Positions 1-53,869 of a stretch of DNA of 53,869 bases are shown in pieces. The stretch comes from Verrucomicrobiota bacterium (GTDB lineage Bacteria > Verrucomicrobiota > Verrucomicrobiia > JABWAM01): positions 1 through 53,869 of the forward strand of contig JACQHZ010000387.1 of NCBI GenBank assembly GCA_016198745.1, read 5' to 3'. A model generated the notes under the pieces. The model was not told the DNA's origin and ran no database searches. It saw nothing but the letters and a program-made list of their open reading frames with translations. Each line of letters starts with the position of its first letter. Position 1 is the first letter of the stretch. Both the position numbers and the translations under genes were made by a program.

Positions 1-24
1 CCCTCTGGGTGGCCAATTCCCCTC

Positions 25-98
25 TGGAAAATTGGCGGGACGCCAATTTAAAGCACGCGGGACGCGTGCGCTCCCCATCCCTTTATCCCATTCCTATG
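25..98. repeat. Dispersed inverted-repeat element, copy 1
   Basis: This roughly 75-base stretch reappears, inverted and nearly identical, at 35496-35570. Both copies carry a GGCGGGACGCC motif, an AAAGCACGCGGGACGC block and a CTCCCCATCC-type tail. The present copy lies just downstream of the histidine kinase stop. It holds no gene and looks like a member of a non-coding dispersed repeat family. Confidence 0.75.
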
Positions 99-117
99 GA
101 ATGCTTGTGAATCCGTT

Positions 118-2793
118 TCATGAATCAGATTGGGCAAAATTGGGTGCGTTGATGAATTTCTGCAAGAAGTCGTTGAGTTCTTTGAACGCTGCCTCCGCAC
201 GCGCCATCGCGGGATCTGCTAGCAGCAATTGTTTTTCGTTTCCGATGTTTTCCAACTCGCGAAGCGGCGCGACCATGATGACCATTCCACACATGGCGCT
301 TGAGCCAGCCGCCTTGTGCGCCAGGTTCGCAATTCCCTTTGCATCCCCCGATTGAATTGCGGAACGAAGCTCTTTGAGAAGACCTTCCGTATGCCGCAGG
401 TAATGCTGAATCAGGCTTTTCATTCTCTCTTTGGTGCCGCCCGATGCTTCATTCAGAATTTCCATATCCACATGGGACGAAGGCGGAACTTGATTTTCAG
501 CAGTCGTCCCGCCTTCATTGCCGGCAAGAGTGTCCGGCAACCAGCGTTTCATTGCCTTTTGCAATTCCGCTTCCCTCACCGGTTTGCTCAAGTAGTCGTC
601 CATGCCCGCCGCCAGGCACTTTTCGCGGTCGCCCGACATCGCATGCGCCGTCAAGGCGATTATGGGCATATGCCTGGTTTTCCCTTCGCGGCGGCGAATT
701 TCCCGAGCCACATCGTAACCGCTCATTTCGGGCATCTGACAATCCATGAAGACCAGCGAATAGTTTTTTCCAGCAAGCATTTCAAGCGATTCCCTGCCAC
801 TGCTTGCTATTTCCAGCGTGCAACCTGTTTTTTGGATCTGAAGGGACAACACCTCCTGATTGATTTCATTGTCTTCAACCAGGAGAACGTGGGCTTGAAA
901 TCTCGCCGTCCCGGCACGGGATACGCCGCTTGCGGTTGCGCCCTGAGCGGAAAGGGATTCCTCCCGCTCTTTGAGAGGGGTGTTGATGGCAGTGACCAAG
1001 CAATCGAACAAACGCGATGACGTCACCGGCTTGATCAGCCATGCCGCGATCCGCAACCGCCGCACTTCTTCGGCATTCGCGCGTTGGCCAAAGGAGGAGA
1101 GAATCACCAAGCGCGTTGGGGCAATGAGCGGATCGGCGCGAATCACTCTTGCGAGATCAAGACCGCTCATCTCAGGCATTTGCACATCGAGAATGGCAAT
1201 ATCATAAGGATCGCGCGCGGCGGCTTCCCGTCGGAGAATTTCCAGGCCCTCCGCTGCGCTGGCCGCCGTCCCGTTGCGCATTCGCCAGGAGGTGATAAAG
1301 TGATGAACAATTTTTCGATTGGTGGCGTTGTCATCCACAACCAGCACGCGCAAACCGGTCAGTTTGCTCTCAACCGTTGAGATGGTTGCGGAATCCCTGG
1401 ACTGTTTCTCGAAGGAAATCATGAACGAAAACGTGGACCCCTTGCTGGGAGCGCTTTGAATTGCCATTTGGCCGCCCATCATTTCGATCAAGCTTCGCGA
1501 AATAGCCAGCCCCAAACCCGTACCGCCATGCTTGCGGGTTGTGGATGCGTCGCCTTGCATGAAAGGTTGGGAAAGGCGCTCCAACACTTCGGGAGCGATC
1601 CCCGGTCCTGTATCTTTCACCTCGAAACGAATCGTCGCACGGTCGGGAGCATCGGTTTCGGGCCGGATTTTCAAGATCACCTCGCCATTTTCGGTAAACT
1701 TGATTGCATTGTTCAACAAGTTGGTCAACACCTGTCGGATGCGGGTGGGATCGCCGCGCAGCGCGCGGGGCGTCTCGGGTTCCATCCATAAGAGCAATTC
1801 AATCTTTTTCTGCCTGGCCTGCTCGATGAAAAGCTCCACCGCGCCTTCCGCCACTGTATTCAGATTGAAGTCAACCTTTTCAAATTCCAACATGCCGGCC
1901 TCGATTTTCGAAAAATCAAGGATGTCGTTGATGACGGTCAGGAGCGTATCGCCGCTCGTTCGAATGACCTCCACGAAGTGTCGTTGTTCTGCTGTCAAAT
2001 GCGTGTCGGAAAGGAGACCGGTCATGCCGATCACTCCGTTCATGGGTGTGCGGATTTCGTGGCTCATGTTCGCAAGGAACTCCGACTTCAGTTTTGTGGA
2101 TTCCTGCGCGGCGTCATGGGCCTTGGCCAGTTCGATCTCCATTCGTTCGCGTTTGCCGATCTCGGTAAAAAAGAAACCGGCTGCAATCAACACAATGACA
2201 CACGCGATGGCGCTTCCTCCCACAATGGTCCATTCGGTTTTGCGCAACACGTCGTTGCTTGCAACAAATCGTTCTTTGAGCAGATGATTTTCCTCCGCCT
2301 CAATTTTATCAACGAGCGCACGGATATTCTCTCTCATTTTGGAGCCCATTCCGGTCGTGATCATGTCCAACGCCGCCGCCTGTCCTTTGGTCTTCTTGAT
2401 CTCAATGGTTCTTTTCACAAAGTCCGTTCGCTGATCTGTCAGTCGTTCGAGATCAAGCAGGCGCTGTCGTTGGGCAGGATCATCGCGAACGAGATTCTTA
2501 AGCTCCTTCAAGGCTTCATCACAAGCATTGTTGCCACGGTTGTACATCTCAACGTACATCTCATTACCGGTCAGCAAGAAGCTGCGTTGGCCGATCTCAA
2601 CGTTCACCATGTTGCGCATAAACTCCTTGGAGGCTCCAAGAACATCCTTGGCATGGTGCACCCATGTTTGACTGTCCTGAAAATCACGGATGCTTTGAAA
2701 AGATGCCGCAGTGACGATGAGCAACATGATCAGTCCGCTACTCCCTCCCACCCACGCAATGGCACGCAGTCTCTTTGTCCTTGTCGTGTTCAT
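118..2793 (-). CDS. Hybrid sensor histidine kinase (CHASE3-HisKA-HATPase-REC-REC-Hpt)
   Basis: An 891-residue membrane-bound multistep phosphorelay kinase. An N-terminal membrane segment (about 12-32) and a second (about 188-210) bracket a helical extracytoplasmic domain of CHASE3 type. The HisKA box MSHEIRTPMNG has the phospho-accepting His at 245. The ATPase domain shows the N box around Asn361, DTGPGI at 394-399 and GTGLGLA at 424-430. Two receiver domains follow, with phospho-Asp at about 536 (LDVQMPEMSG) and 684 (MDCQMPEMSG), then a C-terminal Hpt domain with His826 in AHKAAGSS. There is no clear HAMP domain; a short coiled segment links TM2 to HisKA. The gene starts 36 bases downstream of the C45 gene on the same strand and is probably cotranscribed. 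No DNA-binding output partner lies beside it, so its target is unknown. Architecture is certain; the signal sensed is not. Confidence 0.95.
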   Translation of the reverse strand: MNTTRTKRLRAIAWVGGSSGLIMLLIVTAASFQSIRDFQDSQTWVHHAKDVLGASKEFMRNMVNVEIGQRSFLLTGNEMYVEMYNRGNNACDEALKELKNLVRDDPAQRQRLLDLERLTDQRTDFVKRTIEIKKTKGQAAALDMITTGMGSKMRENIRALVDKIEAEENHLLKERFVASNDVLRKTEWTIVGGSAIACVIVLIAAGFFFTEIGKRERMEIELAKAHDAAQESTKLKSEFLANMSHEIRTPMNGVIGMTGLLSDTHLTAEQRHFVEVIRTSGDTLLTVINDILDFSKIEAGMLEFEKVDFNLNTVAEGAVELFIEQARQKKIELLLWMEPETPRALRGDPTRIRQVLTNLLNNAIKFTENGEVILKIRPETDAPDRATIRFEVKDTGPGIAPEVLERLSQPFMQGDASTTRKHGGTGLGLAISRSLIEMMGGQMAIQSAPSKGSTFSFMISFEKQSRDSATISTVESKLTGLRVLVVDDNATNRKIVHHFITSWRMRNGTAASAAEGLEILRREAAARDPYDIAILDVQMPEMSGLDLARVIRADPLIAPTRLVILSSFGQRANAEEVRRLRIAAWLIKPVTSSRLFDCLVTAINTPLKEREESLSAQGATASGVSRAGTARFQAHVLLVEDNEINQEVLSLQIQKTGCTLEIASSGRESLEMLAGKNYSLVFMDCQMPEMSGYDVAREIRRREGKTRHMPIIALTAHAMSGDREKCLAAGMDDYLSKPVREAELQKAMKRWLPDTLAGNEGGTTAENQVPPSSHVDMEILNEASGGTKERMKSLIQHYLRHTEGLLKELRSAIQSGDAKGIANLAHKAAGSSAMCGMVIMVAPLRELENIGNEKQLLLADPAMARAEAAFKELNDFLQKFINAPNFAQSDS

Positions 2794-2829
2794 GATTTTT
2801 CTGGGAACGCCTCGAATACTCGATGCCGG

Positions 2830-3855
2830 CTACAGCGCAAACATCCGCCACGGATCGCGATCGGGGTGGGAGAAACAAAACCCGGCCTTGCTGCCGGACG
2901 AATAAAAGATCGCGGCGAATTCGGTCTCGTACTTGAGCGGGTCGCTGTCGCCGTAACGGCTGACGGCTCCGGGCGGATCGGTGTGCGCGAGCGTCTGACG
3001 CAGCAAGGCAACGGTTGGCTCGCGCCCGCGCGTGAGACGCTCCATGGCGGCAAAGCGGTCGGTGGACTCGGCGAGCACGGGCGGGTTGTTGATGCGATAA
3101 GCAGACATTTCGGTGGTGCATGAAAAATTGGCGCAGAAGATCGGTTCGCCCTTGCTCCAACGCACGCCTTGCACGCTGCCCGCTTTTTCCACAATCGCCG
3201 CCGCACCCGCGCGGTCCACGAGGGGAATGTTCGCGCCCCATCGCGGCACGGTGAGAGTCTGCAACAACGCGACCGCCTCCCGGACGGTCGCGGCGCGGGA
3301 GAGCGCATGACGATTCACGACGTGCGGCGACAGGGCCTCCGCCGGCGCGGGCACATCCGCCGCGCAACTCGATCCGCCGATGGCCAGCCCTGCTTCATTG
3401 ACGCCGCCGCCGCACCAAACCGTGCCGGGAAAAGATGAACCAAGGAACGCCATGCCGCCTGCAGGTCGGAAGACGCGTACGCCCGAATGATGTCCCTCGT
3501 GGACGGGCAGGTCATTCGTCTTGGCAAGCAGCGGCCCGTCGGGCGTGCGCGGAAAGATGATGTTGGTGCAACCCTCCTTCGGCTCGCGCAGCACAGCGTA
3601 GAAGTTCATCAGGTAAATCCAGCGAAACGGGACGCCCGATCCGTCGGCGATGCCCTGGACCTCCTCAATCAATTCGGGGCAGTGTCGTTCCGTGCAACGG
3701 AGGTGTTGTTCGCGGGCGCGTTGGAACTTCGCTTCGTCCCAGTGGCGGAATCCCTTCGTCAGATAATCGAGCATCGAGCCGATCTGCAGCGCCGTGGCCC
3801 GTCCGAACTGGACGCCCATTTCATAGTGCGAACCGCTGGTTTCAACGTAAAACAT
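2830..3855 (-). CDS. C45-family (acyl-CoA:6-aminopenicillanate acyltransferase-like) Ntn hydrolase
   Basis: A 341-residue protein of the peptidase C45/acyltransferase family, whose members self-cleave to expose an N-terminal Cys that hydrolyses or transfers acyl groups on amides. The likely nucleophile is Cys96 in EGCTN, followed by the conserved strand-turn AKTND (111-115), the place of the usual GQNWD motif. The N-terminal part (YEMGVQFGRA) is typical of the family. The ATG at 3855 is chosen because AAAGGAG lies just upstream; an upstream in-frame start lacks this. That ribosome site overlaps the stop codon of a 28-residue remnant of a glycosidase gene at 3867, which shows the gene was once the downstream partner of a GH42-like enzyme. 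A paralogue lies at 13007-14086 and a 44-codon 5' fragment at 14131-14265. The substrate is unknown. No signal peptide is seen, so it is probably cytoplasmic. Confidence 0.85.
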   Translation of the reverse strand: MFYVETSGSHYEMGVQFGRATALQIGSMLDYLTKGFRHWDEAKFQRAREQHLRCTERHCPELIEEVQGIADGSGVPFRWIYLMNFYAVLREPKEGCTNIIFPRTPDGPLLAKTNDLPVHEGHHSGVRVFRPAGGMAFLGSSFPGTVWCGGGVNEAGLAIGGSSCAADVPAPAEALSPHVVNRHALSRAATVREAVALLQTLTVPRWGANIPLVDRAGAAAIVEKAGSVQGVRWSKGEPIFCANFSCTTEMSAYRINNPPVLAESTDRFAAMERLTRGREPTVALLRQTLAHTDPPGAVSRYGDSDPLKYETEFAAIFYSSGSKAGFCFSHPDRDPWRMFAL

Positions 3856-3866
3856 GGTTTTCTCCT

Positions 3867-3953
3867 TTAATCCGTCTCGAACCAAAACGCCAGCACCGCG
3901 GTATCATGGCTGATCTGCACTTGAATCCTGGCCTCGCGCGAGTTGTTTTGGAA
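3867..3953 (-). pseudogene. C-terminal remnant of a GH42-like glycosidase
   Basis: Twenty-eight codons and a stop that match the C-terminal end of the glycosidase at 14844-16910 almost residue for residue (FQNNS, EARIQVQI, HDTA, LAFWFE). This copy ends FETD-stop, whereas the full gene ends FEMDMV-stop. The match stops abruptly at 3953. Its stop codon is 11 bases from the C45 start, so this preserves the original glycosidase-C45 junction. It is the left member of a direct repeat whose other copy is split at 14142-14275 and 14856-14935. Confidence 0.9.
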
Positions 3954-4050
3954 CGTGCTCCACGGCAATGTGGCGTCCATCAGCCAGATGAAAGATAAAA
4001 GGCCGAAACGGCTGTGCGACATATAAATTGTGAACCTCTTGAATGGTCAT
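3954..4050 (-). pseudogene. 5' fragment of a small conserved protein (QPFRPF...LADGR type)
   Basis: Starting at the ATG at 4050 the sequence reads MTIQEVHNLYVAQPFRPF and then FHLADGRHIAVEHV before running into the glycosidase remnant at 3953. The pattern resembles the start of a short uncharacterised protein common in Planctomycetes and Verrucomicrobia (recalled, not searched). The remaining part is missing. The break marks the left end of the DNA inserted between the two copies of the glycosidase-C45 junction. Confidence 0.55.
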
Positions 4051-4243
4051 TCCGGGAAACTTACCGTCCGATTGGAAATTTGGCAAGTCCTGAGCCTGTC
4101 GAAGCGGCCTTGAGAGATCGAGCCGAACCAACCTCTGCAGGCGACGCTTTGCCGCGCTACCTGCGTCGTTCTTTTTTCCTATCAGAAGTTGTAATCCAGA
4201 TTGACAACCTGGGGCGGAAGCCGCATCCTCGAGTTTCCATCGC

Positions 4244-5332
4244 ATGGACATTCCGCAACGCTCATCCCTGGTCCCTCAACTGGTGGAAATCCTCCGTCGT
4301 GCTCTGCGGGCCGGCAAGTGGACGGAACAGCTCCCGGGCGAGCACAACCTGTGCAATCAACTGCAGGTCAGTCGCCCGATCCTTCGCAAAGCCCTGGCGA
4401 TCCTCGCCCAGGAGAGGCATCTTCGCGCCGAACATGGCTCCGGCTGGAAAATCCTCACGGTTCCGCGCTTGCGCGGCGAACCGGTCAGCCCCCCCCGCAT
4501 CATCATCCTCTGCTTTGTGCCGCCTGATGAGATCTCCCACTTCAACCTTTTCGTCCTGGATCGCCTTCAGGACCGCCTGCATCAGGCGGGCTGCCAGGTC
4601 GAAATTCATGCCGGCTCCCAGTACGCCTCACAGAACCATCGCCGTTCCCTGCAGAAATTGCTGAACGAAGCGCGCGCAAGCCACTGGCTTCTTGTCGGTC
4701 CACCCCTGGAAGTTCAACAGTGGTTCCTCGATCGCAAACTTCTGGTCTTCATCACCCTCACTTCCTATCAGAGCATATCTCTGCCGTCCCTCCGCATGAA
4801 CGAACACGCCATTTACCACCACGCCGTGGGCATGCTCGTGGCAAAAGGGCATCGGCGAATCGCGTGGCTGGCCCCCCGACGGCTGAGCGAAGGCAAGGAG
4901 GACCTCACCCGGGGATTCTGGGAAGGAGTCGAACTTTTCCGAAAAAAGCCGGGCATTTCCGCCCGCGTCACCTTGCATTCCGGCACGGTTGCCAGCATCC
5001 GAGCAAGTCTGGATTCCCTCTTCAAATCTCCATCTCCCCCAACCGGCCTTCTCGTCTCCCGCCCGAACCACGTCATGGCAGCCGTCACCCACCTGATCTA
5101 TCGCGACATCCGCGTTCCCCGGGACGTCTCGGTTGTATGCATCGGGTATGAACCCTTTCTTGAAAACATGACACCCTCCATCGCGCACTACGCCATTGAT
5201 CGCCAGGCCTACGCGCGCAAGCTTTGCCGCATGGTTCTCCAATGGGTGGCGACGGGGCGCGGGTCCTTGGAGGGGGGGAGCGTAACGGCTCATTTTCACG
5301 AGGGAGAGAGCCTGGGACGGCGAAATTTGTAA
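4244..5332 (+). CDS. GntR-type winged helix / LacI-type sugar-binding transcriptional regulator
   Basis: A 362-residue hybrid regulator. Residues about 8-70 form a GntR winged helix (QLPGEHNLCNQLQVSR, LRKALAILAQE, HGSGW). From about 84 the protein is a periplasmic-binding-protein fold of LacI type, with the familiar AVTHLIYRD and VPRDVSVVCIGYE segments near 275-305. Such hybrids are common in Lentisphaerota and Verrucomicrobiota beside glycan genes and are presumed to bind sugars as inducers. It stands 204 bases upstream of the pseudopilin at 5537 in the same direction, followed by secreted glycan-active proteins, so it is the probable regulator of 5537-14086. No clear Shine-Dalgarno precedes the ATG. 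Confidence 0.88.
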   Translation: MDIPQRSSLVPQLVEILRRALRAGKWTEQLPGEHNLCNQLQVSRPILRKALAILAQERHLRAEHGSGWKILTVPRLRGEPVSPPRIIILCFVPPDEISHFNLFVLDRLQDRLHQAGCQVEIHAGSQYASQNHRRSLQKLLNEARASHWLLVGPPLEVQQWFLDRKLLVFITLTSYQSISLPSLRMNEHAIYHHAVGMLVAKGHRRIAWLAPRRLSEGKEDLTRGFWEGVELFRKKPGISARVTLHSGTVASIRASLDSLFKSPSPPTGLLVSRPNHVMAAVTHLIYRDIRVPRDVSVVCIGYEPFLENMTPSIAHYAIDRQAYARKLCRMVLQWVATGRGSLEGGSVTAHFHEGESLGRRNL

Positions 5333-5333
5333 A

Positions 5334-5351
5334 GTCAATTGACAACTGGTA
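5334..5351 (+). promoter_or_regulatory. Possible operator/-35 region of the 5537 operon
   Basis: A perfect 10-base palindrome, GTCAATTGAC, sits directly after the regulator stop and overlaps TTGACA. The words ATTGACAAC and TGG recur at 4198-4212, just before the regulator gene itself. Two similar sites in front of a regulator and its presumed target operon would suit autoregulation. No convincing -10 box is visible, so this is tentative. Confidence 0.25.
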
Positions 5352-5416
5352 TTCCCTTTCCTTCAACGTCTTGTGATGCGAAATTACGAAGGCGGAAGGA
5401 ATCAAGGTGGAAAGAG

Positions 5417-5520
5417 GCATGGTTCAAAGTTCAACGGTTCAGCGGTTCATCCCACCAAGGCGGGAAACTCAGGCTGAAAACTGCCAACCGTTGAACCGTG
5501 AACTTGGAACCGTTGAACCA
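5417..5520. repeat. Palindromic GAACCGTTGAACC element
   Basis: The left arm (TTCAACGGTTCAGCGGTT) and the right arm (CCGTTGAACCGTGAAC, GGAACCGTTGAACC) are imperfect inverted repeats of about 30 bases around a core of about 45 bases. The same words recur at 12817-13005 and in the element at 14276-14847. It lies between the regulator and the pseudopilin gene and may form a large hairpin in the leader transcript. Confidence 0.7.
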
Positions 5521-5536
5521 TGTCGAAAGACATCGC

Positions 5537-6310
5537 ATGCAAACCTCAGGCATCCAGAATCGTCAGGGTTTTACCCTTATCGAACTATTGGTCGTGGTGG
5601 CCATCATCAGCATCTTGGCCGCTCTGTTGTTGCCGGGACTCAAGAACGCCCGCGAACAGGCGCGTTCGATCAAATGTCTTGCCAATCTAAAGCAGATGGG
5701 GACGGCCGCCTTCCTGTACGCCGATGACAACAATGGCAAAACCATCGGGTTGGGAGGCGTCTGGTGGACCGCAGGACAGGACGGCGTGATCGTCGCGCCT
5801 GGTTCCAGACCGGCAAAATGGCTGGACCTTCTCTTTCCTTACGTCGGCAACAAGATCGAAGTCATGGAATGTCCGTCTTCGCAGGTTCTCCGCAGCACCC
5901 AGATGCCTGGCTATCCTCCCCGCAAATACGCAGTGGGCTATCTGATGAATATCCAAGCAGGAGGATATCCCGGCGGAAACGGTTACCCTCTCACCGTCAT
6001 CAATCGTCCGGAAGAGAAAGTCTGGTTTGCGGATAGTGCGTGGGGAGGAGTGGGGCAAGCGACAACCCTCTACGGTCCCTGGCAGGACGCTTGGGCGCCG
6101 GTTTCCTGCTTCTGGGAAGGGAACGCAAGCCAGATTCGACCCATCTCCAAGCGTCACCGTGGCGGAAGCAATCTGCTATTCTTCGACGGGCATGCGGCCT
6201 GGATGCTCTATTCCCAGGTGATGCCGATAGGCAATCAGTGGGACCCGCTTTATAACAAGCATTGGGATCCGGATGAAGACTACAACATCGAGACTCCCGC
6301 CAGCCCGTAG
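5537..6310 (+). CDS. Pseudopilin-like protein with prepilin signal and H-X9-DG motif
   Basis: A 257-residue type IV pilin-like protein. The start at 5537 gives a short leader ending QNRQG, then the methylated-Phe motif FTLIELLVV with Glu at +5; prepilin peptidase should cut between Gly11 and Phe12. A hydrophobic helix follows, then [20 protein letters not shown], a block typical of this family. The C-terminal part contains [13 protein letters not shown], matching H-X9-DG. An in-frame ATG 39 bases upstream falls in the preceding palindromic repeat and is less likely. It is the first gene after the regulator and leads into the glycan-active genes, as do the pilin genes at 32444, 46544 and 49333. 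Its exact role is not established. Confidence 0.9.
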
Positions 6311-6457
6311 CTTGAATCGGTTGGCGCTCATCGCGTCTTTCGCATCGCTCCGATCACTTCTTCAATTGGATTAATTTCCGCCCTTTTTTGCGAGTCGCCC
6401 GGATGGAGGGCGACTTGCGGCGGCGTTCTCCGAATCAGCGTGAATCACTCTTTTTCC

Positions 6458-9400
6458 ATGAACATCGGTTTGACCCATGCGATGATCGCGTTCCTGATCA
6501 CGGTCGCGGGTTGGTCAACAGCGATGGGAGCGTCCCAACCCCTGCTCCAGGAGCAGTCGTTCCTGCAACCCACCATGTCCGAGAGCGGACTGGCGCTTTG
6601 GGATGCCGCCAGCCGTGTCGAGGTGTTCGCCGACCGGCAGGTGTACTTTGCCGATGACGTGGACGGACAATTCCTTGTCGCCTTTCTCGGCAAAGTCAAA
6701 ACCGAGGACGCGGACAATCGGACCATTCAACTGGAATTGAAGGACGCAAAGTCCGGAAAGCCGCTCGAAACCAAGAGGGTGACTCCGGTGCTTGGACCGA
6801 AGCTGCCTGTGATTATCCCGACCATGGAGTTGAAGCCCGGTCAGTATGAATTGACCGCGACGCTCAAAGACGAGCTTGGCAACATCGTTGCACAGGCTTC
6901 GAGAAAGTTCGAGCGATCCACGCAAACAGTAAAAGGATCGAAGTTCCCGTCGAAAGGCATTCCGATCTTCGCCCACGCGCAGTCGCATGTTCCCGATGGC
7001 GAATGGCCGATTACAACAGGCGTGCCGATGCCGAAGGGGGCGCTCAAAAATATCGATGGCCTCGCGTTGCTTGAAAACGGCAATCCCGTGCCGTCGCAGT
7101 TCATCGTGCGCGCCACATGGTCGCCGAATGGTTGGGTCAAATGGGTGGGCGTTGATTTCATTGCGCGCTACGACAAGGGCAATCGCCCTTCCCATGGCGA
7201 TTCTGCCCTCAAACCGCGCGAGTATCGGCTGGTGAAAACCGTTGCTGCAGACGCCGCCAAGGGCGTGATAAATCACGCCCCTACGATTTTGGTCGGGGAA
7301 AGTCCGGACAAGATTGTCGTCAACACGGGCGTCATTCGGTTCGAGATCAACCCCAAACAATTCGCAGGCATCGAGAAGGCATGGATCGGCAACGATCTGA
7401 TCGTTGACGGTCTCGGCGGTTCCTTCGTGGTGGACGACAAGGGCAATCGCTTCGATTCAGCCTACAGCAAGGAGGCGCATGTGGTCGTGGAGGAAAACGG
7501 ACCTGTTCAGACCACCATCGCGGCAAAGGGTTGGTACTGCCTGCCCCGCCCTGGCGGTGGCAACGAAGCGGGCGAGCCGCTTTGCAAGTTCGTGATTCGA
7601 TTCAAGGCTTACGCGGGACAACCCTTCGTCAGCGTCTCGCACTTCACGATCAACACGATCCCCGACCAGTATGTGACCACAAAACTTGCCGATGTCGGTT
7701 TCGAGGTGGTTCCCAGCGGACGCGTTGACAAGTGGCACTTTGGTTTTGACGGGAAAAGCCAGGAGGGCGCCGCCGTCAGCAAACCCACTTCGATCTTTCT
7801 GCATCAGGATCGCGGCGACCATTTTCGGTTGATGGCCGACGACACGAAGCTCGCGGAGGGCAAACGCTCGGACGGTTGGATGACAGCGCAAGCAACCAAC
7901 GGCTCGATCACCTACTTCCTGCGCGACGTTTACCAGAAGTTTCCGAAGGAACTGGAACTCGATCTCTCACCCGACGCGGGACGCTCGAAGCTGGTGGCGC
8001 ATTTCTGGCCCAAGCACGGGCATAAGGCGTTTACCGAAGAGGAAGAACTCGCGCGCGATCAGATCTATAAAGTCCGCTACGCGCATCAAGGCAAGCTGCT
8101 GAACTTTCTGATTCCCGACAACTATCACAAGCGACTGGAACAATTCAACAGGGAGGAACCTTGGGCGGGCGACCATGAATTGATGATCGTGGATGCGGCG
8201 AAAAACCTTTCGCAGATGCAGGCTGCCTCCGGGCAGGGAACCGTCATCAGCAGCGATCTCATCATCCGCTTTGACGCCAAACCACGGGCGTCGGACGCGT
8301 TGCGCGCGCAGGCGGGTCTCATTCAACAATCACCGCATGCGTTGCCGGACCCGAAGTGGAGTTGTGCCACCGATGTTTTGGGGCCGGTCGCTCCGCGTGA
8401 TCCTGAGAAATTCGGTTCCGCGGAAAAGTTGTTGGATACGGCTTACTCGTTCTACCGCCGCGCCATCATCGAGGCAGGCGACGAATACGGCTTATGGATT
8501 TACGGCGGCGTGCATAGCAGTTGGGAGTCGAACAAAAACCAGGCCCAACTCACGCGCGTCTGGCAATCAAGCCATTATCAAAACGTCTTTCAAGCCTGGC
8601 TGCTCTATTTCCGCAGCGGGTTGCCGGAGCATTTCGAGTGGGCGCGGATGCATTCCAGCCAGTATCTTGACGTTGGCGTGTGCAACTATCTCGCCTACCC
8701 GAAAGGTGCGCACAGCTACTCGCACATCGGCGACATCGGCGGCGGCATCAACCATTGCAAAGGTTTCATGCCGTGGACAGGCCGCTCGGGCGTCTGGGGT
8801 CACTGGATTGATATTGAAAATTACTTTATCCGCTACTATCTGACGGGCGACCGCCGCGGTCTCGACATGGCGGAGACATGGATTCAGAACCACTACAAGA
8901 TGCGATCGTCGAATGCATTGAACCTGCCCACGTCGGGCGACGGCTACCAGGACCCGAAGAAGCTCGCTGAGATCAGCGTCTATCTCAAGGCGCATCCCGA
9001 TTTGAAGAAAGAACAGTATCCACCGTGGATCCGTGACGAACAGGCCAAGCCGCCACAATTCAACCCGCGCGAGGTGTTTGTCCCGCTTGGCGAGATGACG
9101 CAGTATTACCAGGCCACGTGGAATCCGCAGGCGCTGATATATCTCAACGATCTGGCGGAATATCTCAACCCGCCATTCGAGCGCACGAACAGCCCCAGCC
9201 TGTCCGCGTTCGGCAAACACTGGCAGGATTGGTATTATGACCTCACGCGTGACCCGCGCGTGATCAACCGTATCAAGGAACACCTTGAATCCGAGCGCCG
9301 CAAGAATCGGCACCGGGGTTACGACAGCTTCGCTGCGTTCCTGTACCACACCACCGGCGACACGACGTTTCTCAAGGCCGCCATTTCGGGTGTCTATAGC

Positions 9401-10420
9401 GGGACTCTGAATATTTACGAATGCGAGGGCGACCGATACGATGGTTACTGTCTGGCGCACAGCAACCCCGAGGCGATGTTGCTGGGGCGACTTCCATACT
9501 TTCTCCATGCCGTGGACGCGGCGGGACTCAAGTTCGAACGCAACGACGAGACGACCGTGGTCCCCACTCGCAACGGACGTTGCGACATCCACGACAAAGG
9601 GCTTATGCCGCCGCGCGGCTGGTCCAACACGGGCGTGACCATCCTTTCGCAGGCGAGCAAGCCCACGAAGATCGCGGTGTCCATCCAAAGCTACGGTCAG
9701 GCGCGCGGCTTTTATCAACTCTTTTACGGCTTTCCCGAACTGGATGTGTTCAAGCGTCCGAACGCCGGGAAGCTCGTGGAGGAACAGCATGCGGCGTCAC
9801 TCGTGAAATTCGAAGCGCAGAACCTGTTCAAGGACCCACCGGAGTGCCGCAACTATGGGGTCCATTTCGGCGGCCTGGACCAGACTTTCCCTTACATCGA
9901 GTGTCCGCGCCACGATCCGTCCAAGCTCGCGTATCGTCTCGAACACGGCGGCACCCACATCGAGCTGCCTGTGTTTCTGGATGCCGAAACCCAGAAGCCG
10001 CTGTCACAGGTCGCGGTGATCGCCCGGACGACTTATGCAAACGGGAAAGTCCAGGAGGCGTCCTTTTCATCGGGGGGCGTGACGGACGTGTACTTCCGTC
10101 CGCTTGACGACAAAGCGCGCATCCAACTCAACCTGAAGTCTGCCAAGGGTGGTTACACGGCGCCCACAACATTCCGAATCTGGGATGCGCGCGGCCAATC
10201 GGTCATGGATTCGAGCGTTTTCATGGCGGGCAAGCGCAGCGAGATCTCTGTCACCCTTGATCCAGGCAAAAACCCAATTCCTTGGCGGCTCATGATGGCG
10301 TCGTACGGCGACAATCAGCTTACCTTCACCGGCGCGGACGAACTCTTTTTCGCCCGCAAGCCCGACGAGTTCAACCAGATCCTTTCGCAGATTCCCATTT
10401 ATGCCGAGCCGGCAAAATAA
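6458..10420 (+). CDS. Giant secreted PL26/YetA-like (exo-rhamnogalacturonan lyase-like) protein
   Basis: About 1320 residues with a signal peptide (IAFLITVAGWSTAMGAS). A GTG 18 bases upstream is an alternative start; neither has a clear ribosome site. Residues 30-140 look like a beta-sandwich. At about 165 begins a segment (TTGVPMPKGALKNIDG, VPSQFIVRATW, GWVKWVGVDF) with the feel of the N-terminal RIFT barrel of the PcRGLX/YetA family. The middle is beta-rich, and about 670-1010 has an alpha-toroid character (WESNKNQAQLTRVWQSSH, GHWIDIENYFIRYYLTGDRR). These are the three parts expected of a PL26-type lyase. The assignment is from remembered family features and could be an unclassified relative. 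It lies between the pseudopilin and a TIM-barrel protein in one plus-strand operon. Confidence 0.55.
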   Translation: MNIGLTHAMIAFLITVAGWSTAMGASQPLLQEQSFLQPTMSESGLALWDAASRVEVFADRQVYFADDVDGQFLVAFLGKVKTEDADNRTIQLELKDAKSGKPLETKRVTPVLGPKLPVIIPTMELKPGQYELTATLKDELGNIVAQASRKFERSTQTVKGSKFPSKGIPIFAHAQSHVPDGEWPITTGVPMPKGALKNIDGLALLENGNPVPSQFIVRATWSPNGWVKWVGVDFIARYDKGNRPSHGDSALKPREYRLVKTVAADAAKGVINHAPTILVGESPDKIVVNTGVIRFEINPKQFAGIEKAWIGNDLIVDGLGGSFVVDDKGNRFDSAYSKEAHVVVEENGPVQTTIAAKGWYCLPRPGGGNEAGEPLCKFVIRFKAYAGQPFVSVSHFTINTIPDQYVTTKLADVGFEVVPSGRVDKWHFGFDGKSQEGAAVSKPTSIFLHQDRGDHFRLMADDTKLAEGKRSDGWMTAQATNGSITYFLRDVYQKFPKELELDLSPDAGRSKLVAHFWPKHGHKAFTEEEELARDQIYKVRYAHQGKLLNFLIPDNYHKRLEQFNREEPWAGDHELMIVDAAKNLSQMQAASGQGTVISSDLIIRFDAKPRASDALRAQAGLIQQSPHALPDPKWSCATDVLGPVAPRDPEKFGSAEKLLDTAYSFYRRAIIEAGDEYGLWIYGGVHSSWESNKNQAQLTRVWQSSHYQNVFQAWLLYFRSGLPEHFEWARMHSSQYLDVGVCNYLAYPKGAHSYSHIGDIGGGINHCKGFMPWTGRSGVWGHWIDIENYFIRYYLTGDRRGLDMAETWIQNHYKMRSSNALNLPTSGDGYQDPKKLAEISVYLKAHPDLKKEQYPPWIRDEQAKPPQFNPREVFVPLGEMTQYYQATWNPQALIYLNDLAEYLNPPFERTNSPSLSAFGKHWQDWYYDLTRDPRVINRIKEHLESERRKNRHRGYDSFAAFLYHTTGDTTFLKAAISGVYSGTLNIYECEGDRYDGYCLAHSNPEAMLLGRLPYFLHAVDAAGLKFERNDETTVVPTRNGRCDIHDKGLMPPRGWSNTGVTILSQASKPTKIAVSIQSYGQARGFYQLFYGFPELDVFKRPNAGKLVEEQHAASLVKFEAQNLFKDPPECRNYGVHFGGLDQTFPYIECPRHDPSKLAYRLEHGGTHIELPVFLDAETQKPLSQVAVIARTTYANGKVQEASFSSGGVTDVYFRPLDDKARIQLNLKSAKGGYTAPTTFRIWDARGQSVMDSSVFMAGKRSEISVTLDPGKNPIPWRLMMASYGDNQLTFTGADELFFARKPDEFNQILSQIPIYAEPAK

Positions 10421-10428
10421 AACATTCC

Positions 10429-12873
10429 ATGAAAGCATCTTCAACACACAATCCATTTTCGACTCACGAACGCATTCGGATCGGGTTTGACGAAACGTCC
10501 AATGGGTGTCCCATCCATTTTGCTGATGCCCGCTTGCCCAAAGTGAGTCTCTTTTCCTTGATGGCGGTGCTGTACCAAACCAAGGAAGGCGGGTCCTATG
10601 CCGAGGCATGGCCCGGCGGGAAACGTCCCGATAACGGTGTTGGATTCGAGTTGGTCTCCCGGAAGCAATCAAACAAGGGCGGGATTGCGAACCTGCGCAT
10701 CCAGACCAGAACCGAACATTTTCGTGTGACGAAGGAATTTACGCTCGACGCCAAACGTCCGTGGCTGCAGGCGCGTTACACGCTGGTTTCGACCGGCGCG
10801 CCGCTCAAAGCGTTCGCCACCCAGCTTCAAGCGCCCGCTCTTTTTTATGGTCCTGACCTGGAAAATCCGCTCCATGCCGACCTCATTGACTTTTCATTTG
10901 GTCGCATCCTGCCCAACGGATTTGAAGCGCCGCCCTATCTGACCTTTTGGGTCAAGGGACGCAAATCGGGATTTCTGCTCTGGACGGAAAATCGGGAAGC
11001 CATGCGAAGAATTTTCCCCCGCGATGAGCGGGTCGAGGGAGTGCATCCCTCCCAAAGCTGTGGAAGCAGCGACACGACAAATGCCGAATGGGACGAATCT
11101 TATTTTCGAAAACCCTGCGTTTGGGAATTTTATCTTTGGCCAATCCGATCCGGCGAGTGGCGTGATGCAACCCGCCAGCTCGCGTCCATGAAGTTTTGCA
11201 GTTGGAATCCGCGCCAGATTTTTTTCAGCGGCAGCGCTGAAAAAACACCGGGCGGACCTTGCCTTTCCGCCAACGAGTTGGCGGCAGCCAATCGTCAGGC
11301 GGTTGCCAAAGGTCCTGCGCCCAAGCGTTGGTGGCACATTCGCAGCCCGTCGGGAAACTCACTGCTTTATGCGCAAGACCCCGCGGGGACTGCCCCATTG
11401 AAGGTTCGACACGGATTGAAGGGGTGGTTTCGCGTCAAAATCCGCGTCCATGGTGGTTCCGGGGTCATGTTTCAAGGCCCGGATGCGCCGTTCCCCATTC
11501 CTTTCAGTCATGATGCCACCACTCCTGGATGGGCCGGTGATCATCCATTCCATAACGCCTTGCTCCAACGCCCCAAGGAAATCGAATTGGATGCCGGCGC
11601 CTGGAATCTGCAGGAAAAAGCGTTTGAGTTACACCCTTATCCCACGATGTACGCTCAATCCATCATCAGCCAGGTGCGCTTCGAACCTGTCCATGTCGCC
11701 ACGCAGTCGGGAGTTGCTGTATCGCCGCTGGCAGCGGCTCCTACACCTGAGCAGTTACCAAAAATTGAGCTTGCGGGCATTGCGGATGCCCCGGATATCG
11801 CCTTTGCTGACAACACCCTCAGCGATCGCCCCTACCGGGCCAATGTGGCGGAGCACGCGCGCCTGGGTTTTCGGAGGCTCTATTGGCGCGCAGACGGCCA
11901 GTGCTGCGATTTTCACACCAAAGTCGGCACGGTGGGCTATGCGGATCGATGCGCCCACGCCGTTTTCACTCCGATTGCCATTTTCTTTGGTTTGGTTCTG
12001 CGTAAATACAACCTTCTCGCCGTTGCCGTCGAAGAAGCGCGCCGTTGCGGCATGGAGATTTATGGCTACATGCGGATCAACGGTTTTGGGGGCAATGTCA
12101 TCCCAAAATTTTACATGGATCACCCTGAACTGCACGACGAAAGGGAAATCGGCGGCAATTCTCCCCGCATGTGTTTTTATCTGCCTGAATTTCGAAAGTG
12201 GAAGGTCGAGATTGCCCGCGAAGTGGTCCGGCACGGGGTGGATGGACTGCTGATCGATCTGACGCGCTCACCGCCCATGATCGAATATCATCCCGCTGTG
12301 GTCAGGGCTTATGAAGGAAAGCATGGATGCCTGCCTCCTCGAAATCTGAAACGGGGTTACGTCAGTTATGGAATTCATCCGTTGGAAACGGGTGAGGAAT
12401 GGATCCGCTGGTGGAAATTTCGCGCGGAAGGTTTTACCCAATTTGGACGCGAATTGCGCGCAATGCTGGCCGAGGAAGGCAAACCGCAACTGCCCATTCA
12501 TTTGCAAGTGCGCCCCAAAATGGCGTTGTTCGACGGGCTGGATCTTCCGGTCTGGGTGAATGAAGGACTGGCGGATCTCCTCAACGTCTGGCCGACCACC
12601 GATTTTGAAGTGCCCAACGAGATCTTTGAAACGACGCGCGGCAAGATGCCCGTGCGCTGTACCGTGGTGGCCACTGGCGGTGATCGCGTTCCCGAATCCG
12701 ACGATCGGATGAGGCGGGTTCTTAAAGATCCGCGTTATCAGGGACTGACGATCTACGAAAGCAACGGGGCCGTCTGGTCGCCTCACTGGCGCAGCGCCAT
12801 CGAACGCATCGTCCACGTAACTACTCAGGTTCACGGTCCAAGGGTTCACGGTTCAGCGGTTGGAAAAGCATGA
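10429..12873 (+). CDS. Glycosidase-like protein, beta-sandwich plus TIM barrel
   Basis: An 814-residue protein whose ATG lies 8 bases after the preceding stop, indicating cotranscription. The first half is beta-rich (galactose-mutarotase-like feel: VTKEFTLDAKRPWLQARYTL). The second half looks like a (beta/alpha)8 glycosidase of the GHL10/DUF type: ARLGFRRLYWRADG, AVEEARRCGMEIYGYMRING, VRHGVDGLLIDLTRSPP and VNEGLADLLNVWPT are successive strand-loop units, with acidic residues at strand ends. I do not recognise a CAZy family. There is no signal peptide, unlike its upstream neighbour. The last 18 or so codons, after IERIVHV, are written by the repeat element that begins at 12817, so the natural C-terminus has been replaced. 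Confidence 0.65.
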   Translation: MKASSTHNPFSTHERIRIGFDETSNGCPIHFADARLPKVSLFSLMAVLYQTKEGGSYAEAWPGGKRPDNGVGFELVSRKQSNKGGIANLRIQTRTEHFRVTKEFTLDAKRPWLQARYTLVSTGAPLKAFATQLQAPALFYGPDLENPLHADLIDFSFGRILPNGFEAPPYLTFWVKGRKSGFLLWTENREAMRRIFPRDERVEGVHPSQSCGSSDTTNAEWDESYFRKPCVWEFYLWPIRSGEWRDATRQLASMKFCSWNPRQIFFSGSAEKTPGGPCLSANELAAANRQAVAKGPAPKRWWHIRSPSGNSLLYAQDPAGTAPLKVRHGLKGWFRVKIRVHGGSGVMFQGPDAPFPIPFSHDATTPGWAGDHPFHNALLQRPKEIELDAGAWNLQEKAFELHPYPTMYAQSIISQVRFEPVHVATQSGVAVSPLAAAPTPEQLPKIELAGIADAPDIAFADNTLSDRPYRANVAEHARLGFRRLYWRADGQCCDFHTKVGTVGYADRCAHAVFTPIAIFFGLVLRKYNLLAVAVEEARRCGMEIYGYMRINGFGGNVIPKFYMDHPELHDEREIGGNSPRMCFYLPEFRKWKVEIAREVVRHGVDGLLIDLTRSPPMIEYHPAVVRAYEGKHGCLPPRNLKRGYVSYGIHPLETGEEWIRWWKFRAEGFTQFGRELRAMLAEEGKPQLPIHLQVRPKMALFDGLDLPVWVNEGLADLLNVWPTTDFEVPNEIFETTRGKMPVRCTVVATGGDRVPESDDRMRRVLKDPRYQGLTIYESNGAVWSPHWRSAIERIVHVTTQVHGPRVHGSAVGKA

Positions 12874-13005
12874 AGACTCGTCTCGGCGAAGCCCATCCGA
12901 TTACGCCAAAGCTTGCGTTGCGACGGCAAGCAGGGGAGACTGGCTCGAGCGTTTTATCTTCCAACCCTTGAACCGTTGAACTGTGAACCTGACAACCTGA
13001 GCCGT
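12817..13005. repeat. Miniature inverted-repeat element bounded by GTAACTACTCAG
   Basis: The left end reads GTAACTACTCAGGTTCACGG and the right end CAACCTGAGCCGTTA. Inside are inverted GAACC words (GGTTCACGGTTCAGCGGTTGG against CCAACCCTTGAACCGTTGAA) around about 95 bases with no gene. The same terminal word bounds the larger element 14276-14847. The element supplies the last codons and stop of the upstream gene and ends against the start codon of the C45 gene, which therefore lacks a normal ribosome site. Confidence 0.65.
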
Positions 13006-13006
13006 T

Positions 13007-14086
13007 ATGAAATTCCATCGCTACTCGCCGGAAGGAAATGTTCCGCTGTTGAGTTTTGAAGGCAGTTCCTTTGAATGCGGCCAACAACTTGGTCTCGCCT
13101 GGCAACATTCCTTGAAATTGAACGCCGCCGCAGCCAAGGGCCGCTGGATTCCCTGGTGGTGGAAAGGTCGCGGCGGCATCGCGGCGGCCATGGTCGCGCG
13201 CGTGGCGCCCCATCTCGTCGATCTCATCCGCGGCATGGCGGCGGGGGCCGGTATTGATGAATCCCTTTGCGGTTATTCCCCCATTGCCGCGCCTCTTGGG
13301 CCGGAGCACCCTGGAATGGGTGGACTGGAAAGCTGCACCTCTTTCGCCATTCATCCGGACCAAACGCTGGACGGACACGCGATCTCAGGCCAGACCAAGG
13401 ACACGGGTTTTCACCGGACTTCTTTTTATCAGGTGTTGCGTCTGAAACCAAACGACGCGCCGGGTCATCTCACCCTGACTTATCCCGGCGAACTTTTGGG
13501 TCACGGCTTCGCGCAAACGGGGATGAGCCTCTTCCGCAATTCCCTGTTTGCCACCCCTCGAAAAAAAAGCGCGGCCAAACTGTCCTTTGACGCCTTTGGC
13601 CTGCTCGCGCTTTTTTCCCGGCGATTGGACGATGTCATCGAAATGGCCCGACGTCATCGTGTGCAAACGGTGGCCCATATCACCGTGGCAGAAGCCTCCG
13701 GCCAAACCGCAGGTTTCGAGTTTTGCGACGGAAGAATGCAAATCATTCCGGCGCGAAAAGGGATTTATGCACATGCCAATCACGTGGTTGGCGGAAAACT
13801 CAAGCCCCTGGAAAACGCCGGGGATCGAAAAACATCCGCAGCAGGCGCCTCCTCTCGCCGTCAAAAGCGGTTATATGAATTGATGGAACAAAACCGTGGC
13901 CGCCTGACGCCGCAGATCATGCTTCAGAACCTGTCGGACCATGAGAATTATCCGCTCTCCATCTGCGCCCACCGCGACAAGGAATCTCACACCACGGCGT
14001 GCGTTATCGCGGAACCGACGCGTGGGCTTCTCCACGTGACGCGCGGCGCGCCCTGCCAAAACTGGCCGATCACCTACCGCCTCTGA
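13007..14086 (+). CDS. C45-family Ntn hydrolase/acyltransferase, second paralogue
   Basis: A 359-residue relative of the protein at 2830-3855. The N-terminal segment SFECGQQLGLAW corresponds to YEMGVQFGRA of the first copy. The presumed autocatalytic nucleophile is Cys110 in LESCTSFA, followed by AISGQTKD (125-132), the family's Gly-Gln-x-x-Asp turn. Later blocks IYAHANHVV and DHENYPLSICAH fit the family. Sequence identity to the first paralogue is low, so the two probably act on different amides. It is the last gene of the plus-strand locus, mirroring the downstream position of C45 in the ancestral minus-strand operon. No signal peptide. The start codon abuts the repeat element, with no Shine-Dalgarno visible. 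Confidence 0.82.
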   Translation: MKFHRYSPEGNVPLLSFEGSSFECGQQLGLAWQHSLKLNAAAAKGRWIPWWWKGRGGIAAAMVARVAPHLVDLIRGMAAGAGIDESLCGYSPIAAPLGPEHPGMGGLESCTSFAIHPDQTLDGHAISGQTKDTGFHRTSFYQVLRLKPNDAPGHLTLTYPGELLGHGFAQTGMSLFRNSLFATPRKKSAAKLSFDAFGLLALFSRRLDDVIEMARRHRVQTVAHITVAEASGQTAGFEFCDGRMQIIPARKGIYAHANHVVGGKLKPLENAGDRKTSAAGASSRRQKRLYELMEQNRGRLTPQIMLQNLSDHENYPLSICAHRDKESHTTACVIAEPTRGLLHVTRGAPCQNWPITYRL

Positions 14087-14088
14087 AT

Positions 14089-14112
14089 CGTAAAAGTGTC
14101 CGTAAAAGTGTA
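14089..14112. repeat. Short tandem repeat CGTAAAAGTGT
   Basis: Two adjacent 12-base units, CGTAAAAGTGTC and CGTAAAAGTGTA, directly after the C45 stop. They lie close to the right boundary of the inserted segment (3954-14141). Confidence 0.6.
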
Positions 14113-14130
14113 AAAGAGCGTGTCCGAAAA

Positions 14131-14265
14131 TCAGGTGCGGGTTTCGTCCCAGTGGCGGAACCCCTTCGTCAGATAATCGAGCATCGAGCCGATCTGCAGC
14201 GCCGTGGCCCGTCCGAACTGGACGCCCATCTCGTAATGCGAACCGCTCGTTTCAACGTAAAACAT
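14131..14265 (-). pseudogene. 5' fragment of the C45 gene
   Basis: From the ATG at 14265 the sequence encodes MFYVETSGSHYEMGVQ and continues through TKGFRHWDE, identical in protein to the first 41 residues of the gene at 3855, then reads TRT and a stop. DNA identity to 3732-3855 is very high. The rest of the gene is absent. The 44-codon frame is intact but lacks the nucleophile and the ribosome site, so it is a remnant and the right-hand member of the direct repeat flanking the GntR locus. Confidence 0.92.
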
Positions 14266-14416
14266 GGTTCTTCCGTAACTGCTCAGGTTCAAGATTCAGA
14301 GTTGTTTTCCCGCGAAAAATTCCTTTCCCTTTTCTCATATTTTTCTGTGCTGAATAGTTACAATGGGCGCCGTTGCCTCAGACGGATGGCAAGCCACTTC
14401 GGCACGCTCAGGACTT

Positions 14417-14433
14417 GCCCGCCAAAGGCGGGC
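14417..14433. repeat. Hairpin GCCCGCC-AAA-GGCGGGC
   Basis: A perfect 7-base-pair stem with an AAA loop inside the non-coding element 14276-14847. A shortened relative is seen near 5448. No T-run follows it. Confidence 0.7.
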
Positions 14434-14662
14434 TTGTTCCGAGTGCAATCGAGGGGCAAACCGTCAGGTCCCACTGTTGCCACTCTTTCAAATTGCGCAA
14501 TTTCCTGTGACGATCGTTACAAGAATCTGTCACTTTCAAATAACTACTTGGGTTCAGGGGGTTGCGGCGTGCGACAACTTTCCGGCCCGCGCTTCGTAGC
14601 CCGGCAATTTCGGCGGACGAAGGAGCGTCATTTTCTTTTCCATCTGGAGTTTTGGTGTGTGG

Positions 14663-14690
14663 CACAGCCCCGAAAGCTTTCGGGGCTGTG
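14663..14690. repeat. Perfect 28-base palindrome
   Basis: The halves CACAGCCCCGAAAG and CTTTCGGGGCTGTG are exact complements. A related CACAGCC/GGCTGTG pair follows within 40 bases (about 14704-14728). It lies downstream of the glycosidase stop on the minus strand but has no T-run, so it is a repetitive palindrome more than a standard terminator. Confidence 0.75.
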
Positions 14691-14843
14691 TTCCAACGGC
14701 AAAAGCACAGCCGGGGGCGGCTGTGCCACATCTTCTAATGCTTCAATATCCTCCAATCGTTTAATCTTCATATTTGCCCAACTTCTGAACCTTTGAACCA
14801 TGAACCGTGAACCCCCGCTTTTTCGAGGGCAGGCTCTGAGTAG

Positions 14844-16910
14844 TTACACCATATCCATCTCGAACCAGAATGCCAGCGCCGCGGTATCATGGCCGATTTG
14901 CACTTGAATCCTGGCCTCGCTCGAGTTGTTTTGGAATGGAACATCGCTTCCCGAAAGCAACTCCGTCACCCGTTTCAGGCGTTTCCCCTTTGGAACCTGG
15001 AGCGTCATCGGAAACGCGGTCGGCTCTTTGAAATAGGAGGTCACCAAGCCCAGATAACCACCCTCGCCTTCCAGCGGAAAAAATTCGAACGTTGACACGT
15101 CCCGCTGATCGAATGGTCGCAATCGTTTCATTGGCACCTCCGGGGGCCAGTTCTCAACGCGCAACGCCGGCTTCGTTCCCGCCACCCACTCGACCAGCAG
15201 CGGCAAAAGGGTGTGCGCGCGATTCAGGACGGTCGTGTGGAAGGCCGGGCTCTCCGCCGTGCGCGTCGGAAAGCCGGCGAGCCACACCATGCGACCCCTT
15301 CCCTTTAGCGAAAGGATTGCGGGGCTGTCCTCAAACGAGGCCAAAACCTCCGCGTCGGACGGCGCGTCCGCGATCACGCAATGGCGCAGCGCGAAGATCG
15401 GCACGTGCGCGCCGCCCAGGTAGCGTTGCGCGCCTGCTTCGTCCATGGTTTCAAGCGTTGCGAGAGCGGGATGCTTGGCCGTCAATTGGAAGGGTCGTTG
15501 CTTCGGCGCTTCCTCGCGAATGCGAATGCCGAATTGTTCCTCGAGAAATGACCTTGTCCGAGGCGCGCCCGTCTCAGTCGCCGAACCGAGATTGCCCAGA
15601 ATGACCAGGTTACCGCCGCGGTCCATGTAAGCCCGCAGCGCGGCGGCCTGATGATCCGATAAACAATCGAGTTCAGGCAGGACGATGACGCGGAATTCAG
15701 ACAGTGACCGCTCATCCATGCGACGATCAGGAAGAAAAGCGTAGGGAATGCCCTTGTGACGCAACGCCTCCGCGACCGGCATGACGCGCGTGCCGTCGTA
15801 CGAGTCGGGCACGGTCGCGGGCAATGGGCGCGCGAAAATTTCCGTCTGCGCGCCGTGGACGATGGCGGCGTGCTTGAGCGGTTGGACCTGTGCAAAATAG
15901 CGGTCAAGTTTGAAACAGGCTTCGTAGGTTTCCTGCACCGGAGATGCTTTCTGAAAGTGGTAGCAGTACGGCGTAACCTGGTTGATGCCGCACGCGAGCG
16001 GTACGAGCGCCGACCAATAGCCATCCTCTCGACCCAGCGGACGCGTGAACGTCGGGTGCGAAAAGCCCTGCACGACCATCTCCGCCTCTTTCTCGTCGGG
16101 CACGATGCCGCGCAGGAAACGGCACCATTCGCTCAAATAAACCTCGGCGGGATTGAAGTGGCGCTCGTGAAACGTGTAGTACGGGTCGGTGCTGAGGCCG
16201 TCGAGGCGCTCGATCATGCCCGATAAATCCACGCCCGTGCTCCACGGGTTGAGCCACAGGTCGCTGGCGGGCGATGCTTGAAAGACCGCCTTGATGCGCG
16301 GGTTGACGGCATGAATGACCGCGGCCATCTCGCCGTGAACGCAATTCCATCGGTCCATTTTCCATTTCAGATAGGCGCGCCAACACGCGTCGCGCCAATC
16401 TTCCGCCTTTGGTTCGGTTTTGAGCGGCATCTCGCCGCCGATCTCGCGCGCATAATCCGCGCGGCAGGTCTTGCAGTAGCAGCCGGAGAGCAGGAACGCT
16501 TCGTCGTTGAGCGAGAGGCGCGTCACCCCCGGCAACCCGGCCAGGCGCTGCAGAAACGCGATGTATCGCGCTTTGAACTTCCGATTGAACGGACAACCCC
16601 AGCTCGACGCGCTCAGCCCATCCTGGTCGCGCACGTCCTCGGCGGTGACGAGCCGCTGATCGGGATGCTCGGCCAGGTACGCTTCATCGTACTTCATATA
16701 ACCCGTCATCAGCCAGACATCGAGCTTCAATGCGGCGGCGCGCCGGCAAAACGCAGCAACGAAATCCGCGTCGCGTTGGAACACGAAAATCCCAGCCGCG
16801 CGATACCCCTTCGCCGCGATCTCAGGCAGGAGATCGAACAGTTTCTCCGGCCGGCCTTCCGCATCATGCAGGAACGCGGCGCGGTGGATGAGGCGCGGGA
16901 TGGGTCGCAT
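14844..16910 (-). CDS. GH42-like glycosidase with glutamine-amidotransferase-fold domain
   Basis: A 688-residue protein. The start at 16910 (MRPIPRLIHRAAFL) is chosen because the longer frame runs into the remnant of another gene. Residues 10-390 look like a TIM barrel (GYRAAGIFVFQRD, LKLDVWLMTGYMKYDE, LSLNDEAFLLSGCYCKTC, YFAQVQPL later), with Glu in LNDEA a candidate catalytic acid. About 395-520 resembles the beta-galactosidase trimerisation/GATase-1 fold (FRVIVLPELDCLSDHQA, DRGGNLVILGN). A beta-domain ends the protein. There is no signal peptide. It is not assignable to a named GH family by eye. Its 3' end is duplicated at 3867-3953 and its first six codons at 27601-27618, showing that it once lay between the DUF6067-like gene and C45. 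Confidence 0.7.
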   Translation of the reverse strand: MRPIPRLIHRAAFLHDAEGRPEKLFDLLPEIAAKGYRAAGIFVFQRDADFVAAFCRRAAALKLDVWLMTGYMKYDEAYLAEHPDQRLVTAEDVRDQDGLSASSWGCPFNRKFKARYIAFLQRLAGLPGVTRLSLNDEAFLLSGCYCKTCRADYAREIGGEMPLKTEPKAEDWRDACWRAYLKWKMDRWNCVHGEMAAVIHAVNPRIKAVFQASPASDLWLNPWSTGVDLSGMIERLDGLSTDPYYTFHERHFNPAEVYLSEWCRFLRGIVPDEKEAEMVVQGFSHPTFTRPLGREDGYWSALVPLACGINQVTPYCYHFQKASPVQETYEACFKLDRYFAQVQPLKHAAIVHGAQTEIFARPLPATVPDSYDGTRVMPVAEALRHKGIPYAFLPDRRMDERSLSEFRVIVLPELDCLSDHQAAALRAYMDRGGNLVILGNLGSATETGAPRTRSFLEEQFGIRIREEAPKQRPFQLTAKHPALATLETMDEAGAQRYLGGAHVPIFALRHCVIADAPSDAEVLASFEDSPAILSLKGRGRMVWLAGFPTRTAESPAFHTTVLNRAHTLLPLLVEWVAGTKPALRVENWPPEVPMKRLRPFDQRDVSTFEFFPLEGEGGYLGLVTSYFKEPTAFPMTLQVPKGKRLKRVTELLSGSDVPFQNNSSEARIQVQIGHDTAALAFWFEMDMV

Positions 16911-16985
16911 GGAATGGGTTGTGGTTGCTCGTTTCCGGAGGTAAAAGTGAAGTTTACCGTTGGACGGTAAGGATAGCAAACAGAC
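16893..16985 (-). repeat. Operon-junction direct repeat, copy 1 (glycosidase start / DUF6067-like tail)
   Basis: This 93-base stretch holds the first codons of the glycosidase, the gap, and a decayed tail of the large gene at 27660: the reading LFAILTVQR-stop corresponds to QFAVPAAQR-stop there. The second copy is 27601-27694 in the same orientation. The two copies flank 16986-27600. Confidence 0.88.
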
Positions 16986-17197
16986 CCATCCTAACCACCA
17001 ACCGAATCGCAGTTCAACAGCAAGGTGACGCAAAGAAACAACGATTCTTACGGTCGCTTCCGCGCGCCAGGTCGCGCGCAACACGCTCCAAGAATTCGCG
17101 GCCGCGGGTGATCTTTACGCAGCGGACATTCTGAAGACATGGCCCCAAGAACAACCCTGAAGCACGGATGAACACCTGATCGGTGGCCTTTCTCCCA

Positions 17198-17533
17198 TTA
17201 TCCATGCAATTCGAGACATCCCATGCCAGCATCCTTTTCAAATGCCAGAAGGGTGGAGGCGTTCTTCCGCAGCAATCTTTCGATGTCACGCACAGGACAA
17301 TTCCCGCATCTCAACCAGATCAATTTGGGCGGATGACCGCGCAACAAACTGATGTCGTAAAAGTCCGCATCCAGGGTCACCATGACAAACCCATTCGCTT
17401 TGGCATATTTCCAAATGGTGTGGTCGTCGGCTGTGCGCATGCCCAGCAGACGGATATGATTCGATTCGGGAAAAACGTCCGCCAACCGTTTGACCAATTG
17501 ATGGCTGAGGTTGTGGTCAAACAGCAGTTTCAT
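17198..17533 (-). CDS. DUF5615-family PIN-like protein (toxin of a type II module)
   Basis: A 111-residue protein starting MKLLFDHNLSHQLVKRL, the signature opening of the DUF5615/Mut7-C-like PIN-fold family. Acidic residues fit a metal site: Asp6, then the TADDHTIW motif and VTLDADF near 50-60, with a later LIWLRCGN block. The partner DUF433 gene overlaps its start by 17 bases on the same strand, the usual antitoxin-first order. The predicted role is a ribonuclease toxin held by the DUF433 protein. Activity is inferred from the family arrangement and not from direct evidence. Confidence 0.85.
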   Translation of the reverse strand: MKLLFDHNLSHQLVKRLADVFPESNHIRLLGMRTADDHTIWKYAKANGFVMVTLDADFYDISLLRGHPPKLIWLRCGNCPVRDIERLLRKNASTLLAFEKDAGMGCLELHG

Positions 17534-17762
17534 GCGGCGAGAAGGCAATCATGGAATGTCTCTCCTTGTCCGCCGCATATGCCAGACAAGCCTGGATGTC
17601 TTCCTCGGTCAAATCTGGATATTCCTCAATGATTTGCTGATGGCTCATGTTAGCAGCCAGCCAGCCAAGCACATCCCCAACGGTAATCCGCATCCTACGA
17701 ATGCAAGGCTTTCCGCCCCGTTTGCCAGGTTCGATGGTGATGATTTTGTGATAATCGGTCAT
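17517..17762 (-). CDS. DUF433-family antitoxin
   Basis: An 81-residue protein. The opening TDYHKIITIEPGKRGGKPCI is the DUF433 hallmark (ITxxPxxxxGKPCI), followed by TVGDVLGWLAANMS, the helix-turn-helix, and YPDLTEEDIQACLAYAADKE. The start at 17762 is chosen because it begins the conserved domain; an upstream ATG adds only a low-complexity leader. It overlaps and precedes the DUF5615 gene, the expected antitoxin position, and would be expected to repress its own promoter. Confidence 0.9.
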   Translation of the reverse strand: MTDYHKIITIEPGKRGGKPCIRRMRITVGDVLGWLAANMSHQQIIEEYPDLTEEDIQACLAYAADKERHSMIAFSPHETAV

Positions 17763-18257
17763 GCAAATAAATGTAACGCTTCCTCCCCCCTTTGACGAGC
17801 AAATCTTCACCCCTTCCTTTTACCATCTTTGCATAGTTTTGCCCCGCCAACTGTCCGCCGTCAACCACGAGATATTGCCGGAACTGAGGTGCGCGCCACA
17901 AGGTCGGTAACTCCAAGGACCGATCCGTTCATCAGCGATCCCCCCTTGCTGAAGAACATGGGAGAGTTCCAATCACAAAACGCGGCCTTATGTCTTCTCA
18001 GTAAGCCAGACGATTCCATCATGATTTTCATGCGGACATGGACCCCGTGCTTCCCCGACATTTGTCGGGGTCCCCTGACAAAAACAGCGGAACGCCCTCA
18101 TCAATCATGAAACCCAAACTGCCCCCGGATCAACCAACCGCCCCTGACCTGGAAAACTATTTGACGTTCGGGATAGTTCGCGATTAAATTCTGTCATGAG
18201 AAGATTGCACACAATGCATGAGCCACCCTCTGCGTCGCTGACCATAGGTGGAATGAT
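17763..18257. other. Gap without a recognisable gene
   Basis: About 495 bases between the divergent DUF433 and Phd genes. A minus-strand frame near 17695-17916 (QYLVVDGGQLAGQ) is not a family I know. The only clear structure is the perfect palindrome CCCCGACA-TT-TGTCGGGG at 18053-18070. Promoters for both toxin-antitoxin modules should lie here, but none stands out. Confidence 0.5.
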
Positions 18258-18497
18258 ATGAAAACCCTGAACCTGAAAGAACTCGTCAAAGATGCCCCTG
18301 CGCTTGTCGCGATGATCAAAGAGGGCGAGGAGGTGACCCTGACTGAGAACGGCCGGCGCCTGGCGAAAATCGTTCCATTCGAGCCTTCGCGGAGAATGCC
18401 GCGACCCGCCGGGCTGGCTCAGGGACAGTTCACCGTGCCGAAGGATTTCAACGATCCATTACCGGACCATGTATTGCAAGATTTTGAAGGGACATGA
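18258..18497 (+). CDS. Phd/YefM-type antitoxin
   Basis: A 79-residue protein. MKTLNLKELVKDAPALVAMI then EGEEVTLTENGRRLAKIVPF is the typical Phd/YefM DNA-binding fold, where a beta-hairpin carries the VTLTENGRRLAKI strand. The C-terminal tail (QGQFTVPKDFNDPLPDHVL) is the flexible toxin-wrapping segment usual in VapC partners. AGGTGG lies a few bases upstream of the start. The stop overlaps the start of the VapC gene (ATGA), so the pair is translationally coupled. Autoregulation is expected from the family. Confidence 0.92.
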   Translation: MKTLNLKELVKDAPALVAMIKEGEEVTLTENGRRLAKIVPFEPSRRMPRPAGLAQGQFTVPKDFNDPLPDHVLQDFEGT

Positions 18498-18880
18498 GAA
18501 TCCTGCTGGATACGTGCGATTTCCTCTGGTTCATCTCAGGCGACAGGTCCCTTCCGCCCTCGACTCAACAGGCGATCCAGGACCCAAATAACGAGATCTT
18601 TCTCAGTGTCGTTTCATTGTGGGAAATCACAATCAAACACGCGCTTGGCCGGTTGCCATTGCCACAGACGCCGGACGCGTATATTCCGGCTCAGCGTGAA
18701 CGGCACGGCATCCAGTCTCTAAGCCTGCAGGAGGCCGTCGTGAAGCGGCTTGTCAAGCTGCCCGCGATCCACCGTGATCCGTTTGATCGCATACTCGTTT
18801 GCCAGGCGCAGGAACACGATTTGCATCTTGCCTCCAGCGATTCGTTGGTTGCGCAGTACCCGGTGACGTTGCTGCCGTGA
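18494..18880 (+). CDS. vapC: VapC-type PIN-domain toxin
   Basis: A 128-residue PIN-domain ribonuclease. The first acidic residue is in LLDTCDFLW (Asp6), the second in SVVSLWEITIK (Glu near 46), the third in HRDPFDRILVCQA (Asp near 98), with Asp in ASSDSLV near the end, which together form the metal site. Length and motif spacing are normal for VapC, so the protein should be active. It follows its Phd-type antitoxin with an ATGA overlap. The family cleaves tRNA or rRNA; the target here is unknown. Confidence 0.93.
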   Translation: MRILLDTCDFLWFISGDRSLPPSTQQAIQDPNNEIFLSVVSLWEITIKHALGRLPLPQTPDAYIPAQRERHGIQSLSLQEAVVKRLVKLPAIHRDPFDRILVCQAQEHDLHLASSDSLVAQYPVTLLP

Positions 18881-19148
18881 TCCTTGCTCCGAGCATCCGA
18901 GGCCATCCACTAAGAAAACGGGGACTGACGAGTTTGAGGGATTGTCAGAGCCTGGCGCGATAAAAGCGCATCCGGCGAACTCGCAGACGGAATTCAGGCG
19001 CTTCCTGTGCAATCAGGATTTAGTCTTTGAAGCTTGAGCTGGCGGCGAATGTGCGCTAGGTTTCCGTCGTGACTCAAAACCCAATTTGTGATTTTCATCT
19101 CGACATCCTGAACCGCGCGCCGGTATGGGTCGGCACACAGATGAAATC

Positions 19149-19514
19149 ATGATTCAACCTTTGTTGAAGCCGGCGCCGATCCAGGAGGTGGATGAGGCGC
19201 TATTGCAAGAAATCACGACGCGCATTGTGGAACACTGCCGTCCGTTGTGGATCGTGTTATTCGGCAGCCGGGCATGGGGAACGCAGCGGCGCGACAGCGA
19301 CGTGGATTTGTTTGTGGAGATGGAGTCCAAGGAACCGCCACACGAACGGCGAATGAGGATTCGGCGGCTGTTTCAAGGGCGCCGCTGGGGGCTGGATTTG
19401 CTGGTGTATACGCCGGCTGAAACCGCCGCTGAACGTGCGATTCCGGGGACCATGGCGGCAGGCATTGAGCGGGGAGGCAGAGTGCTTTATGAGCGCGAAG
19501 ATTCCAGCGGTTGA
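19149..19514 (+). CDS. MNT-type minimal nucleotidyltransferase (MntA-like)
   Basis: A 121-residue protein with the GSx10DxD nucleotidyltransferase motif: GSRAWGTQRRDSDVD near residues 38-52, a further acidic residue near 93, and Gly-rich GGRVLYERED at the end. In MNT/HEPN modules this protein is the antitoxin that adds nucleotides to the HEPN ribonuclease. It overlaps the next gene by 26 bases, a normal arrangement, but here the HEPN partner is truncated, so the module is probably non-functional. The start at 19149 is preferred over 19125 because it begins the conserved region. Confidence 0.9.
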   Translation: MIQPLLKPAPIQEVDEALLQEITTRIVEHCRPLWIVLFGSRAWGTQRRDSDVDLFVEMESKEPPHERRMRIRRLFQGRRWGLDLLVYTPAETAAERAIPGTMAAGIERGGRVLYEREDSSG

Positions 19515-19893
19515 GGCATGGGTGCGCAAGGCCGAGAATGATTTCAAGAACATTCGCGACAGCCTGCGAGGCGGCGATCCCGCTTGGGACACGGTCTGTT
19601 ACCATGCGCAACAAGGCAGCGAGAAGTATCTCAAGGCTTGCCTCATTGTTCAGGGGATTGAGCCCCCGCGCGTTCACGATCTGGAGGAATTACTGATTTG
19701 GCGTCAACCGCGATCACCGAACTCGGTTTTGTGCGGATCCTGGGTCAGGCCCCCCAATATGGACTGCGCGTTGAAGATGCGCAAACCTTGTTGGCGCGGC
19801 TCAAAACCCAAAAAACCATTCATTGGACTTTTCTTGCTGATGACCTCGTTGTGGAACGGCTTCCCCGCTGGGTCAGGTCGGCGAAGCACGTGA
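19489..19893 (+). pseudogene. Truncated HEPN (HepT-like) gene, chimeric 3' end
   Basis: The first 69 codons match the HEPN domain: AWVRKAENDFKNIRDSLRGG, CYHAQQGSEKYLKACL and EPPRVHDLEELL parallel the intact protein at 26825-27244. From about 19696 the frame leaves the family and reads through an unrelated PIN-domain fragment in another frame to a stop at 19893. The second helical half, with the ARYPG segment seen in the intact paralogue, is missing. The overlap with the upstream nucleotidyltransferase is kept. It is probably a deletion scar. Confidence 0.85.
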
Positions 19894-19988
19894 CCGATGG
19901 CCACTTGGCGGAACTGGCCAAAGTTCATGGAATGATCCTCGCCACACTGGATCGTGGAATACCTGGGGCTTTCGTCCTGCCGGGATAA
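19698..19988 (+). pseudogene. vapC: C-terminal half of a VapC/PIN toxin gene
   Basis: The frame reads ASTAITELGFVRILGQ, then ARLKTQKTIHWTFLADD, then HVTDGHLAELAKVHGMILAT and LDRG. These are the middle and C-terminal blocks of the VapC subfamily that has TENGFVR and HRQVTDAYL motifs. The N-terminal strand with the first catalytic Asp is absent, and the sequence is joined directly to a truncated HEPN gene. A matching N-terminal half lies downstream at 20056-20142, so the pieces occur in reversed order. Confidence 0.8.
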
Positions 19989-20055
19989 ATCCAGCGATGT
20001 CCTGGAAAGCTACTGCTCCGGAGTGGACTGCTGAGAAAGACACGGCCATGATCCA

Positions 20056-20142
20056 GTGGATACATCCGTGATCGTTGCCTGGTTGGACCGTTCGCACCCG
20101 CAACATGGACGGTGCACGAAAGCGTTGAAATCATGGGGGATG
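20056..20142 (+). pseudogene. vapC: N-terminal fragment of a VapC/PIN toxin gene
   Basis: GTG begins DTSVIVAWLDRSHPQHGR, then CTKALKSWG, the opening strand and helix of a PIN domain with the first catalytic Asp. Similarity ends near 20142; the open frame continues to 20265 with unrelated residues. It cannot be functional alone. With 19698-19988 it suggests two former tandem vapC genes from which the middle was deleted, or one rearranged gene. Confidence 0.75.
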
Positions 20143-20268
20143 TGGATTTCATTTTCCCCGGTGGCGATTAGCCTGGTTTTTGATGCGCTTTCCATTCTTC
20201 TTCCAACGCCGCAATCTCAGAAACGGCTTTTCCTTTCTCTGTTTTGGCGGAAAAATCCGGGCTGAACC

Positions 20269-20454
20269 TCAAAGCTTGATTTTGAGTTTTTGGCATGCCT
20301 GCGCCGGAGAATAGCGACGGCCATCATCGTGCGTGCGGCATTGGAGGATGGCAAGGTGGTCTTGCATGTCTTCCAATGCCTGCCGAAGGCGGGAAATCTC
20401 GCTCCAGCGTTTTTTCAGCGCGGCATCCACTTTTTTAAGGGCGGTTTTAGTCAT
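20269..20454 (-). CDS. Small coiled antitoxin-like protein downstream of a RelE toxin
   Basis: A 61-residue basic protein (TKTALKKVDAALKKRW, EISRLRQALEDMQDHLAI) that is probably helical over residues 3-40 with heptad-like leucines, then SPAQACQKLKIKL. I do not recognise a named family. It overlaps the RelE-type toxin by 8 bases on the same strand and follows it, so it is the likely antitoxin in toxin-first order, as in HigBA or some ParE systems. The assignment rests on position and size. Confidence 0.6.
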   Translation of the reverse strand: MTKTALKKVDAALKKRWSEISRLRQALEDMQDHLAILQCRTHDDGRRYSPAQACQKLKIKL

Positions 20455-20689
20455 AAATTTCCTTTCGATTTCCAATTGCGCGGATCAGAACCGTGTCGCC
20501 AATCAAATCGAAGAGGATGCGATAATCTCCCATACGCAAGCGGTAATCGCAATCATGATGTGTGAGCCGCTTGATGTCTCCGACCAAGCCAGACTGCAAC
20601 CATTGGATCTTCCGCAAAATCTGGGCGGCTTCCCTTTCCGGCAAACGAGCAAGATCCTGCAGGGCGGCGGTGGTCAATTCGACTTTCAT
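20447..20689 (-). CDS. RelE/ParE-family toxin
   Basis: An 80-residue protein, MKVELTTAALQDLARLPEREA at the start, then ILRKIQWL, GDIKRLTHHDCDYRLRMGDYRILFD and VLIRAIGNRKEIYD. The YRLRxGDYRIxF block and the final His/Lys-Arg-containing strand are the RelE fold's hallmark; RelE toxins cut mRNA on the ribosome. The short start at 20689 is chosen because it begins the domain; the longer frame adds an unrelated leader. The small overlapping gene downstream is the likely antitoxin. Confidence 0.9.
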   Translation of the reverse strand: MKVELTTAALQDLARLPEREAAQILRKIQWLQSGLVGDIKRLTHHDCDYRLRMGDYRILFDLIGDTVLIRAIGNRKEIYD

Positions 20690-20873
20690 TTTCTTGCGAG
20701 GGTTGCTCTTTCCCCACTGAGGAATAATCCATTTCTCGACATCTCCTATCTGGCGGCAAAACGAAATACGCGCAGGTCGTGAGCGGGGGGCCATGCCGCC
20801 GGAGTAAAAGATGAAATTCCGAAGTCAAGACCCTGCATCCCACAGCGACAAGTCTGTTGGGTTCAGCGTGAAG

Positions 20874-22655
20874 TCAGAATCCGTAAACGGCCTGGAGATA
20901 AAGGGACCCGATCCCGCCTTCGGCCTTCAAACTTCTGCCGGCGTTTTCATAGCTGCCGAAGTTCACGTCGAACCCCAGGCGCGTTCCCCAGTTTTCGCTG
21001 AAATCATAGCCGGTAAAAACCTGCCCGTGCACATAATTCCACTGGTCCAGCCCAAAGGCCGCCCCATGGACGCCCAAATACCAGCTCCGCGACACGAAGC
21101 TTTTGATTTCCGCGCCAAGGAGCGGCGTGGCATAGAGGATTTCCTGGGTGCCTTTGCCGCTGAGCGTGAAACGGTTGTTGGCATCGGCAACGAAAAGTTC
21201 TTCGTCCAGAAAAGCCCACTTGGCGCCGAAAAAAGGCGTCACGATCCACGTCTTGTCTTTATAGACATCGTAGCCCAAAGTCACTGCAACCGTGTTTAGA
21301 TCGGCTGTGCCGTCCACAACAGAACCAGCAGGCAATGATGTGCCCTCGCCTCCTTTAAAAATCGCCTTGGTGGTGTGTCCGCGTTGATCATACCGGTCAT
21401 AGGTATGCTGAAAACCGATATGAAATTTTGGAAACGCCTGCCAATCAATATCTAATTGGCTGCCAGAAACAAAATTCTGGTTGAGGCTCAGGTCGTCGCC
21501 AAAATCAAAATCAGTTCCCGTCTGGCCGAGGCGCGCCGAGCCAAACACCTGGCCGAACCGCGGTCCCGCGCGCATTTCCAAGGTGCGGTTTACGGGTTCA
21601 TTCAGACCGATGTTTCCTTCGGAGGATCTTAATTTTATTGATTTGGGATTTCGGTTGCTCACAGCGGCCGGCCCAAAGTCAAATTTGTAAAAACCGCGAA
21701 CTTCGCCGCCAACATTGGCCACCTTGTAATCGAACCCGCGGTTTATGGAATTGTCGTAGGCCGTCGATCCAAATACGGCGATCTGGAGCCACGAAAGTGG
21801 TTGCCAAACCGTTTCCAAGGAGACGCTGGCAAGATGCTCTTGGCGTCCTTGGAATGAAGTGTTGCCGGAAGTTGGGGGACGGAAATCATAGATCTGCCAG
21901 TTGCCGCTTAAAACCGCCTGGGAACTCAGGGTGGGAAGCCACTCGTAGCCAACCCCCGTGAAGATCGTATGTTCGATGCGTTCGAAAACCAAAGGATTCG
22001 TGTATTTTTTGTCAAACTCATATCCGTAAAACCACGCCAGCTTGTTGTCGAGATAATGCTGCACGTTGACCAGGCTCAAATAAGGGTTGCACTCGCGATA
22101 AACCTCTATCTCTTGGTGGGGTGAAGTGATCCACAAGCCGCGAATGCCGGCGCTGATCCGCAGATCCTGAGCGAACGGCAGTTTGTAACTCGTGCCAAAG
22201 GAGGTGTTGTTTGCGTCGCTGTCAAGAAATGGGTTTTCGTCGTAGCGCGTCATGCTGAAATTGTAGTCCGCGAAAATGAGCCACTCTGGCGAAAAGCGAT
22301 AGGAAGCGTCCACCCCCTCCGTTTCCATCCACACGCTGTCACCCTTTTCACCGGGACCGCTGCTCAGAAGCGCATTGCTCGTCCAAAACCCGCGCGCGCG
22401 GACATAGGGGGTGATGGCCCCCCGCTTGTTCGGTTTCAGCGTGAGAAGTTCGCCAAATTCTTCGTCTTCGGCGCCAGCTTCGGCGACCGTTGGAGTTTCG
22501 CGGAAAGAGGGCGCCGTTTCCTTCTGGAGTTCCTGGCTCCGGCGGATCGTATCCTCCCTGTTCTGCTGAGCAAATATCGGCCATGCCATGAGTCCCACCA
22601 CCAAGAAGGGCAGGAGGCGGACCCAACTGACAAAGCGATGCTTCTTGGTGGTCAT
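20874..22655 (-). CDS. Outer-membrane beta-barrel protein
   Basis: A protein of about 593 residues with a signal peptide (LLPFLVVGLMAWPIFA) followed by an acidic, Gln/Glu-rich linker and then alternating hydrophobic/aromatic strands to the end. The last residues, YLQAVYGF, end in Phe as outer-membrane barrels do. Repeated strand units such as WLIFADYNFSMTRYD, LAWFYGYEFDKKY and FHIGFQHTYDRYDQ support a barrel of many strands. An in-frame ATG at 22685, only 2 bases after the preceding stop, would add 10 residues and hint at coupling. It is the last gene of a three-gene operon with a FecR-domain protein and a Gly/Ser-rich secreted protein. The transported or bound ligand is unknown. Confidence 0.82.
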   Translation of the reverse strand: MTTKKHRFVSWVRLLPFLVVGLMAWPIFAQQNREDTIRRSQELQKETAPSFRETPTVAEAGAEDEEFGELLTLKPNKRGAITPYVRARGFWTSNALLSSGPGEKGDSVWMETEGVDASYRFSPEWLIFADYNFSMTRYDENPFLDSDANNTSFGTSYKLPFAQDLRISAGIRGLWITSPHQEIEVYRECNPYLSLVNVQHYLDNKLAWFYGYEFDKKYTNPLVFERIEHTIFTGVGYEWLPTLSSQAVLSGNWQIYDFRPPTSGNTSFQGRQEHLASVSLETVWQPLSWLQIAVFGSTAYDNSINRGFDYKVANVGGEVRGFYKFDFGPAAVSNRNPKSIKLRSSEGNIGLNEPVNRTLEMRAGPRFGQVFGSARLGQTGTDFDFGDDLSLNQNFVSGSQLDIDWQAFPKFHIGFQHTYDRYDQRGHTTKAIFKGGEGTSLPAGSVVDGTADLNTVAVTLGYDVYKDKTWIVTPFFGAKWAFLDEELFVADANNRFTLSGKGTQEILYATPLLGAEIKSFVSRSWYLGVHGAAFGLDQWNYVHGQVFTGYDFSENWGTRLGFDVNFGSYENAGRSLKAEGGIGSLYLQAVYGF

Positions 22656-22687
22656 TGCGGAAAGAAATAAAATTGAGAGGTTCATTT

Positions 22688-23881
22688 CTAGTTTGTGCGA
22701 AAGGTTCCCCTTCTGCCGTCCTGCGCTGTATAACTCCCACTCACTCGCGATCCTGAAAGACTGAATGATCCATTGACAGACCCAAGCCCGGCGGGGTCGG
22801 TTGAGGAACCGCTTCCAGAGAAGGTCCCGCTTCCGATGTTAATTTGCCCGATGGCGTTGGCCGTGGCGCCACTGCTTGTGGTCGCCATGAGCGAAACCTG
22901 TCCGCTGCTGCCGACCGACCCGGTAAGAATGGCCGTGCCGAATCGGTTGCTGCCGGCGCCTATAATCGTGCCATCGGAAAGGATCGCGATGGCTCCAGTT
23001 CCGGCATTGATGTTTCCCGTTCGGCCGGTGGCGGTTGAAAATGTAATAATTGTCCCGGCGAGACGGCTTCCGCTCAGTGATTGCACCGTCACCTGCGTGG
23101 TCGTCTCGCTGCGCGGCACCAACTGGCCATTCTGAAATCCACCGTGGGAAATCTGGTCCCGTTGAAGCTCGCGCGTATTGTTGATCCCGTTCTTTGCGTT
23201 TTCCGGAAAATCGGTTGGAAAACCGCCCCCCTTCTTACGAGCATTGTTGAGCATTTCCTGATCGACCTTATGAGCACCGATATCTGTGTCGTTGTAGTGC
23301 GAAAGATCACCCTGGAACCGGGCTATGGCCTGCTTCACCGCATCCGCTTGTGCATAAAGCTCATTGGTTGCCATGTGGGCAAATTCCTCGCCCTTCATAA
23401 CCAGGAATACCCCACCTACGATCAAGCCGGCCACCGGCACTCCGGCACCTGTAACAGCTATGATGGCTGGTCCAGCAATAACCACCTTGCCAGCCACCAG
23501 CGTTCCCTCAACCATGGTTGCTATTGCTCCATCAATAATCATCTCCGCGCCAACCGTCGAAATAAGGCGCCCCAAGCCAAGCTCCGTCCCGGTTCTCAGG
23601 CGATCATTGGATTGGTAGAGCTTCACAGTGTCAATCACATTTCCCACTCCCTCGCAGATATGACCGAGATTTGTCCCTGTTGGGGCGTTTTTTTTGGTGA
23701 TTGCTTCCATAATCCCGCCCCACTCCGATGCGCCGCCTATAGCGCCAATAATTTTAATTGCCGTTTCTGATTCACCGCCCTCCATCTGTCCTCCATCAAC
23801 CTGCTGTGCCCGCAACGAGGTGTGAAATCCGATAAGCAGGCATGTGACAGCAACCAGTGTTCTGCGTGAAGAATGTTTCAT
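22688..23881 (-). CDS. Secreted Gly/Ser-rich protein of unknown function
   Basis: A 397-residue protein with a signal peptide (LVAVTCLLIGFHTSLRAQ). Residues about 110-165 are very hydrophobic and Gly/Val-rich (VVIAGPAIIAVTGAGVPVAG, GLIVGGVFLVMKG), as if to insert into a membrane or form a glycine-zipper. About 165-255 is hydrophilic. The C-terminal 135 residues are low-complexity Gly/Ser/Thr/Asn, with repeats such as SGSRLAGTI, GTAILTGSVGSSG, SGSGSSTDP and LSGSRVSGSY, suggesting a beta-helical or beta-roll surface domain. I do not recognise a family. It lies between a FecR-domain protein and an outer-membrane barrel. Confidence 0.7.
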   Translation of the reverse strand: MKHSSRRTLVAVTCLLIGFHTSLRAQQVDGGQMEGGESETAIKIIGAIGGASEWGGIMEAITKKNAPTGTNLGHICEGVGNVIDTVKLYQSNDRLRTGTELGLGRLISTVGAEMIIDGAIATMVEGTLVAGKVVIAGPAIIAVTGAGVPVAGLIVGGVFLVMKGEEFAHMATNELYAQADAVKQAIARFQGDLSHYNDTDIGAHKVDQEMLNNARKKGGGFPTDFPENAKNGINNTRELQRDQISHGGFQNGQLVPRSETTTQVTVQSLSGSRLAGTIITFSTATGRTGNINAGTGAIAILSDGTIIGAGSNRFGTAILTGSVGSSGQVSLMATTSSGATANAIGQINIGSGTFSGSGSSTDPAGLGSVNGSFSLSGSRVSGSYTAQDGRRGTFRTN

Positions 23882-23930
23882 TGTTTTTCCCTTGTTTTTC
23901 TCGTACAGTTCAGTGATCGAGTCATTAGTT

Positions 23931-25505
23931 CTATCTACCGGTTAAATTGAGGCACACAAATTTCCTGATATTTCTGTTCGCTTTTTCAAAGCAAATTGTC
24001 GCGAAATATGTTGGAATACTTTCGACCTGCAAAAAAATGGAGATATGCGTGCCGTTTTGGAGGACATAAACAGGCTGAAAATTTTTGCGCATGATCGCCG
24101 GGATCGAAAAAATCTGCTTGACCGACATCGGGTTATCCTGGGGGATGGCCGCAGCGAGCTTATCGGATTGGCTGCCAGCGATGACGTTGAGGAAGCCCTT
24201 GAGCGGCTCTCTCCAGGAATCCTTTCCTTTTTTATCTATCGCGCCAGTCAGGTTGACGATTGCGCCGGCGAGTCTTTGTTCGATGATGCGCATTTCCGAT
24301 TCCTCATCGAGCTTCAGGACGGCGGGATTGGCCGCGCTGGAAAACGGATTCTTTGCGCCAAAGGCTTCAATAAACTTTTTGGAATTGTCCACCAGAGAGA
24401 GTTCGGGCATTTCTTCTTCAAGCCAATGCGGCCTGAGTTCGGGGACACTCCCCCTTTTGAGAAGAGATGAACCCGTAATCACTCGACAATTGATCGTCTT
24501 ATTCGTTTTCCGTTCCCAATCTTGAACAACCGCTGCATCAAGATAAGGATTGTAAAATGCAGTGCGTGAGATTTCGGCGTTAATGTGCGACACCAGCAGG
24601 GTTGAACCGCCAAAAAAATATTGCCATACTTCCGGGGCCTTCTTGAAGAGATCCCGCTCAGTTATCACATTGAAGGTGTCACGGCCGGAAGCGTATTGCC
24701 TGAAAGCCCCTTTGATATCCGAACAAGCAACTTTTCTAAATGAAGCGGCAGAACCGAAAAACTGCATGTTCTTCTCCGAAACCATCTCGTCAGACGATTC
24801 CTTCTTTTCGGGATTCTTGAGCTTTTCCTTTTCCGGTTTGCTGCCCGACTCAGGAACACTGGCGTGGCTGCCGGTATTTACCCCGCGTAACAACATGGAA
24901 GATCTGACAAACGCTTCGATGTCGATGTACACGGGTTCTGGAAGAGTCGCCGCGCTCGTGGCGACGCTTAGCATCTGACCGGCTTGTAATTGGCGCATCT
25001 CTTTTGTCCGCACATGACTGACGGTGATTTCCCCGCCATCATCGTGCGAAAGAGCAACAATCTGTGTTTTCTCGCGAGCAACGCGGATCGTCACTACGTC
25101 TCCCCCATGGATGACGCATATGCCAGACGGGGTCACGATCCTTGTTCCATCAGTTCCGGGCGGCACATAAATCAAAGCAATTCCACTGTCTAGTTTCATC
25201 TCGCGCGATTGCGGATCGAAATTGAATAAAGTGTTGGAACCAAGCCGCGTGATGGACTTGTCTAAAAACTCAATTTCGGCCCGCGATTTTTTCCCGGTCT
25301 GAATTACATCCGAGCCGGAAACCGCATCATTCACCGTCGCCTCCCGTTTTTCGCCGGTGCTTTTCGCCAAAATCACCTCGTTATGCGCATCCGTAACCCG
25401 GGCCGACTTCAATGGCGCCGCTTCCGTTGGGAGAGTGATGAGAATGGTTAAACTCAGCCAGGCGGCTGTTTGCAGTATAATGGAGCTTGTATTTGGTCGC
25501 ATCAT
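23931..25505 (-). CDS. FecR-domain secreted protein
   Basis: A 524-residue protein; the start at 25505 is chosen because AGGAG lies 8-12 bases upstream, while the longer frame has none. A signal peptide (LQTAAWLSLTILITLPTEAA) is followed by a FecR domain at about 30-180: EVILAKSTGEKREATVND, then SRAEIEFLDKSITRLG, FDPQSREMKLDSGIALIYVP and VTPSGICVIHGGDVVTIRV. Residues about 220-240 are a charged Lys/Glu linker. The remaining 290 residues (SDIKGAFRQYASGRDTF, VWQYFFGGSTLLVSHIN, ETK-free) are of unknown fold. In Gram-negative bacteria FecR domains sense or scaffold at the envelope. It heads an operon with the Gly/Ser-rich protein and the barrel. No sigma factor gene lies alongside, unlike classical FecIR. 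Confidence 0.85.
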   Translation of the reverse strand: MMRPNTSSIILQTAAWLSLTILITLPTEAAPLKSARVTDAHNEVILAKSTGEKREATVNDAVSGSDVIQTGKKSRAEIEFLDKSITRLGSNTLFNFDPQSREMKLDSGIALIYVPPGTDGTRIVTPSGICVIHGGDVVTIRVAREKTQIVALSHDDGGEITVSHVRTKEMRQLQAGQMLSVATSAATLPEPVYIDIEAFVRSSMLLRGVNTGSHASVPESGSKPEKEKLKNPEKKESSDEMVSEKNMQFFGSAASFRKVACSDIKGAFRQYASGRDTFNVITERDLFKKAPEVWQYFFGGSTLLVSHINAEISRTAFYNPYLDAAVVQDWERKTNKTINCRVITGSSLLKRGSVPELRPHWLEEEMPELSLVDNSKKFIEAFGAKNPFSSAANPAVLKLDEESEMRIIEQRLAGAIVNLTGAIDKKGKDSWREPLKGFLNVIAGSQSDKLAAAIPQDNPMSVKQIFSIPAIMRKNFQPVYVLQNGTHISIFLQVESIPTYFATICFEKANRNIRKFVCLNLTGR

Positions 25506-25587
25506 AGGGGGGTCTCCTGATTTGGTTGGCGCTCTAAGGCGACAGTGGCGAAACACAATGCCGCGAAAATCTTGCTGACTCCATTGG

Positions 25588-26532
25588 TTACGATTGTCCG
25601 AATTTCGCGTTTGCTTGTCGGATTTTCACCCGGTATTGAGTGGGGCTTAATCCCGTATGTTTCCGGAAACAGTGGTTGAAGTGGGCGATGGTCTGGAAGC
25701 CTGCGGCATAAGCAACCTTCTTGATCTGGCTGGAAAAATCCCGAAGCTGCGACTTGGCTTTCTCAATGCGCACGAGAGACAGGAAGTTCTTGAAAGTCAT
25801 TCCCGTTGCCGTTCGAAACATTTTGCAGAAATGCTGGGGGCTGCAGTGGACATGATGGGCGACATCGGCCAGCCTCAATGAGCCGCGCTCCTGCGCTTGG
25901 AGGTTGCACGCATGCGCCTGAATGAACTCCTTGGCGCGCATGACCTGCTGAGGTTCTCCGTCTTGGTTGGCAAGCATCCAGGCGGGCAGGCAATCGCTTA
26001 AAAGTTTAACGAATGAGACGGCCATGCGCACGTTGGCTTCAAACTGATCCGGCGGCACCACTGGCATATTGAACCAAGCTTTGTGAAGGCGGGGCAAATC
26101 AGCTTTCAACCCCATTCGAGCCAGGTTTCTGGAAACGCGGTCGAAATCGGCTTGATTCGGCCTCCGGAGGAAAACATCGCCCGCGAGAAGAGTCGCCACC
26201 TGCTTGCCGCCGATCGCGATTGGGATGACCGCATGGGTGAAGCCCGCGAGGCATTGCGCGCGCCGATGGCGGCTTTCTTGCAAGGCGCGCCGCTGAAGTT
26301 CCAACCGGGTCTTGATGTAAAGATTGCGGCCTTCGGCAGTTTGACACAACAGCGTCCAAAACGGTGACCGGGCAACCCGTCCCACCATCTCGTTGCTTGC
26401 CACATCAACGGGAAGCAGCCTCAACGAAATGCCGGTCGCTTTGCAAAATGCAGCCATCCACTCGCGGCTGACCCGCGATTTCGCCAAGGCAAGGTATGGT
26501 GATTGCGGTTGACGAACTTTGTCTTCGGACAT
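25588..26532 (-). CDS. PocR-domain AraC-family transcriptional regulator
   Basis: A 314-residue regulator. Residues about 10-175 resemble a PocR ligand-binding domain (REWMAAFCKATGISLRLLPV, SPFWTLLCQTAEGRN, VIPIAIGGKQVATLLAGDVF). The C-terminal 100 residues are an AraC/XylS pair of helix-turn-helices: SLRLADVAHHVHCSPQHFCK, then MTFKNFLSLVRIEKAKSQL, and the second HTH IKKVAYAAGFQTIAHFNHCF followed by FRKHTGLSPTQYR. It lies 82 bases upstream of the FecR operon on the same strand and may govern it, or govern the pilin/glycosidase operon to the right; no operator is visible. PocR domains bind small hydrocarbon ligands; the ligand here is unknown. Confidence 0.9.
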   Translation of the reverse strand: MSEDKVRQPQSPYLALAKSRVSREWMAAFCKATGISLRLLPVDVASNEMVGRVARSPFWTLLCQTAEGRNLYIKTRLELQRRALQESRHRRAQCLAGFTHAVIPIAIGGKQVATLLAGDVFLRRPNQADFDRVSRNLARMGLKADLPRLHKAWFNMPVVPPDQFEANVRMAVSFVKLLSDCLPAWMLANQDGEPQQVMRAKEFIQAHACNLQAQERGSLRLADVAHHVHCSPQHFCKMFRTATGMTFKNFLSLVRIEKAKSQLRDFSSQIKKVAYAAGFQTIAHFNHCFRKHTGLSPTQYRVKIRQANAKFGQS

Positions 26533-26600
26533 GGGCGTGATCGGGCGAGCGATTCAGCCCTGTCTGTGGGATGGCTCTCTCGAAGGTTGCCAGTGCCTGC

Positions 26601-26631
26601 AAAAAAAGTGGGACGCACCTACTTGCGTCCC
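26601..26631 (-). terminator. Rho-independent terminator of the MNT/HEPN operon
   Basis: Read on the minus strand, GGGACGCA and TGCGTCCC form an 8-base-pair stem with a 6-base loop, and CTTTTTTT follows. It is about 195 bases past the HEPN stop. Confidence 0.75.
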
Positions 26632-26669
26632 ATCACAGGCACGTGGATGCCCTTGGAAAGACACTTTCG

Positions 26670-26691
26670 ATGCGCCCCAGTCGGGGCGCAT
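26670..26691. repeat. Hairpin ATGCGCCCC-AGTC-GGGGCGCAT
   Basis: A perfect 9-base-pair stem with a 4-base loop. It stands between the HEPN stop and the terminator, without a T-run; possibly a second, weaker stop signal or a repetitive palindrome. Confidence 0.6.
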
Positions 26692-26824
26692 TTCCAGTAC
26701 CGTTTCCCAATGCGAAATTTCCACGTTTCGTGACGGACAGTAGCCGAAGCTACGCGAGATGATTTATGGGTTTCTTATTCCTTAATGTTTTCCTCCGGTT
26801 TTTCAAATCTATGAAACGCCGTCT

Positions 26825-27244
26825 TTATTTTCCCTTTCGTGCAACTTTCTCGGACAATATGGCGCGAATTTCTCCGCGAATCCGCCGGGCGGTCCGCACT
26901 GCCCATCTGGCTTCGGCCAGTGGGATTTCGCTCCATCCTGGATAACGCGCGTGGGTGGCATAGTCGGTGAGCTTCCCTTGTTCTTCGACCGTGTGAGACA
27001 GCCGAACAGGCACAGGCAACAGGGAAACCAACCTTTCCAAATCGTGGGTCTTGGGAAAGTCAACGCCTTTGAACACAAGAAGAGCTTTCACATATTTCTC
27101 CACGCATTGCTGGGCGTGAAAACAGACGGTATCGGTTGGACAATCTTTCCCTAATTTGAGGGTGTGGATTGCGTTCTTGAGATCGTTTTCAGCCTTGCAG
27201 ATCCATTCGTGAACCACGGTCAGGGATTGGTCAAGAGCGGGCAT
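26825..27244 (-). CDS. HEPN-domain ribonuclease toxin (HepT-like)
   Basis: A 139-residue helical protein of the HEPN superfamily. The opening HEWICKAENDLKNAIHTLK and TVCFHAQQCVEKYVKALLV form the first helical pair; FPKTHDLERLVSLLP and the C-terminal YATHARYPGW segment complete the domain. HEPN proteins of this size paired with an MNT partner are RNase toxins or modified effectors. It starts 14 bases before the end of the nucleotidyltransferase gene on the same strand, so the two are coupled. It is the intact counterpart of the broken gene at 19489. Confidence 0.9.
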   Translation of the reverse strand: MPALDQSLTVVHEWICKAENDLKNAIHTLKLGKDCPTDTVCFHAQQCVEKYVKALLVFKGVDFPKTHDLERLVSLLPVPVRLSHTVEEQGKLTDYATHARYPGWSEIPLAEARWAVRTARRIRGEIRAILSEKVARKGK

Positions 27245-27563
27245 ATAACACCTCTCCTTCCAACATGGCAGGCCGTTCAATGGTGCCGGGAATTTCCTTC
27301 CGCCACTCAAACTCTTCGGGGGTTGTGACAATGATATCCTTGGGGATCCGGAAGGAATGAAGCAGAGAACGAATTTCCAACTGTTTTTTGCGTTTCAACC
27401 CCGAAACCGGCATGACAACCAGAAGGTCCACATCACTATTGCGGCCGGCATTCCCGCGCGCATGGGAGCCAAATAGAATGACTTTCACGGGGCGAAATCG
27501 TCTCACGATCCGTCGTGTCATTTCCCGGATTTGCCTTCTGCACGATTTTTTCTCGGTCAACAT
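27231..27563 (-). CDS. MNT-type nucleotidyltransferase antitoxin (MntA-like)
   Basis: A 110-residue minimal nucleotidyltransferase. GSHARGNAGRNSDVD fits GSx10DxD, with DLLVVM closing the strand and a third acidic region near 85. KVILFGSHARG is the classical opening. The start at 27563 (MLTEKKSCRRQ) is preferred; a longer frame enters the operon-junction repeat. Together with the overlapping HEPN gene it forms a complete MNT/HEPN module. Confidence 0.9.
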   Translation of the reverse strand: MLTEKKSCRRQIREMTRRIVRRFRPVKVILFGSHARGNAGRNSDVDLLVVMPVSGLKRKKQLEIRSLLHSFRIPKDIIVTTPEEFEWRKEIPGTIERPAMLEGEVLYARS

Positions 27564-27600
27564 ATTTTGCCAGTATAAGGCAGTCAGGCGGCGAGGGCAA

Positions 27601-27694
27601 GCGCGGGATGGGTCGCATGGAATGGGTTGTGGCGCTGTTTCCGGAGGCAAAAGTGAAGCTTACCGTTGGGCGGCAGGGACCGCAAACTGAAAGA
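27601..27694 (-). repeat. Operon-junction direct repeat, copy 2
   Basis: The second copy of 16893-16985. It begins with six codons of the GH42-like glycosidase (ATG at 27618, reading MRPIPR) and runs back through the gap into the last codons of the large gene at 27660 (QFAVPAAQR-stop). Similarity to the first copy ends at 27601. It marks the right-hand boundary of the segment 16986-27600. Confidence 0.9.
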
Positions 27695-30600
27695 CCCGCA
27701 GGTCGTGGGCGGGGATTTTTAGTTTCCACTTTTTTGGGACGGCGATCGCATCGCCCGTTTCCATGTTGCGGCAACTTGAAAACGATCCGAATCCGGCCGG
27801 CAGCGTCACGGCGGCATCCGTTTCCTTGTCCGACCAGTTGGCGACGGCCACAAGATAGTCGTCCGTGGCGAGTTTCTTGTAGTAACTCACCTTGATCGAG
27901 GCGGGATCGGCGCGCACATCGTTCGCCCAGTACGGATGGAAGGTTGTGTCCGCCAGGCCAAACGGAATCTCGACCTTGTTCCAGAAGTCTTCCACCGTTC
28001 CGACGGGAATGTAGGCGGGACGAAGGCGGGTGTTGTGCAGGAAGGTGAAGGCGAGGATTTCCCGCGCGTGCGCAACCGTGTTGAGTTCGGGAAGGTAGCC
28101 ATACTGGGGCAGCACGATGTTTTCGACGCCGAACTGCGCGCCAAAACAGCTCCTCCAGCCGAATGCATCGTAACTCTTGTCGCTCTCGGATTTGCCGGGC
28201 AAGGCGCTGGGGTTGCCCTCCAGGCTTTTTTGGAGCACCAGATCGCTGAACCCGAATTTCCGGTCCGGCTTGATCTCCTCGCCGTTGATGGTCATGTCCC
28301 AAAATGAAGCATAGGGCGCACACGCCGCAAAGCTGTGCCCGATGAACCACGGTTTCTTGCCCGGCCCGCGGTGGGTGTCGAAGAGCCAATAAAGGCGTTT
28401 GTAAAAATCGCGGGTGGCCAACGATTCGAAGGTTCCCTCCTGCACGCCATCCTTGGTCAGGTAGGCATGGCCTTTGTCCGGATCAAGGCTGATGGGCGGG
28501 GTCGAGATGTCGAAGAAGAAGCCTCCGAAATCGGGTTCGTGTTTCAGGATTTCCCGCACGCCTCCGGTAAAGAAATCCGTGTACGACCCGCTGGGCGTGG
28601 TGAAGACTTCTTCGCGCGTTTCCATGGGAGTGGTGGCCACCCGGGGAGGAACCGCATCCCAATCCCGCTGGTAGTAGAAATACTCGTCCGTCTTGGTTGC
28701 GTCCTTCTTGGTCTTGATGGTCGCATCGGATGGATACGAGGCGTTCAAGTCTTTGGGGAGCGGGAAATCACGGCGAATGTAATCCCATGGGCAGATGAAG
28801 AAGGCGCCGATGTAGGGGTTGAGCTGCTGTCCGCGGGATTTGGCCAGGGTGATCAGGTCCTTCAGCACCGGCCAACTCCGGGGGGAAGGCTTGCTGTCCG
28901 TCGAGTTCCAGATGGACGCGTGGGTCATCAGGACGTTGTAAGGGGGCGGCTCCGCTCCGTTGCCCGCTCGTACTTCACGCAAGCGCGGGGGCGTTGGTTT
29001 CAGGGGCGTGGCCTGCATGCCGAACTGCAGTTCGAGAGTCGCGGAAACCTCGGACGGCTCGTTGATCAGAAGGAGATTGAGGGTCTTGACCGCACCTTCC
29101 GTTTTCAGGGTGATGCGCGGCTTGGAGGAATTGATCCGCCACCCTTTATAGTTCTCGGCAAAAAAGCTGCACCCCACATCGTCGTTGCCGAGCCAGATCA
29201 GGTGGTATCGGCGGGGAATCTGGAACGTGCGGTCGAGCGCCAGGCCATGCTGCCACCAGCTCCCCTCCCGCCCTTCGGCCGCCATGGCGAGGGAATAGAC
29301 GGCGCCGTCCAAGGGAATCTCAACCCAGAGTCGCTGAACAACGCCCTTCTGCCGGGGGGTGAAGCGCAGGGTCATCAGATGCATGCCATCGAACTCGATG
29401 CGATGCCGAACGGCGAGATCGAAGTCGGGCGCGGAGGCGGACTGTTCAAGTTCCACCCGTCCGCGGGCGCTCGCGCGAACCGTCGGCGCGGAAAGGGGAA
29501 AACGGATTTCCTTTCCGTCGCGGAGATATTTCACCGCGACCGGCGCGGCCAGGAGCGGCCGCTCCTGACTGGTGATGCCTGCAAGGAGACTGCCCTTCTG
29601 CATTCGATGCGTCCGGCCCCACATCGTCACCTCGCCTTCTTTGACCTTCAGCGGCGTCCAACTCGACGGCACCCAGTCCGGGTCCAGCGCCTGAATTCCG
29701 GCCCGGTCCTTGAGCCACGCGGGATCTTCCCATTTACGGAAAGGCGTGGTGGTGGTGAAGACCGACTGCCCCTGCCGGCTCTTCAACTCGAATACGACCT
29801 GGTAATCACCCGGGGACAGGGGCGCCATGGAAAGAGGAATATTCATCTCCTTCCCGGTGATCGGCAGGTCGCGCGAAAGGACGCCCTTTTCTCCCTGTCG
29901 GAACTCGACCCGCAGCGCGCCTTTGTCCTCATCCCTCGCGCCGAGGAAGGCCACCCGCGCTTCCACCAGGTTCTTGCTCGGAATCGGCATGAGAGCGGCC
30001 ACCACTGGCGGAGAGAAGTGGAACGGGACCTTCTGATACCACACCAACTTGCCCCCCAACCGCGCCTCCGTCTCGAGAACGTAGTACCTGGGCGTTTCGA
30101 GTTGTCCGGTGCCGGACTCAGTTTTCGTTTCCCCCGGCTTGAGGGTTCCGGATGGATTCCAAAAATAAACGCTGTGGTCCCGCAACACCTGCTTCGCGCC
30201 AGCGCCCATTTGCTGGTCGAAAATCCATGTGCCCACCGCGCCCTCCACCATCCGGGGCGTGGACACCAGATAAAGCAGTTCGTAGGGCACGTCAGTCGGC
30301 CCGCCGTTGGTGAGCGTAAAGGCAGGGGCCACCACCCCCTGCACGATCTGCTCCGACAATTTCAACCGGGCAACGGCCGGATCCTTCGCCACGCGCAGTT
30401 GTCCAAAAGCCTGGTAGTGGTCGAACCAATTGGCGTGCAGTTGCCAGGCCACCCGGCGATCCTTCAAGTGGACGCCGAAGCTCAGGAGATATGTCCGCTC
30501 CTCGCCGGGCGCAGGCAGCCGAATGTCCTCCCAAGGTACCGAGGCTTCAATCGTCCAAACGCCGTTGTTGATCTTCGACGCGACCTCCCAGTTGCCGTTG

Positions 30601-31145
30601 AGGGTGGTGTCGCGTTTGCAGAAACCCTGCTTCCAATTGATGGTCTCCCAGGCATCGTACAGCATGCCGTTCGATGAGATCCCGACGTAGGCGCCCTCAT
30701 AACCCTGCTCCTCCGGATGCGCATCCGGTCTCAGCATCAGGAAGAGAGCATCCTTGGCGGCCACCAGCGCCTGATCATCGCGCGCCTTGCCACAAGTTTC
30801 CGGCGAGTAACCCGGAGGCAGCGTCATCCGCAGGGCAAAATAAATGCGCTTGGTGTCGCCCGCCAGGAGAAACTCAGCCGGATAGGCATAGAGGTCCGAG
30901 GTCTGGAGATCCATCAGTCCGGCCACTCGGGTTCCATATTCTCCCTCCTCGATGCGACCATCCACCTTTGGCGCGGGACCCGTGGGATTCAGGGTGACGA
31001 GGTTGGGCCTTACGACAGCCGGTGGCGGGGAAGCAGAGTCGGCCGCTCGGGCCGCTAATGGACCCAGCCCAAGGCCGAGGGCGAGCAGGACAAAGAGCGA
31101 ATGGAAGCTCGTTCGCATGCGTTTCATGGGATTCAATTCGTTCAT
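27660..31145 (-). CDS. Large secreted CBM9-like / DUF6067-like glycosidase
   Basis: A 1161-residue protein. The start at 31145 overlaps the stop of the upstream gene by ATGA. A signal peptide (FHSLFVLLALGLGLGPLAA) is followed by a CBM9/DOMON-like beta-sandwich at about 50-230 (KVDGRIEEGEYG, WTIEASVPWEDIRLP). Beta-sandwich domains continue to about 690, then YHLIWLGNDDVGCSFFAENY and a (beta/alpha)-barrel-like region, about 700-1020, with DLITLAKSRGQQLNPYIGAF, DFGGFFFDISTPP and GHSFAACAPYASFWDMTING. These resemble GH123/DUF6067 proteins. Acidic residues in FFFDIS are candidates for catalysis. Its 3' tail survives as a fragment before the glycosidase at 14844. No activity is known. Confidence 0.65.
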   Translation of the reverse strand: MNELNPMKRMRTSFHSLFVLLALGLGLGPLAARAADSASPPPAVVRPNLVTLNPTGPAPKVDGRIEEGEYGTRVAGLMDLQTSDLYAYPAEFLLAGDTKRIYFALRMTLPPGYSPETCGKARDDQALVAAKDALFLMLRPDAHPEEQGYEGAYVGISSNGMLYDAWETINWKQGFCKRDTTLNGNWEVASKINNGVWTIEASVPWEDIRLPAPGEERTYLLSFGVHLKDRRVAWQLHANWFDHYQAFGQLRVAKDPAVARLKLSEQIVQGVVAPAFTLTNGGPTDVPYELLYLVSTPRMVEGAVGTWIFDQQMGAGAKQVLRDHSVYFWNPSGTLKPGETKTESGTGQLETPRYYVLETEARLGGKLVWYQKVPFHFSPPVVAALMPIPSKNLVEARVAFLGARDEDKGALRVEFRQGEKGVLSRDLPITGKEMNIPLSMAPLSPGDYQVVFELKSRQGQSVFTTTTPFRKWEDPAWLKDRAGIQALDPDWVPSSWTPLKVKEGEVTMWGRTHRMQKGSLLAGITSQERPLLAAPVAVKYLRDGKEIRFPLSAPTVRASARGRVELEQSASAPDFDLAVRHRIEFDGMHLMTLRFTPRQKGVVQRLWVEIPLDGAVYSLAMAAEGREGSWWQHGLALDRTFQIPRRYHLIWLGNDDVGCSFFAENYKGWRINSSKPRITLKTEGAVKTLNLLLINEPSEVSATLELQFGMQATPLKPTPPRLREVRAGNGAEPPPYNVLMTHASIWNSTDSKPSPRSWPVLKDLITLAKSRGQQLNPYIGAFFICPWDYIRRDFPLPKDLNASYPSDATIKTKKDATKTDEYFYYQRDWDAVPPRVATTPMETREEVFTTPSGSYTDFFTGGVREILKHEPDFGGFFFDISTPPISLDPDKGHAYLTKDGVQEGTFESLATRDFYKRLYWLFDTHRGPGKKPWFIGHSFAACAPYASFWDMTINGEEIKPDRKFGFSDLVLQKSLEGNPSALPGKSESDKSYDAFGWRSCFGAQFGVENIVLPQYGYLPELNTVAHAREILAFTFLHNTRLRPAYIPVGTVEDFWNKVEIPFGLADTTFHPYWANDVRADPASIKVSYYKKLATDDYLVAVANWSDKETDAAVTLPAGFGSFSSCRNMETGDAIAVPKKWKLKIPAHDLRVFQFAVPAAQR

Positions 31146-31756
31146 TCGGCCGGCGCGAACGCCGCGTCGTCCACCCATAGTTCGCCGTGAACTTCGATCG
31201 CGGGCCGGACCGTGACATCATCTCCCGCGGGCGCCACGCACAGAAAGCGGCATTTCTTCCAATCGGTCTCGCCTTCCAACGAGTAATGGCTGGAGCTGCC
31301 GTCCGCCTCCTCGCGGCTCACCGTCGCCAGCGAAACGGAGGACTTGAAGCCGGCCACGCCGTTCACCTTGTGATAGAAGTACACCCAAGCGCCGGCCTTG
31401 CCCCGTCCTTTCGCCCAGTAGCTGAAGTGATAGCGCGCCCCCGCTTTGACCGGGATGACGGCATCGAGATACAGGTGTCCGGGCAGCGGTTTACCGGCGT
31501 CATCAACCCGGCTCTGCACAAGGCGGACCGAGCATTCGCCGCCCCGGACGAATCGGGGATCGCCCCGAACGGCCTCAATCACCTCAAAGGGATAACCCGC
31601 CGAAGCGTTGACGCGCCACCCCCGCAACACGCCGTTCGCGGTGACATCCTCGAAACCGAAATCGGGTGACGAATCCAGCCCAGCCGTTTCTCGACAAATC
31701 ACCGCCACCGACAATAACAGAAATCCCCGGAATCCTCGTCTCAACCATGACATCAT
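31142..31756 (-). CDS. Small secreted carbohydrate-binding-like protein
   Basis: A 204-residue secreted protein. The signal peptide (GFLLLSVAVICRETAG) precedes one domain that resembles CBM4/9-type jelly-rolls: PDFGFEDVTANGVLRGWRVN, CSVRLVQSRVD, YHFSYWAKGRG and a closing DDAAFAPAE. Such domains hold glycan chains. It stands between the pseudopilin gene (22 bases upstream) and the DUF6067-like gene (ATGA overlap), so all three are probably one transcript. It could serve as a glycan-binding partner delivered by the pilin; this is inference. Confidence 0.65.
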   Translation of the reverse strand: MMSWLRRGFRGFLLLSVAVICRETAGLDSSPDFGFEDVTANGVLRGWRVNASAGYPFEVIEAVRGDPRFVRGGECSVRLVQSRVDDAGKPLPGHLYLDAVIPVKAGARYHFSYWAKGRGKAGAWVYFYHKVNGVAGFKSSVSLATVSREEADGSSSHYSLEGETDWKKCRFLCVAPAGDDVTVRPAIEVHGELWVDDAAFAPAE

Positions 31757-31778
31757 TATTTTTTCCGGTTGCTGGCAA

Positions 31779-32444
31779 TTATTTTCCCTCCCAAAAGGAC
31801 GGACCTCCTGGCGCGGTGTACAACCATTTGCTGTTGTATTCAGACTCGGTCATGCCCGCCACATGGCCATCGCAATAGGCCACATTCATCATTCCGGAGT
31901 GCCGAAAGGCTGGATACCCATAAAAAGCGGAAAGGCTCTGATCGAAGTACAGCCAGAACGCGTAGCGCGAATCGGATGTCAGCGAGTCGGCATCCAGCCA
32001 CATGCACGCCTGGGCGGGATTTGCCAGGCTTTCGGGCTTTCGCGTTGCGTCCGGCGAGGACTTTCCAAAAATAAAGATGCTGTTGTAGCCGATTGTGAAC
32101 TGATTGGCGCCGTCCTTGTAGGTGACCGGGCATATCAGGAATCGGGAATGGCCTGCTGAATCGGCATAACCGGACGAAAGATGACCCAGCGCCAACAGTC
32201 TTTCACTGATCCATTCGGAGGTTGGCGTGGTGAAAAAGGCCGGCGGATAAAATCCATCATTGTCATTTGTGTAAAAAGAAACGGCCAGTGTCAACTGCTT
32301 CAAGTTGTTCACGCAGACCATTCTCCTGGCTTTGTCTCTTGCGCTCTTCAAGGCGGGCGTGAGCAACGCCGCCAGAATGCTGATGATGGCGATCACCACC
32401 AACAGTTCAATGAGCGTGAAGGCCGGGCCATCTCTCCTTCGCAT
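31779..32444 (-). CDS. Pseudopilin-like protein with prepilin signal and H-X9-DG motif
   Basis: A 221-residue pilin-like protein. The start at 32444 gives MRRRDGPA then [20 protein letters not shown]; the residue before the cleavage point is Ala, not Gly, a tolerated but unusual choice. [19 protein letters not shown] follows the helix. [17 protein letters not shown] matches H-X9-DG. The longer frame back to 32624 reads through a hairpin repeat at 32494-32528 and is discounted. It is the first gene of the minus-strand operon with the CBM-like and DUF6067-like genes. Confidence 0.9.
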
Positions 32445-32493
32445 GAAACTTTTCACTTGTGGCCCAACGCGGCGTAACCGCAACCAAAAGATG

Positions 32494-32528
32494 TGTAGCG
32501 GCGCTTCTGCGAAGCGCCGTCTGCTACA
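32494..32528. repeat. Hairpin repeat TGTAGCGGCGCTTC...GAAGCGCC...GCTACA
   Basis: Stems TGTAGC/GCTACA and GGCGCTTC/GAAGCGCC nest around a 3-base loop with a small bulge. It resembles short palindromic repeats common in Verrucomicrobia (from memory). It lies in the leader of the pseudopilin operon. Confidence 0.65.
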
Positions 32529-32728
32529 TCGGGAAAATCTTGTCGAAAATACGCGATTCTTGAACATTGTAGTACAGGTTAATGCGGGCATCCGACGCAG
32601 ACAAGCATCGCTTGGTAGCACCAATCCGATGCCTGCCTCAAGATGCTACTTGCAAAAGCTGAGACGGCCTGCGAGGAACAAGACGGATTTGACCATCCGA
32701 CGCGGGCGCTAAACTTTGCAAACAACCC

Positions 32729-33571
32729 ATGAGTCGTTTCCGGAAACCCGCTGACATGCCGTTCTCGGCTCGTTCTTATTGGGCTGCCGAACATCATCCT
32801 GATGTGCGAAGCGATCTGGTGTACCTCGCCTGGGGGCTGCGCAACTACCGGCGTTCTCCCACTGTGCCGCCACCCCAGAATGCCTGGTCGTACATCGTGG
32901 TGCTCCAGGGGTCCCCCACCATCGTTTTCAAGAATCAGCCGCATCGGCTCTCGCCCAATCAAGCGGTCCTCGCCTCGGTGCATCATGGATTCGAGTGGCA
33001 GGGCGAGGCCGACGCGTATGCCGATCTGTTGGTGTGGATGTGGCGAACGTGTCCCACGGTTGCGGAACTGACGCCGCCCACGGGAGGCTGTCACGTTCAT
33101 TGTCTTCACAAAGAATCGCTTGGGCGACTGCAAGCTCTCCACGCTGTCTGCCGGCAAGAAGTGGCCCGCCCCGATTCGTTGACGCGTCGTTCCCTGCGTG
33201 CATTGCGTGGTTTATTGGATGTCGAGTTCGCCCGCGCCTTTGGGACCGTGTCGCCGAAAACGGACGATCAGGCGCGCGTTGAGCAAGCGGTCCGCCGGAT
33301 GCGCGAGCATCTCGATCTTGCCAATCCCATTTTCATGTTGCGCGACTACCTGCAAATTTCATCCGCCAGGCTCAAACGGCTTTTCGCCGATGCCTTCGCC
33401 GAATCTCCCGCCCGCTATTACCTGCGCTTGCGCATGCAGCGGGCGCAGGAGCTGCTCCAGGATGGAACCCTTTCCGTGAAAGAGATCGCCTTCAAGCTTG
33501 GCTACAAACATCCCAACGATTTCAGCCGCGCTTACAAGACCTTTCACGGCACACACGCCCGCCGTTTTTAA
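32729..33571 (+). CDS. AraC-family transcriptional regulator
   Basis: A 280-residue regulator. The N-terminal cupin-like sensing domain covers about 20-130 (WSYIVVLQGSPTIVFKN, HRLSPNQAVLASVHHGFEW). The C-terminal 100 residues carry two helix-turn-helices: IFMLRDYLQISSARLKRLFA and LSVKEIAFKLGYKHPNDFSR, joined by SPARYYLRLRMQRAQELL. It is divergent from the pseudopilin operon on its left (about 285 bases apart) and convergent with the GH9 gene on its right, so the pilin/CBM/DUF6067 operon is the most likely target. AraC proteins with cupin domains usually sense a sugar. Confidence 0.92.
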   Translation: MSRFRKPADMPFSARSYWAAEHHPDVRSDLVYLAWGLRNYRRSPTVPPPQNAWSYIVVLQGSPTIVFKNQPHRLSPNQAVLASVHHGFEWQGEADAYADLLVWMWRTCPTVAELTPPTGGCHVHCLHKESLGRLQALHAVCRQEVARPDSLTRRSLRALRGLLDVEFARAFGTVSPKTDDQARVEQAVRRMREHLDLANPIFMLRDYLQISSARLKRLFADAFAESPARYYLRLRMQRAQELLQDGTLSVKEIAFKLGYKHPNDFSRAYKTFHGTHARRF

Positions 33572-33630
33572 TCCGCACGACTCGCCTGCGCGGTTGTAAT
33601 TCAATACGCACCGCCCGTGGATTTGAGACT

Positions 33631-35442
33631 TTACTCATGGTTGCTTGTTCCTTTCTTTGTTGGGATTTGCCGGGTTTTTGCATAACCGAGTTTGCGGGAG
33701 CCGTCCACGGACTTCGGCAACAAGAGCGACAAAGCCATCAGTGCATTGGCCAACGGCGTCATCCAGTATTCGCATGAAACACAATCGCAGCGCCCATCGG
33801 GGTCAATGAAGATGCCATCCGCGGCGTCTCCGCGCGGACCGAGACAGAATCCGCCGGGGATCGCGCCCAGAAACCGGCTGTACGGCATCGCGATCCGATA
33901 GCCGACTCCGCTGATCAACGAGGTGTTGAGCGGATTATTACCCATCAGCCAATGCAACTGATCCCAGGCCGCTTCGCGCCAGCGGCCTTCGCCAAGCGCC
34001 GTTCCCGCCAACGCAAGCGCGTGCGCCCAGCTTGTCCAGTGCGCCGAGATGCCGTGGTTGATCTTTTGCGGCGTTTGCGTGTGCATGAAAAATCGAAACC
34101 AACGTCCGTTGTCGAGCGGGTGATACACGTCGCCGGTGGTCGGAGGGTCCCGATACATCGCGTACGGGATGATGCCGAATGGATTCGTGTTCCGCATCGG
34201 CTCGATAAACGCGTCCCAGCACCGCCGCAAGGCGTCCGACGCCTTCGGGGCCAGGGGGTGCGAGGGACCGAGTTCGAGCAACGACGCCGCGGCAAGGAGC
34301 GGCTGCGCGGATTGGAGGATGCCCCGATAGGGTTGCCGCCGCTGCAAATCGAGATGCCAAAAGCCCAGCGTTGCATCTTGCAGATCGAGAACGCGGCGCG
34401 CGGCTTCGGCCACCTCCTCCTTGCCAACCGCGCCGGTGGCGACGAGCCGCAGCGCCGCCAGCAAACGCCACGCGAGCACCGAAGTCCATTGGTGGAATTC
34501 ATCCTGGACGCGTGAAGACATGAACCGCCAGCAGCGAAGGCCGGCATCGGAACACTGGCGCGCGAATTTCGCATCCAGCTTGCAGAACATCTCCGCCGCG
34601 CCCGCAAGAATGGCAATGTTGGTGTACTGGACAATCGGGTTGTATTGAACCCGCACCGTGCGCTCATCGCCCGAATTAGGCGCGTTGTCGGTGAAATGGT
34701 TCTCCTCGTTGTCGGCGTACACGCCCGCATGGTTCTCGTGCCACCACGTCATCTCCGTTGTGCGCCGACTGTCGCCGCCACCGCCCACGTCTTCGTAGAT
34801 CATTCCCGTGGACGGGTCCTGCATTTTTAAGACAAACCGAAGCCCCCAGATCAATTCATTCAAAAGATCATCCTGAAAAGGATCCTCGCGCCAATGATTT
34901 CCCAACGAAGCCAGGCGCGCGCGTGTGTGCATGAAGGCGAGCGCGGGCAAGGGCGTGGTCGTCATCCACTTGCGGAGATCGCCCGCGTCATGCCAGCCGC
35001 CCACGGCGTCCACGGGTTGCCCATTGTCGGAACGCAGACCGTCGTCGAGGTGACATGGTCCGCGCCATTCGTTTTCGAACGGTCCGCAGCGCTGGCTGTG
35101 GACGTAATCGAGAAAGAGCCGCGGCAGATGCGAGTGCGCGGCATCGGAAATCACAAACGGATACGAATGTCCGGCGTCGCCTGGCAAAACAACCCGATAA
35201 ATTCCCGGCGCTTGAACTTTAGAAAAATCACCAACCGAAAACGCGCCCATGGGACCCCCCCGCCGTTCGAGCCTGCCGCGAAAGATGGCGCGCCAATTTT
35301 CAAATTCGCCGATTGCGTCGCGCAAATGCTGCGACACATCCTGGATTTCAAACTCCGCGGCCTCGCAACCAGGCACGACGCATCGTTTCCGAGCGCCGCA
35401 TGGAAAACCGACCTGACTCACCAGGACGTTGGGCATGTTCAT
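33631..35442 (-). CDS. Glycoside hydrolase family 9 protein (endoglucanase-like)
   Basis: A 603-residue protein. The start at 35442 opens MNMPNVLVSQVGF, a typical CelD-type Ig-like N-domain (residues 1-115, with YRVVLPGDAGHSYPFVI). From about 120 it is a GH9 (alpha/alpha)6 barrel: AVGGWHDAGDLRKW holds the DAGD motif whose Asp is the catalytic base; GNNPLNTSLISGVGYR is the W(L/M)GxNP block; CEYWMTPLANALMAL carries the likely acid Glu. There is no signal peptide, so intracellular cleavage of imported oligosaccharides is possible. The minus-strand neighbour upstream is the GH106-like gene, 225 bases away across repeat DNA. Family assignment is strong, substrate uncertain. Confidence 0.82.
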   Translation of the reverse strand: MNMPNVLVSQVGFPCGARKRCVVPGCEAAEFEIQDVSQHLRDAIGEFENWRAIFRGRLERRGGPMGAFSVGDFSKVQAPGIYRVVLPGDAGHSYPFVISDAAHSHLPRLFLDYVHSQRCGPFENEWRGPCHLDDGLRSDNGQPVDAVGGWHDAGDLRKWMTTTPLPALAFMHTRARLASLGNHWREDPFQDDLLNELIWGLRFVLKMQDPSTGMIYEDVGGGGDSRRTTEMTWWHENHAGVYADNEENHFTDNAPNSGDERTVRVQYNPIVQYTNIAILAGAAEMFCKLDAKFARQCSDAGLRCWRFMSSRVQDEFHQWTSVLAWRLLAALRLVATGAVGKEEVAEAARRVLDLQDATLGFWHLDLQRRQPYRGILQSAQPLLAAASLLELGPSHPLAPKASDALRRCWDAFIEPMRNTNPFGIIPYAMYRDPPTTGDVYHPLDNGRWFRFFMHTQTPQKINHGISAHWTSWAHALALAGTALGEGRWREAAWDQLHWLMGNNPLNTSLISGVGYRIAMPYSRFLGAIPGGFCLGPRGDAADGIFIDPDGRCDCVSCEYWMTPLANALMALSLLLPKSVDGSRKLGYAKTRQIPTKKGTSNHE

Positions 35443-35495
35443 GGAATGGGTTGTTGAGTCTGTACTAAGCGGTTTGTATTTAAAGACACAGGCGT

Positions 35496-35570
35496 CATAG
35501 GAATGGGAGAAATGGATGGGGAGCGCATGCGTCCCGCGTGCTTTAAATTGGCGTCCCGCCGATTTTCCAC
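35496..35570. repeat. Dispersed inverted-repeat element, copy 2
   Basis: The inverted match of 25-98. Next to it, 35578-35600 is a perfect palindrome (TTGGCTGGCG/CGCCAGCCAA) and 35602-35618 another (ACACGCG/CGCGTGT). The minus-strand reading of the latter is followed by TTTT, so it might also end transcription of the GH106-like gene. Confidence 0.75.
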
Positions 35571-35666
35571 CGGGGCATTGGCTGGCGTGACGCCAGCCAA
35601 AACACGCGGGACGCGTGTGCTCCCCTCTAAATCTGTTGCCAATATTTCCATCTGATTGGTAAATTG

Positions 35667-38609
35667 CTATCGGATGACCAGCGCAGGCGCCGCGCCCAGG
35701 CCGAAGGGACGGAGGAGGTATTTGTTGGTTGAGTGGGCGGCATCGGACCAGGGGCGTTTGTGATGCAGCAGGCCGAGCAGGTTGCCCAGGTTGGCGAAAA
35801 GGTCCGCCTGAATCAAATTTCCGCCCGCGCGAAAATAATCGGTGCAATCGGCTTCAAAGGGTTCGTACCACAAATCCCGAACGAACCGATTGTTTACCGA
35901 CAGGCGAATTCCTTCTCCATGCGGCCTGGAAAACCTGAGGATGCAACGTCGGCTGGCCTCCATTTTCGACAAGTTCAGTCGTCGCTCGTAGCGGATCACG
36001 CCGCTGTAGAAGGGCAGTCCGGCCCTGGCCAGATCGGCGGATGGATCGTCGGGCAACGGAGCGGCGGGAACGATCCGGGGCGCGCGCGCGCCGCGCGGGA
36101 ACACCACGTTAAAATCACCGATGACATAACCATTTTCCAATTCGGTGCCATCCATGGTAAAGCGGCTGGTTCCGTCAATCGTCGGCTTGATCCATCTTAC
36201 CCGACATTCAATCGCATTGCGGCCCGCGCGCAGCGCATGACCCAGCTTGCATTTTCGAAATTGGCGGTCCAGCCACCACTGGCCGTCAAGGACCCGGAGC
36301 GCGCTTCCGTTGCATTGGAGTTCCGTCATGGCTTGCGGGTCTTCCAGAACAAACCACGCTTGAAGATTGCCTGCGGACGGAAGAACCGCATGGAATTCAA
36401 ACCGCAAAAACACGGGCCACTGGGGCAAAATACTTCCGCTGTCGAGGGCCTTCGCGATGAGGTCGTTTGCATTGGGCAGGCTGATCGGCCCCGGCCCGCC
36501 GCCCAGAATTCCCATGGGCGGAGTCCAGGGTGATTCCCAAAACTTCACTCGAACCCGATCAAGCGCCAGAACGTTCGGGTTGAGTCTTCGAATCTTCCAT
36601 GAACCCGAAAGCGGCTTGGTCCGTTCGCGAATCGAAATTTTTGGCGCCACCGATTTCTGTCCGCGATTGAGTGAGATGAGTTTCGAGCCGTGCCGGGGCA
36701 CGTCCAACTCAAAGCGGGTGCAACCGTCTTTGCTGGCGCAAGGAACGGGCGTGACGGCGCCGGTTTCCGCATCCAGGAGGTCAACACTTCCATTTCCATC
36801 GAGAGAGATGCAGGCGCGAAAGGCCTTTTCCGATTTGCCAAAGGAAAGAAAATAAATTTCGCGATCGCCGCATGATCTGTGTTGGTAAACCAGCTCCTTG
36901 ACCATGCTTCCGTCAGGACGGGTCACATGGACGTCGCGCGGGACGGATGCCAGCACCCGGTCCAGCGCGGCCGCATGAGTCCTTCGCAGATGAGTTACCG
37001 GCGGTCCGGTCAGGAAGTTGGTCAGGGCTTTCGAGGGGCGGCCGTCGAGATAGCCGGCCACCGGGGCGACGGAGATAATTTTCCCGCCCTGTGCGGCAAA
37101 TTTCTCAAGCAACGCCAACGTGTGCGCACTCCAGGTCTCCGCTGAGGGCACAACCACCGCCCTATAGCGCGCCTTCCCAACGACAAACTCTCCATCCATG
37201 ATCTTGCCGTATTTTTCGAGGAGCAGCTCATCGCCATAATCATAATCCCGCTGAATTTCCAGAAGTTGACGGCAAAACTCGCCGAAGCGCGCGTCCAGCC
37301 TGGTCACGCGCTGCGGAGCGCGAGGCGAAAACAGCGCCCAGGCGCTGGCAATTGGATGGAGGACCAGAATTCGTCGCACCGCCCTGCCACGGGTGAGGAC
37401 GTAGCTGAGCCGCGCGAAATAATCATTGAATGATTTGTAGAGCGGGTAACCGGGCTGATGATAGGAACATGAAGACGGGTAATCGCGTTTGCGACATCCG
37501 CGGATCGAGTAGTAAGCCAGATGTTGGTTCAGGACGTTGATCCCCAGCGCAAAGTCCCAGTCGCCGGACCGCTTGAGCGTGCCGATGGTCGTATCCCATC
37601 CGCAAGCGCCAAACAATTCCGACAACACCCGTTCCCGACCGAGTTGATGCGCCACGCTGACGCATTGTTTGGGCAGCAAGGGCGTATCCGGCAGGTCGTA
37701 GCCCAGGTGGTCAATACCGGGCTGCTGAAAATATTCGTAATGGGGCATGGCGGCGCCGATCGCCCGGACCTGGGCAATCAGCGTGTCTTCCTCCATCATG
37801 TGTCCCGTGGTGATGAGGCGCCGGGGAGCGCACCAATCGTTGATTTGCTTTGCAAAGCTCTCCACAAATCGTTCCGTGATGGTGCGATAGAAATCAATGC
37901 GAACACGGCGATAATTGCCCTTGTCAAAAAACAAACTGGCCAGGCGCGGACGCAGCGCATAGCCCCGTTTTGTCTTGAACAACGCCTCGATATCTTTTGT
38001 CCAGGGAACCGTTTGAAGCCGATTCGGGTCATCCCAAACGATGAAACTCGGCTCGTCCGTAAACGCGCCTGGAACGGTCCGTCCAAAATGGTTGCCGACG
38101 GCCTTGCGGTACTGCGCGTGGGTGAGGCGCAGAAAGGCGGAGACCACTTTTGGATTCAGCATGTCGGGCCAACTGGCCCCGTTGCACCAGGCGTTGGGCG
38201 CGCTGCGAACGACTGCAAACACGGGTTGCCCGTCGTTCTCCCGGCAAGCGAGCGCATGGCCCGCATAATCGAGGTTGGGCACTTCGGCGATTTTTCCTCC
38301 CGCAAATCCGCTCGGCCAACGGTCTTCATCATAAATCCACGCCTTGAGACCCGTTCGCGCGGCCTCTTCCACGCTTAACTTTACATGGCGGAACCATTCG
38401 GAACCCAAATAAGGAGTTCGCAACCCCAGCCGGGAATGGATGAAGAACCCGCCAAATCCTTGGGCGCGCATTTCGCGAATTTGCCGGCGGAGTTCGGCCG
38501 GCTCCTGACGGTCGTTCCAGACCCAAAACGGAATCGGGCGAAACTCGGCCGGTGGCGATTTCCATGTGGAAATTGAAAACGAACGGGCGGCAGAAGCGAA
38601 TGATTTCAT
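35667..38609 (-). CDS. GH106-like (alpha-L-rhamnosidase-like) protein
   Basis: A 980-residue protein whose start at 38609 overlaps the preceding stop (ATGA). Residues about 30-400 look like the TIM-barrel of the GH106 type: PIPFWVWNDRQEPAELRRQI, GFGGFFIHSRLGLRTPYL, GLKAWIYDEDRWPSGFAGG, with Glu/Asp in FTDEPSFIVWDD as candidates. About 430-560 resembles a GATase-like fold (YRAVVVPSAETWSAHT, AAQGGKIISVAPVAG). The last 330 residues are beta-sandwiches of GH2 sugar-binding type, ending with RRLNLSKMEASRRCILRFSR and VNNRFVRDL. Rhamnosidase activity is inferred from overall pattern only. No signal peptide is evident. Confidence 0.6.
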   Translation of the reverse strand: MKSFASAARSFSISTWKSPPAEFRPIPFWVWNDRQEPAELRRQIREMRAQGFGGFFIHSRLGLRTPYLGSEWFRHVKLSVEEAARTGLKAWIYDEDRWPSGFAGGKIAEVPNLDYAGHALACRENDGQPVFAVVRSAPNAWCNGASWPDMLNPKVVSAFLRLTHAQYRKAVGNHFGRTVPGAFTDEPSFIVWDDPNRLQTVPWTKDIEALFKTKRGYALRPRLASLFFDKGNYRRVRIDFYRTITERFVESFAKQINDWCAPRRLITTGHMMEEDTLIAQVRAIGAAMPHYEYFQQPGIDHLGYDLPDTPLLPKQCVSVAHQLGRERVLSELFGACGWDTTIGTLKRSGDWDFALGINVLNQHLAYYSIRGCRKRDYPSSCSYHQPGYPLYKSFNDYFARLSYVLTRGRAVRRILVLHPIASAWALFSPRAPQRVTRLDARFGEFCRQLLEIQRDYDYGDELLLEKYGKIMDGEFVVGKARYRAVVVPSAETWSAHTLALLEKFAAQGGKIISVAPVAGYLDGRPSKALTNFLTGPPVTHLRRTHAAALDRVLASVPRDVHVTRPDGSMVKELVYQHRSCGDREIYFLSFGKSEKAFRACISLDGNGSVDLLDAETGAVTPVPCASKDGCTRFELDVPRHGSKLISLNRGQKSVAPKISIRERTKPLSGSWKIRRLNPNVLALDRVRVKFWESPWTPPMGILGGGPGPISLPNANDLIAKALDSGSILPQWPVFLRFEFHAVLPSAGNLQAWFVLEDPQAMTELQCNGSALRVLDGQWWLDRQFRKCKLGHALRAGRNAIECRVRWIKPTIDGTSRFTMDGTELENGYVIGDFNVVFPRGARAPRIVPAAPLPDDPSADLARAGLPFYSGVIRYERRLNLSKMEASRRCILRFSRPHGEGIRLSVNNRFVRDLWYEPFEADCTDYFRAGGNLIQADLFANLGNLLGLLHHKRPWSDAAHSTNKYLLRPFGLGAAPALVIR

Positions 38610-39103
38610 GGAAAGGGACGGGAGCGGCGCGCCGTCCAATCCTTTATGCTGAACCTAAATGGTTCACTTTTTAATCTTACCGCCCATTTGGGTTGCACCC
38701 ACAAACAATAATAGTTTTGCGCGGAATCTCGCAGGCGAATCTCAAAACGGTCCGCGTCTGCGTTTTCAGGTTTGACGGTCCAACGCGCGCGGACGGCGCA
38801 GCGGAGGTGCCCCTTGCTGGTGTTCAGCCCGAAGTCTTCAAGCGAACGCGTCAACGCATGCGGCTTGCCCGCATCCATGATGCCCAAACTGACGGTGTCC
38901 TTCGCCTCGTTTGCGCGATCATTGACCTCCGCCCATTGGTTCCGCCCGGTCCAGGCCGGGTCCTTCTCCATAAATGAGTCGCTGAAGCATACGGTGTCCC
39001 CCTTTTCCGCCGCGACCCCCTCCGGGACCAGGCCATCGGACGCCGCCCATCCTGAAATTAAAAGAGCCGCCAAAATAAGCTTGTTATGAATATGTTTTTT
39101 CAT
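38606..39103 (-). CDS. Small secreted LamG-like beta-sandwich protein
   Basis: A 165-residue protein. The signal peptide (NKLILAALLISGWAASDG) precedes a single beta-sandwich: VCFSDSFMEKDPAW, GIMDAGKPHALTRSLEDFGL, HLRCAVRARWTV and FEIRLRDSAQNYYCLWVQ. The pattern of a short leader, FxDxF near the start and an edge strand with RARW parallels the secreted protein at 52985. It ends early, with a basic tail (DWTARRSRPFP), so the gene may have lost its 3' end. It overlaps the start of the GH106-like gene by ATGA. Confidence 0.6.
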   Translation of the reverse strand: MKKHIHNKLILAALLISGWAASDGLVPEGVAAEKGDTVCFSDSFMEKDPAWTGRNQWAEVNDRANEAKDTVSLGIMDAGKPHALTRSLEDFGLNTSKGHLRCAVRARWTVKPENADADRFEIRLRDSAQNYYCLWVQPKWAVRLKSEPFRFSIKDWTARRSRPFP

Positions 39104-39379
39104 AAATTGCCTCATTGTTGTCTAAAATATTGGACAATGTTTGGGACGGAGGGTCGCGCTCCGTCGCGACCGAGGGAAAAAGGGCGGCATTTCCGCAAAA
39201 AACCCTATCTCCACGGCCACGACGGAGCGTGGCCCTCCATTTCGGAATTTGGAGGCCTTCCCTGCGCGCGCGGGTTGGAGTAGCCGAAAGTCCCGCAGAT
39301 GACAGGCAAGATGCCTGTCCTACTTTTTTGGGAATCCGGCAGCAAACTTCAAACATCTTTGGCGGGGATTTAACGATGG
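39104..39379. other. Intergenic region with repeat hairpins
   Basis: No gene is seen. At 39141-39175 a GGAGGGTCGCGCTCCGTCGC block and at about 39220-39236 an inverted GACGGAGCGTGGCCC block form imperfect palindromes; a similar GACGACGGAGCGTC is at the window end (53855-53868). At 39301-39319 GACAGGCA and TGCCTGTC form a perfect stem, followed by CTACTTTTTT, the same word as at 49354-49420. Confidence 0.6.
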
Positions 39380-41305
39380 TCATTGAGATTTCTCCGCAGC
39401 CAGCCAATTTAAAAGTTTTCCAAGAATCGTTGGCCATTCGGATTGCTGCCAGAAAAGTTCATGGTCTTTGGTCGGCGTCCCGAGGACCGTGCCGCACACC
39501 GCCGCCACACGGCCCTGGCCATATTGACCGGTGACGGTAAACGGAAATTTGTCCACGCTCGCTTCGATTTGCGCGCCGGGTTTGAGTTCGACATCATGCA
39601 ACCAGCGAATCTGGACGGTTCCTGAAAAATCCTTTGCGTTGTACAAAGGACCGGCGCCATCCGTGATCACGCCCGGCTCCGGCGCGGGTTTCAGGTCGAA
39701 GGGGCCTTTGACGCGAATGGGAAAAAGTTCCTTTAGATCATCCAACTCATTCCAGCCCCCCGCGCCGAACCCGTAATAACCGCCCAGCAACAGCAAGCCG
39801 CCGCCCGAATGGACGTAATGCCTGAGCATGAACTGCATTTCATCATCCACCGCCGTGCCATCAATATTATTGATGATGATCACGCTGAATTTGAAAAGCT
39901 CCTTGAAGTCGAAGGGAAAGGCGCTCACGCTGTGGCCGTCCCACGAAGCGCGCGCATACCCGATACCGGCCATTTTCATCCCGACCTTTTCGGCGGCCTC
40001 CTGGCTGCGATAGAGCTTCCCGTAAAGGCCCCGCATTTCAAAAATTGTCGGCGGCTTCTCGGGTGCAAATGTCAACCCGGCCGGATCAGCAAACTTTTTT
40101 ATTTTGCGCGGCGGCGTTTTCGTGTAGCCACGCTCCGAAGAGGCAAGCAGATCAAAACCGCCGCCCTTGACGCCGCGATGGTAATAATCGTACTCCTCGG
40201 AAAAACTCTGCCCGTTCTTGCGCCCCGCCACCTGGATGGTCGCTGTCAATCCTGAATCCTCGTGAATGGTTTGCGAGGTGGTCACGGTGGATGGCTCCGC
40301 CCCGATTTGTTTCGCCTCCGCCTCCGGAAAAGCATATTCCTTGAGGGTGGCGATTTGCCGCAACCGCGTTTTCAACTTCACGCCGGTCAGCGCGCCTTCG
40401 GCGGCGCGCAAATGATGCTGGACGCTGACGACGCCTCCCGCAGCAACTGCAACCTCGGTATCGGCAATCAGATTTGCCGATGCGAACGTGATATTGGTCA
40501 GGCCGTGGAATGGGACCAACTTGACTTCGGTCTTCCAGCTTGCGCCGGGCTGGAGGCTGACGGGGGCATACAACCATTCCACGGTATTGTAAGGCAGACA
40601 GTTATAGAACCATTGCAGGTAATTATAATCCATGACAAAAGCCAGGCCTTCGCGGGTCTTGCGATTCAGCGCCGCGGTCCACCCGGAGATTGGATTTTTC
40701 AAGTAATGATCGCCGTGATCTTTCGATTCCACTTCACCGGGCCAGGCAATATCAAGCCCCTTGGCCGAGGGCCGGTAGTAATAGTTTTCCGCGCGATCGC
40801 CGGAAATAAACACGTCGAACTTCGGCATGAACGCAACCCGAAAAGCGTTGGTGGTCGTGTTGGCCAGGGTGTAACCAATGGCGACCGTATCCGTCCCCGG
40901 CGCCAGCGTGATCCGTTTGCGCAACTCAATGCCGGCGGGCACAGCGCGCGTGCCCTGCGCCGTCCTGGCCCAAAGCTCAACACCGCCGGCCTGGTAATCC
41001 GGCAGAACCCGGTGTTGGTAGGTCGCCTTGTCCAACTCACCGGGAAACCCCTGTCCCGCGAAATGATCCAGCGCCATTCCATAGGTCGGCTCCGGGTGCA
41101 CCCAATTCTTGCCGCTGAACTTGGGCGTGAACCGGATAATTCGGGCGCCGCGCTCCGGCGCGATGCGCAAAGCAATAAGGCCGTTGTCCAGATCAATATA
41201 AGTTTGCCCCGCCTCCTTCACTTCCCTTGCGCCATCCCCGGCCCGCAGACCGGTGGCGGCGATCAACAGTAGCGCAAATATAGGCGCGGGTCTCAAAAGT
41301 CCCAT
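39380..41305 (-). CDS. Secreted protein with beta-sandwich and ThuA/GATase-like domain
   Basis: A 641-residue secreted protein. The start at 41305 yields the signal peptide PIFALLLIAATGLRAG; the longer frame back to 41443 runs through a dispersed repeat. About 25-300 is beta-rich and mutarotase-like (DLDNGLIALRIAPERGARI, GIELRKRITLAPGTDTVAIG). From about 440 a Rossmann-like GATase/ThuA fold appears: KFSVIIINNIDG, QFMLRHYVHSGGGLLLLGGY, TVTGQYGQGRVAAVCGTVLG. A parallel C-terminal fold closes the protein at 43581, so the two are partial paralogues. No Cys nucleophile is seen, so this domain is likely to bind, not deamidate. Confidence 0.65.
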   Translation of the reverse strand: MGLLRPAPIFALLLIAATGLRAGDGAREVKEAGQTYIDLDNGLIALRIAPERGARIIRFTPKFSGKNWVHPEPTYGMALDHFAGQGFPGELDKATYQHRVLPDYQAGGVELWARTAQGTRAVPAGIELRKRITLAPGTDTVAIGYTLANTTTNAFRVAFMPKFDVFISGDRAENYYYRPSAKGLDIAWPGEVESKDHGDHYLKNPISGWTAALNRKTREGLAFVMDYNYLQWFYNCLPYNTVEWLYAPVSLQPGASWKTEVKLVPFHGLTNITFASANLIADTEVAVAAGGVVSVQHHLRAAEGALTGVKLKTRLRQIATLKEYAFPEAEAKQIGAEPSTVTTSQTIHEDSGLTATIQVAGRKNGQSFSEEYDYYHRGVKGGGFDLLASSERGYTKTPPRKIKKFADPAGLTFAPEKPPTIFEMRGLYGKLYRSQEAAEKVGMKMAGIGYARASWDGHSVSAFPFDFKELFKFSVIIINNIDGTAVDDEMQFMLRHYVHSGGGLLLLGGYYGFGAGGWNELDDLKELFPIRVKGPFDLKPAPEPGVITDGAGPLYNAKDFSGTVQIRWLHDVELKPGAQIEASVDKFPFTVTGQYGQGRVAAVCGTVLGTPTKDHELFWQQSEWPTILGKLLNWLAAEKSQ

Positions 41306-41445
41306 CCGCGCTGGTCGGCGAGGACGCCGTCCACGGGGTCGCCTGCCATGACGGAACAGATGGAAAAGAGACAAACAGCTTTCAAAACACGCGCCAGCAG
41401 GTTGTTGAAAAACACCCCAATTGCCGTGTGAATAGTTAATCATGA

Positions 41446-43437
41446 TTAACGGGTCTTGATGTTGAATACGACGATCCCCCAGAGCTTCAATTCCGGAACA
41501 ACCACTCCCGTTCCGCCGGATGGCGAGGCAACTTTGACCGTCTTGCCCTCCATCGGGTTATAGACGGAAACCTCCCTGCCGCTTTCCTTTCCGTCCTCCG
41601 GCGCGAGCTTCCGCTTCATCCCGTCAATTTCAGGGCTTAGGAACCATGCGGAAAGGATCTTCTCTCCGGGCTTTAATTTCGGCGACAGCCGGATATTTTT
41701 TTGAGCCTGCGGAAGGTCCTTTGCATCGGCCATTGCGCCGGCCAGTTCCCTGGCCGGTGGATTGAACAGGTCCACCATGAGTTGGCGTTCGCCTTCGCCG
41801 ACCGTGCGGCCATGAACGTAATCCTTCCACCAAACGGGTTGGGCACTGCTCACCTTGAGAAAGTTATCGGGGTCCCCGATGCGTTCCATGCCATGGCCAA
41901 AGAGAATGGAAGAATAACGCGTGGCAAAACGAGTAATGGAGCGGATGGCGTCGGAATAAGGCAGCAACTTCTTGTCCACCTGCGGTTCGTAGCCGCAGGT
42001 GAAGTGATTATAGAGAGCCGCGGCAAACCAGGGACGATTGCGGGTCGCGTAGAAAAGCGAATACTGCAGTTGGGAATAGGTGGCGGAAACGTCCCAGGGC
42101 CGATCCGGATAGGCAAAGGCATATCCGCCGTATTCCCTGGCCCGGTCGGATTCGAAGAGCAGCAGGCGGGACATCTCGGACCAACGATTATAGGGATTTC
42201 CCGCAATGTGGCTGGCGCACGACGGCTCGTTGCAGGCGGCGCCGCCATTCTCCATCATCACTGCAAATTCCTCGCTGCGCTGATCCCCGGGAATGTTGGC
42301 CGGCCACATCATGTTGGCCATGAAAAGATAATCGGGATAGGCCTTGCGCAGAGCGTCCTTGACATAACGCATGTTGGCTGCGGTCAAACGATCGCAATCC
42401 TTCAAGGGCGGAACGCCTTCGCCTTTGTAGTTGAAAAATGTGCGGCCCGAAAACACGTGGTAGAACGACGGCGAATAATGGCCATCCCAGCGCACGCCAT
42501 CGAGGCCCCAAAAGGACCGCGCCTTCTTCAGTTCGCCAATGGCCACATCCAGCGTTTCCCGACTGGTCTGATCAGGGAACCAGTTGTAAGGCATCATGAG
42601 CGCGGTGCCCGGTAAAAAATTCTTCTCATTTTCCAGCTCCTTGACATCGAATAGAGTGATGGACGGTTGGCCGCGTTCAAAACGCATCACCAGTTCCGGC
42701 CGCTGGCGCGCCAACTCAAGCGCATCCGCCGAGTCGGTGTAAGATGTGGCATACGCCGTGGTGCTGATCCCGTTCTGTTTCAGCAATTCAATCTGATGCT
42801 TGACGCCGCTGATTCGAAAAGGGAACCCGCCAAGAAAATAATCGCCCGCCAATTCCGTTTCATTGGGTGTCAGGCGCGCAAACGCATCCGCATACAACCC
42901 GTGGGCTTCCGCAATGTTAATGTAGCCTTTGCGCAGCGCTTCCGTGACGAAGAACCGATTTTTATTGCGTTCGACCTCATTCCAGTGCGCGTCCGGGCCT
43001 TCGGTTTGTTGACTGACTCGGAACTGTCCGGCCACGCCGACGCGCGCAATGTCCTTCCGCTCAATGACATTGAAATACTCCTCAGCGCGGGCGATCAATT
43101 TTTCGCCGTCAAACGCCTGGGCAACAACGCCGCAACCGAGAACGGATTTGCCGGGTTTCCACAAAAGCGGCACGACTTCTTCTTTGCCGCCCGCAACCGT
43201 CAGCTCCTTGTCCGGCAACGCCGCCCGCGACTCAACTTCATACTCCACATACGCGGACAGCTTAACCTTTTTCGCCTCGGAATCCGTGTTGTTGACATAA
43301 ACCTTGATGGCGCACGGTTCGTTTGGATCGCAGGCCAATTTATCAGGCCAGACGCGCACCTTGAGGTCCGATCGGGCGAGGGAAGGAATCAGCAATGCGA
43401 CGGCAACGAAAAAAAATCGTCGAAGGGTTTGAATCAT
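41446..43437 (-). CDS. Secreted Ig-like / TIM-barrel glycosidase-like protein
   Basis: A 663-residue protein with a signal peptide (FFFVAVALLIPSLARS). An Ig-like domain occupies about 25-120 (CAIKVYVNNTDSEAKKVKL). A TIM barrel follows: IELLKQNGISTTAYATSYTD, ARSFWGLDGVRWDGHYSPSF, DYLFMANMMWPANIPGDQRS, with acidic residues in DGVRWD as catalytic candidates and EFAVMMENGGAACNEPS as the next unit. The order resembles GH66-type enzymes, but I would not assign a family. The C-terminal domain is beta-rich. It is flanked on both sides by ThuA-like secreted proteins, suggesting one functional group. Confidence 0.6.
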   Translation of the reverse strand: MIQTLRRFFFVAVALLIPSLARSDLKVRVWPDKLACDPNEPCAIKVYVNNTDSEAKKVKLSAYVEYEVESRAALPDKELTVAGGKEEVVPLLWKPGKSVLGCGVVAQAFDGEKLIARAEEYFNVIERKDIARVGVAGQFRVSQQTEGPDAHWNEVERNKNRFFVTEALRKGYINIAEAHGLYADAFARLTPNETELAGDYFLGGFPFRISGVKHQIELLKQNGISTTAYATSYTDSADALELARQRPELVMRFERGQPSITLFDVKELENEKNFLPGTALMMPYNWFPDQTSRETLDVAIGELKKARSFWGLDGVRWDGHYSPSFYHVFSGRTFFNYKGEGVPPLKDCDRLTAANMRYVKDALRKAYPDYLFMANMMWPANIPGDQRSEEFAVMMENGGAACNEPSCASHIAGNPYNRWSEMSRLLLFESDRAREYGGYAFAYPDRPWDVSATYSQLQYSLFYATRNRPWFAAALYNHFTCGYEPQVDKKLLPYSDAIRSITRFATRYSSILFGHGMERIGDPDNFLKVSSAQPVWWKDYVHGRTVGEGERQLMVDLFNPPARELAGAMADAKDLPQAQKNIRLSPKLKPGEKILSAWFLSPEIDGMKRKLAPEDGKESGREVSVYNPMEGKTVKVASPSGGTGVVVPELKLWGIVVFNIKTR

Positions 43438-43580
43438 GATGATGTCCGTTTTTCAGTTTGATATTTTATCGTAAATCCAGCCAAAGATATTTGAAATTCA
43501 GACAGAATTAGAAACAAGACCGTGATTCCCGCGAAAGCGGGGGTTTGAGAGATCATTTTACGCATTTTCCCAAGTGGAAT

Positions 43581-45548
43581 TTATTTGGCGGGTTTGTCGG
43601 CGGCCCAGGCGAGCACGCGCCCCAGCAATTCAGGCCACGATTCCCATTCCCAGAAAGGCGTGCCCTCTCTAGCGGGCAATCCCAGGACGGTTCCGGTAAA
43701 GGCGCCAATCCGCCCTTTGCCGTACTGGCCCGTGATAAGGAATGACTGGGCGCCGGCGGAAATGTGGACTTGCGCGTTTTTACTTGGTTTTACAAAATGC
43801 TGCCAATAGCACATCGGCTTTTGCTCCCATTTCAAATTTTCGATAAAAGGAGAATCCTTTCCCATCGGCTGCAACGGAGCGCCCTGCGGCCCCGCCAATC
43901 CTGATGACGACGACGGTTTTTTTCCGGCGGTTTCGGCCGTCCCCAAGGGCTGCAGATCGAAACGCTCGCCTTTCACCGGCAAAACGGAACCGAGCCTGGT
44001 TTCATAAACACTGCTCAAGCCGTAACTGTGATATCCGCCGAGGACGACCAGTCCTCCGCCATTTTCAAGATAGGGGAGAAGCAGCTCCAGGCCTTCCTCC
44101 TGCAACGCCTCCACGTCGGCATTGGCCAAAACGATGGCGTCAAACCGCATGATTTCCTTCCGGCTGGACGGAAAATAATCCACATAAAAACCGTAGTTGG
44201 CATCCTTTCTGACATAGGCGTTTTTGACCTCCTGCATCAGCCGGGGATACTTCATCCGGACGGCGTCAATTTTATAGAGCAGGTTGTTCAATCCCTTGAC
44301 CACCAGGATCGTTCCTGTTTTGCGGGCCGGTCGTCCCAGGCGTTCCGCTTCGAAATAAAACTGGTCGTAAGCGGCCCGCAACGCGCGTTCCGCCGCCAGC
44401 GGAGCGAAGGTCCTTTCCTGGTCCCATTTTGTTTTCGCATCGAGAAACCGTTGCAAGCGCAATTGCAGCTCGCTGGAGGTCTTGCCCTTTTGCTCCCCGG
44501 CCGGTTTGAGAACCGAATCGGCCAGGCGTTGCAAGGAGTTGCTGGTGGCTTCCGTCATCTCGCGCGGGGTGGAGGTCAATCGCGCCATCCGTTCCATGAC
44601 GGCGGGAACCTTTTCCTTGAGGGTTTGATAGCCCGCCTTGTTTTCAAGCTTGCGAAACTCGCATAGGGCCAGACGGACGAGATTGGCTTCCGCCGGATAG
44701 GTGGCATGGGTTCTGACGTAAACCGGGTCAATTTCGTAACGAAGTCCCATTTGGGCCACCGGATGGAAAACCACTCCGGCCGGTCCCGTCACGCCGTTGC
44801 GCAAGGGCGCGGCGCGTTTGCTTGCGTCCGCCAGGTCCCACACCTGGTCCAAAAGCAGCGCCCAATTTTCTTTTTCGGGGTTGCCCTTCGCAGGATTGGC
44901 CTTCGCCTCGGCTTCATCCTTCTTTTCGACAAACGTCTGGGCGCTGGTCTGCGCGGCGCGCCGCGTGCCCAGGTCTTTTGCGGTCTGGCCGGTGAGCATG
45001 TTGGCCACCGCCGGAACGCAGATGACCTCCAGGTGTTTGGCCTCCGTGTTTTTTCCATCGCAGGCCCACTCGACATACAACATCTCGTCTTCGGGATACA
45101 ACAGGAAGCGGCAGCGCAGATCGCCTTCCGGACGCTGATACAAAAATTCGAGGCACCCCTGTTGTCCTTGTTCGACGATTGAAATCCGACATGGGAATTG
45201 GCCGACATCGGCATCGTCCACTTTCATCGTCATAAATCCGTTGCACCACCAGGACTGCTGGGGATTCGCGATGCCCACGAACGTATTGATCAGCTTCCCC
45301 TCTTCGTTCACTTCCGAGCCGATATTGAGATCATATTGCGTGAGGTGATTGGCCAGAATGATCGTTTGCCAGACGCGATTTTTTCCGGCGTTAAAGAGTT
45401 TCTGCCTCGATTTGAGCTGAACGCTGACGGTGTTGTTGGCGACATCCTCGGCGCGCGCCGACGTGAAAATAAGTGTCACCGCAAAAACCAGACAACGACT
45501 CAAGTGTAGAATCTGCAGACTCTGCGCGCTTTGCGTTTGACAATTCAT
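43581..45548 (-). CDS. Secreted protein with ThuA/GATase-like C-terminal domain
   Basis: A 655-residue protein with a signal peptide (LVFAVTLIFTSARA). The first 270 residues are beta-rich; about 270-380 is helical and charged; from about 400 a GATase-like fold appears: LGRPARKTGTILVVKGLNN, MRFDAIVLANADVEALQEE, LLPYLENGGGLVVLGGYHSY and FLITGQYGKGRIGAFTGTVL. The last two match segments of the protein at 39380 (GGGLLLLGGY, TGQYGQGRVAA). It follows the pseudopilin gene and precedes the TIM-barrel gene in one minus-strand cluster. Function unknown. Confidence 0.65.
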   Translation of the reverse strand: MNCQTQSAQSLQILHLSRCLVFAVTLIFTSARAEDVANNTVSVQLKSRQKLFNAGKNRVWQTIILANHLTQYDLNIGSEVNEEGKLINTFVGIANPQQSWWCNGFMTMKVDDADVGQFPCRISIVEQGQQGCLEFLYQRPEGDLRCRFLLYPEDEMLYVEWACDGKNTEAKHLEVICVPAVANMLTGQTAKDLGTRRAAQTSAQTFVEKKDEAEAKANPAKGNPEKENWALLLDQVWDLADASKRAAPLRNGVTGPAGVVFHPVAQMGLRYEIDPVYVRTHATYPAEANLVRLALCEFRKLENKAGYQTLKEKVPAVMERMARLTSTPREMTEATSNSLQRLADSVLKPAGEQKGKTSSELQLRLQRFLDAKTKWDQERTFAPLAAERALRAAYDQFYFEAERLGRPARKTGTILVVKGLNNLLYKIDAVRMKYPRLMQEVKNAYVRKDANYGFYVDYFPSSRKEIMRFDAIVLANADVEALQEEGLELLLPYLENGGGLVVLGGYHSYGLSSVYETRLGSVLPVKGERFDLQPLGTAETAGKKPSSSSGLAGPQGAPLQPMGKDSPFIENLKWEQKPMCYWQHFVKPSKNAQVHISAGAQSFLITGQYGKGRIGAFTGTVLGLPAREGTPFWEWESWPELLGRVLAWAADKPAK

Positions 45549-45569
45549 TGACGGAAGAACTGAACAACC

Positions 45570-46544
45570 TCAATTCGACGGTTCGGCGAGCCAGAAGTGG
45601 GACTCGACCGGATCGCTCGGATTTCCCCAACCGCTTCTTGAATTTGGCATTCGCCCTTTTCGGGTTCCCGCGTGACCGTCTGCGTAGAGGATGTTGCATC
45701 TCTTATTATGCCTGGCAATGTAGGTATAATCCGGGTTGTTCGCACCGTTTGCGCCCCAGTCAACGAGTCGGTAATACTGGCCGTCGACGATCCACATCAG
45801 TTCGGAGGGGTACGTGTACTTTGAAACGCGGTTGGGCATGGCGTTTCCGTATGCATTTACTTCTCCAGTCGTACAATTGACCGTATAGTTCACGTTTTGC
45901 ACCCCTGACCCGCCATTGATGTCGTGATATCCGTCGTTGAAGGTTTGGGGCCATAATTCGCTGTCCCGCCTGGCTGGGCAGCGAAAAACGCTTCCCATCA
46001 CTCCATTTGGCGCAAAGACCTCCTGAAAACGAGTGTTAGCACCCGCGCCAGAACTGAGCGGTTGCGTTGTAAGGTAGGGCCCGATTAAAACATACCAGTA
46101 ATAATCCGCCGAGACGCCTGCGCCTGCGGGAGGAGATGAGGCCCAATACCATCCACTAATGGGTGTAGAGTCATTATTGTCATTCACGTAGCAATTGATC
46201 GCGAGGCCGATTTGCTTAAGATTTGAAAGGCAACCGGCGCTCTTGGCGCTTTCCCTGGCATTTTTCAGCGCCGGCATCAGCAGCGAGGCAAGGATCGAGA
46301 TGATGGCGATGACGACCAAAAGTTCAATGAGCGTAAATGCTGAATGCCCCCGCCTGCCAGGCGGCGGGCAGGGATTGCCGACTCCGAAAGTCTTCGCGAG
46401 CCACGATCTTTTCAGGGTTGCCGATTGCCGACTTGTCCGCCGTAGCCTTGGCGTAGGTGGATTGCTCAACACAGCCGTGCGGAGTGCCACTACAGGCAGC
46501 TCGATTAAGGCAAACGCGCCGGCCGCGTCAGACCTGGGCTTCAT
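45570..46544 (-). CDS. Pseudopilin-like protein with two prepilin motifs
   Basis: A protein of up to 324 residues. From the ATG at 46544 it reads [20 protein letters not shown], a degenerate prepilin start, then about 45 residues encoded by repeat-rich DNA, then [20 protein letters not shown], a complete prepilin motif. [20 protein letters not shown] and [17 protein letters not shown] (H-X9-DG) follow. Which start is used is unclear; the second motif is the only one with a complete hydrophobic helix. Codons of the two motifs differ, so this is not a recent tandem duplication. It leads the minus-strand cluster to 33631. Confidence 0.8.
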
Positions 46545-46765
46545 GGCGACCGGAGATGTCATGTCATGCCTTTTGGGCGTTTTTCGAAGACTTGTCAAGC
46601 CTTTGATGGAATATGCGGACGCATCGGTACTCGGTACGGTTGGCCAATTGTCAGTAAGCAGGCCAGTCCAGGTAAATTTTAGTTGTTGCAAGACTCCACG
46701 CCAAAAAAGGCGCTTGACCATTCGGGGAAGCATGCTAATATATATAAGCAAGATAAGAACAGGCT

Positions 46766-46840
46766 GGTTTCGATGGACCAGATTGCCCGCCTGGCGAACA
46801 TGGCCCATCTCGCCGTTTCTTGCGTAAACCCATTAAAAAC
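46766..46840 (+). pseudogene. Remnant of a LacI-family regulator N-terminus
   Basis: The plus strand reads [20 protein letters not shown], parallel to [20 protein letters not shown] at the start of the LacI gene at 48249; the DNA GATTGCCCGCCTGGCG is identical in both. The rest of the gene is missing. It lies between the divergent pseudopilin and fucosidase genes and suggests that a LacI-type gene was duplicated here and then lost. Confidence 0.75.
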
Positions 46841-46860
46841 CATCAGCCAACTTCGTTTCC

Positions 46861-48246
46861 ATGAGAAAATCGGAATTTGCCGCCAAAAAAAATCGTCCGC
46901 CAGAGGGAACGCGTCTGAAAAACGCCCCGCTGCACGCAGCTTTAGCGCAACCCGATTCCACTCCAGGCGACACCGCCTGGTTCACGCACGAACGTTTTGG
47001 CCTCTTTATTCATTGGGGCCTTTATTCGCTCGGGCGCCACGAGCGGGCGGAAAATTGCGAGCGGAACCCCGAAGGGAAATACTGCGTTTATTTTGAAATG
47101 TTCAATCCCGACCTCTACGATCCGCGCCAATGGGCGCGCGCCGCGCGCGAGGCCGGTATGCGGTATTTCGTCATCACCACCAAGCACCACGAAGGGTTCT
47201 GTCTGTGGGACAGCCAATATACCGACTACAAGGCGCCCAACACGCCTTATGGCCGCGATCTTTTGAAACCGATGGTCGAGGCCTTCCGCGCCGAGGGGTT
47301 GCGCGTTGGTTTTTACTATTCGCTCCTTGACTGGCATCATCCGGATTTCCCGATCGACCCCGCGCATCCCTGCTGTGAAGACCAGGCGGCGCTGGCCCGC
47401 AATTCCAGGCGGAAGATGAAACGCTACGCCGAATACATGCGCAATCAGGTGCGCGAACTGCTGACGAACTTCGGCCCCATCGACATTCTCTGGCTGGATT
47501 TCAGTTATCCCACGGTGAAGGCCAAACCGCCGCTGAGGCCGGGCAAAGGCCGCAAAGACTGGGAATCGGAAAAACTTTACGCGCTCATTCGGGAACTCCA
47601 GCCCCGCATCATTTTGAACGACCGCTTGGACCTCGACCACGGATGGGACATCAAGACGCCCGAACAATTTCAACCGCGCAAATGGATTCACGTGAACGGC
47701 AAACCCGTGGTGTGGGAGGCATGCCAGACGTTCAGCGGCTCGTGGGGATATCATCGCGATGAAGCCACCTGGAAAAACGAGCATCAGCTCGTCACCATGC
47801 TGATTGACACGGTGAGCAAGGGCGGGAATCTCCTGATGAACGTGGGGCCGACCGCCCGCGGCGAGTTCGATCCCCGCGCCCTGCGCGCGCTCGCGCAATA
47901 CGGCGAATGGATGCAACGGCATGAGCGCTCGATCCGCGGCTGCACCCAGGCCCCCAAAGAATTGATCGCGCCGCAGGATTGCCGACTCACTTATAACCCG
48001 AAACTGAACCGCGCCTACCTGCACATTTTAAGCTGGCCGTTCAAGCGCGTCCACCTGCCGGGTTGGACGGGCAAAATCAAGTATGCCCAGCTTTTGAACG
48101 ATGCCTCGGAAATTCGTTTCAACGAAACGGCGCCCAACGCTCAAGAACTCATGCTGGGCTTCAGCGAACCGGGTTCCGTCGTTCTCGAACTGCCCGTTCT
48201 CAAACCGCCCGTCACGGTGCCGGTGGTTGAGTTGTTTTTAAAGTAA
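46861..48246 (+). CDS. Alpha-L-fucosidase (GH29)
   Basis: A 461-residue cytoplasmic enzyme of family GH29, which releases terminal alpha-L-fucose with retention. FGLFIHWGLYSLG (46-58) and ITTKHHEGFCLWDS (105-118) are the family's substrate-binding blocks; the nucleophile is Asp213 in DILWLDFSYP; WEACQTFSGSWGY and GGNLLMNVGPTARGEF follow in the usual places. A short C-terminal beta-domain (LPGWTGKIKYAQLLNDASEI) ends it. The start at 46861 gives a 35-residue leader with no signal peptide. The LacI gene follows two bases after its stop. Confidence 0.95.
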   Translation: MRKSEFAAKKNRPPEGTRLKNAPLHAALAQPDSTPGDTAWFTHERFGLFIHWGLYSLGRHERAENCERNPEGKYCVYFEMFNPDLYDPRQWARAAREAGMRYFVITTKHHEGFCLWDSQYTDYKAPNTPYGRDLLKPMVEAFRAEGLRVGFYYSLLDWHHPDFPIDPAHPCCEDQAALARNSRRKMKRYAEYMRNQVRELLTNFGPIDILWLDFSYPTVKAKPPLRPGKGRKDWESEKLYALIRELQPRIILNDRLDLDHGWDIKTPEQFQPRKWIHVNGKPVVWEACQTFSGSWGYHRDEATWKNEHQLVTMLIDTVSKGGNLLMNVGPTARGEFDPRALRALAQYGEWMQRHERSIRGCTQAPKELIAPQDCRLTYNPKLNRAYLHILSWPFKRVHLPGWTGKIKYAQLLNDASEIRFNETAPNAQELMLGFSEPGSVVLELPVLKPPVTVPVVELFLK

Positions 48247-48248
48247 CC

Positions 48249-49304
48249 ATGCCGATTTCGATGACCCAGATTGCCCGCCTGGCGGGCGTTTCGCAGCCCA
48301 CCGTTTCCCACGTGGTCAATGGGCGGTGGCGCGAGAACCGCATTTCCCCGGCCACCTGCCGCCGGGTGGCGCGGTTGCTGCGGCGGCATCACTATCGTCC
48401 GAATCATCTGGTGCAATGCCTGCGCACGGGCCGGACCAGCACGGTGGCACTCATGGTGCCCGGCCTCGATGTCTTCTTCGCGGAAGTCATCCGGGGCGCG
48501 GAAGCCGCGGCGAAAGCAGCCGGCTATCATGTCCTGCTCAGCCACGTCCGGGCCGCGGAGGACGAACCCTCCGAACTCGAGATCCTGCTGCAGCGCCGGG
48601 TGGACGGTTTCCTGATCACGCCGCGCTGGAACGTGAAGGCCAGCCGCCTAAAATACCGCCAGCTCCTGCAGGAGAAAATCCCGCTGGTTTGCGTGAATGA
48701 CTATTCCGAGGAAATGCCGTGTTCGGCCGTTGTCGCGGACGACCTGGACGGCGCTTACCAGGCCACGCGCCATCTGATCCGTTTGGGCCACCGCCGCATC
48801 GCCCACTTGGCCGGCAACCCCGGCCCGAACGTGGGCCGCCGGCGCCGGGACGGCTACTGCCAAGCGCTGGCGGAACAGGGGTTTCGCATCCGGCGCGATT
48901 ACATCCAGGGCTTCCAGTTTGGAGCGGCAAGCGCTTACGAAGGGATGCGGCGACTCCTGGCCTTGAAGGAGCCGCCCACCGCCGTTTTCGGCGCGACGGA
49001 CTACCATGCGTTGGGCGCGATCAAGGCCGCGTTCGAGGCGAACCTGCGGGTCCCGCAGGATCTGGCGGTGGTCGGTTTCAGCGACCACCTGCAGGACGTT
49101 TGGTTCGACAAGTTCGGGCTGACCACCGTCCACACCGATCCCCACCTCATGGGAAAGGAAGCCATGGCCGTTCTGCTGGAGGAAATCCGCAACCCGACCC
49201 AGCGCAAACGGGTGCGCAAGCTGCCGGTCCGGCTGATTGTCCGCGACTCGTGCGGAGCCCGGGGAGGGGCGCGGGGCCGGTTGCCTCATAGCCTGAAACG
49301 TTGA
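48249..49304 (+). CDS. LacI-family transcriptional regulator
   Basis: A 351-residue LacI-type repressor. The DNA-binding part is [20 protein letters not shown] (5-24) with the hinge [20 protein letters not shown]. The sugar-binding part contains ISxxx-style [60 protein letters not shown] and [15 protein letters not shown]. It starts 2 bases after the fucosidase stop, in one transcript, and probably represses the fucose-related genes on both sides. An incomplete relative lies at 46766. Confidence 0.95.
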
Positions 49305-49332
49305 CGAATATGATAGGCGCTTAACAATTCGT

Positions 49333-50295
49333 ATGAACCAACATGTTGTCGCTAAAGTAGGACAGGCATCTTGCCTGTCATTTTCGGGCAGGGCGACAGG
49401 CAAGATGCCTGTCCTACTTTGGACTGCGCGAAGCGCCTCTTTTTTCCTGCGCGGTCTGGAAAAAAGCGTAGATTCTCCACAAGCGAGTAGGAAGAATGTT
49501 CGGCCTTCGGCGCTTTCCGTTCGCCACTCGGCACTCGCCACTCGGCACTCAGCACTCGCCTTCACCCTCGTCGAGCTGCTGGTGGTCATTGCGATCATCA
49601 GCCTGTTGGCGGCGCTGCTCACGCCGACCCTGAGAAGGGCCCGGGATCAGGCCTCCGGGATCGCCTGCATGAATAATCTCAAACAAATCGGGCTGGCTTG
49701 GGTGATGTATGCTGAGGACAACGAGGGTATTTCCGTTCCGAGCTGGTTGGCCGGGGGACCGGAAGGTTTTTCGGCGTGGTCCTTCCGGCTTTCTCCTTAT
49801 CTGCGCGCGAAGTGCATGTGGATGAGCGGTGTCAGTTGGGAGAACGTATCCAAGGTATGGTTCTGTCCGACGATATTCAGACGCTTTCCCAATACCATCT
49901 ACGCCTCCTCCGGCAGTCCTTCAAGCTACTGCTATAATCTCCAAGTGAGAACATATCCAATCGGCCGTATCCCAAGACCCGCCGGGATATGTGTTTTTGG
50001 CGAGGGGCAGATTCAAGGCATCCCCCCGAACACAGACAATGCCAGACGCGATTTTGGCTATTGGTACTGGTGGGATAGTTGGGTTTCCGTCCCACACAAC
50101 AAGCGAACCAATATCTGTTTTGTTGACGGCCATGTGGAAGCCCTCATTCCGCCCTTCAGTTACTATGAGGGTGCTTCAGTTCCGTTGTACGATGGCAGCC
50201 CGAATTTTAACGACCCCCGGGTCCCGGTCGGACAAATCCATCCAACCACTTGGCCCGAGGCCAACTCGGGAATGTTGGGCCCCGTCCCTCCGTAA
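49333..50295 (+). CDS. Pseudopilin-like protein with repeat-encoded leader and H-X9-DG motif
   Basis: A protein of up to 320 residues. The prepilin motif [20 protein letters not shown] begins only at about residue 75. The leader before it is written by two DNA repeats: an inverted repeat (49354-49420, giving [11 protein letters not shown] and TGKMPVLLW) and a tandem repeat (49521-49560, giving [13 protein letters not shown]). [19 protein letters not shown] follows the helix; [18 protein letters not shown] matches H-X9-DG. The true start may be nearer the motif, at a non-ATG codon. It precedes the GH95-like gene. Confidence 0.85.
49354..49420. repeat. Nested inverted repeat AGTAGGACAGGCA...TGCCTGTCCTACT
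   Basis: Two inverted copies of GTAGGACAGGCATCTTGCCT are separated by about 15 bases; each also contains its own hairpin (GACAGGCA/TGCCTGTC). A single copy lies at 39301-39328. This word is a frequent dispersed repeat in Verrucomicrobia (recalled). It lies inside the open frame of the pseudopilin. Confidence 0.8.
49521..49560. repeat. Tandem repeat of CACTCGGCACTCGC
   Basis: About three degenerate 13- to 14-base units in a row (CACTCGGCACTCGC, CACTCGGCACTCAG, CACTCGCC). They encode the Arg-His-Ser-Ala-Leu-Ala repeats just before the prepilin motif. Confidence 0.75.
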
Positions 50296-50330
50296 TCCCG
50301 GACGACCATCCGCAGAAAAGGACCGCCATC

Positions 50331-52703
50331 ATGCCATCCAGCCTCATCTGCTACTTTTTCCTCCTCGCCATGCTGTCCCTGCTGCCGTTGCTTGGCATCG
50401 CGGGAAACGGCCTTCTGGAACCAGACACGCCTAAAATCGTCGCGCACAACGACGTGATCTATGAATCCCCCGCGCGCCTGGGATGGGAAGGACTGCCGTT
50501 GGGCAACGGAACGTTCGGAGCGCAAGTGTGGCAGCCCGACGGTCTGACGTTCCAGTTCAACACGCCGCTATCCGGCGTCTATGGCGGCGCCATTGCCCGG
50601 CTTCGGTTCGCCACGGCCCCGGGGATGCTCGACGGGGTGCGGTCCTACCGCCAGCGATTGTCGCTCCACGACGCAACCTTGCATACGGACATCACGGCCC
50701 CGACGGGGAAGATCAGCGCGGTTTGTTTCATTCCCGCCGACACCGACGCGCTGGTCATCCAATATGCCGACACGCGGCCGGAGGCGGGCGAAGGACTGGT
50801 GGAATTGGAGGCCTGGCGATCATCGTCGTGGCGCGCGACCGAGGCGCAGGCGCTTCTGCTCGTAGACACACTGAAGGTCCAGGGCGAGCCGGACTATCGC
50901 TTTGCCGTTGCCGTGGGCGTGGATGGCGCCACCACGGTTGCAGGAGTCGGCTGTCTTCGTATGCCTTCCAAAAGCTTCACCGTGTGGCTGGCTTTTGCGG
51001 GGACGCGGGATGGCAAGGCCGATCCTGCGGCTCAAGCGAAAGAAAAACTGGCCGCTCTGCGCAAACGCGGATGGGATGCGGTCAAAGCGGCGCATGACCA
51101 GTGGTGGGCGGATTTCTGGAAAAAGTCGTTCATCAAGCTCGCCTCCGACGATGGCGTGGCCGATTATGCGGCGAATCTCTGGTACCTGCACCTTTACGTC
51201 ATGGGATCTGGTTCGCGCGGGGAAGTGCCGCCGAAGTTCAACGGCGGGTTGTGGACCGCGAGCTATGATGTCCGCACGTGGGGAGAGTGCTACTGGCACT
51301 GGAACCAGCAGGAAGCCTCCTGGCCGCTGTTTGCCGCCAATCATATCGAGCTGCAACGGCCGTACTACGACATGTATGGGAACATGTTGCCGGCCGTGAA
51401 GAAGTGGACCAAAACATTCTGGGAAACCGACGGCGCCCAATTTCAGGAAACCATCCCGTTTAACGGCGTTCTCGAGCCGTCGGGGTTGTACACCCAGGCC
51501 CGCGGCATTCACCCCCGGCTGCCGGTTCCGCTGCATGTCCGAAACACCAATCTGATCCTGTCCTCATCGGCCGAGATCGCCATGCTGTTCTGGTGGCAAT
51601 ATCTCTATACGGGCGACGAGACGTTTCTGCGTCAACGGACCTATCCGCTGATGAAGGAGGTGGCGGCCTTTTACGTTGGTTATCTGGAGAAGGATGCGCA
51701 GGGGCGTTACAATGTGTATCCGTCGAACGCCCAGGAGCAATTCTGGAGCGTGAAGAACCCCACTCCGGATCTGGCCGCCATCCGCTATCTCTTTCCGGTG
51801 ATGATCGAGGCGAGCCAGCGGCTGAATCTGGACGCCGATTTGCGGCCCATTTGGCAGGACCGGCTCAATCATCTGGCGCCCTATTCCAGGGACTCCGCGA
51901 CCGGGGCCATCCGGGCCTACGAGACGGACGACTCCAAGGTCAACTCCAATCAGGGAGGGCAGAATCCTGAACAGTTCGCGGTGGTGTCTTTTCCAATGAT
52001 GACCCTCGGCTCGCCGGACCGCGACCTGGCCGTGAAGACGTTCCATGCCCGCAAACATGTGAATACCTACGGCTGGAACACCGACAGCCTGATCGCCGCA
52101 CGGCTGGGGCTTGCGGAGTTGGCGCCCAAGGGCGCTCCGCCGCAACAGAATGGCCTGCAATGGTTGCTGCAGGCGCACGCCCAAACGTACCAGATTCATC
52201 CTTCCGGTCTGCAATGTTACGGCGGCGGCGTGGCGGAGGCGTATCTGGAATGCAGCGGCGTGTTCGCCACGGCCGTCGGCGAGATGCTGCTGCAGAGTTG
52301 GGGTGGAGTGATTCGCCTTGGTCCGGCTTTGCCGAAAGCCTGGAGCGGCGATTTCAAGCTGTTGGCCATGGGCGGGTTTGAAGTGAGCGGCCATGCGGAA
52401 CGGGGCAAGGTCGCGCTCGCCGCCATTCTCAGTCAAAGGGGCGAGGCCGTGTCGCTGGCCAATCCGTTTGAAGGCGAAGCCGTGATTGCGCAAGGGCGCC
52501 AGGAGATCCTTCGTTCCGCCGCGCCCATTCTCAAATTCCCGACCACGGCGGGAGCGATCTATTCGATCGTCCGGGCCGGCGTGCCGCTGCAACCGCTTAC
52601 GGTGACGGCCCAGCCGAACGACGCGCCGAAGTGTCTTGTGCCGTCCAGCGGATGCTGGCTCGGCAGAAAAGAGAGCGCGAACCTGAAAGGAGGCGCCCAG
52701 TGA
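50331..52703 (+). CDS. GH95-like secreted fucosidase/galactosidase-type protein
   Basis: A 790-residue protein. The start at 50331 has AAAGGA at suitable distance and a signal peptide (LICYFFLLAMLSLLPLLGIA). The N-terminal beta-domain shows the GH95 opening ARLGWEGLPLGNGTFGA (usually W..ALPLGNGRLGA). The (alpha/alpha)6 part has NGGLWTASYDVRTWGECYWH, then NQQEASWPLFAANHIEL, where true GH95 enzymes have an NxNxQMNYWP block, so one of the two catalytic-site Asn residues seems replaced. AWNTDSLIAA-like and QIHPSGLQCYGGGVAEAYLE are later blocks, then EMLLQSWGGVIRLGPALP. Fold is well supported; activity may differ from fucosidases. It fits the neighbouring GH29 and LacI genes. Confidence 0.75.
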   Translation: MPSSLICYFFLLAMLSLLPLLGIAGNGLLEPDTPKIVAHNDVIYESPARLGWEGLPLGNGTFGAQVWQPDGLTFQFNTPLSGVYGGAIARLRFATAPGMLDGVRSYRQRLSLHDATLHTDITAPTGKISAVCFIPADTDALVIQYADTRPEAGEGLVELEAWRSSSWRATEAQALLLVDTLKVQGEPDYRFAVAVGVDGATTVAGVGCLRMPSKSFTVWLAFAGTRDGKADPAAQAKEKLAALRKRGWDAVKAAHDQWWADFWKKSFIKLASDDGVADYAANLWYLHLYVMGSGSRGEVPPKFNGGLWTASYDVRTWGECYWHWNQQEASWPLFAANHIELQRPYYDMYGNMLPAVKKWTKTFWETDGAQFQETIPFNGVLEPSGLYTQARGIHPRLPVPLHVRNTNLILSSSAEIAMLFWWQYLYTGDETFLRQRTYPLMKEVAAFYVGYLEKDAQGRYNVYPSNAQEQFWSVKNPTPDLAAIRYLFPVMIEASQRLNLDADLRPIWQDRLNHLAPYSRDSATGAIRAYETDDSKVNSNQGGQNPEQFAVVSFPMMTLGSPDRDLAVKTFHARKHVNTYGWNTDSLIAARLGLAELAPKGAPPQQNGLQWLLQAHAQTYQIHPSGLQCYGGGVAEAYLECSGVFATAVGEMLLQSWGGVIRLGPALPKAWSGDFKLLAMGGFEVSGHAERGKVALAAILSQRGEAVSLANPFEGEAVIAQGRQEILRSAAPILKFPTTAGAIYSIVRAGVPLQPLTVTAQPNDAPKCLVPSSGCWLGRKESANLKGGAQ

Positions 52704-52956
52704 CCGGACACGGAAAGCAGAAGCCTTGGTTTGCTATGGGGTGAGAGTCGAACGAGTCGCCCGTCCCAGCGACAAAGTCATGTTCATGGACGCGAACTAC
52801 ATGGGCTTCGAGCAGTACGACGGCAGCTTTGCGGCGCGCGGCCGTTTCCGCCATAAGAACCGGGTCAACATCGTTTTTGTGGACGGCCATTGCGGGGCGC
52901 ATGCCGTCGGGGAACTCTCGATCCCCGTCAATCTGGGAACCTACGCTGACCCATGA
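52700..52956 (+). pseudogene. C-terminal fragment of a pseudopilin gene
   Basis: From about 52755 the frame reads ARPSDKVMFMDANYMGFE, then RFRHKNRVNIVFVDGHCG, an H-X9-DG end block, and a stop at 52956. The prepilin motif and helix are absent. A GTG overlaps the GH95 stop at 52700 but that frame stops after 14 codons. It is best read as the remains of a second pilin gene in this operon. Confidence 0.8.
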
Positions 52957-52984
52957 CCGGATATTCTCAAAGGATGACAACCCC

Positions 52985-53761
52985 ATGAAAACACCTGGTA
53001 ATATTTTTCTGACCGGAATCCTGATCCTCTTGCCCCTGATTTGCGCGGCGGAAAAAGGGGAAGTGATCGTCTTCAACCGCGACTTCGAGAAAGACCGGAA
53101 CCTCGAGGGTTGGCTGGACGTCTTTGGCAAGGATATCTCCGCCAGTCACTCGGGTCCCAGCCGCTACTGCGTGGTCAAGGAGGACGGCAACCACTTTTTC
53201 CGATGCACCAAACAATCCGGCATTTTCGGGGTCACGGCGCCGTTGAAACCGGCGTTGACCATTGGCGACGAGATCACCACGGTGGAACTGCGGGCGAAGG
53301 TGCGCCGGTCGGCTGCCGGCGGTCTGCTCCAGATGGCGCTGACCAGCCGCCGGCAGCCGGAAGGTCAGCAGGGCGGACCTTTCCACTGCTCCGGCGCGCC
53401 CGCGGACTCGGGTTTCCGGGTCTGCGGTTACGAGAGCGCCAATGACGCGAATCTTCTCGAGTGGCGGGTCGAGGGTCTTTCCCATGCCCACACAGAACGA
53501 AAACCTTTTCTGACGGGGGTCCGGGGAGAGTGGCATGAATGGCGGGTGGTCCTCGACCAAGCGGCGGGAACGTTGACCCTTTACACCGAGGAGGCCGGCC
53601 AGGACCCCGTGCTGGTGCAGAAAGGCGTCGCGCTGGACGGCGTGGAATTGCGCAGCCTGTGGCTGAGCGGATCGGGCGGCGCGCCGTCCCGTCCGGAAGA
53701 AAACTTTATGGACTACGACGATCTCGTGGTGGCCTACACCCGCGCCCCCAAGGGGAAGTAG
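52985..53761 (+). CDS. Secreted LamG/beta-sandwich-like protein
   Basis: A 258-residue protein with a signal peptide (IFLTGILILLPLICAA). A single jelly-roll-like domain: VIVFNRDFEKDRNLEGWLDV, VELRAKVRRSAAGGLLQMAL, EWHEWRVVLDQAAGTLTLYT and RSLWLSGSGG, closing MDYDDLVVAYTR. The WHEWRVVLD...TLTLY run is typical of LamG/concanavalin folds with sugar-binding roles. It starts 28 bases after the pilin fragment, at the end of the GH95 operon, and resembles in plan the shorter protein at 38606. Function unknown. Confidence 0.65.
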   Translation: MKTPGNIFLTGILILLPLICAAEKGEVIVFNRDFEKDRNLEGWLDVFGKDISASHSGPSRYCVVKEDGNHFFRCTKQSGIFGVTAPLKPALTIGDEITTVELRAKVRRSAAGGLLQMALTSRRQPEGQQGGPFHCSGAPADSGFRVCGYESANDANLLEWRVEGLSHAHTERKPFLTGVRGEWHEWRVVLDQAAGTLTLYTEEAGQDPVLVQKGVALDGVELRSLWLSGSGGAPSRPEENFMDYDDLVVAYTRAPKGK

Positions 53762-53869
53762 GGAAAATCATCACAGTTTCGCAAATGCTCATACGTTGAC
53801 TTCTTATGCAATCACCACGGTTCGCGTTTATCGACCATCCCTTGGTCCCGAGGCGACGACGGAGCGTCG

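Follow-up and report, generated by a model that had tools for sequence, protein, structure and literature searches.

FecR protein, Gly/Ser-rich protein, and outer-membrane barrel: one system or a split one?

In the 53,869-nt stretch of Verrucomicrobiota DNA analyzed here (the window), three consecutive genes encode a FecR-domain protein, a Gly/Ser-rich middle protein, and an outer-membrane barrel protein, and the question arises whether they form one ancestral envelope system, as proposed in the preliminary description, or have come together in another way. The reading favored below, which is considered fairly probable, is that of a two-gene FecR–barrel envelope module whose FecR–tail gene was split by an in-frame two-gene cassette, giving two hybrid proteins that dock on the barrel.

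Organization of the locus

The three open reading frames lie on the minus strand (as do all features given coordinates below), with gaps of 49 nt between the FecR and middle genes and 2 nt between the middle and barrel genes (32 nt if the second ATG is used), and each protein begins with a signal-peptide-like stretch, in agreement with the preliminary description. Hybrid protein 1 (23931..25505; 524 aa from the ATG at 25505, in a reading frame opening at 25556) consists of a signal peptide, a FecR domain, and a C-terminal domain of unknown type, named FecC here. The FecR domain (PF04773) was matched at residues 66–150 with an E-value of 7e-8 and 33.2 bits against a curated cut-off of 24. Hybrid protein 2, the product of the middle gene (22688..23881; 397 aa), consists of a signal peptide, a glycine-rich hydrophobic domain, and a FecR-type tail, and is followed by the 603-aa double barrel protein (20874..22685); neither of these two has a Pfam match.

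Located 82 nt upstream of the FecR gene, on the same strand, is a gene (25588..26532) for a transcriptional regulator with a PocR sensor domain (PF10114, 8.5e-16) and an AraC-type DNA-binding domain (PF12833, HTH_18, 1.5e-21), a homologue of which (E 5e-62) occupies the same place ahead of a FecR paralogue on contig C388 of the same genome. No sigma-factor gene adjoins the three genes, as had already been remarked. A promoter and terminator scan of the locus gave matches at or below chance; a single good-looking hairpin-T site is present at 26632–26609, upstream of the AraC gene. The earlier suggestion of a mobile segment is hinted at by the PIN, ParE, and HEPN/nucleotidyltransferase genes flanking the locus and by a 33-bp imperfect direct repeat bracketing 6.9 kb, but no integrase was found among the neighboring genes scanned, and the inserted stretch described below is without end repeats.

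A conserved pair of FecR protein and barrel

In the AlphaFold2 model, the 603-aa protein folds into two separate barrels: barrel N (residues 88–332; 21690..22424), with 12 strands, and barrel C (residues 369–602; 20880..21581), with about 10–12. The two halves occur as separate proteins in the relatives G001–G004, and in relatives the barrel C type stands alone and away from FecR genes. The protein is thus predicted to be a fusion of two barrels, and one large porin is rejected by both the model and the separate genes. No POTRA domain is present in the model, no TonB-dependent receptor match was found in Pfam, and barrel N shows a weak local match to EpsL (TIGR03014; E 0.002, 17.1 bits against a cut-off of 275).

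Among 57 relatives, 14 of the 17 barrels of the barrel N type are encoded no more than 10 kb from a FecR gene, where about 1% would be expected, and none of the five barrels of the barrel C type shows such linkage. What is conserved is a pair of genes, one encoding a FecR-domain protein and the other an outer-membrane barrel of 12 strands, and the earlier view that FecR protein and barrel belong together is borne out for this pair. If the favored reading is correct, many secreted "FecR proteins" of Verrucomicrobiota would be components of barrel-linked envelope modules rather than of sigma-factor signaling; searches of the literature for FecR in connection with Verrucomicrobia and barrels gave nothing on point.

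The FecR half of hybrid protein 1 (residues 1–208; 24882..25505) is 43–51% identical, over approximately 180–200 aa, to FecR proteins of G001 and G002 and to the own-genome paralogue on C388. In the relatives, such a FecR protein can end in a linker and Gly/Ser tail, and in the window this segment (22688..23233) is found on the middle gene, 2 nt ahead of the barrel gene. Five tails of this kind are known in all among the 57 relatives, and the other four each end a FecR protein. The window tail matches that of the own-genome paralogue at 2e-20; furthermore, a profile of the G001 and G002 FecR tails alone, with no sequence from the same genome, matches it at 3.4e-5, and one that includes the paralogue but not the window matches at 1e-13. 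The tail-to-barrel spacing is likewise conserved: 2 nt in the window, 3 nt on the own-genome contig C234, 6 nt in G001, and 7 nt in G002. On this homology, the C-terminal ~180 residues of the middle protein appear to be a displaced FecR-protein tail.

An ancestral three-gene system is therefore rejected, since the middle gene was found in the source genome alone and its tail is that of FecR proteins elsewhere. The middle protein does have the Gly/Ser tail and glycine-rich membrane stretch attributed to it, but is not an independent third partner; the trio as such was seen in none of the other genomes examined, which formally refutes the three-gene proposal, whereas the association of FecR, tail, and barrel holds.

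The presumed inserted stretch and cassette-free copies

FecR half, tail half, and barrel are found in that order on one strand in the window. G001, G002 (two genes), and the G000 paralogue have the first two next to each other within a single gene. What separates them in the window is a stretch of about 1.65 kb (23234..24881, with limits reliable to within a few codons) comprising the FecC coding part, a stop, the 49-nt gap, a start, and the middle-gene signal peptide and glycine-rich domain; that is, the C-terminal domain of the FecR protein and the N-terminal ~216 residues of the middle protein were probably inserted together. Between the two junction regions, no target-site duplication and no direct or inverted repeats of at least 9 nt were found. 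The composition shift is small, with GC3 of 0.53–0.56 in the inserted part and 0.58–0.65 otherwise.

A paralogue without the cassette is present in the same genome on two contigs, C388 (PocR/AraC regulator, FecR, repeats) and C234 (repeats, tail, and a double barrel 61% identical to that of the window). These share an exact 96-bp end overlap within the repeat linker, and from this overlap in a repeat would represent one locus. The hybrid arrangement itself is known from a single genome, a metagenome-assembled genome that is 74% complete.

FecC and its secreted partners

The FecC domain (residues 223–524; 23931..24839) was modeled alone by AlphaFold2 with a pLDDT of 83.5 and a pTM of 0.82, as two units of helices and a four-strand sheet, NTF2-like in outline. 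The 290-residue domain singled out in the preliminary description is real, with a confident stand-alone model and a family without a library match (none in Pfam, NCBIfam, or PADLOC). Foldseek searches with the model found nothing in the PDB under 1e-3 (best 0.017), the best matches being mostly single NTF2-like domains at E 0.02–0.5, and no meaningful match among viral structures. Alignment of the domain with itself by profile was confined to one hairpin (E 0.018), which is suggestive of internal duplication.

When the window is left out of the FecC profile, the profile still matches it at 3e-32, and the window domain keeps the signature residues W..FF / FYxP..D..W, with Asn in place of the His of FYHP. 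FecC also occurs as a stand-alone protein in G001 (two), G005, G027 (two), and G035, as well as in Holophagaceae, Spirochaetota, Kiritimatiellae, Desulfuromonadaceae, and a "delta proteobacterium"; the stand-alone protein at locus L075 has 340 aa. Other N-terminal domains are also found on FecC, namely FHA with a membrane helix (L097, L098) and discoidin (L103). Its distribution is sporadic (5 of 384 genomes of the class and 21 of 388 of the phylum). The wide scan was based on three closer members, the seven-member alignment having no conserved stretch; the family is therefore under-counted, and that scan gives poor coverage of the branch to which the window belongs. FecC represents an undescribed secreted family.

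In 34 of the 36 scanned loci, spread over four phyla, a gene for a secreted partner directly follows FecC, on the same strand, with a signal peptide, at −58 to +49 nt, L099 being counted with separately determined ORF limits. Partners of the closer FecC relatives contain glycine-rich hydrophobic segments, and those at more distant loci are helical without a glycine zipper; searches of the partners in Pfam, NCBIfam, and PADLOC included no PADLOC match. The middle gene resembles these partners in position, signal peptide, and hydrophobic segment, which by hydropathy and composition is glycine-zipper-like (residues 123–176; 23354..23515), but has no significant sequence match to them: the best phmmer value was 0.005, over the hydrophobic stretch only, and hhalign against the whole set and subgroups, with shuffle and reversal controls, was hardly above shuffles. 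Because sequence homology to the partners was not found, the grounds for assigning both inserted parts to one cassette are order, signal peptide, and composition.

Proposed mechanism

In the ancestral state, one secreted protein, with FecR domain, linker, and Gly/Ser tail, would have been encoded immediately ahead of the outer-membrane barrel that is its partner. A cassette consisting of a FecC gene followed by a gene for a secreted protein with a glycine-rich membrane segment would then have become seated in the linker; the direction of change would be insertion and not the reverse. FecC would have lost its own signal peptide and taken over the FecR leader and domain, and the second cassette protein would have retained its signal peptide and acquired the FecR tail. 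A ligand sensed by the PocR/AraC regulator may switch the operon on, after which all three proteins would be exported by Sec and the double barrel inserted into the outer membrane. Both the FecR domain and the tail, normally parts of one chain, would bind the barrel, so that the hybrids most likely dock there and keep the membrane-active protein close to FecC in the envelope, with FecC as a predicted binding partner or chaperone of the hydrophobic protein. Each of the two inserted genes now carries a different half of the former protein, an arrangement suggesting joint action of all products in the cell envelope.

If correct, this would be an unusual rearrangement, a two-gene cassette within one gene, in which both inserted proteins become hybrids with halves of the host protein; FecC would be predicted to contact its partner, and the barrel to be contacted by both FecR domain and tail. 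A bolder proposal, put forward tentatively, is that FecC and its secreted partner constitute an undescribed two-protein envelope system spanning several phyla, with membrane activity in its closer members, and that the locus is a natural Rosetta stone tying this system to a dedicated double-barrel outer-membrane module via the split FecR–tail protein. A secreted family with a near-constant partner gene in several phyla, absent from the family libraries searched, would, on the favored reading, become open to a search for its function.

Alternative explanations

The anatomy proposed above overlaps with that of a reading that differs in its task, attachment or matrix formation: FecR protein and barrel as a general display pair for surface adhesins or exoproteins, with an exchangeable payload (beta-helix, repeats, or FecC) between FecR domain and tail. 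Barrel-adjacent FecR proteins of more distant relatives do have long payloads (as much as 1862 aa) that are repetitive and, by eye, beta-helix-like; a further FecR protein has a weak G8 match, and the FecR N-terminus weakly matches Lsa33, a FecR-domain adhesin of Leptospira (E 3e-4 to 2.5e-3, far under the cut-off; PMC3444417). However, the window proteins contain no recognized adhesin domain, the fold of FecC belongs to no known type of repeat or ligand-binding structure, and the FecC pair occurs elsewhere without an adjoining FecR–barrel module, leaving display a possible but less probable task. The export device for a surface polymer or adhesin put forward in the preliminary description is possible.

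An antibacterial role is unlikely. Here the glycine-zipper protein would be membrane-active, FecC would serve it as immunity protein or chaperone, and the FecR–barrel module would present the zipper protein on the surface, an outcome resembling that of the Cdz contact weapon. Surface-retained glycine-zipper toxins have a precedent in CdzC/D (PMC5380434), and the glycine-rich segments of closer partners, the conserved two-gene order, the sporadic distribution, and the NTF2-like outline of FecC are consistent with such a role; yet that NTF2-like similarity is at the E-values given above, the partners are proteins of 180–640 aa with Sec signals as opposed to type-I-exported Cdz peptides of 84–86 aa, the distant partners lack a glycine zipper, and no PADLOC match was found.

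Independent accretion, in which no cassette existed and the FecR gene gained FecC while an unrelated glycine-rich gene was separately fused to a tail fragment, accords with the outcome that no homology was found between the middle N-domain and FecC partners and with the lack of insertion scars. It would, however, need two separate events after which the halves of a single former gene flanked the stretch in their original order, and a secreted partner stands directly behind FecC here, as in nearly all other loci, which makes it improbable as well. Finally, a sensory role, with the FecR domain as periplasmic sensor and the barrel as receptor, is extremely improbable despite the co-occurrence of the two, the classical FecI/FecR form being contradicted by its neighbors, a PocR/AraC regulator plus a double barrel of ~12-strand units rather than a sigma factor and a TonB-dependent receptor, and by a signal peptide in place of the cytoplasmic sigma-binding part.

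Comparison with known systems

The FecI/FecR/FecA iron-citrate system shares with the locus a FecR domain above the PF04773 cut-off and a neighboring outer-membrane barrel, but here FecR is secreted with its own signal peptide, is followed by a variable payload, and lacks the sigma factor and TonB-dependent receptor. Lsa33 (LIC11834), a FecR-domain surface lipoprotein of Leptospira, is likewise an envelope protein in which the FecR domain comes after a signal peptide (PMC3444417); however, it has no tail, and its whole-protein model is far from matched by the window protein. In Cdz of Caulobacter, contact-dependent killing is carried out by glycine-zipper proteins, peptides of ~85 aa that are secreted by a type I system and accompanied by an immunity gene (PMC5380434). 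Envelope-retained proteins with glycine-zipper stretches are a possible common outcome: the middle protein has a glycine-rich hydrophobic segment and may be retained at the surface. This protein has 397 aa and a Sec-type signal, however, and neither a transporter among the neighboring genes scanned nor a Cdz-type immunity gene was seen. The resemblance of barrel N to EpsL, an outer-membrane protein of XrtB/PEP-CTERM exopolysaccharide systems, is local and far below the cut-off. Two-partner secretion (TpsB/TpsA) is similar in that a secreted, sometimes long and repetitive protein adjoins a barrel gene in relatives; it is dissimilar in its 16-strand TpsB barrel with POTRA, as compared with two ~12-strand barrels without POTRA or a Pfam match to TpsB families, and in that a FecR domain is found here where TpsA has its TPS domain.

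The FecR-Barrel Module

The three minus-strand genes lie as the preliminary description placed them, with coordinates and gaps in agreement: the FecR protein gene (25505-23931; PF04773 over residues 66-150), the gene for the Gly/Ser-tailed middle protein (23881-22688) after a gap of 49 nt, and, 2 nt further on, the barrel gene (22685-20874), the latter two without a Pfam family. A PocR/AraC regulator gene is located 82 nt upstream of the FecR gene. The window comes from a genome bin of 6.4 Mb that is 74% complete.

Of 57 relatives, 21 have FecR-type matches and 16 have matches to the barrel. The barrel matches form two classes, covering residues ~13-348 in one protein set and ~363-603 in another; these are distinct stand-alone proteins of 300-400 aa in the relatives, which makes the 603-aa barrel protein a fusion. 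The AlphaFold2 model (mean pLDDT 73, pTM 0.46) contains two separate barrels, one of 12 strands at 88-332 and one of about 10-12 strands at 369-602, with a low-confidence linker between them. A FecR gene was found within 10 kb of 14 of the 17 first-class barrels (barrel N), versus about 1% expected, and of none of the five second-class barrels (barrel C); the three first-class barrels lacking one include the own-genome paralogue on contig C234 and a copy at a contig end (G053:C10). By this linkage, FecR and barrel N form a two-gene module that is widespread. Across the 57 relatives searched, the middle protein was matched in its own genome only. FecR proteins of more distant module members carry long repetitive payloads; those of 1500-1900 aa adjoining or near a barrel gene (L065 7929-13517, L067 7390-12015, and L066 10722-15818) are candidate giant surface proteins.

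A Probable Split FecR Gene in the Window

The last ~180 residues of the middle protein match the C-terminal tail of an own-genome FecR paralogue (E 2e-20), and are also found by a profile from the FecR tails of the related genomes G001 and G002 alone (3e-5) and by a tail profile built without the window (1e-13). Five such tails occur across the 57 relatives searched, four at FecR protein ends and the fifth in the window's middle gene; the window FecR protein has none. The stop of the tail gene precedes the barrel start by 2-7 nt in the window, C234, G001, and G002 copies. Given the tail homology and the tailless window FecR protein, residues 1 to ~208 of the latter (its FecR half) plus the part of the middle protein that begins at residue ~217 account for a single ancestral FecR-linker-tail gene.

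Two contigs of the same genome bear on this arrangement. Contig C388 has a PocR/AraC gene ahead of a FecR gene, within which it terminates; C234 starts within a tail gene and continues into a double barrel 61% identical to that of the window. The two contigs overlap exactly over 96 bp at their ends, within a repetitive Gly/Lys/Glu-rich linker whose reading frame both ends keep. From this we infer, as the simple reading, that they are parts of one locus (PocR/AraC, FecR-linker-tail, double barrel) that lacks the inserted genes and that the assembler interrupted at the repeat. The paralogue split over these contigs (L056 2-1303 plus L055 3-1454) has a long repetitive Gly/Lys/Glu/Ala-rich linker.

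The inserted stretch in the window (24881-23234, minus strand) comprises the FecC part (the C-terminal domain of the FecR protein, a family defined here), the stop, 49 nt, and the 5′ part of the middle gene, from its start through the signal peptide to the glycine-rich hydrophobic part. No repeats were found at its junctions, and its composition differs little from that of the surroundings. By sequence, no tie was found between the N-domain of the middle protein and FecC partners elsewhere, with a best phmmer value of 0.005 in a small set and hhalign scores inside or near the shuffled-sequence range; order, signal peptide, and composition suggest that the two inserted parts arrived together.

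Toxin-antitoxin-type genes lie on either side of the module (18494-20794 and 26825-27650): PIN, nucleotidyltransferase, and ParE occupy one flank, and the other has an inverted HEPN/nucleotidyltransferase pair. A 33-bp direct repeat (85%; 20756-20788 and 27682-27714) encloses 6.9 kb. Each copy codes for PAHDLRVF(R/Q)FA, the peptide with which the product of the GH123-like gene at 27660-31178 ends, and the one directly behind the barrel appears to be what is left of the end of a further GH123-type gene; GH123-like proteins are hugely expanded in this genome (52 matching stretches across several dozen contigs). A 92-bp direct-orientation repeat (88% identity) is found at the nucleotidyltransferase gene start (27601-27690) and in the 5′ part of ORF 14844-17084 (16893-16984).

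The FecC Family and Its Partners

The FecC model (pLDDT 83.5, pTM 0.82) shows two units, in each of which a four-strand sheet (80-122; 254-298) comes after several helices. In the PDB, single NTF2-like domains make up most of its best matches, a likeness in outline only because the matches are at E 0.02-0.5. The family signature is W72, F75-F76, F95-Y96-x-P98, D101 (invariant in 14/14), W108, and W139, in window FecC numbering. A profile built without the window matches the window domain at 3e-32. As a stand-alone, signal-peptide-bearing protein of 320-420 aa, FecC is present in the related genomes G001 and G027 (twice each), G005, and G035, of which G001 shares the family and G005 the order of the window's genome. 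With weaker members included, 21 of 388 genomes of the phylum have it, and a scan of 84,980 species found it in Holophagaceae, Spirochaetota, Kiritimatiellae, Desulfuromonadaceae, and an uncultured delta proteobacterium. Other N-terminal additions are FHA plus a membrane helix, and discoidin. Two acidobacterial bins (L097 7437-8843 and L098 3459-4880) encode FecC in a single protein together with the FHA domain and membrane helix, followed by a glycine-zipper partner.

Directly behind FecC lies a same-strand signal-peptide gene in 34 of 36 loci, the window and some near-duplicates included; at L091, a glycine-zipper gene precedes FecC instead, and L114 has none. Partners of closer members have a Gly/Ala-rich hydrophobic stretch (except at L101), and those of more distant members are helical without it. 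Five verrucomicrobial partners (L062 10302-11072, L075 1261-2634, L076 4905-5816, L091 410-1546, and L092 3664-5589) carry a C-terminal Cys-containing motif, about CxxPCR (GGCSGPCR, RQCTPGCR, GGCGGPCGR, RGGANCR, and TCTRPCR), possibly a sorting or cross-linking signal of these secreted glycine-zipper proteins; in the window middle protein, the FecR tail stands in its place. At L076, a Peptidase C39-like gene (4039-4821; DUF3335, 1e-7) is third after the pair. Distant FecC-like genes at L111, L114, L119, L120, and L121, with mostly helical secreted partners, lie directly behind genes that, judged from sequence, resemble those for Tad-pilus-associated proteins.

Proposed Assembly and Known Systems

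Since the FecR domain and tail are one chain encoded with the barrel in relatives, both would still meet at the barrel after the split; since FecC is constantly paired with a secreted partner elsewhere, the two new proteins would belong together. The likely result would be a three-protein envelope assembly of barrel, FecR::FecC, and partner::tail. We lean, with moderate confidence, toward this architecture-plus-docking model of the window locus; any single task, be it adhesion, a membrane-active task, or another, may apply and is rated below the model.

A search of the open-access literature yielded no description of such a FecR-barrel module. The window locus does not pass the defining tests of FecI/FecR signalling, two-partner secretion, or EpsL, nor the Cdz test for small leader-bearing peptides with type I secretion genes.
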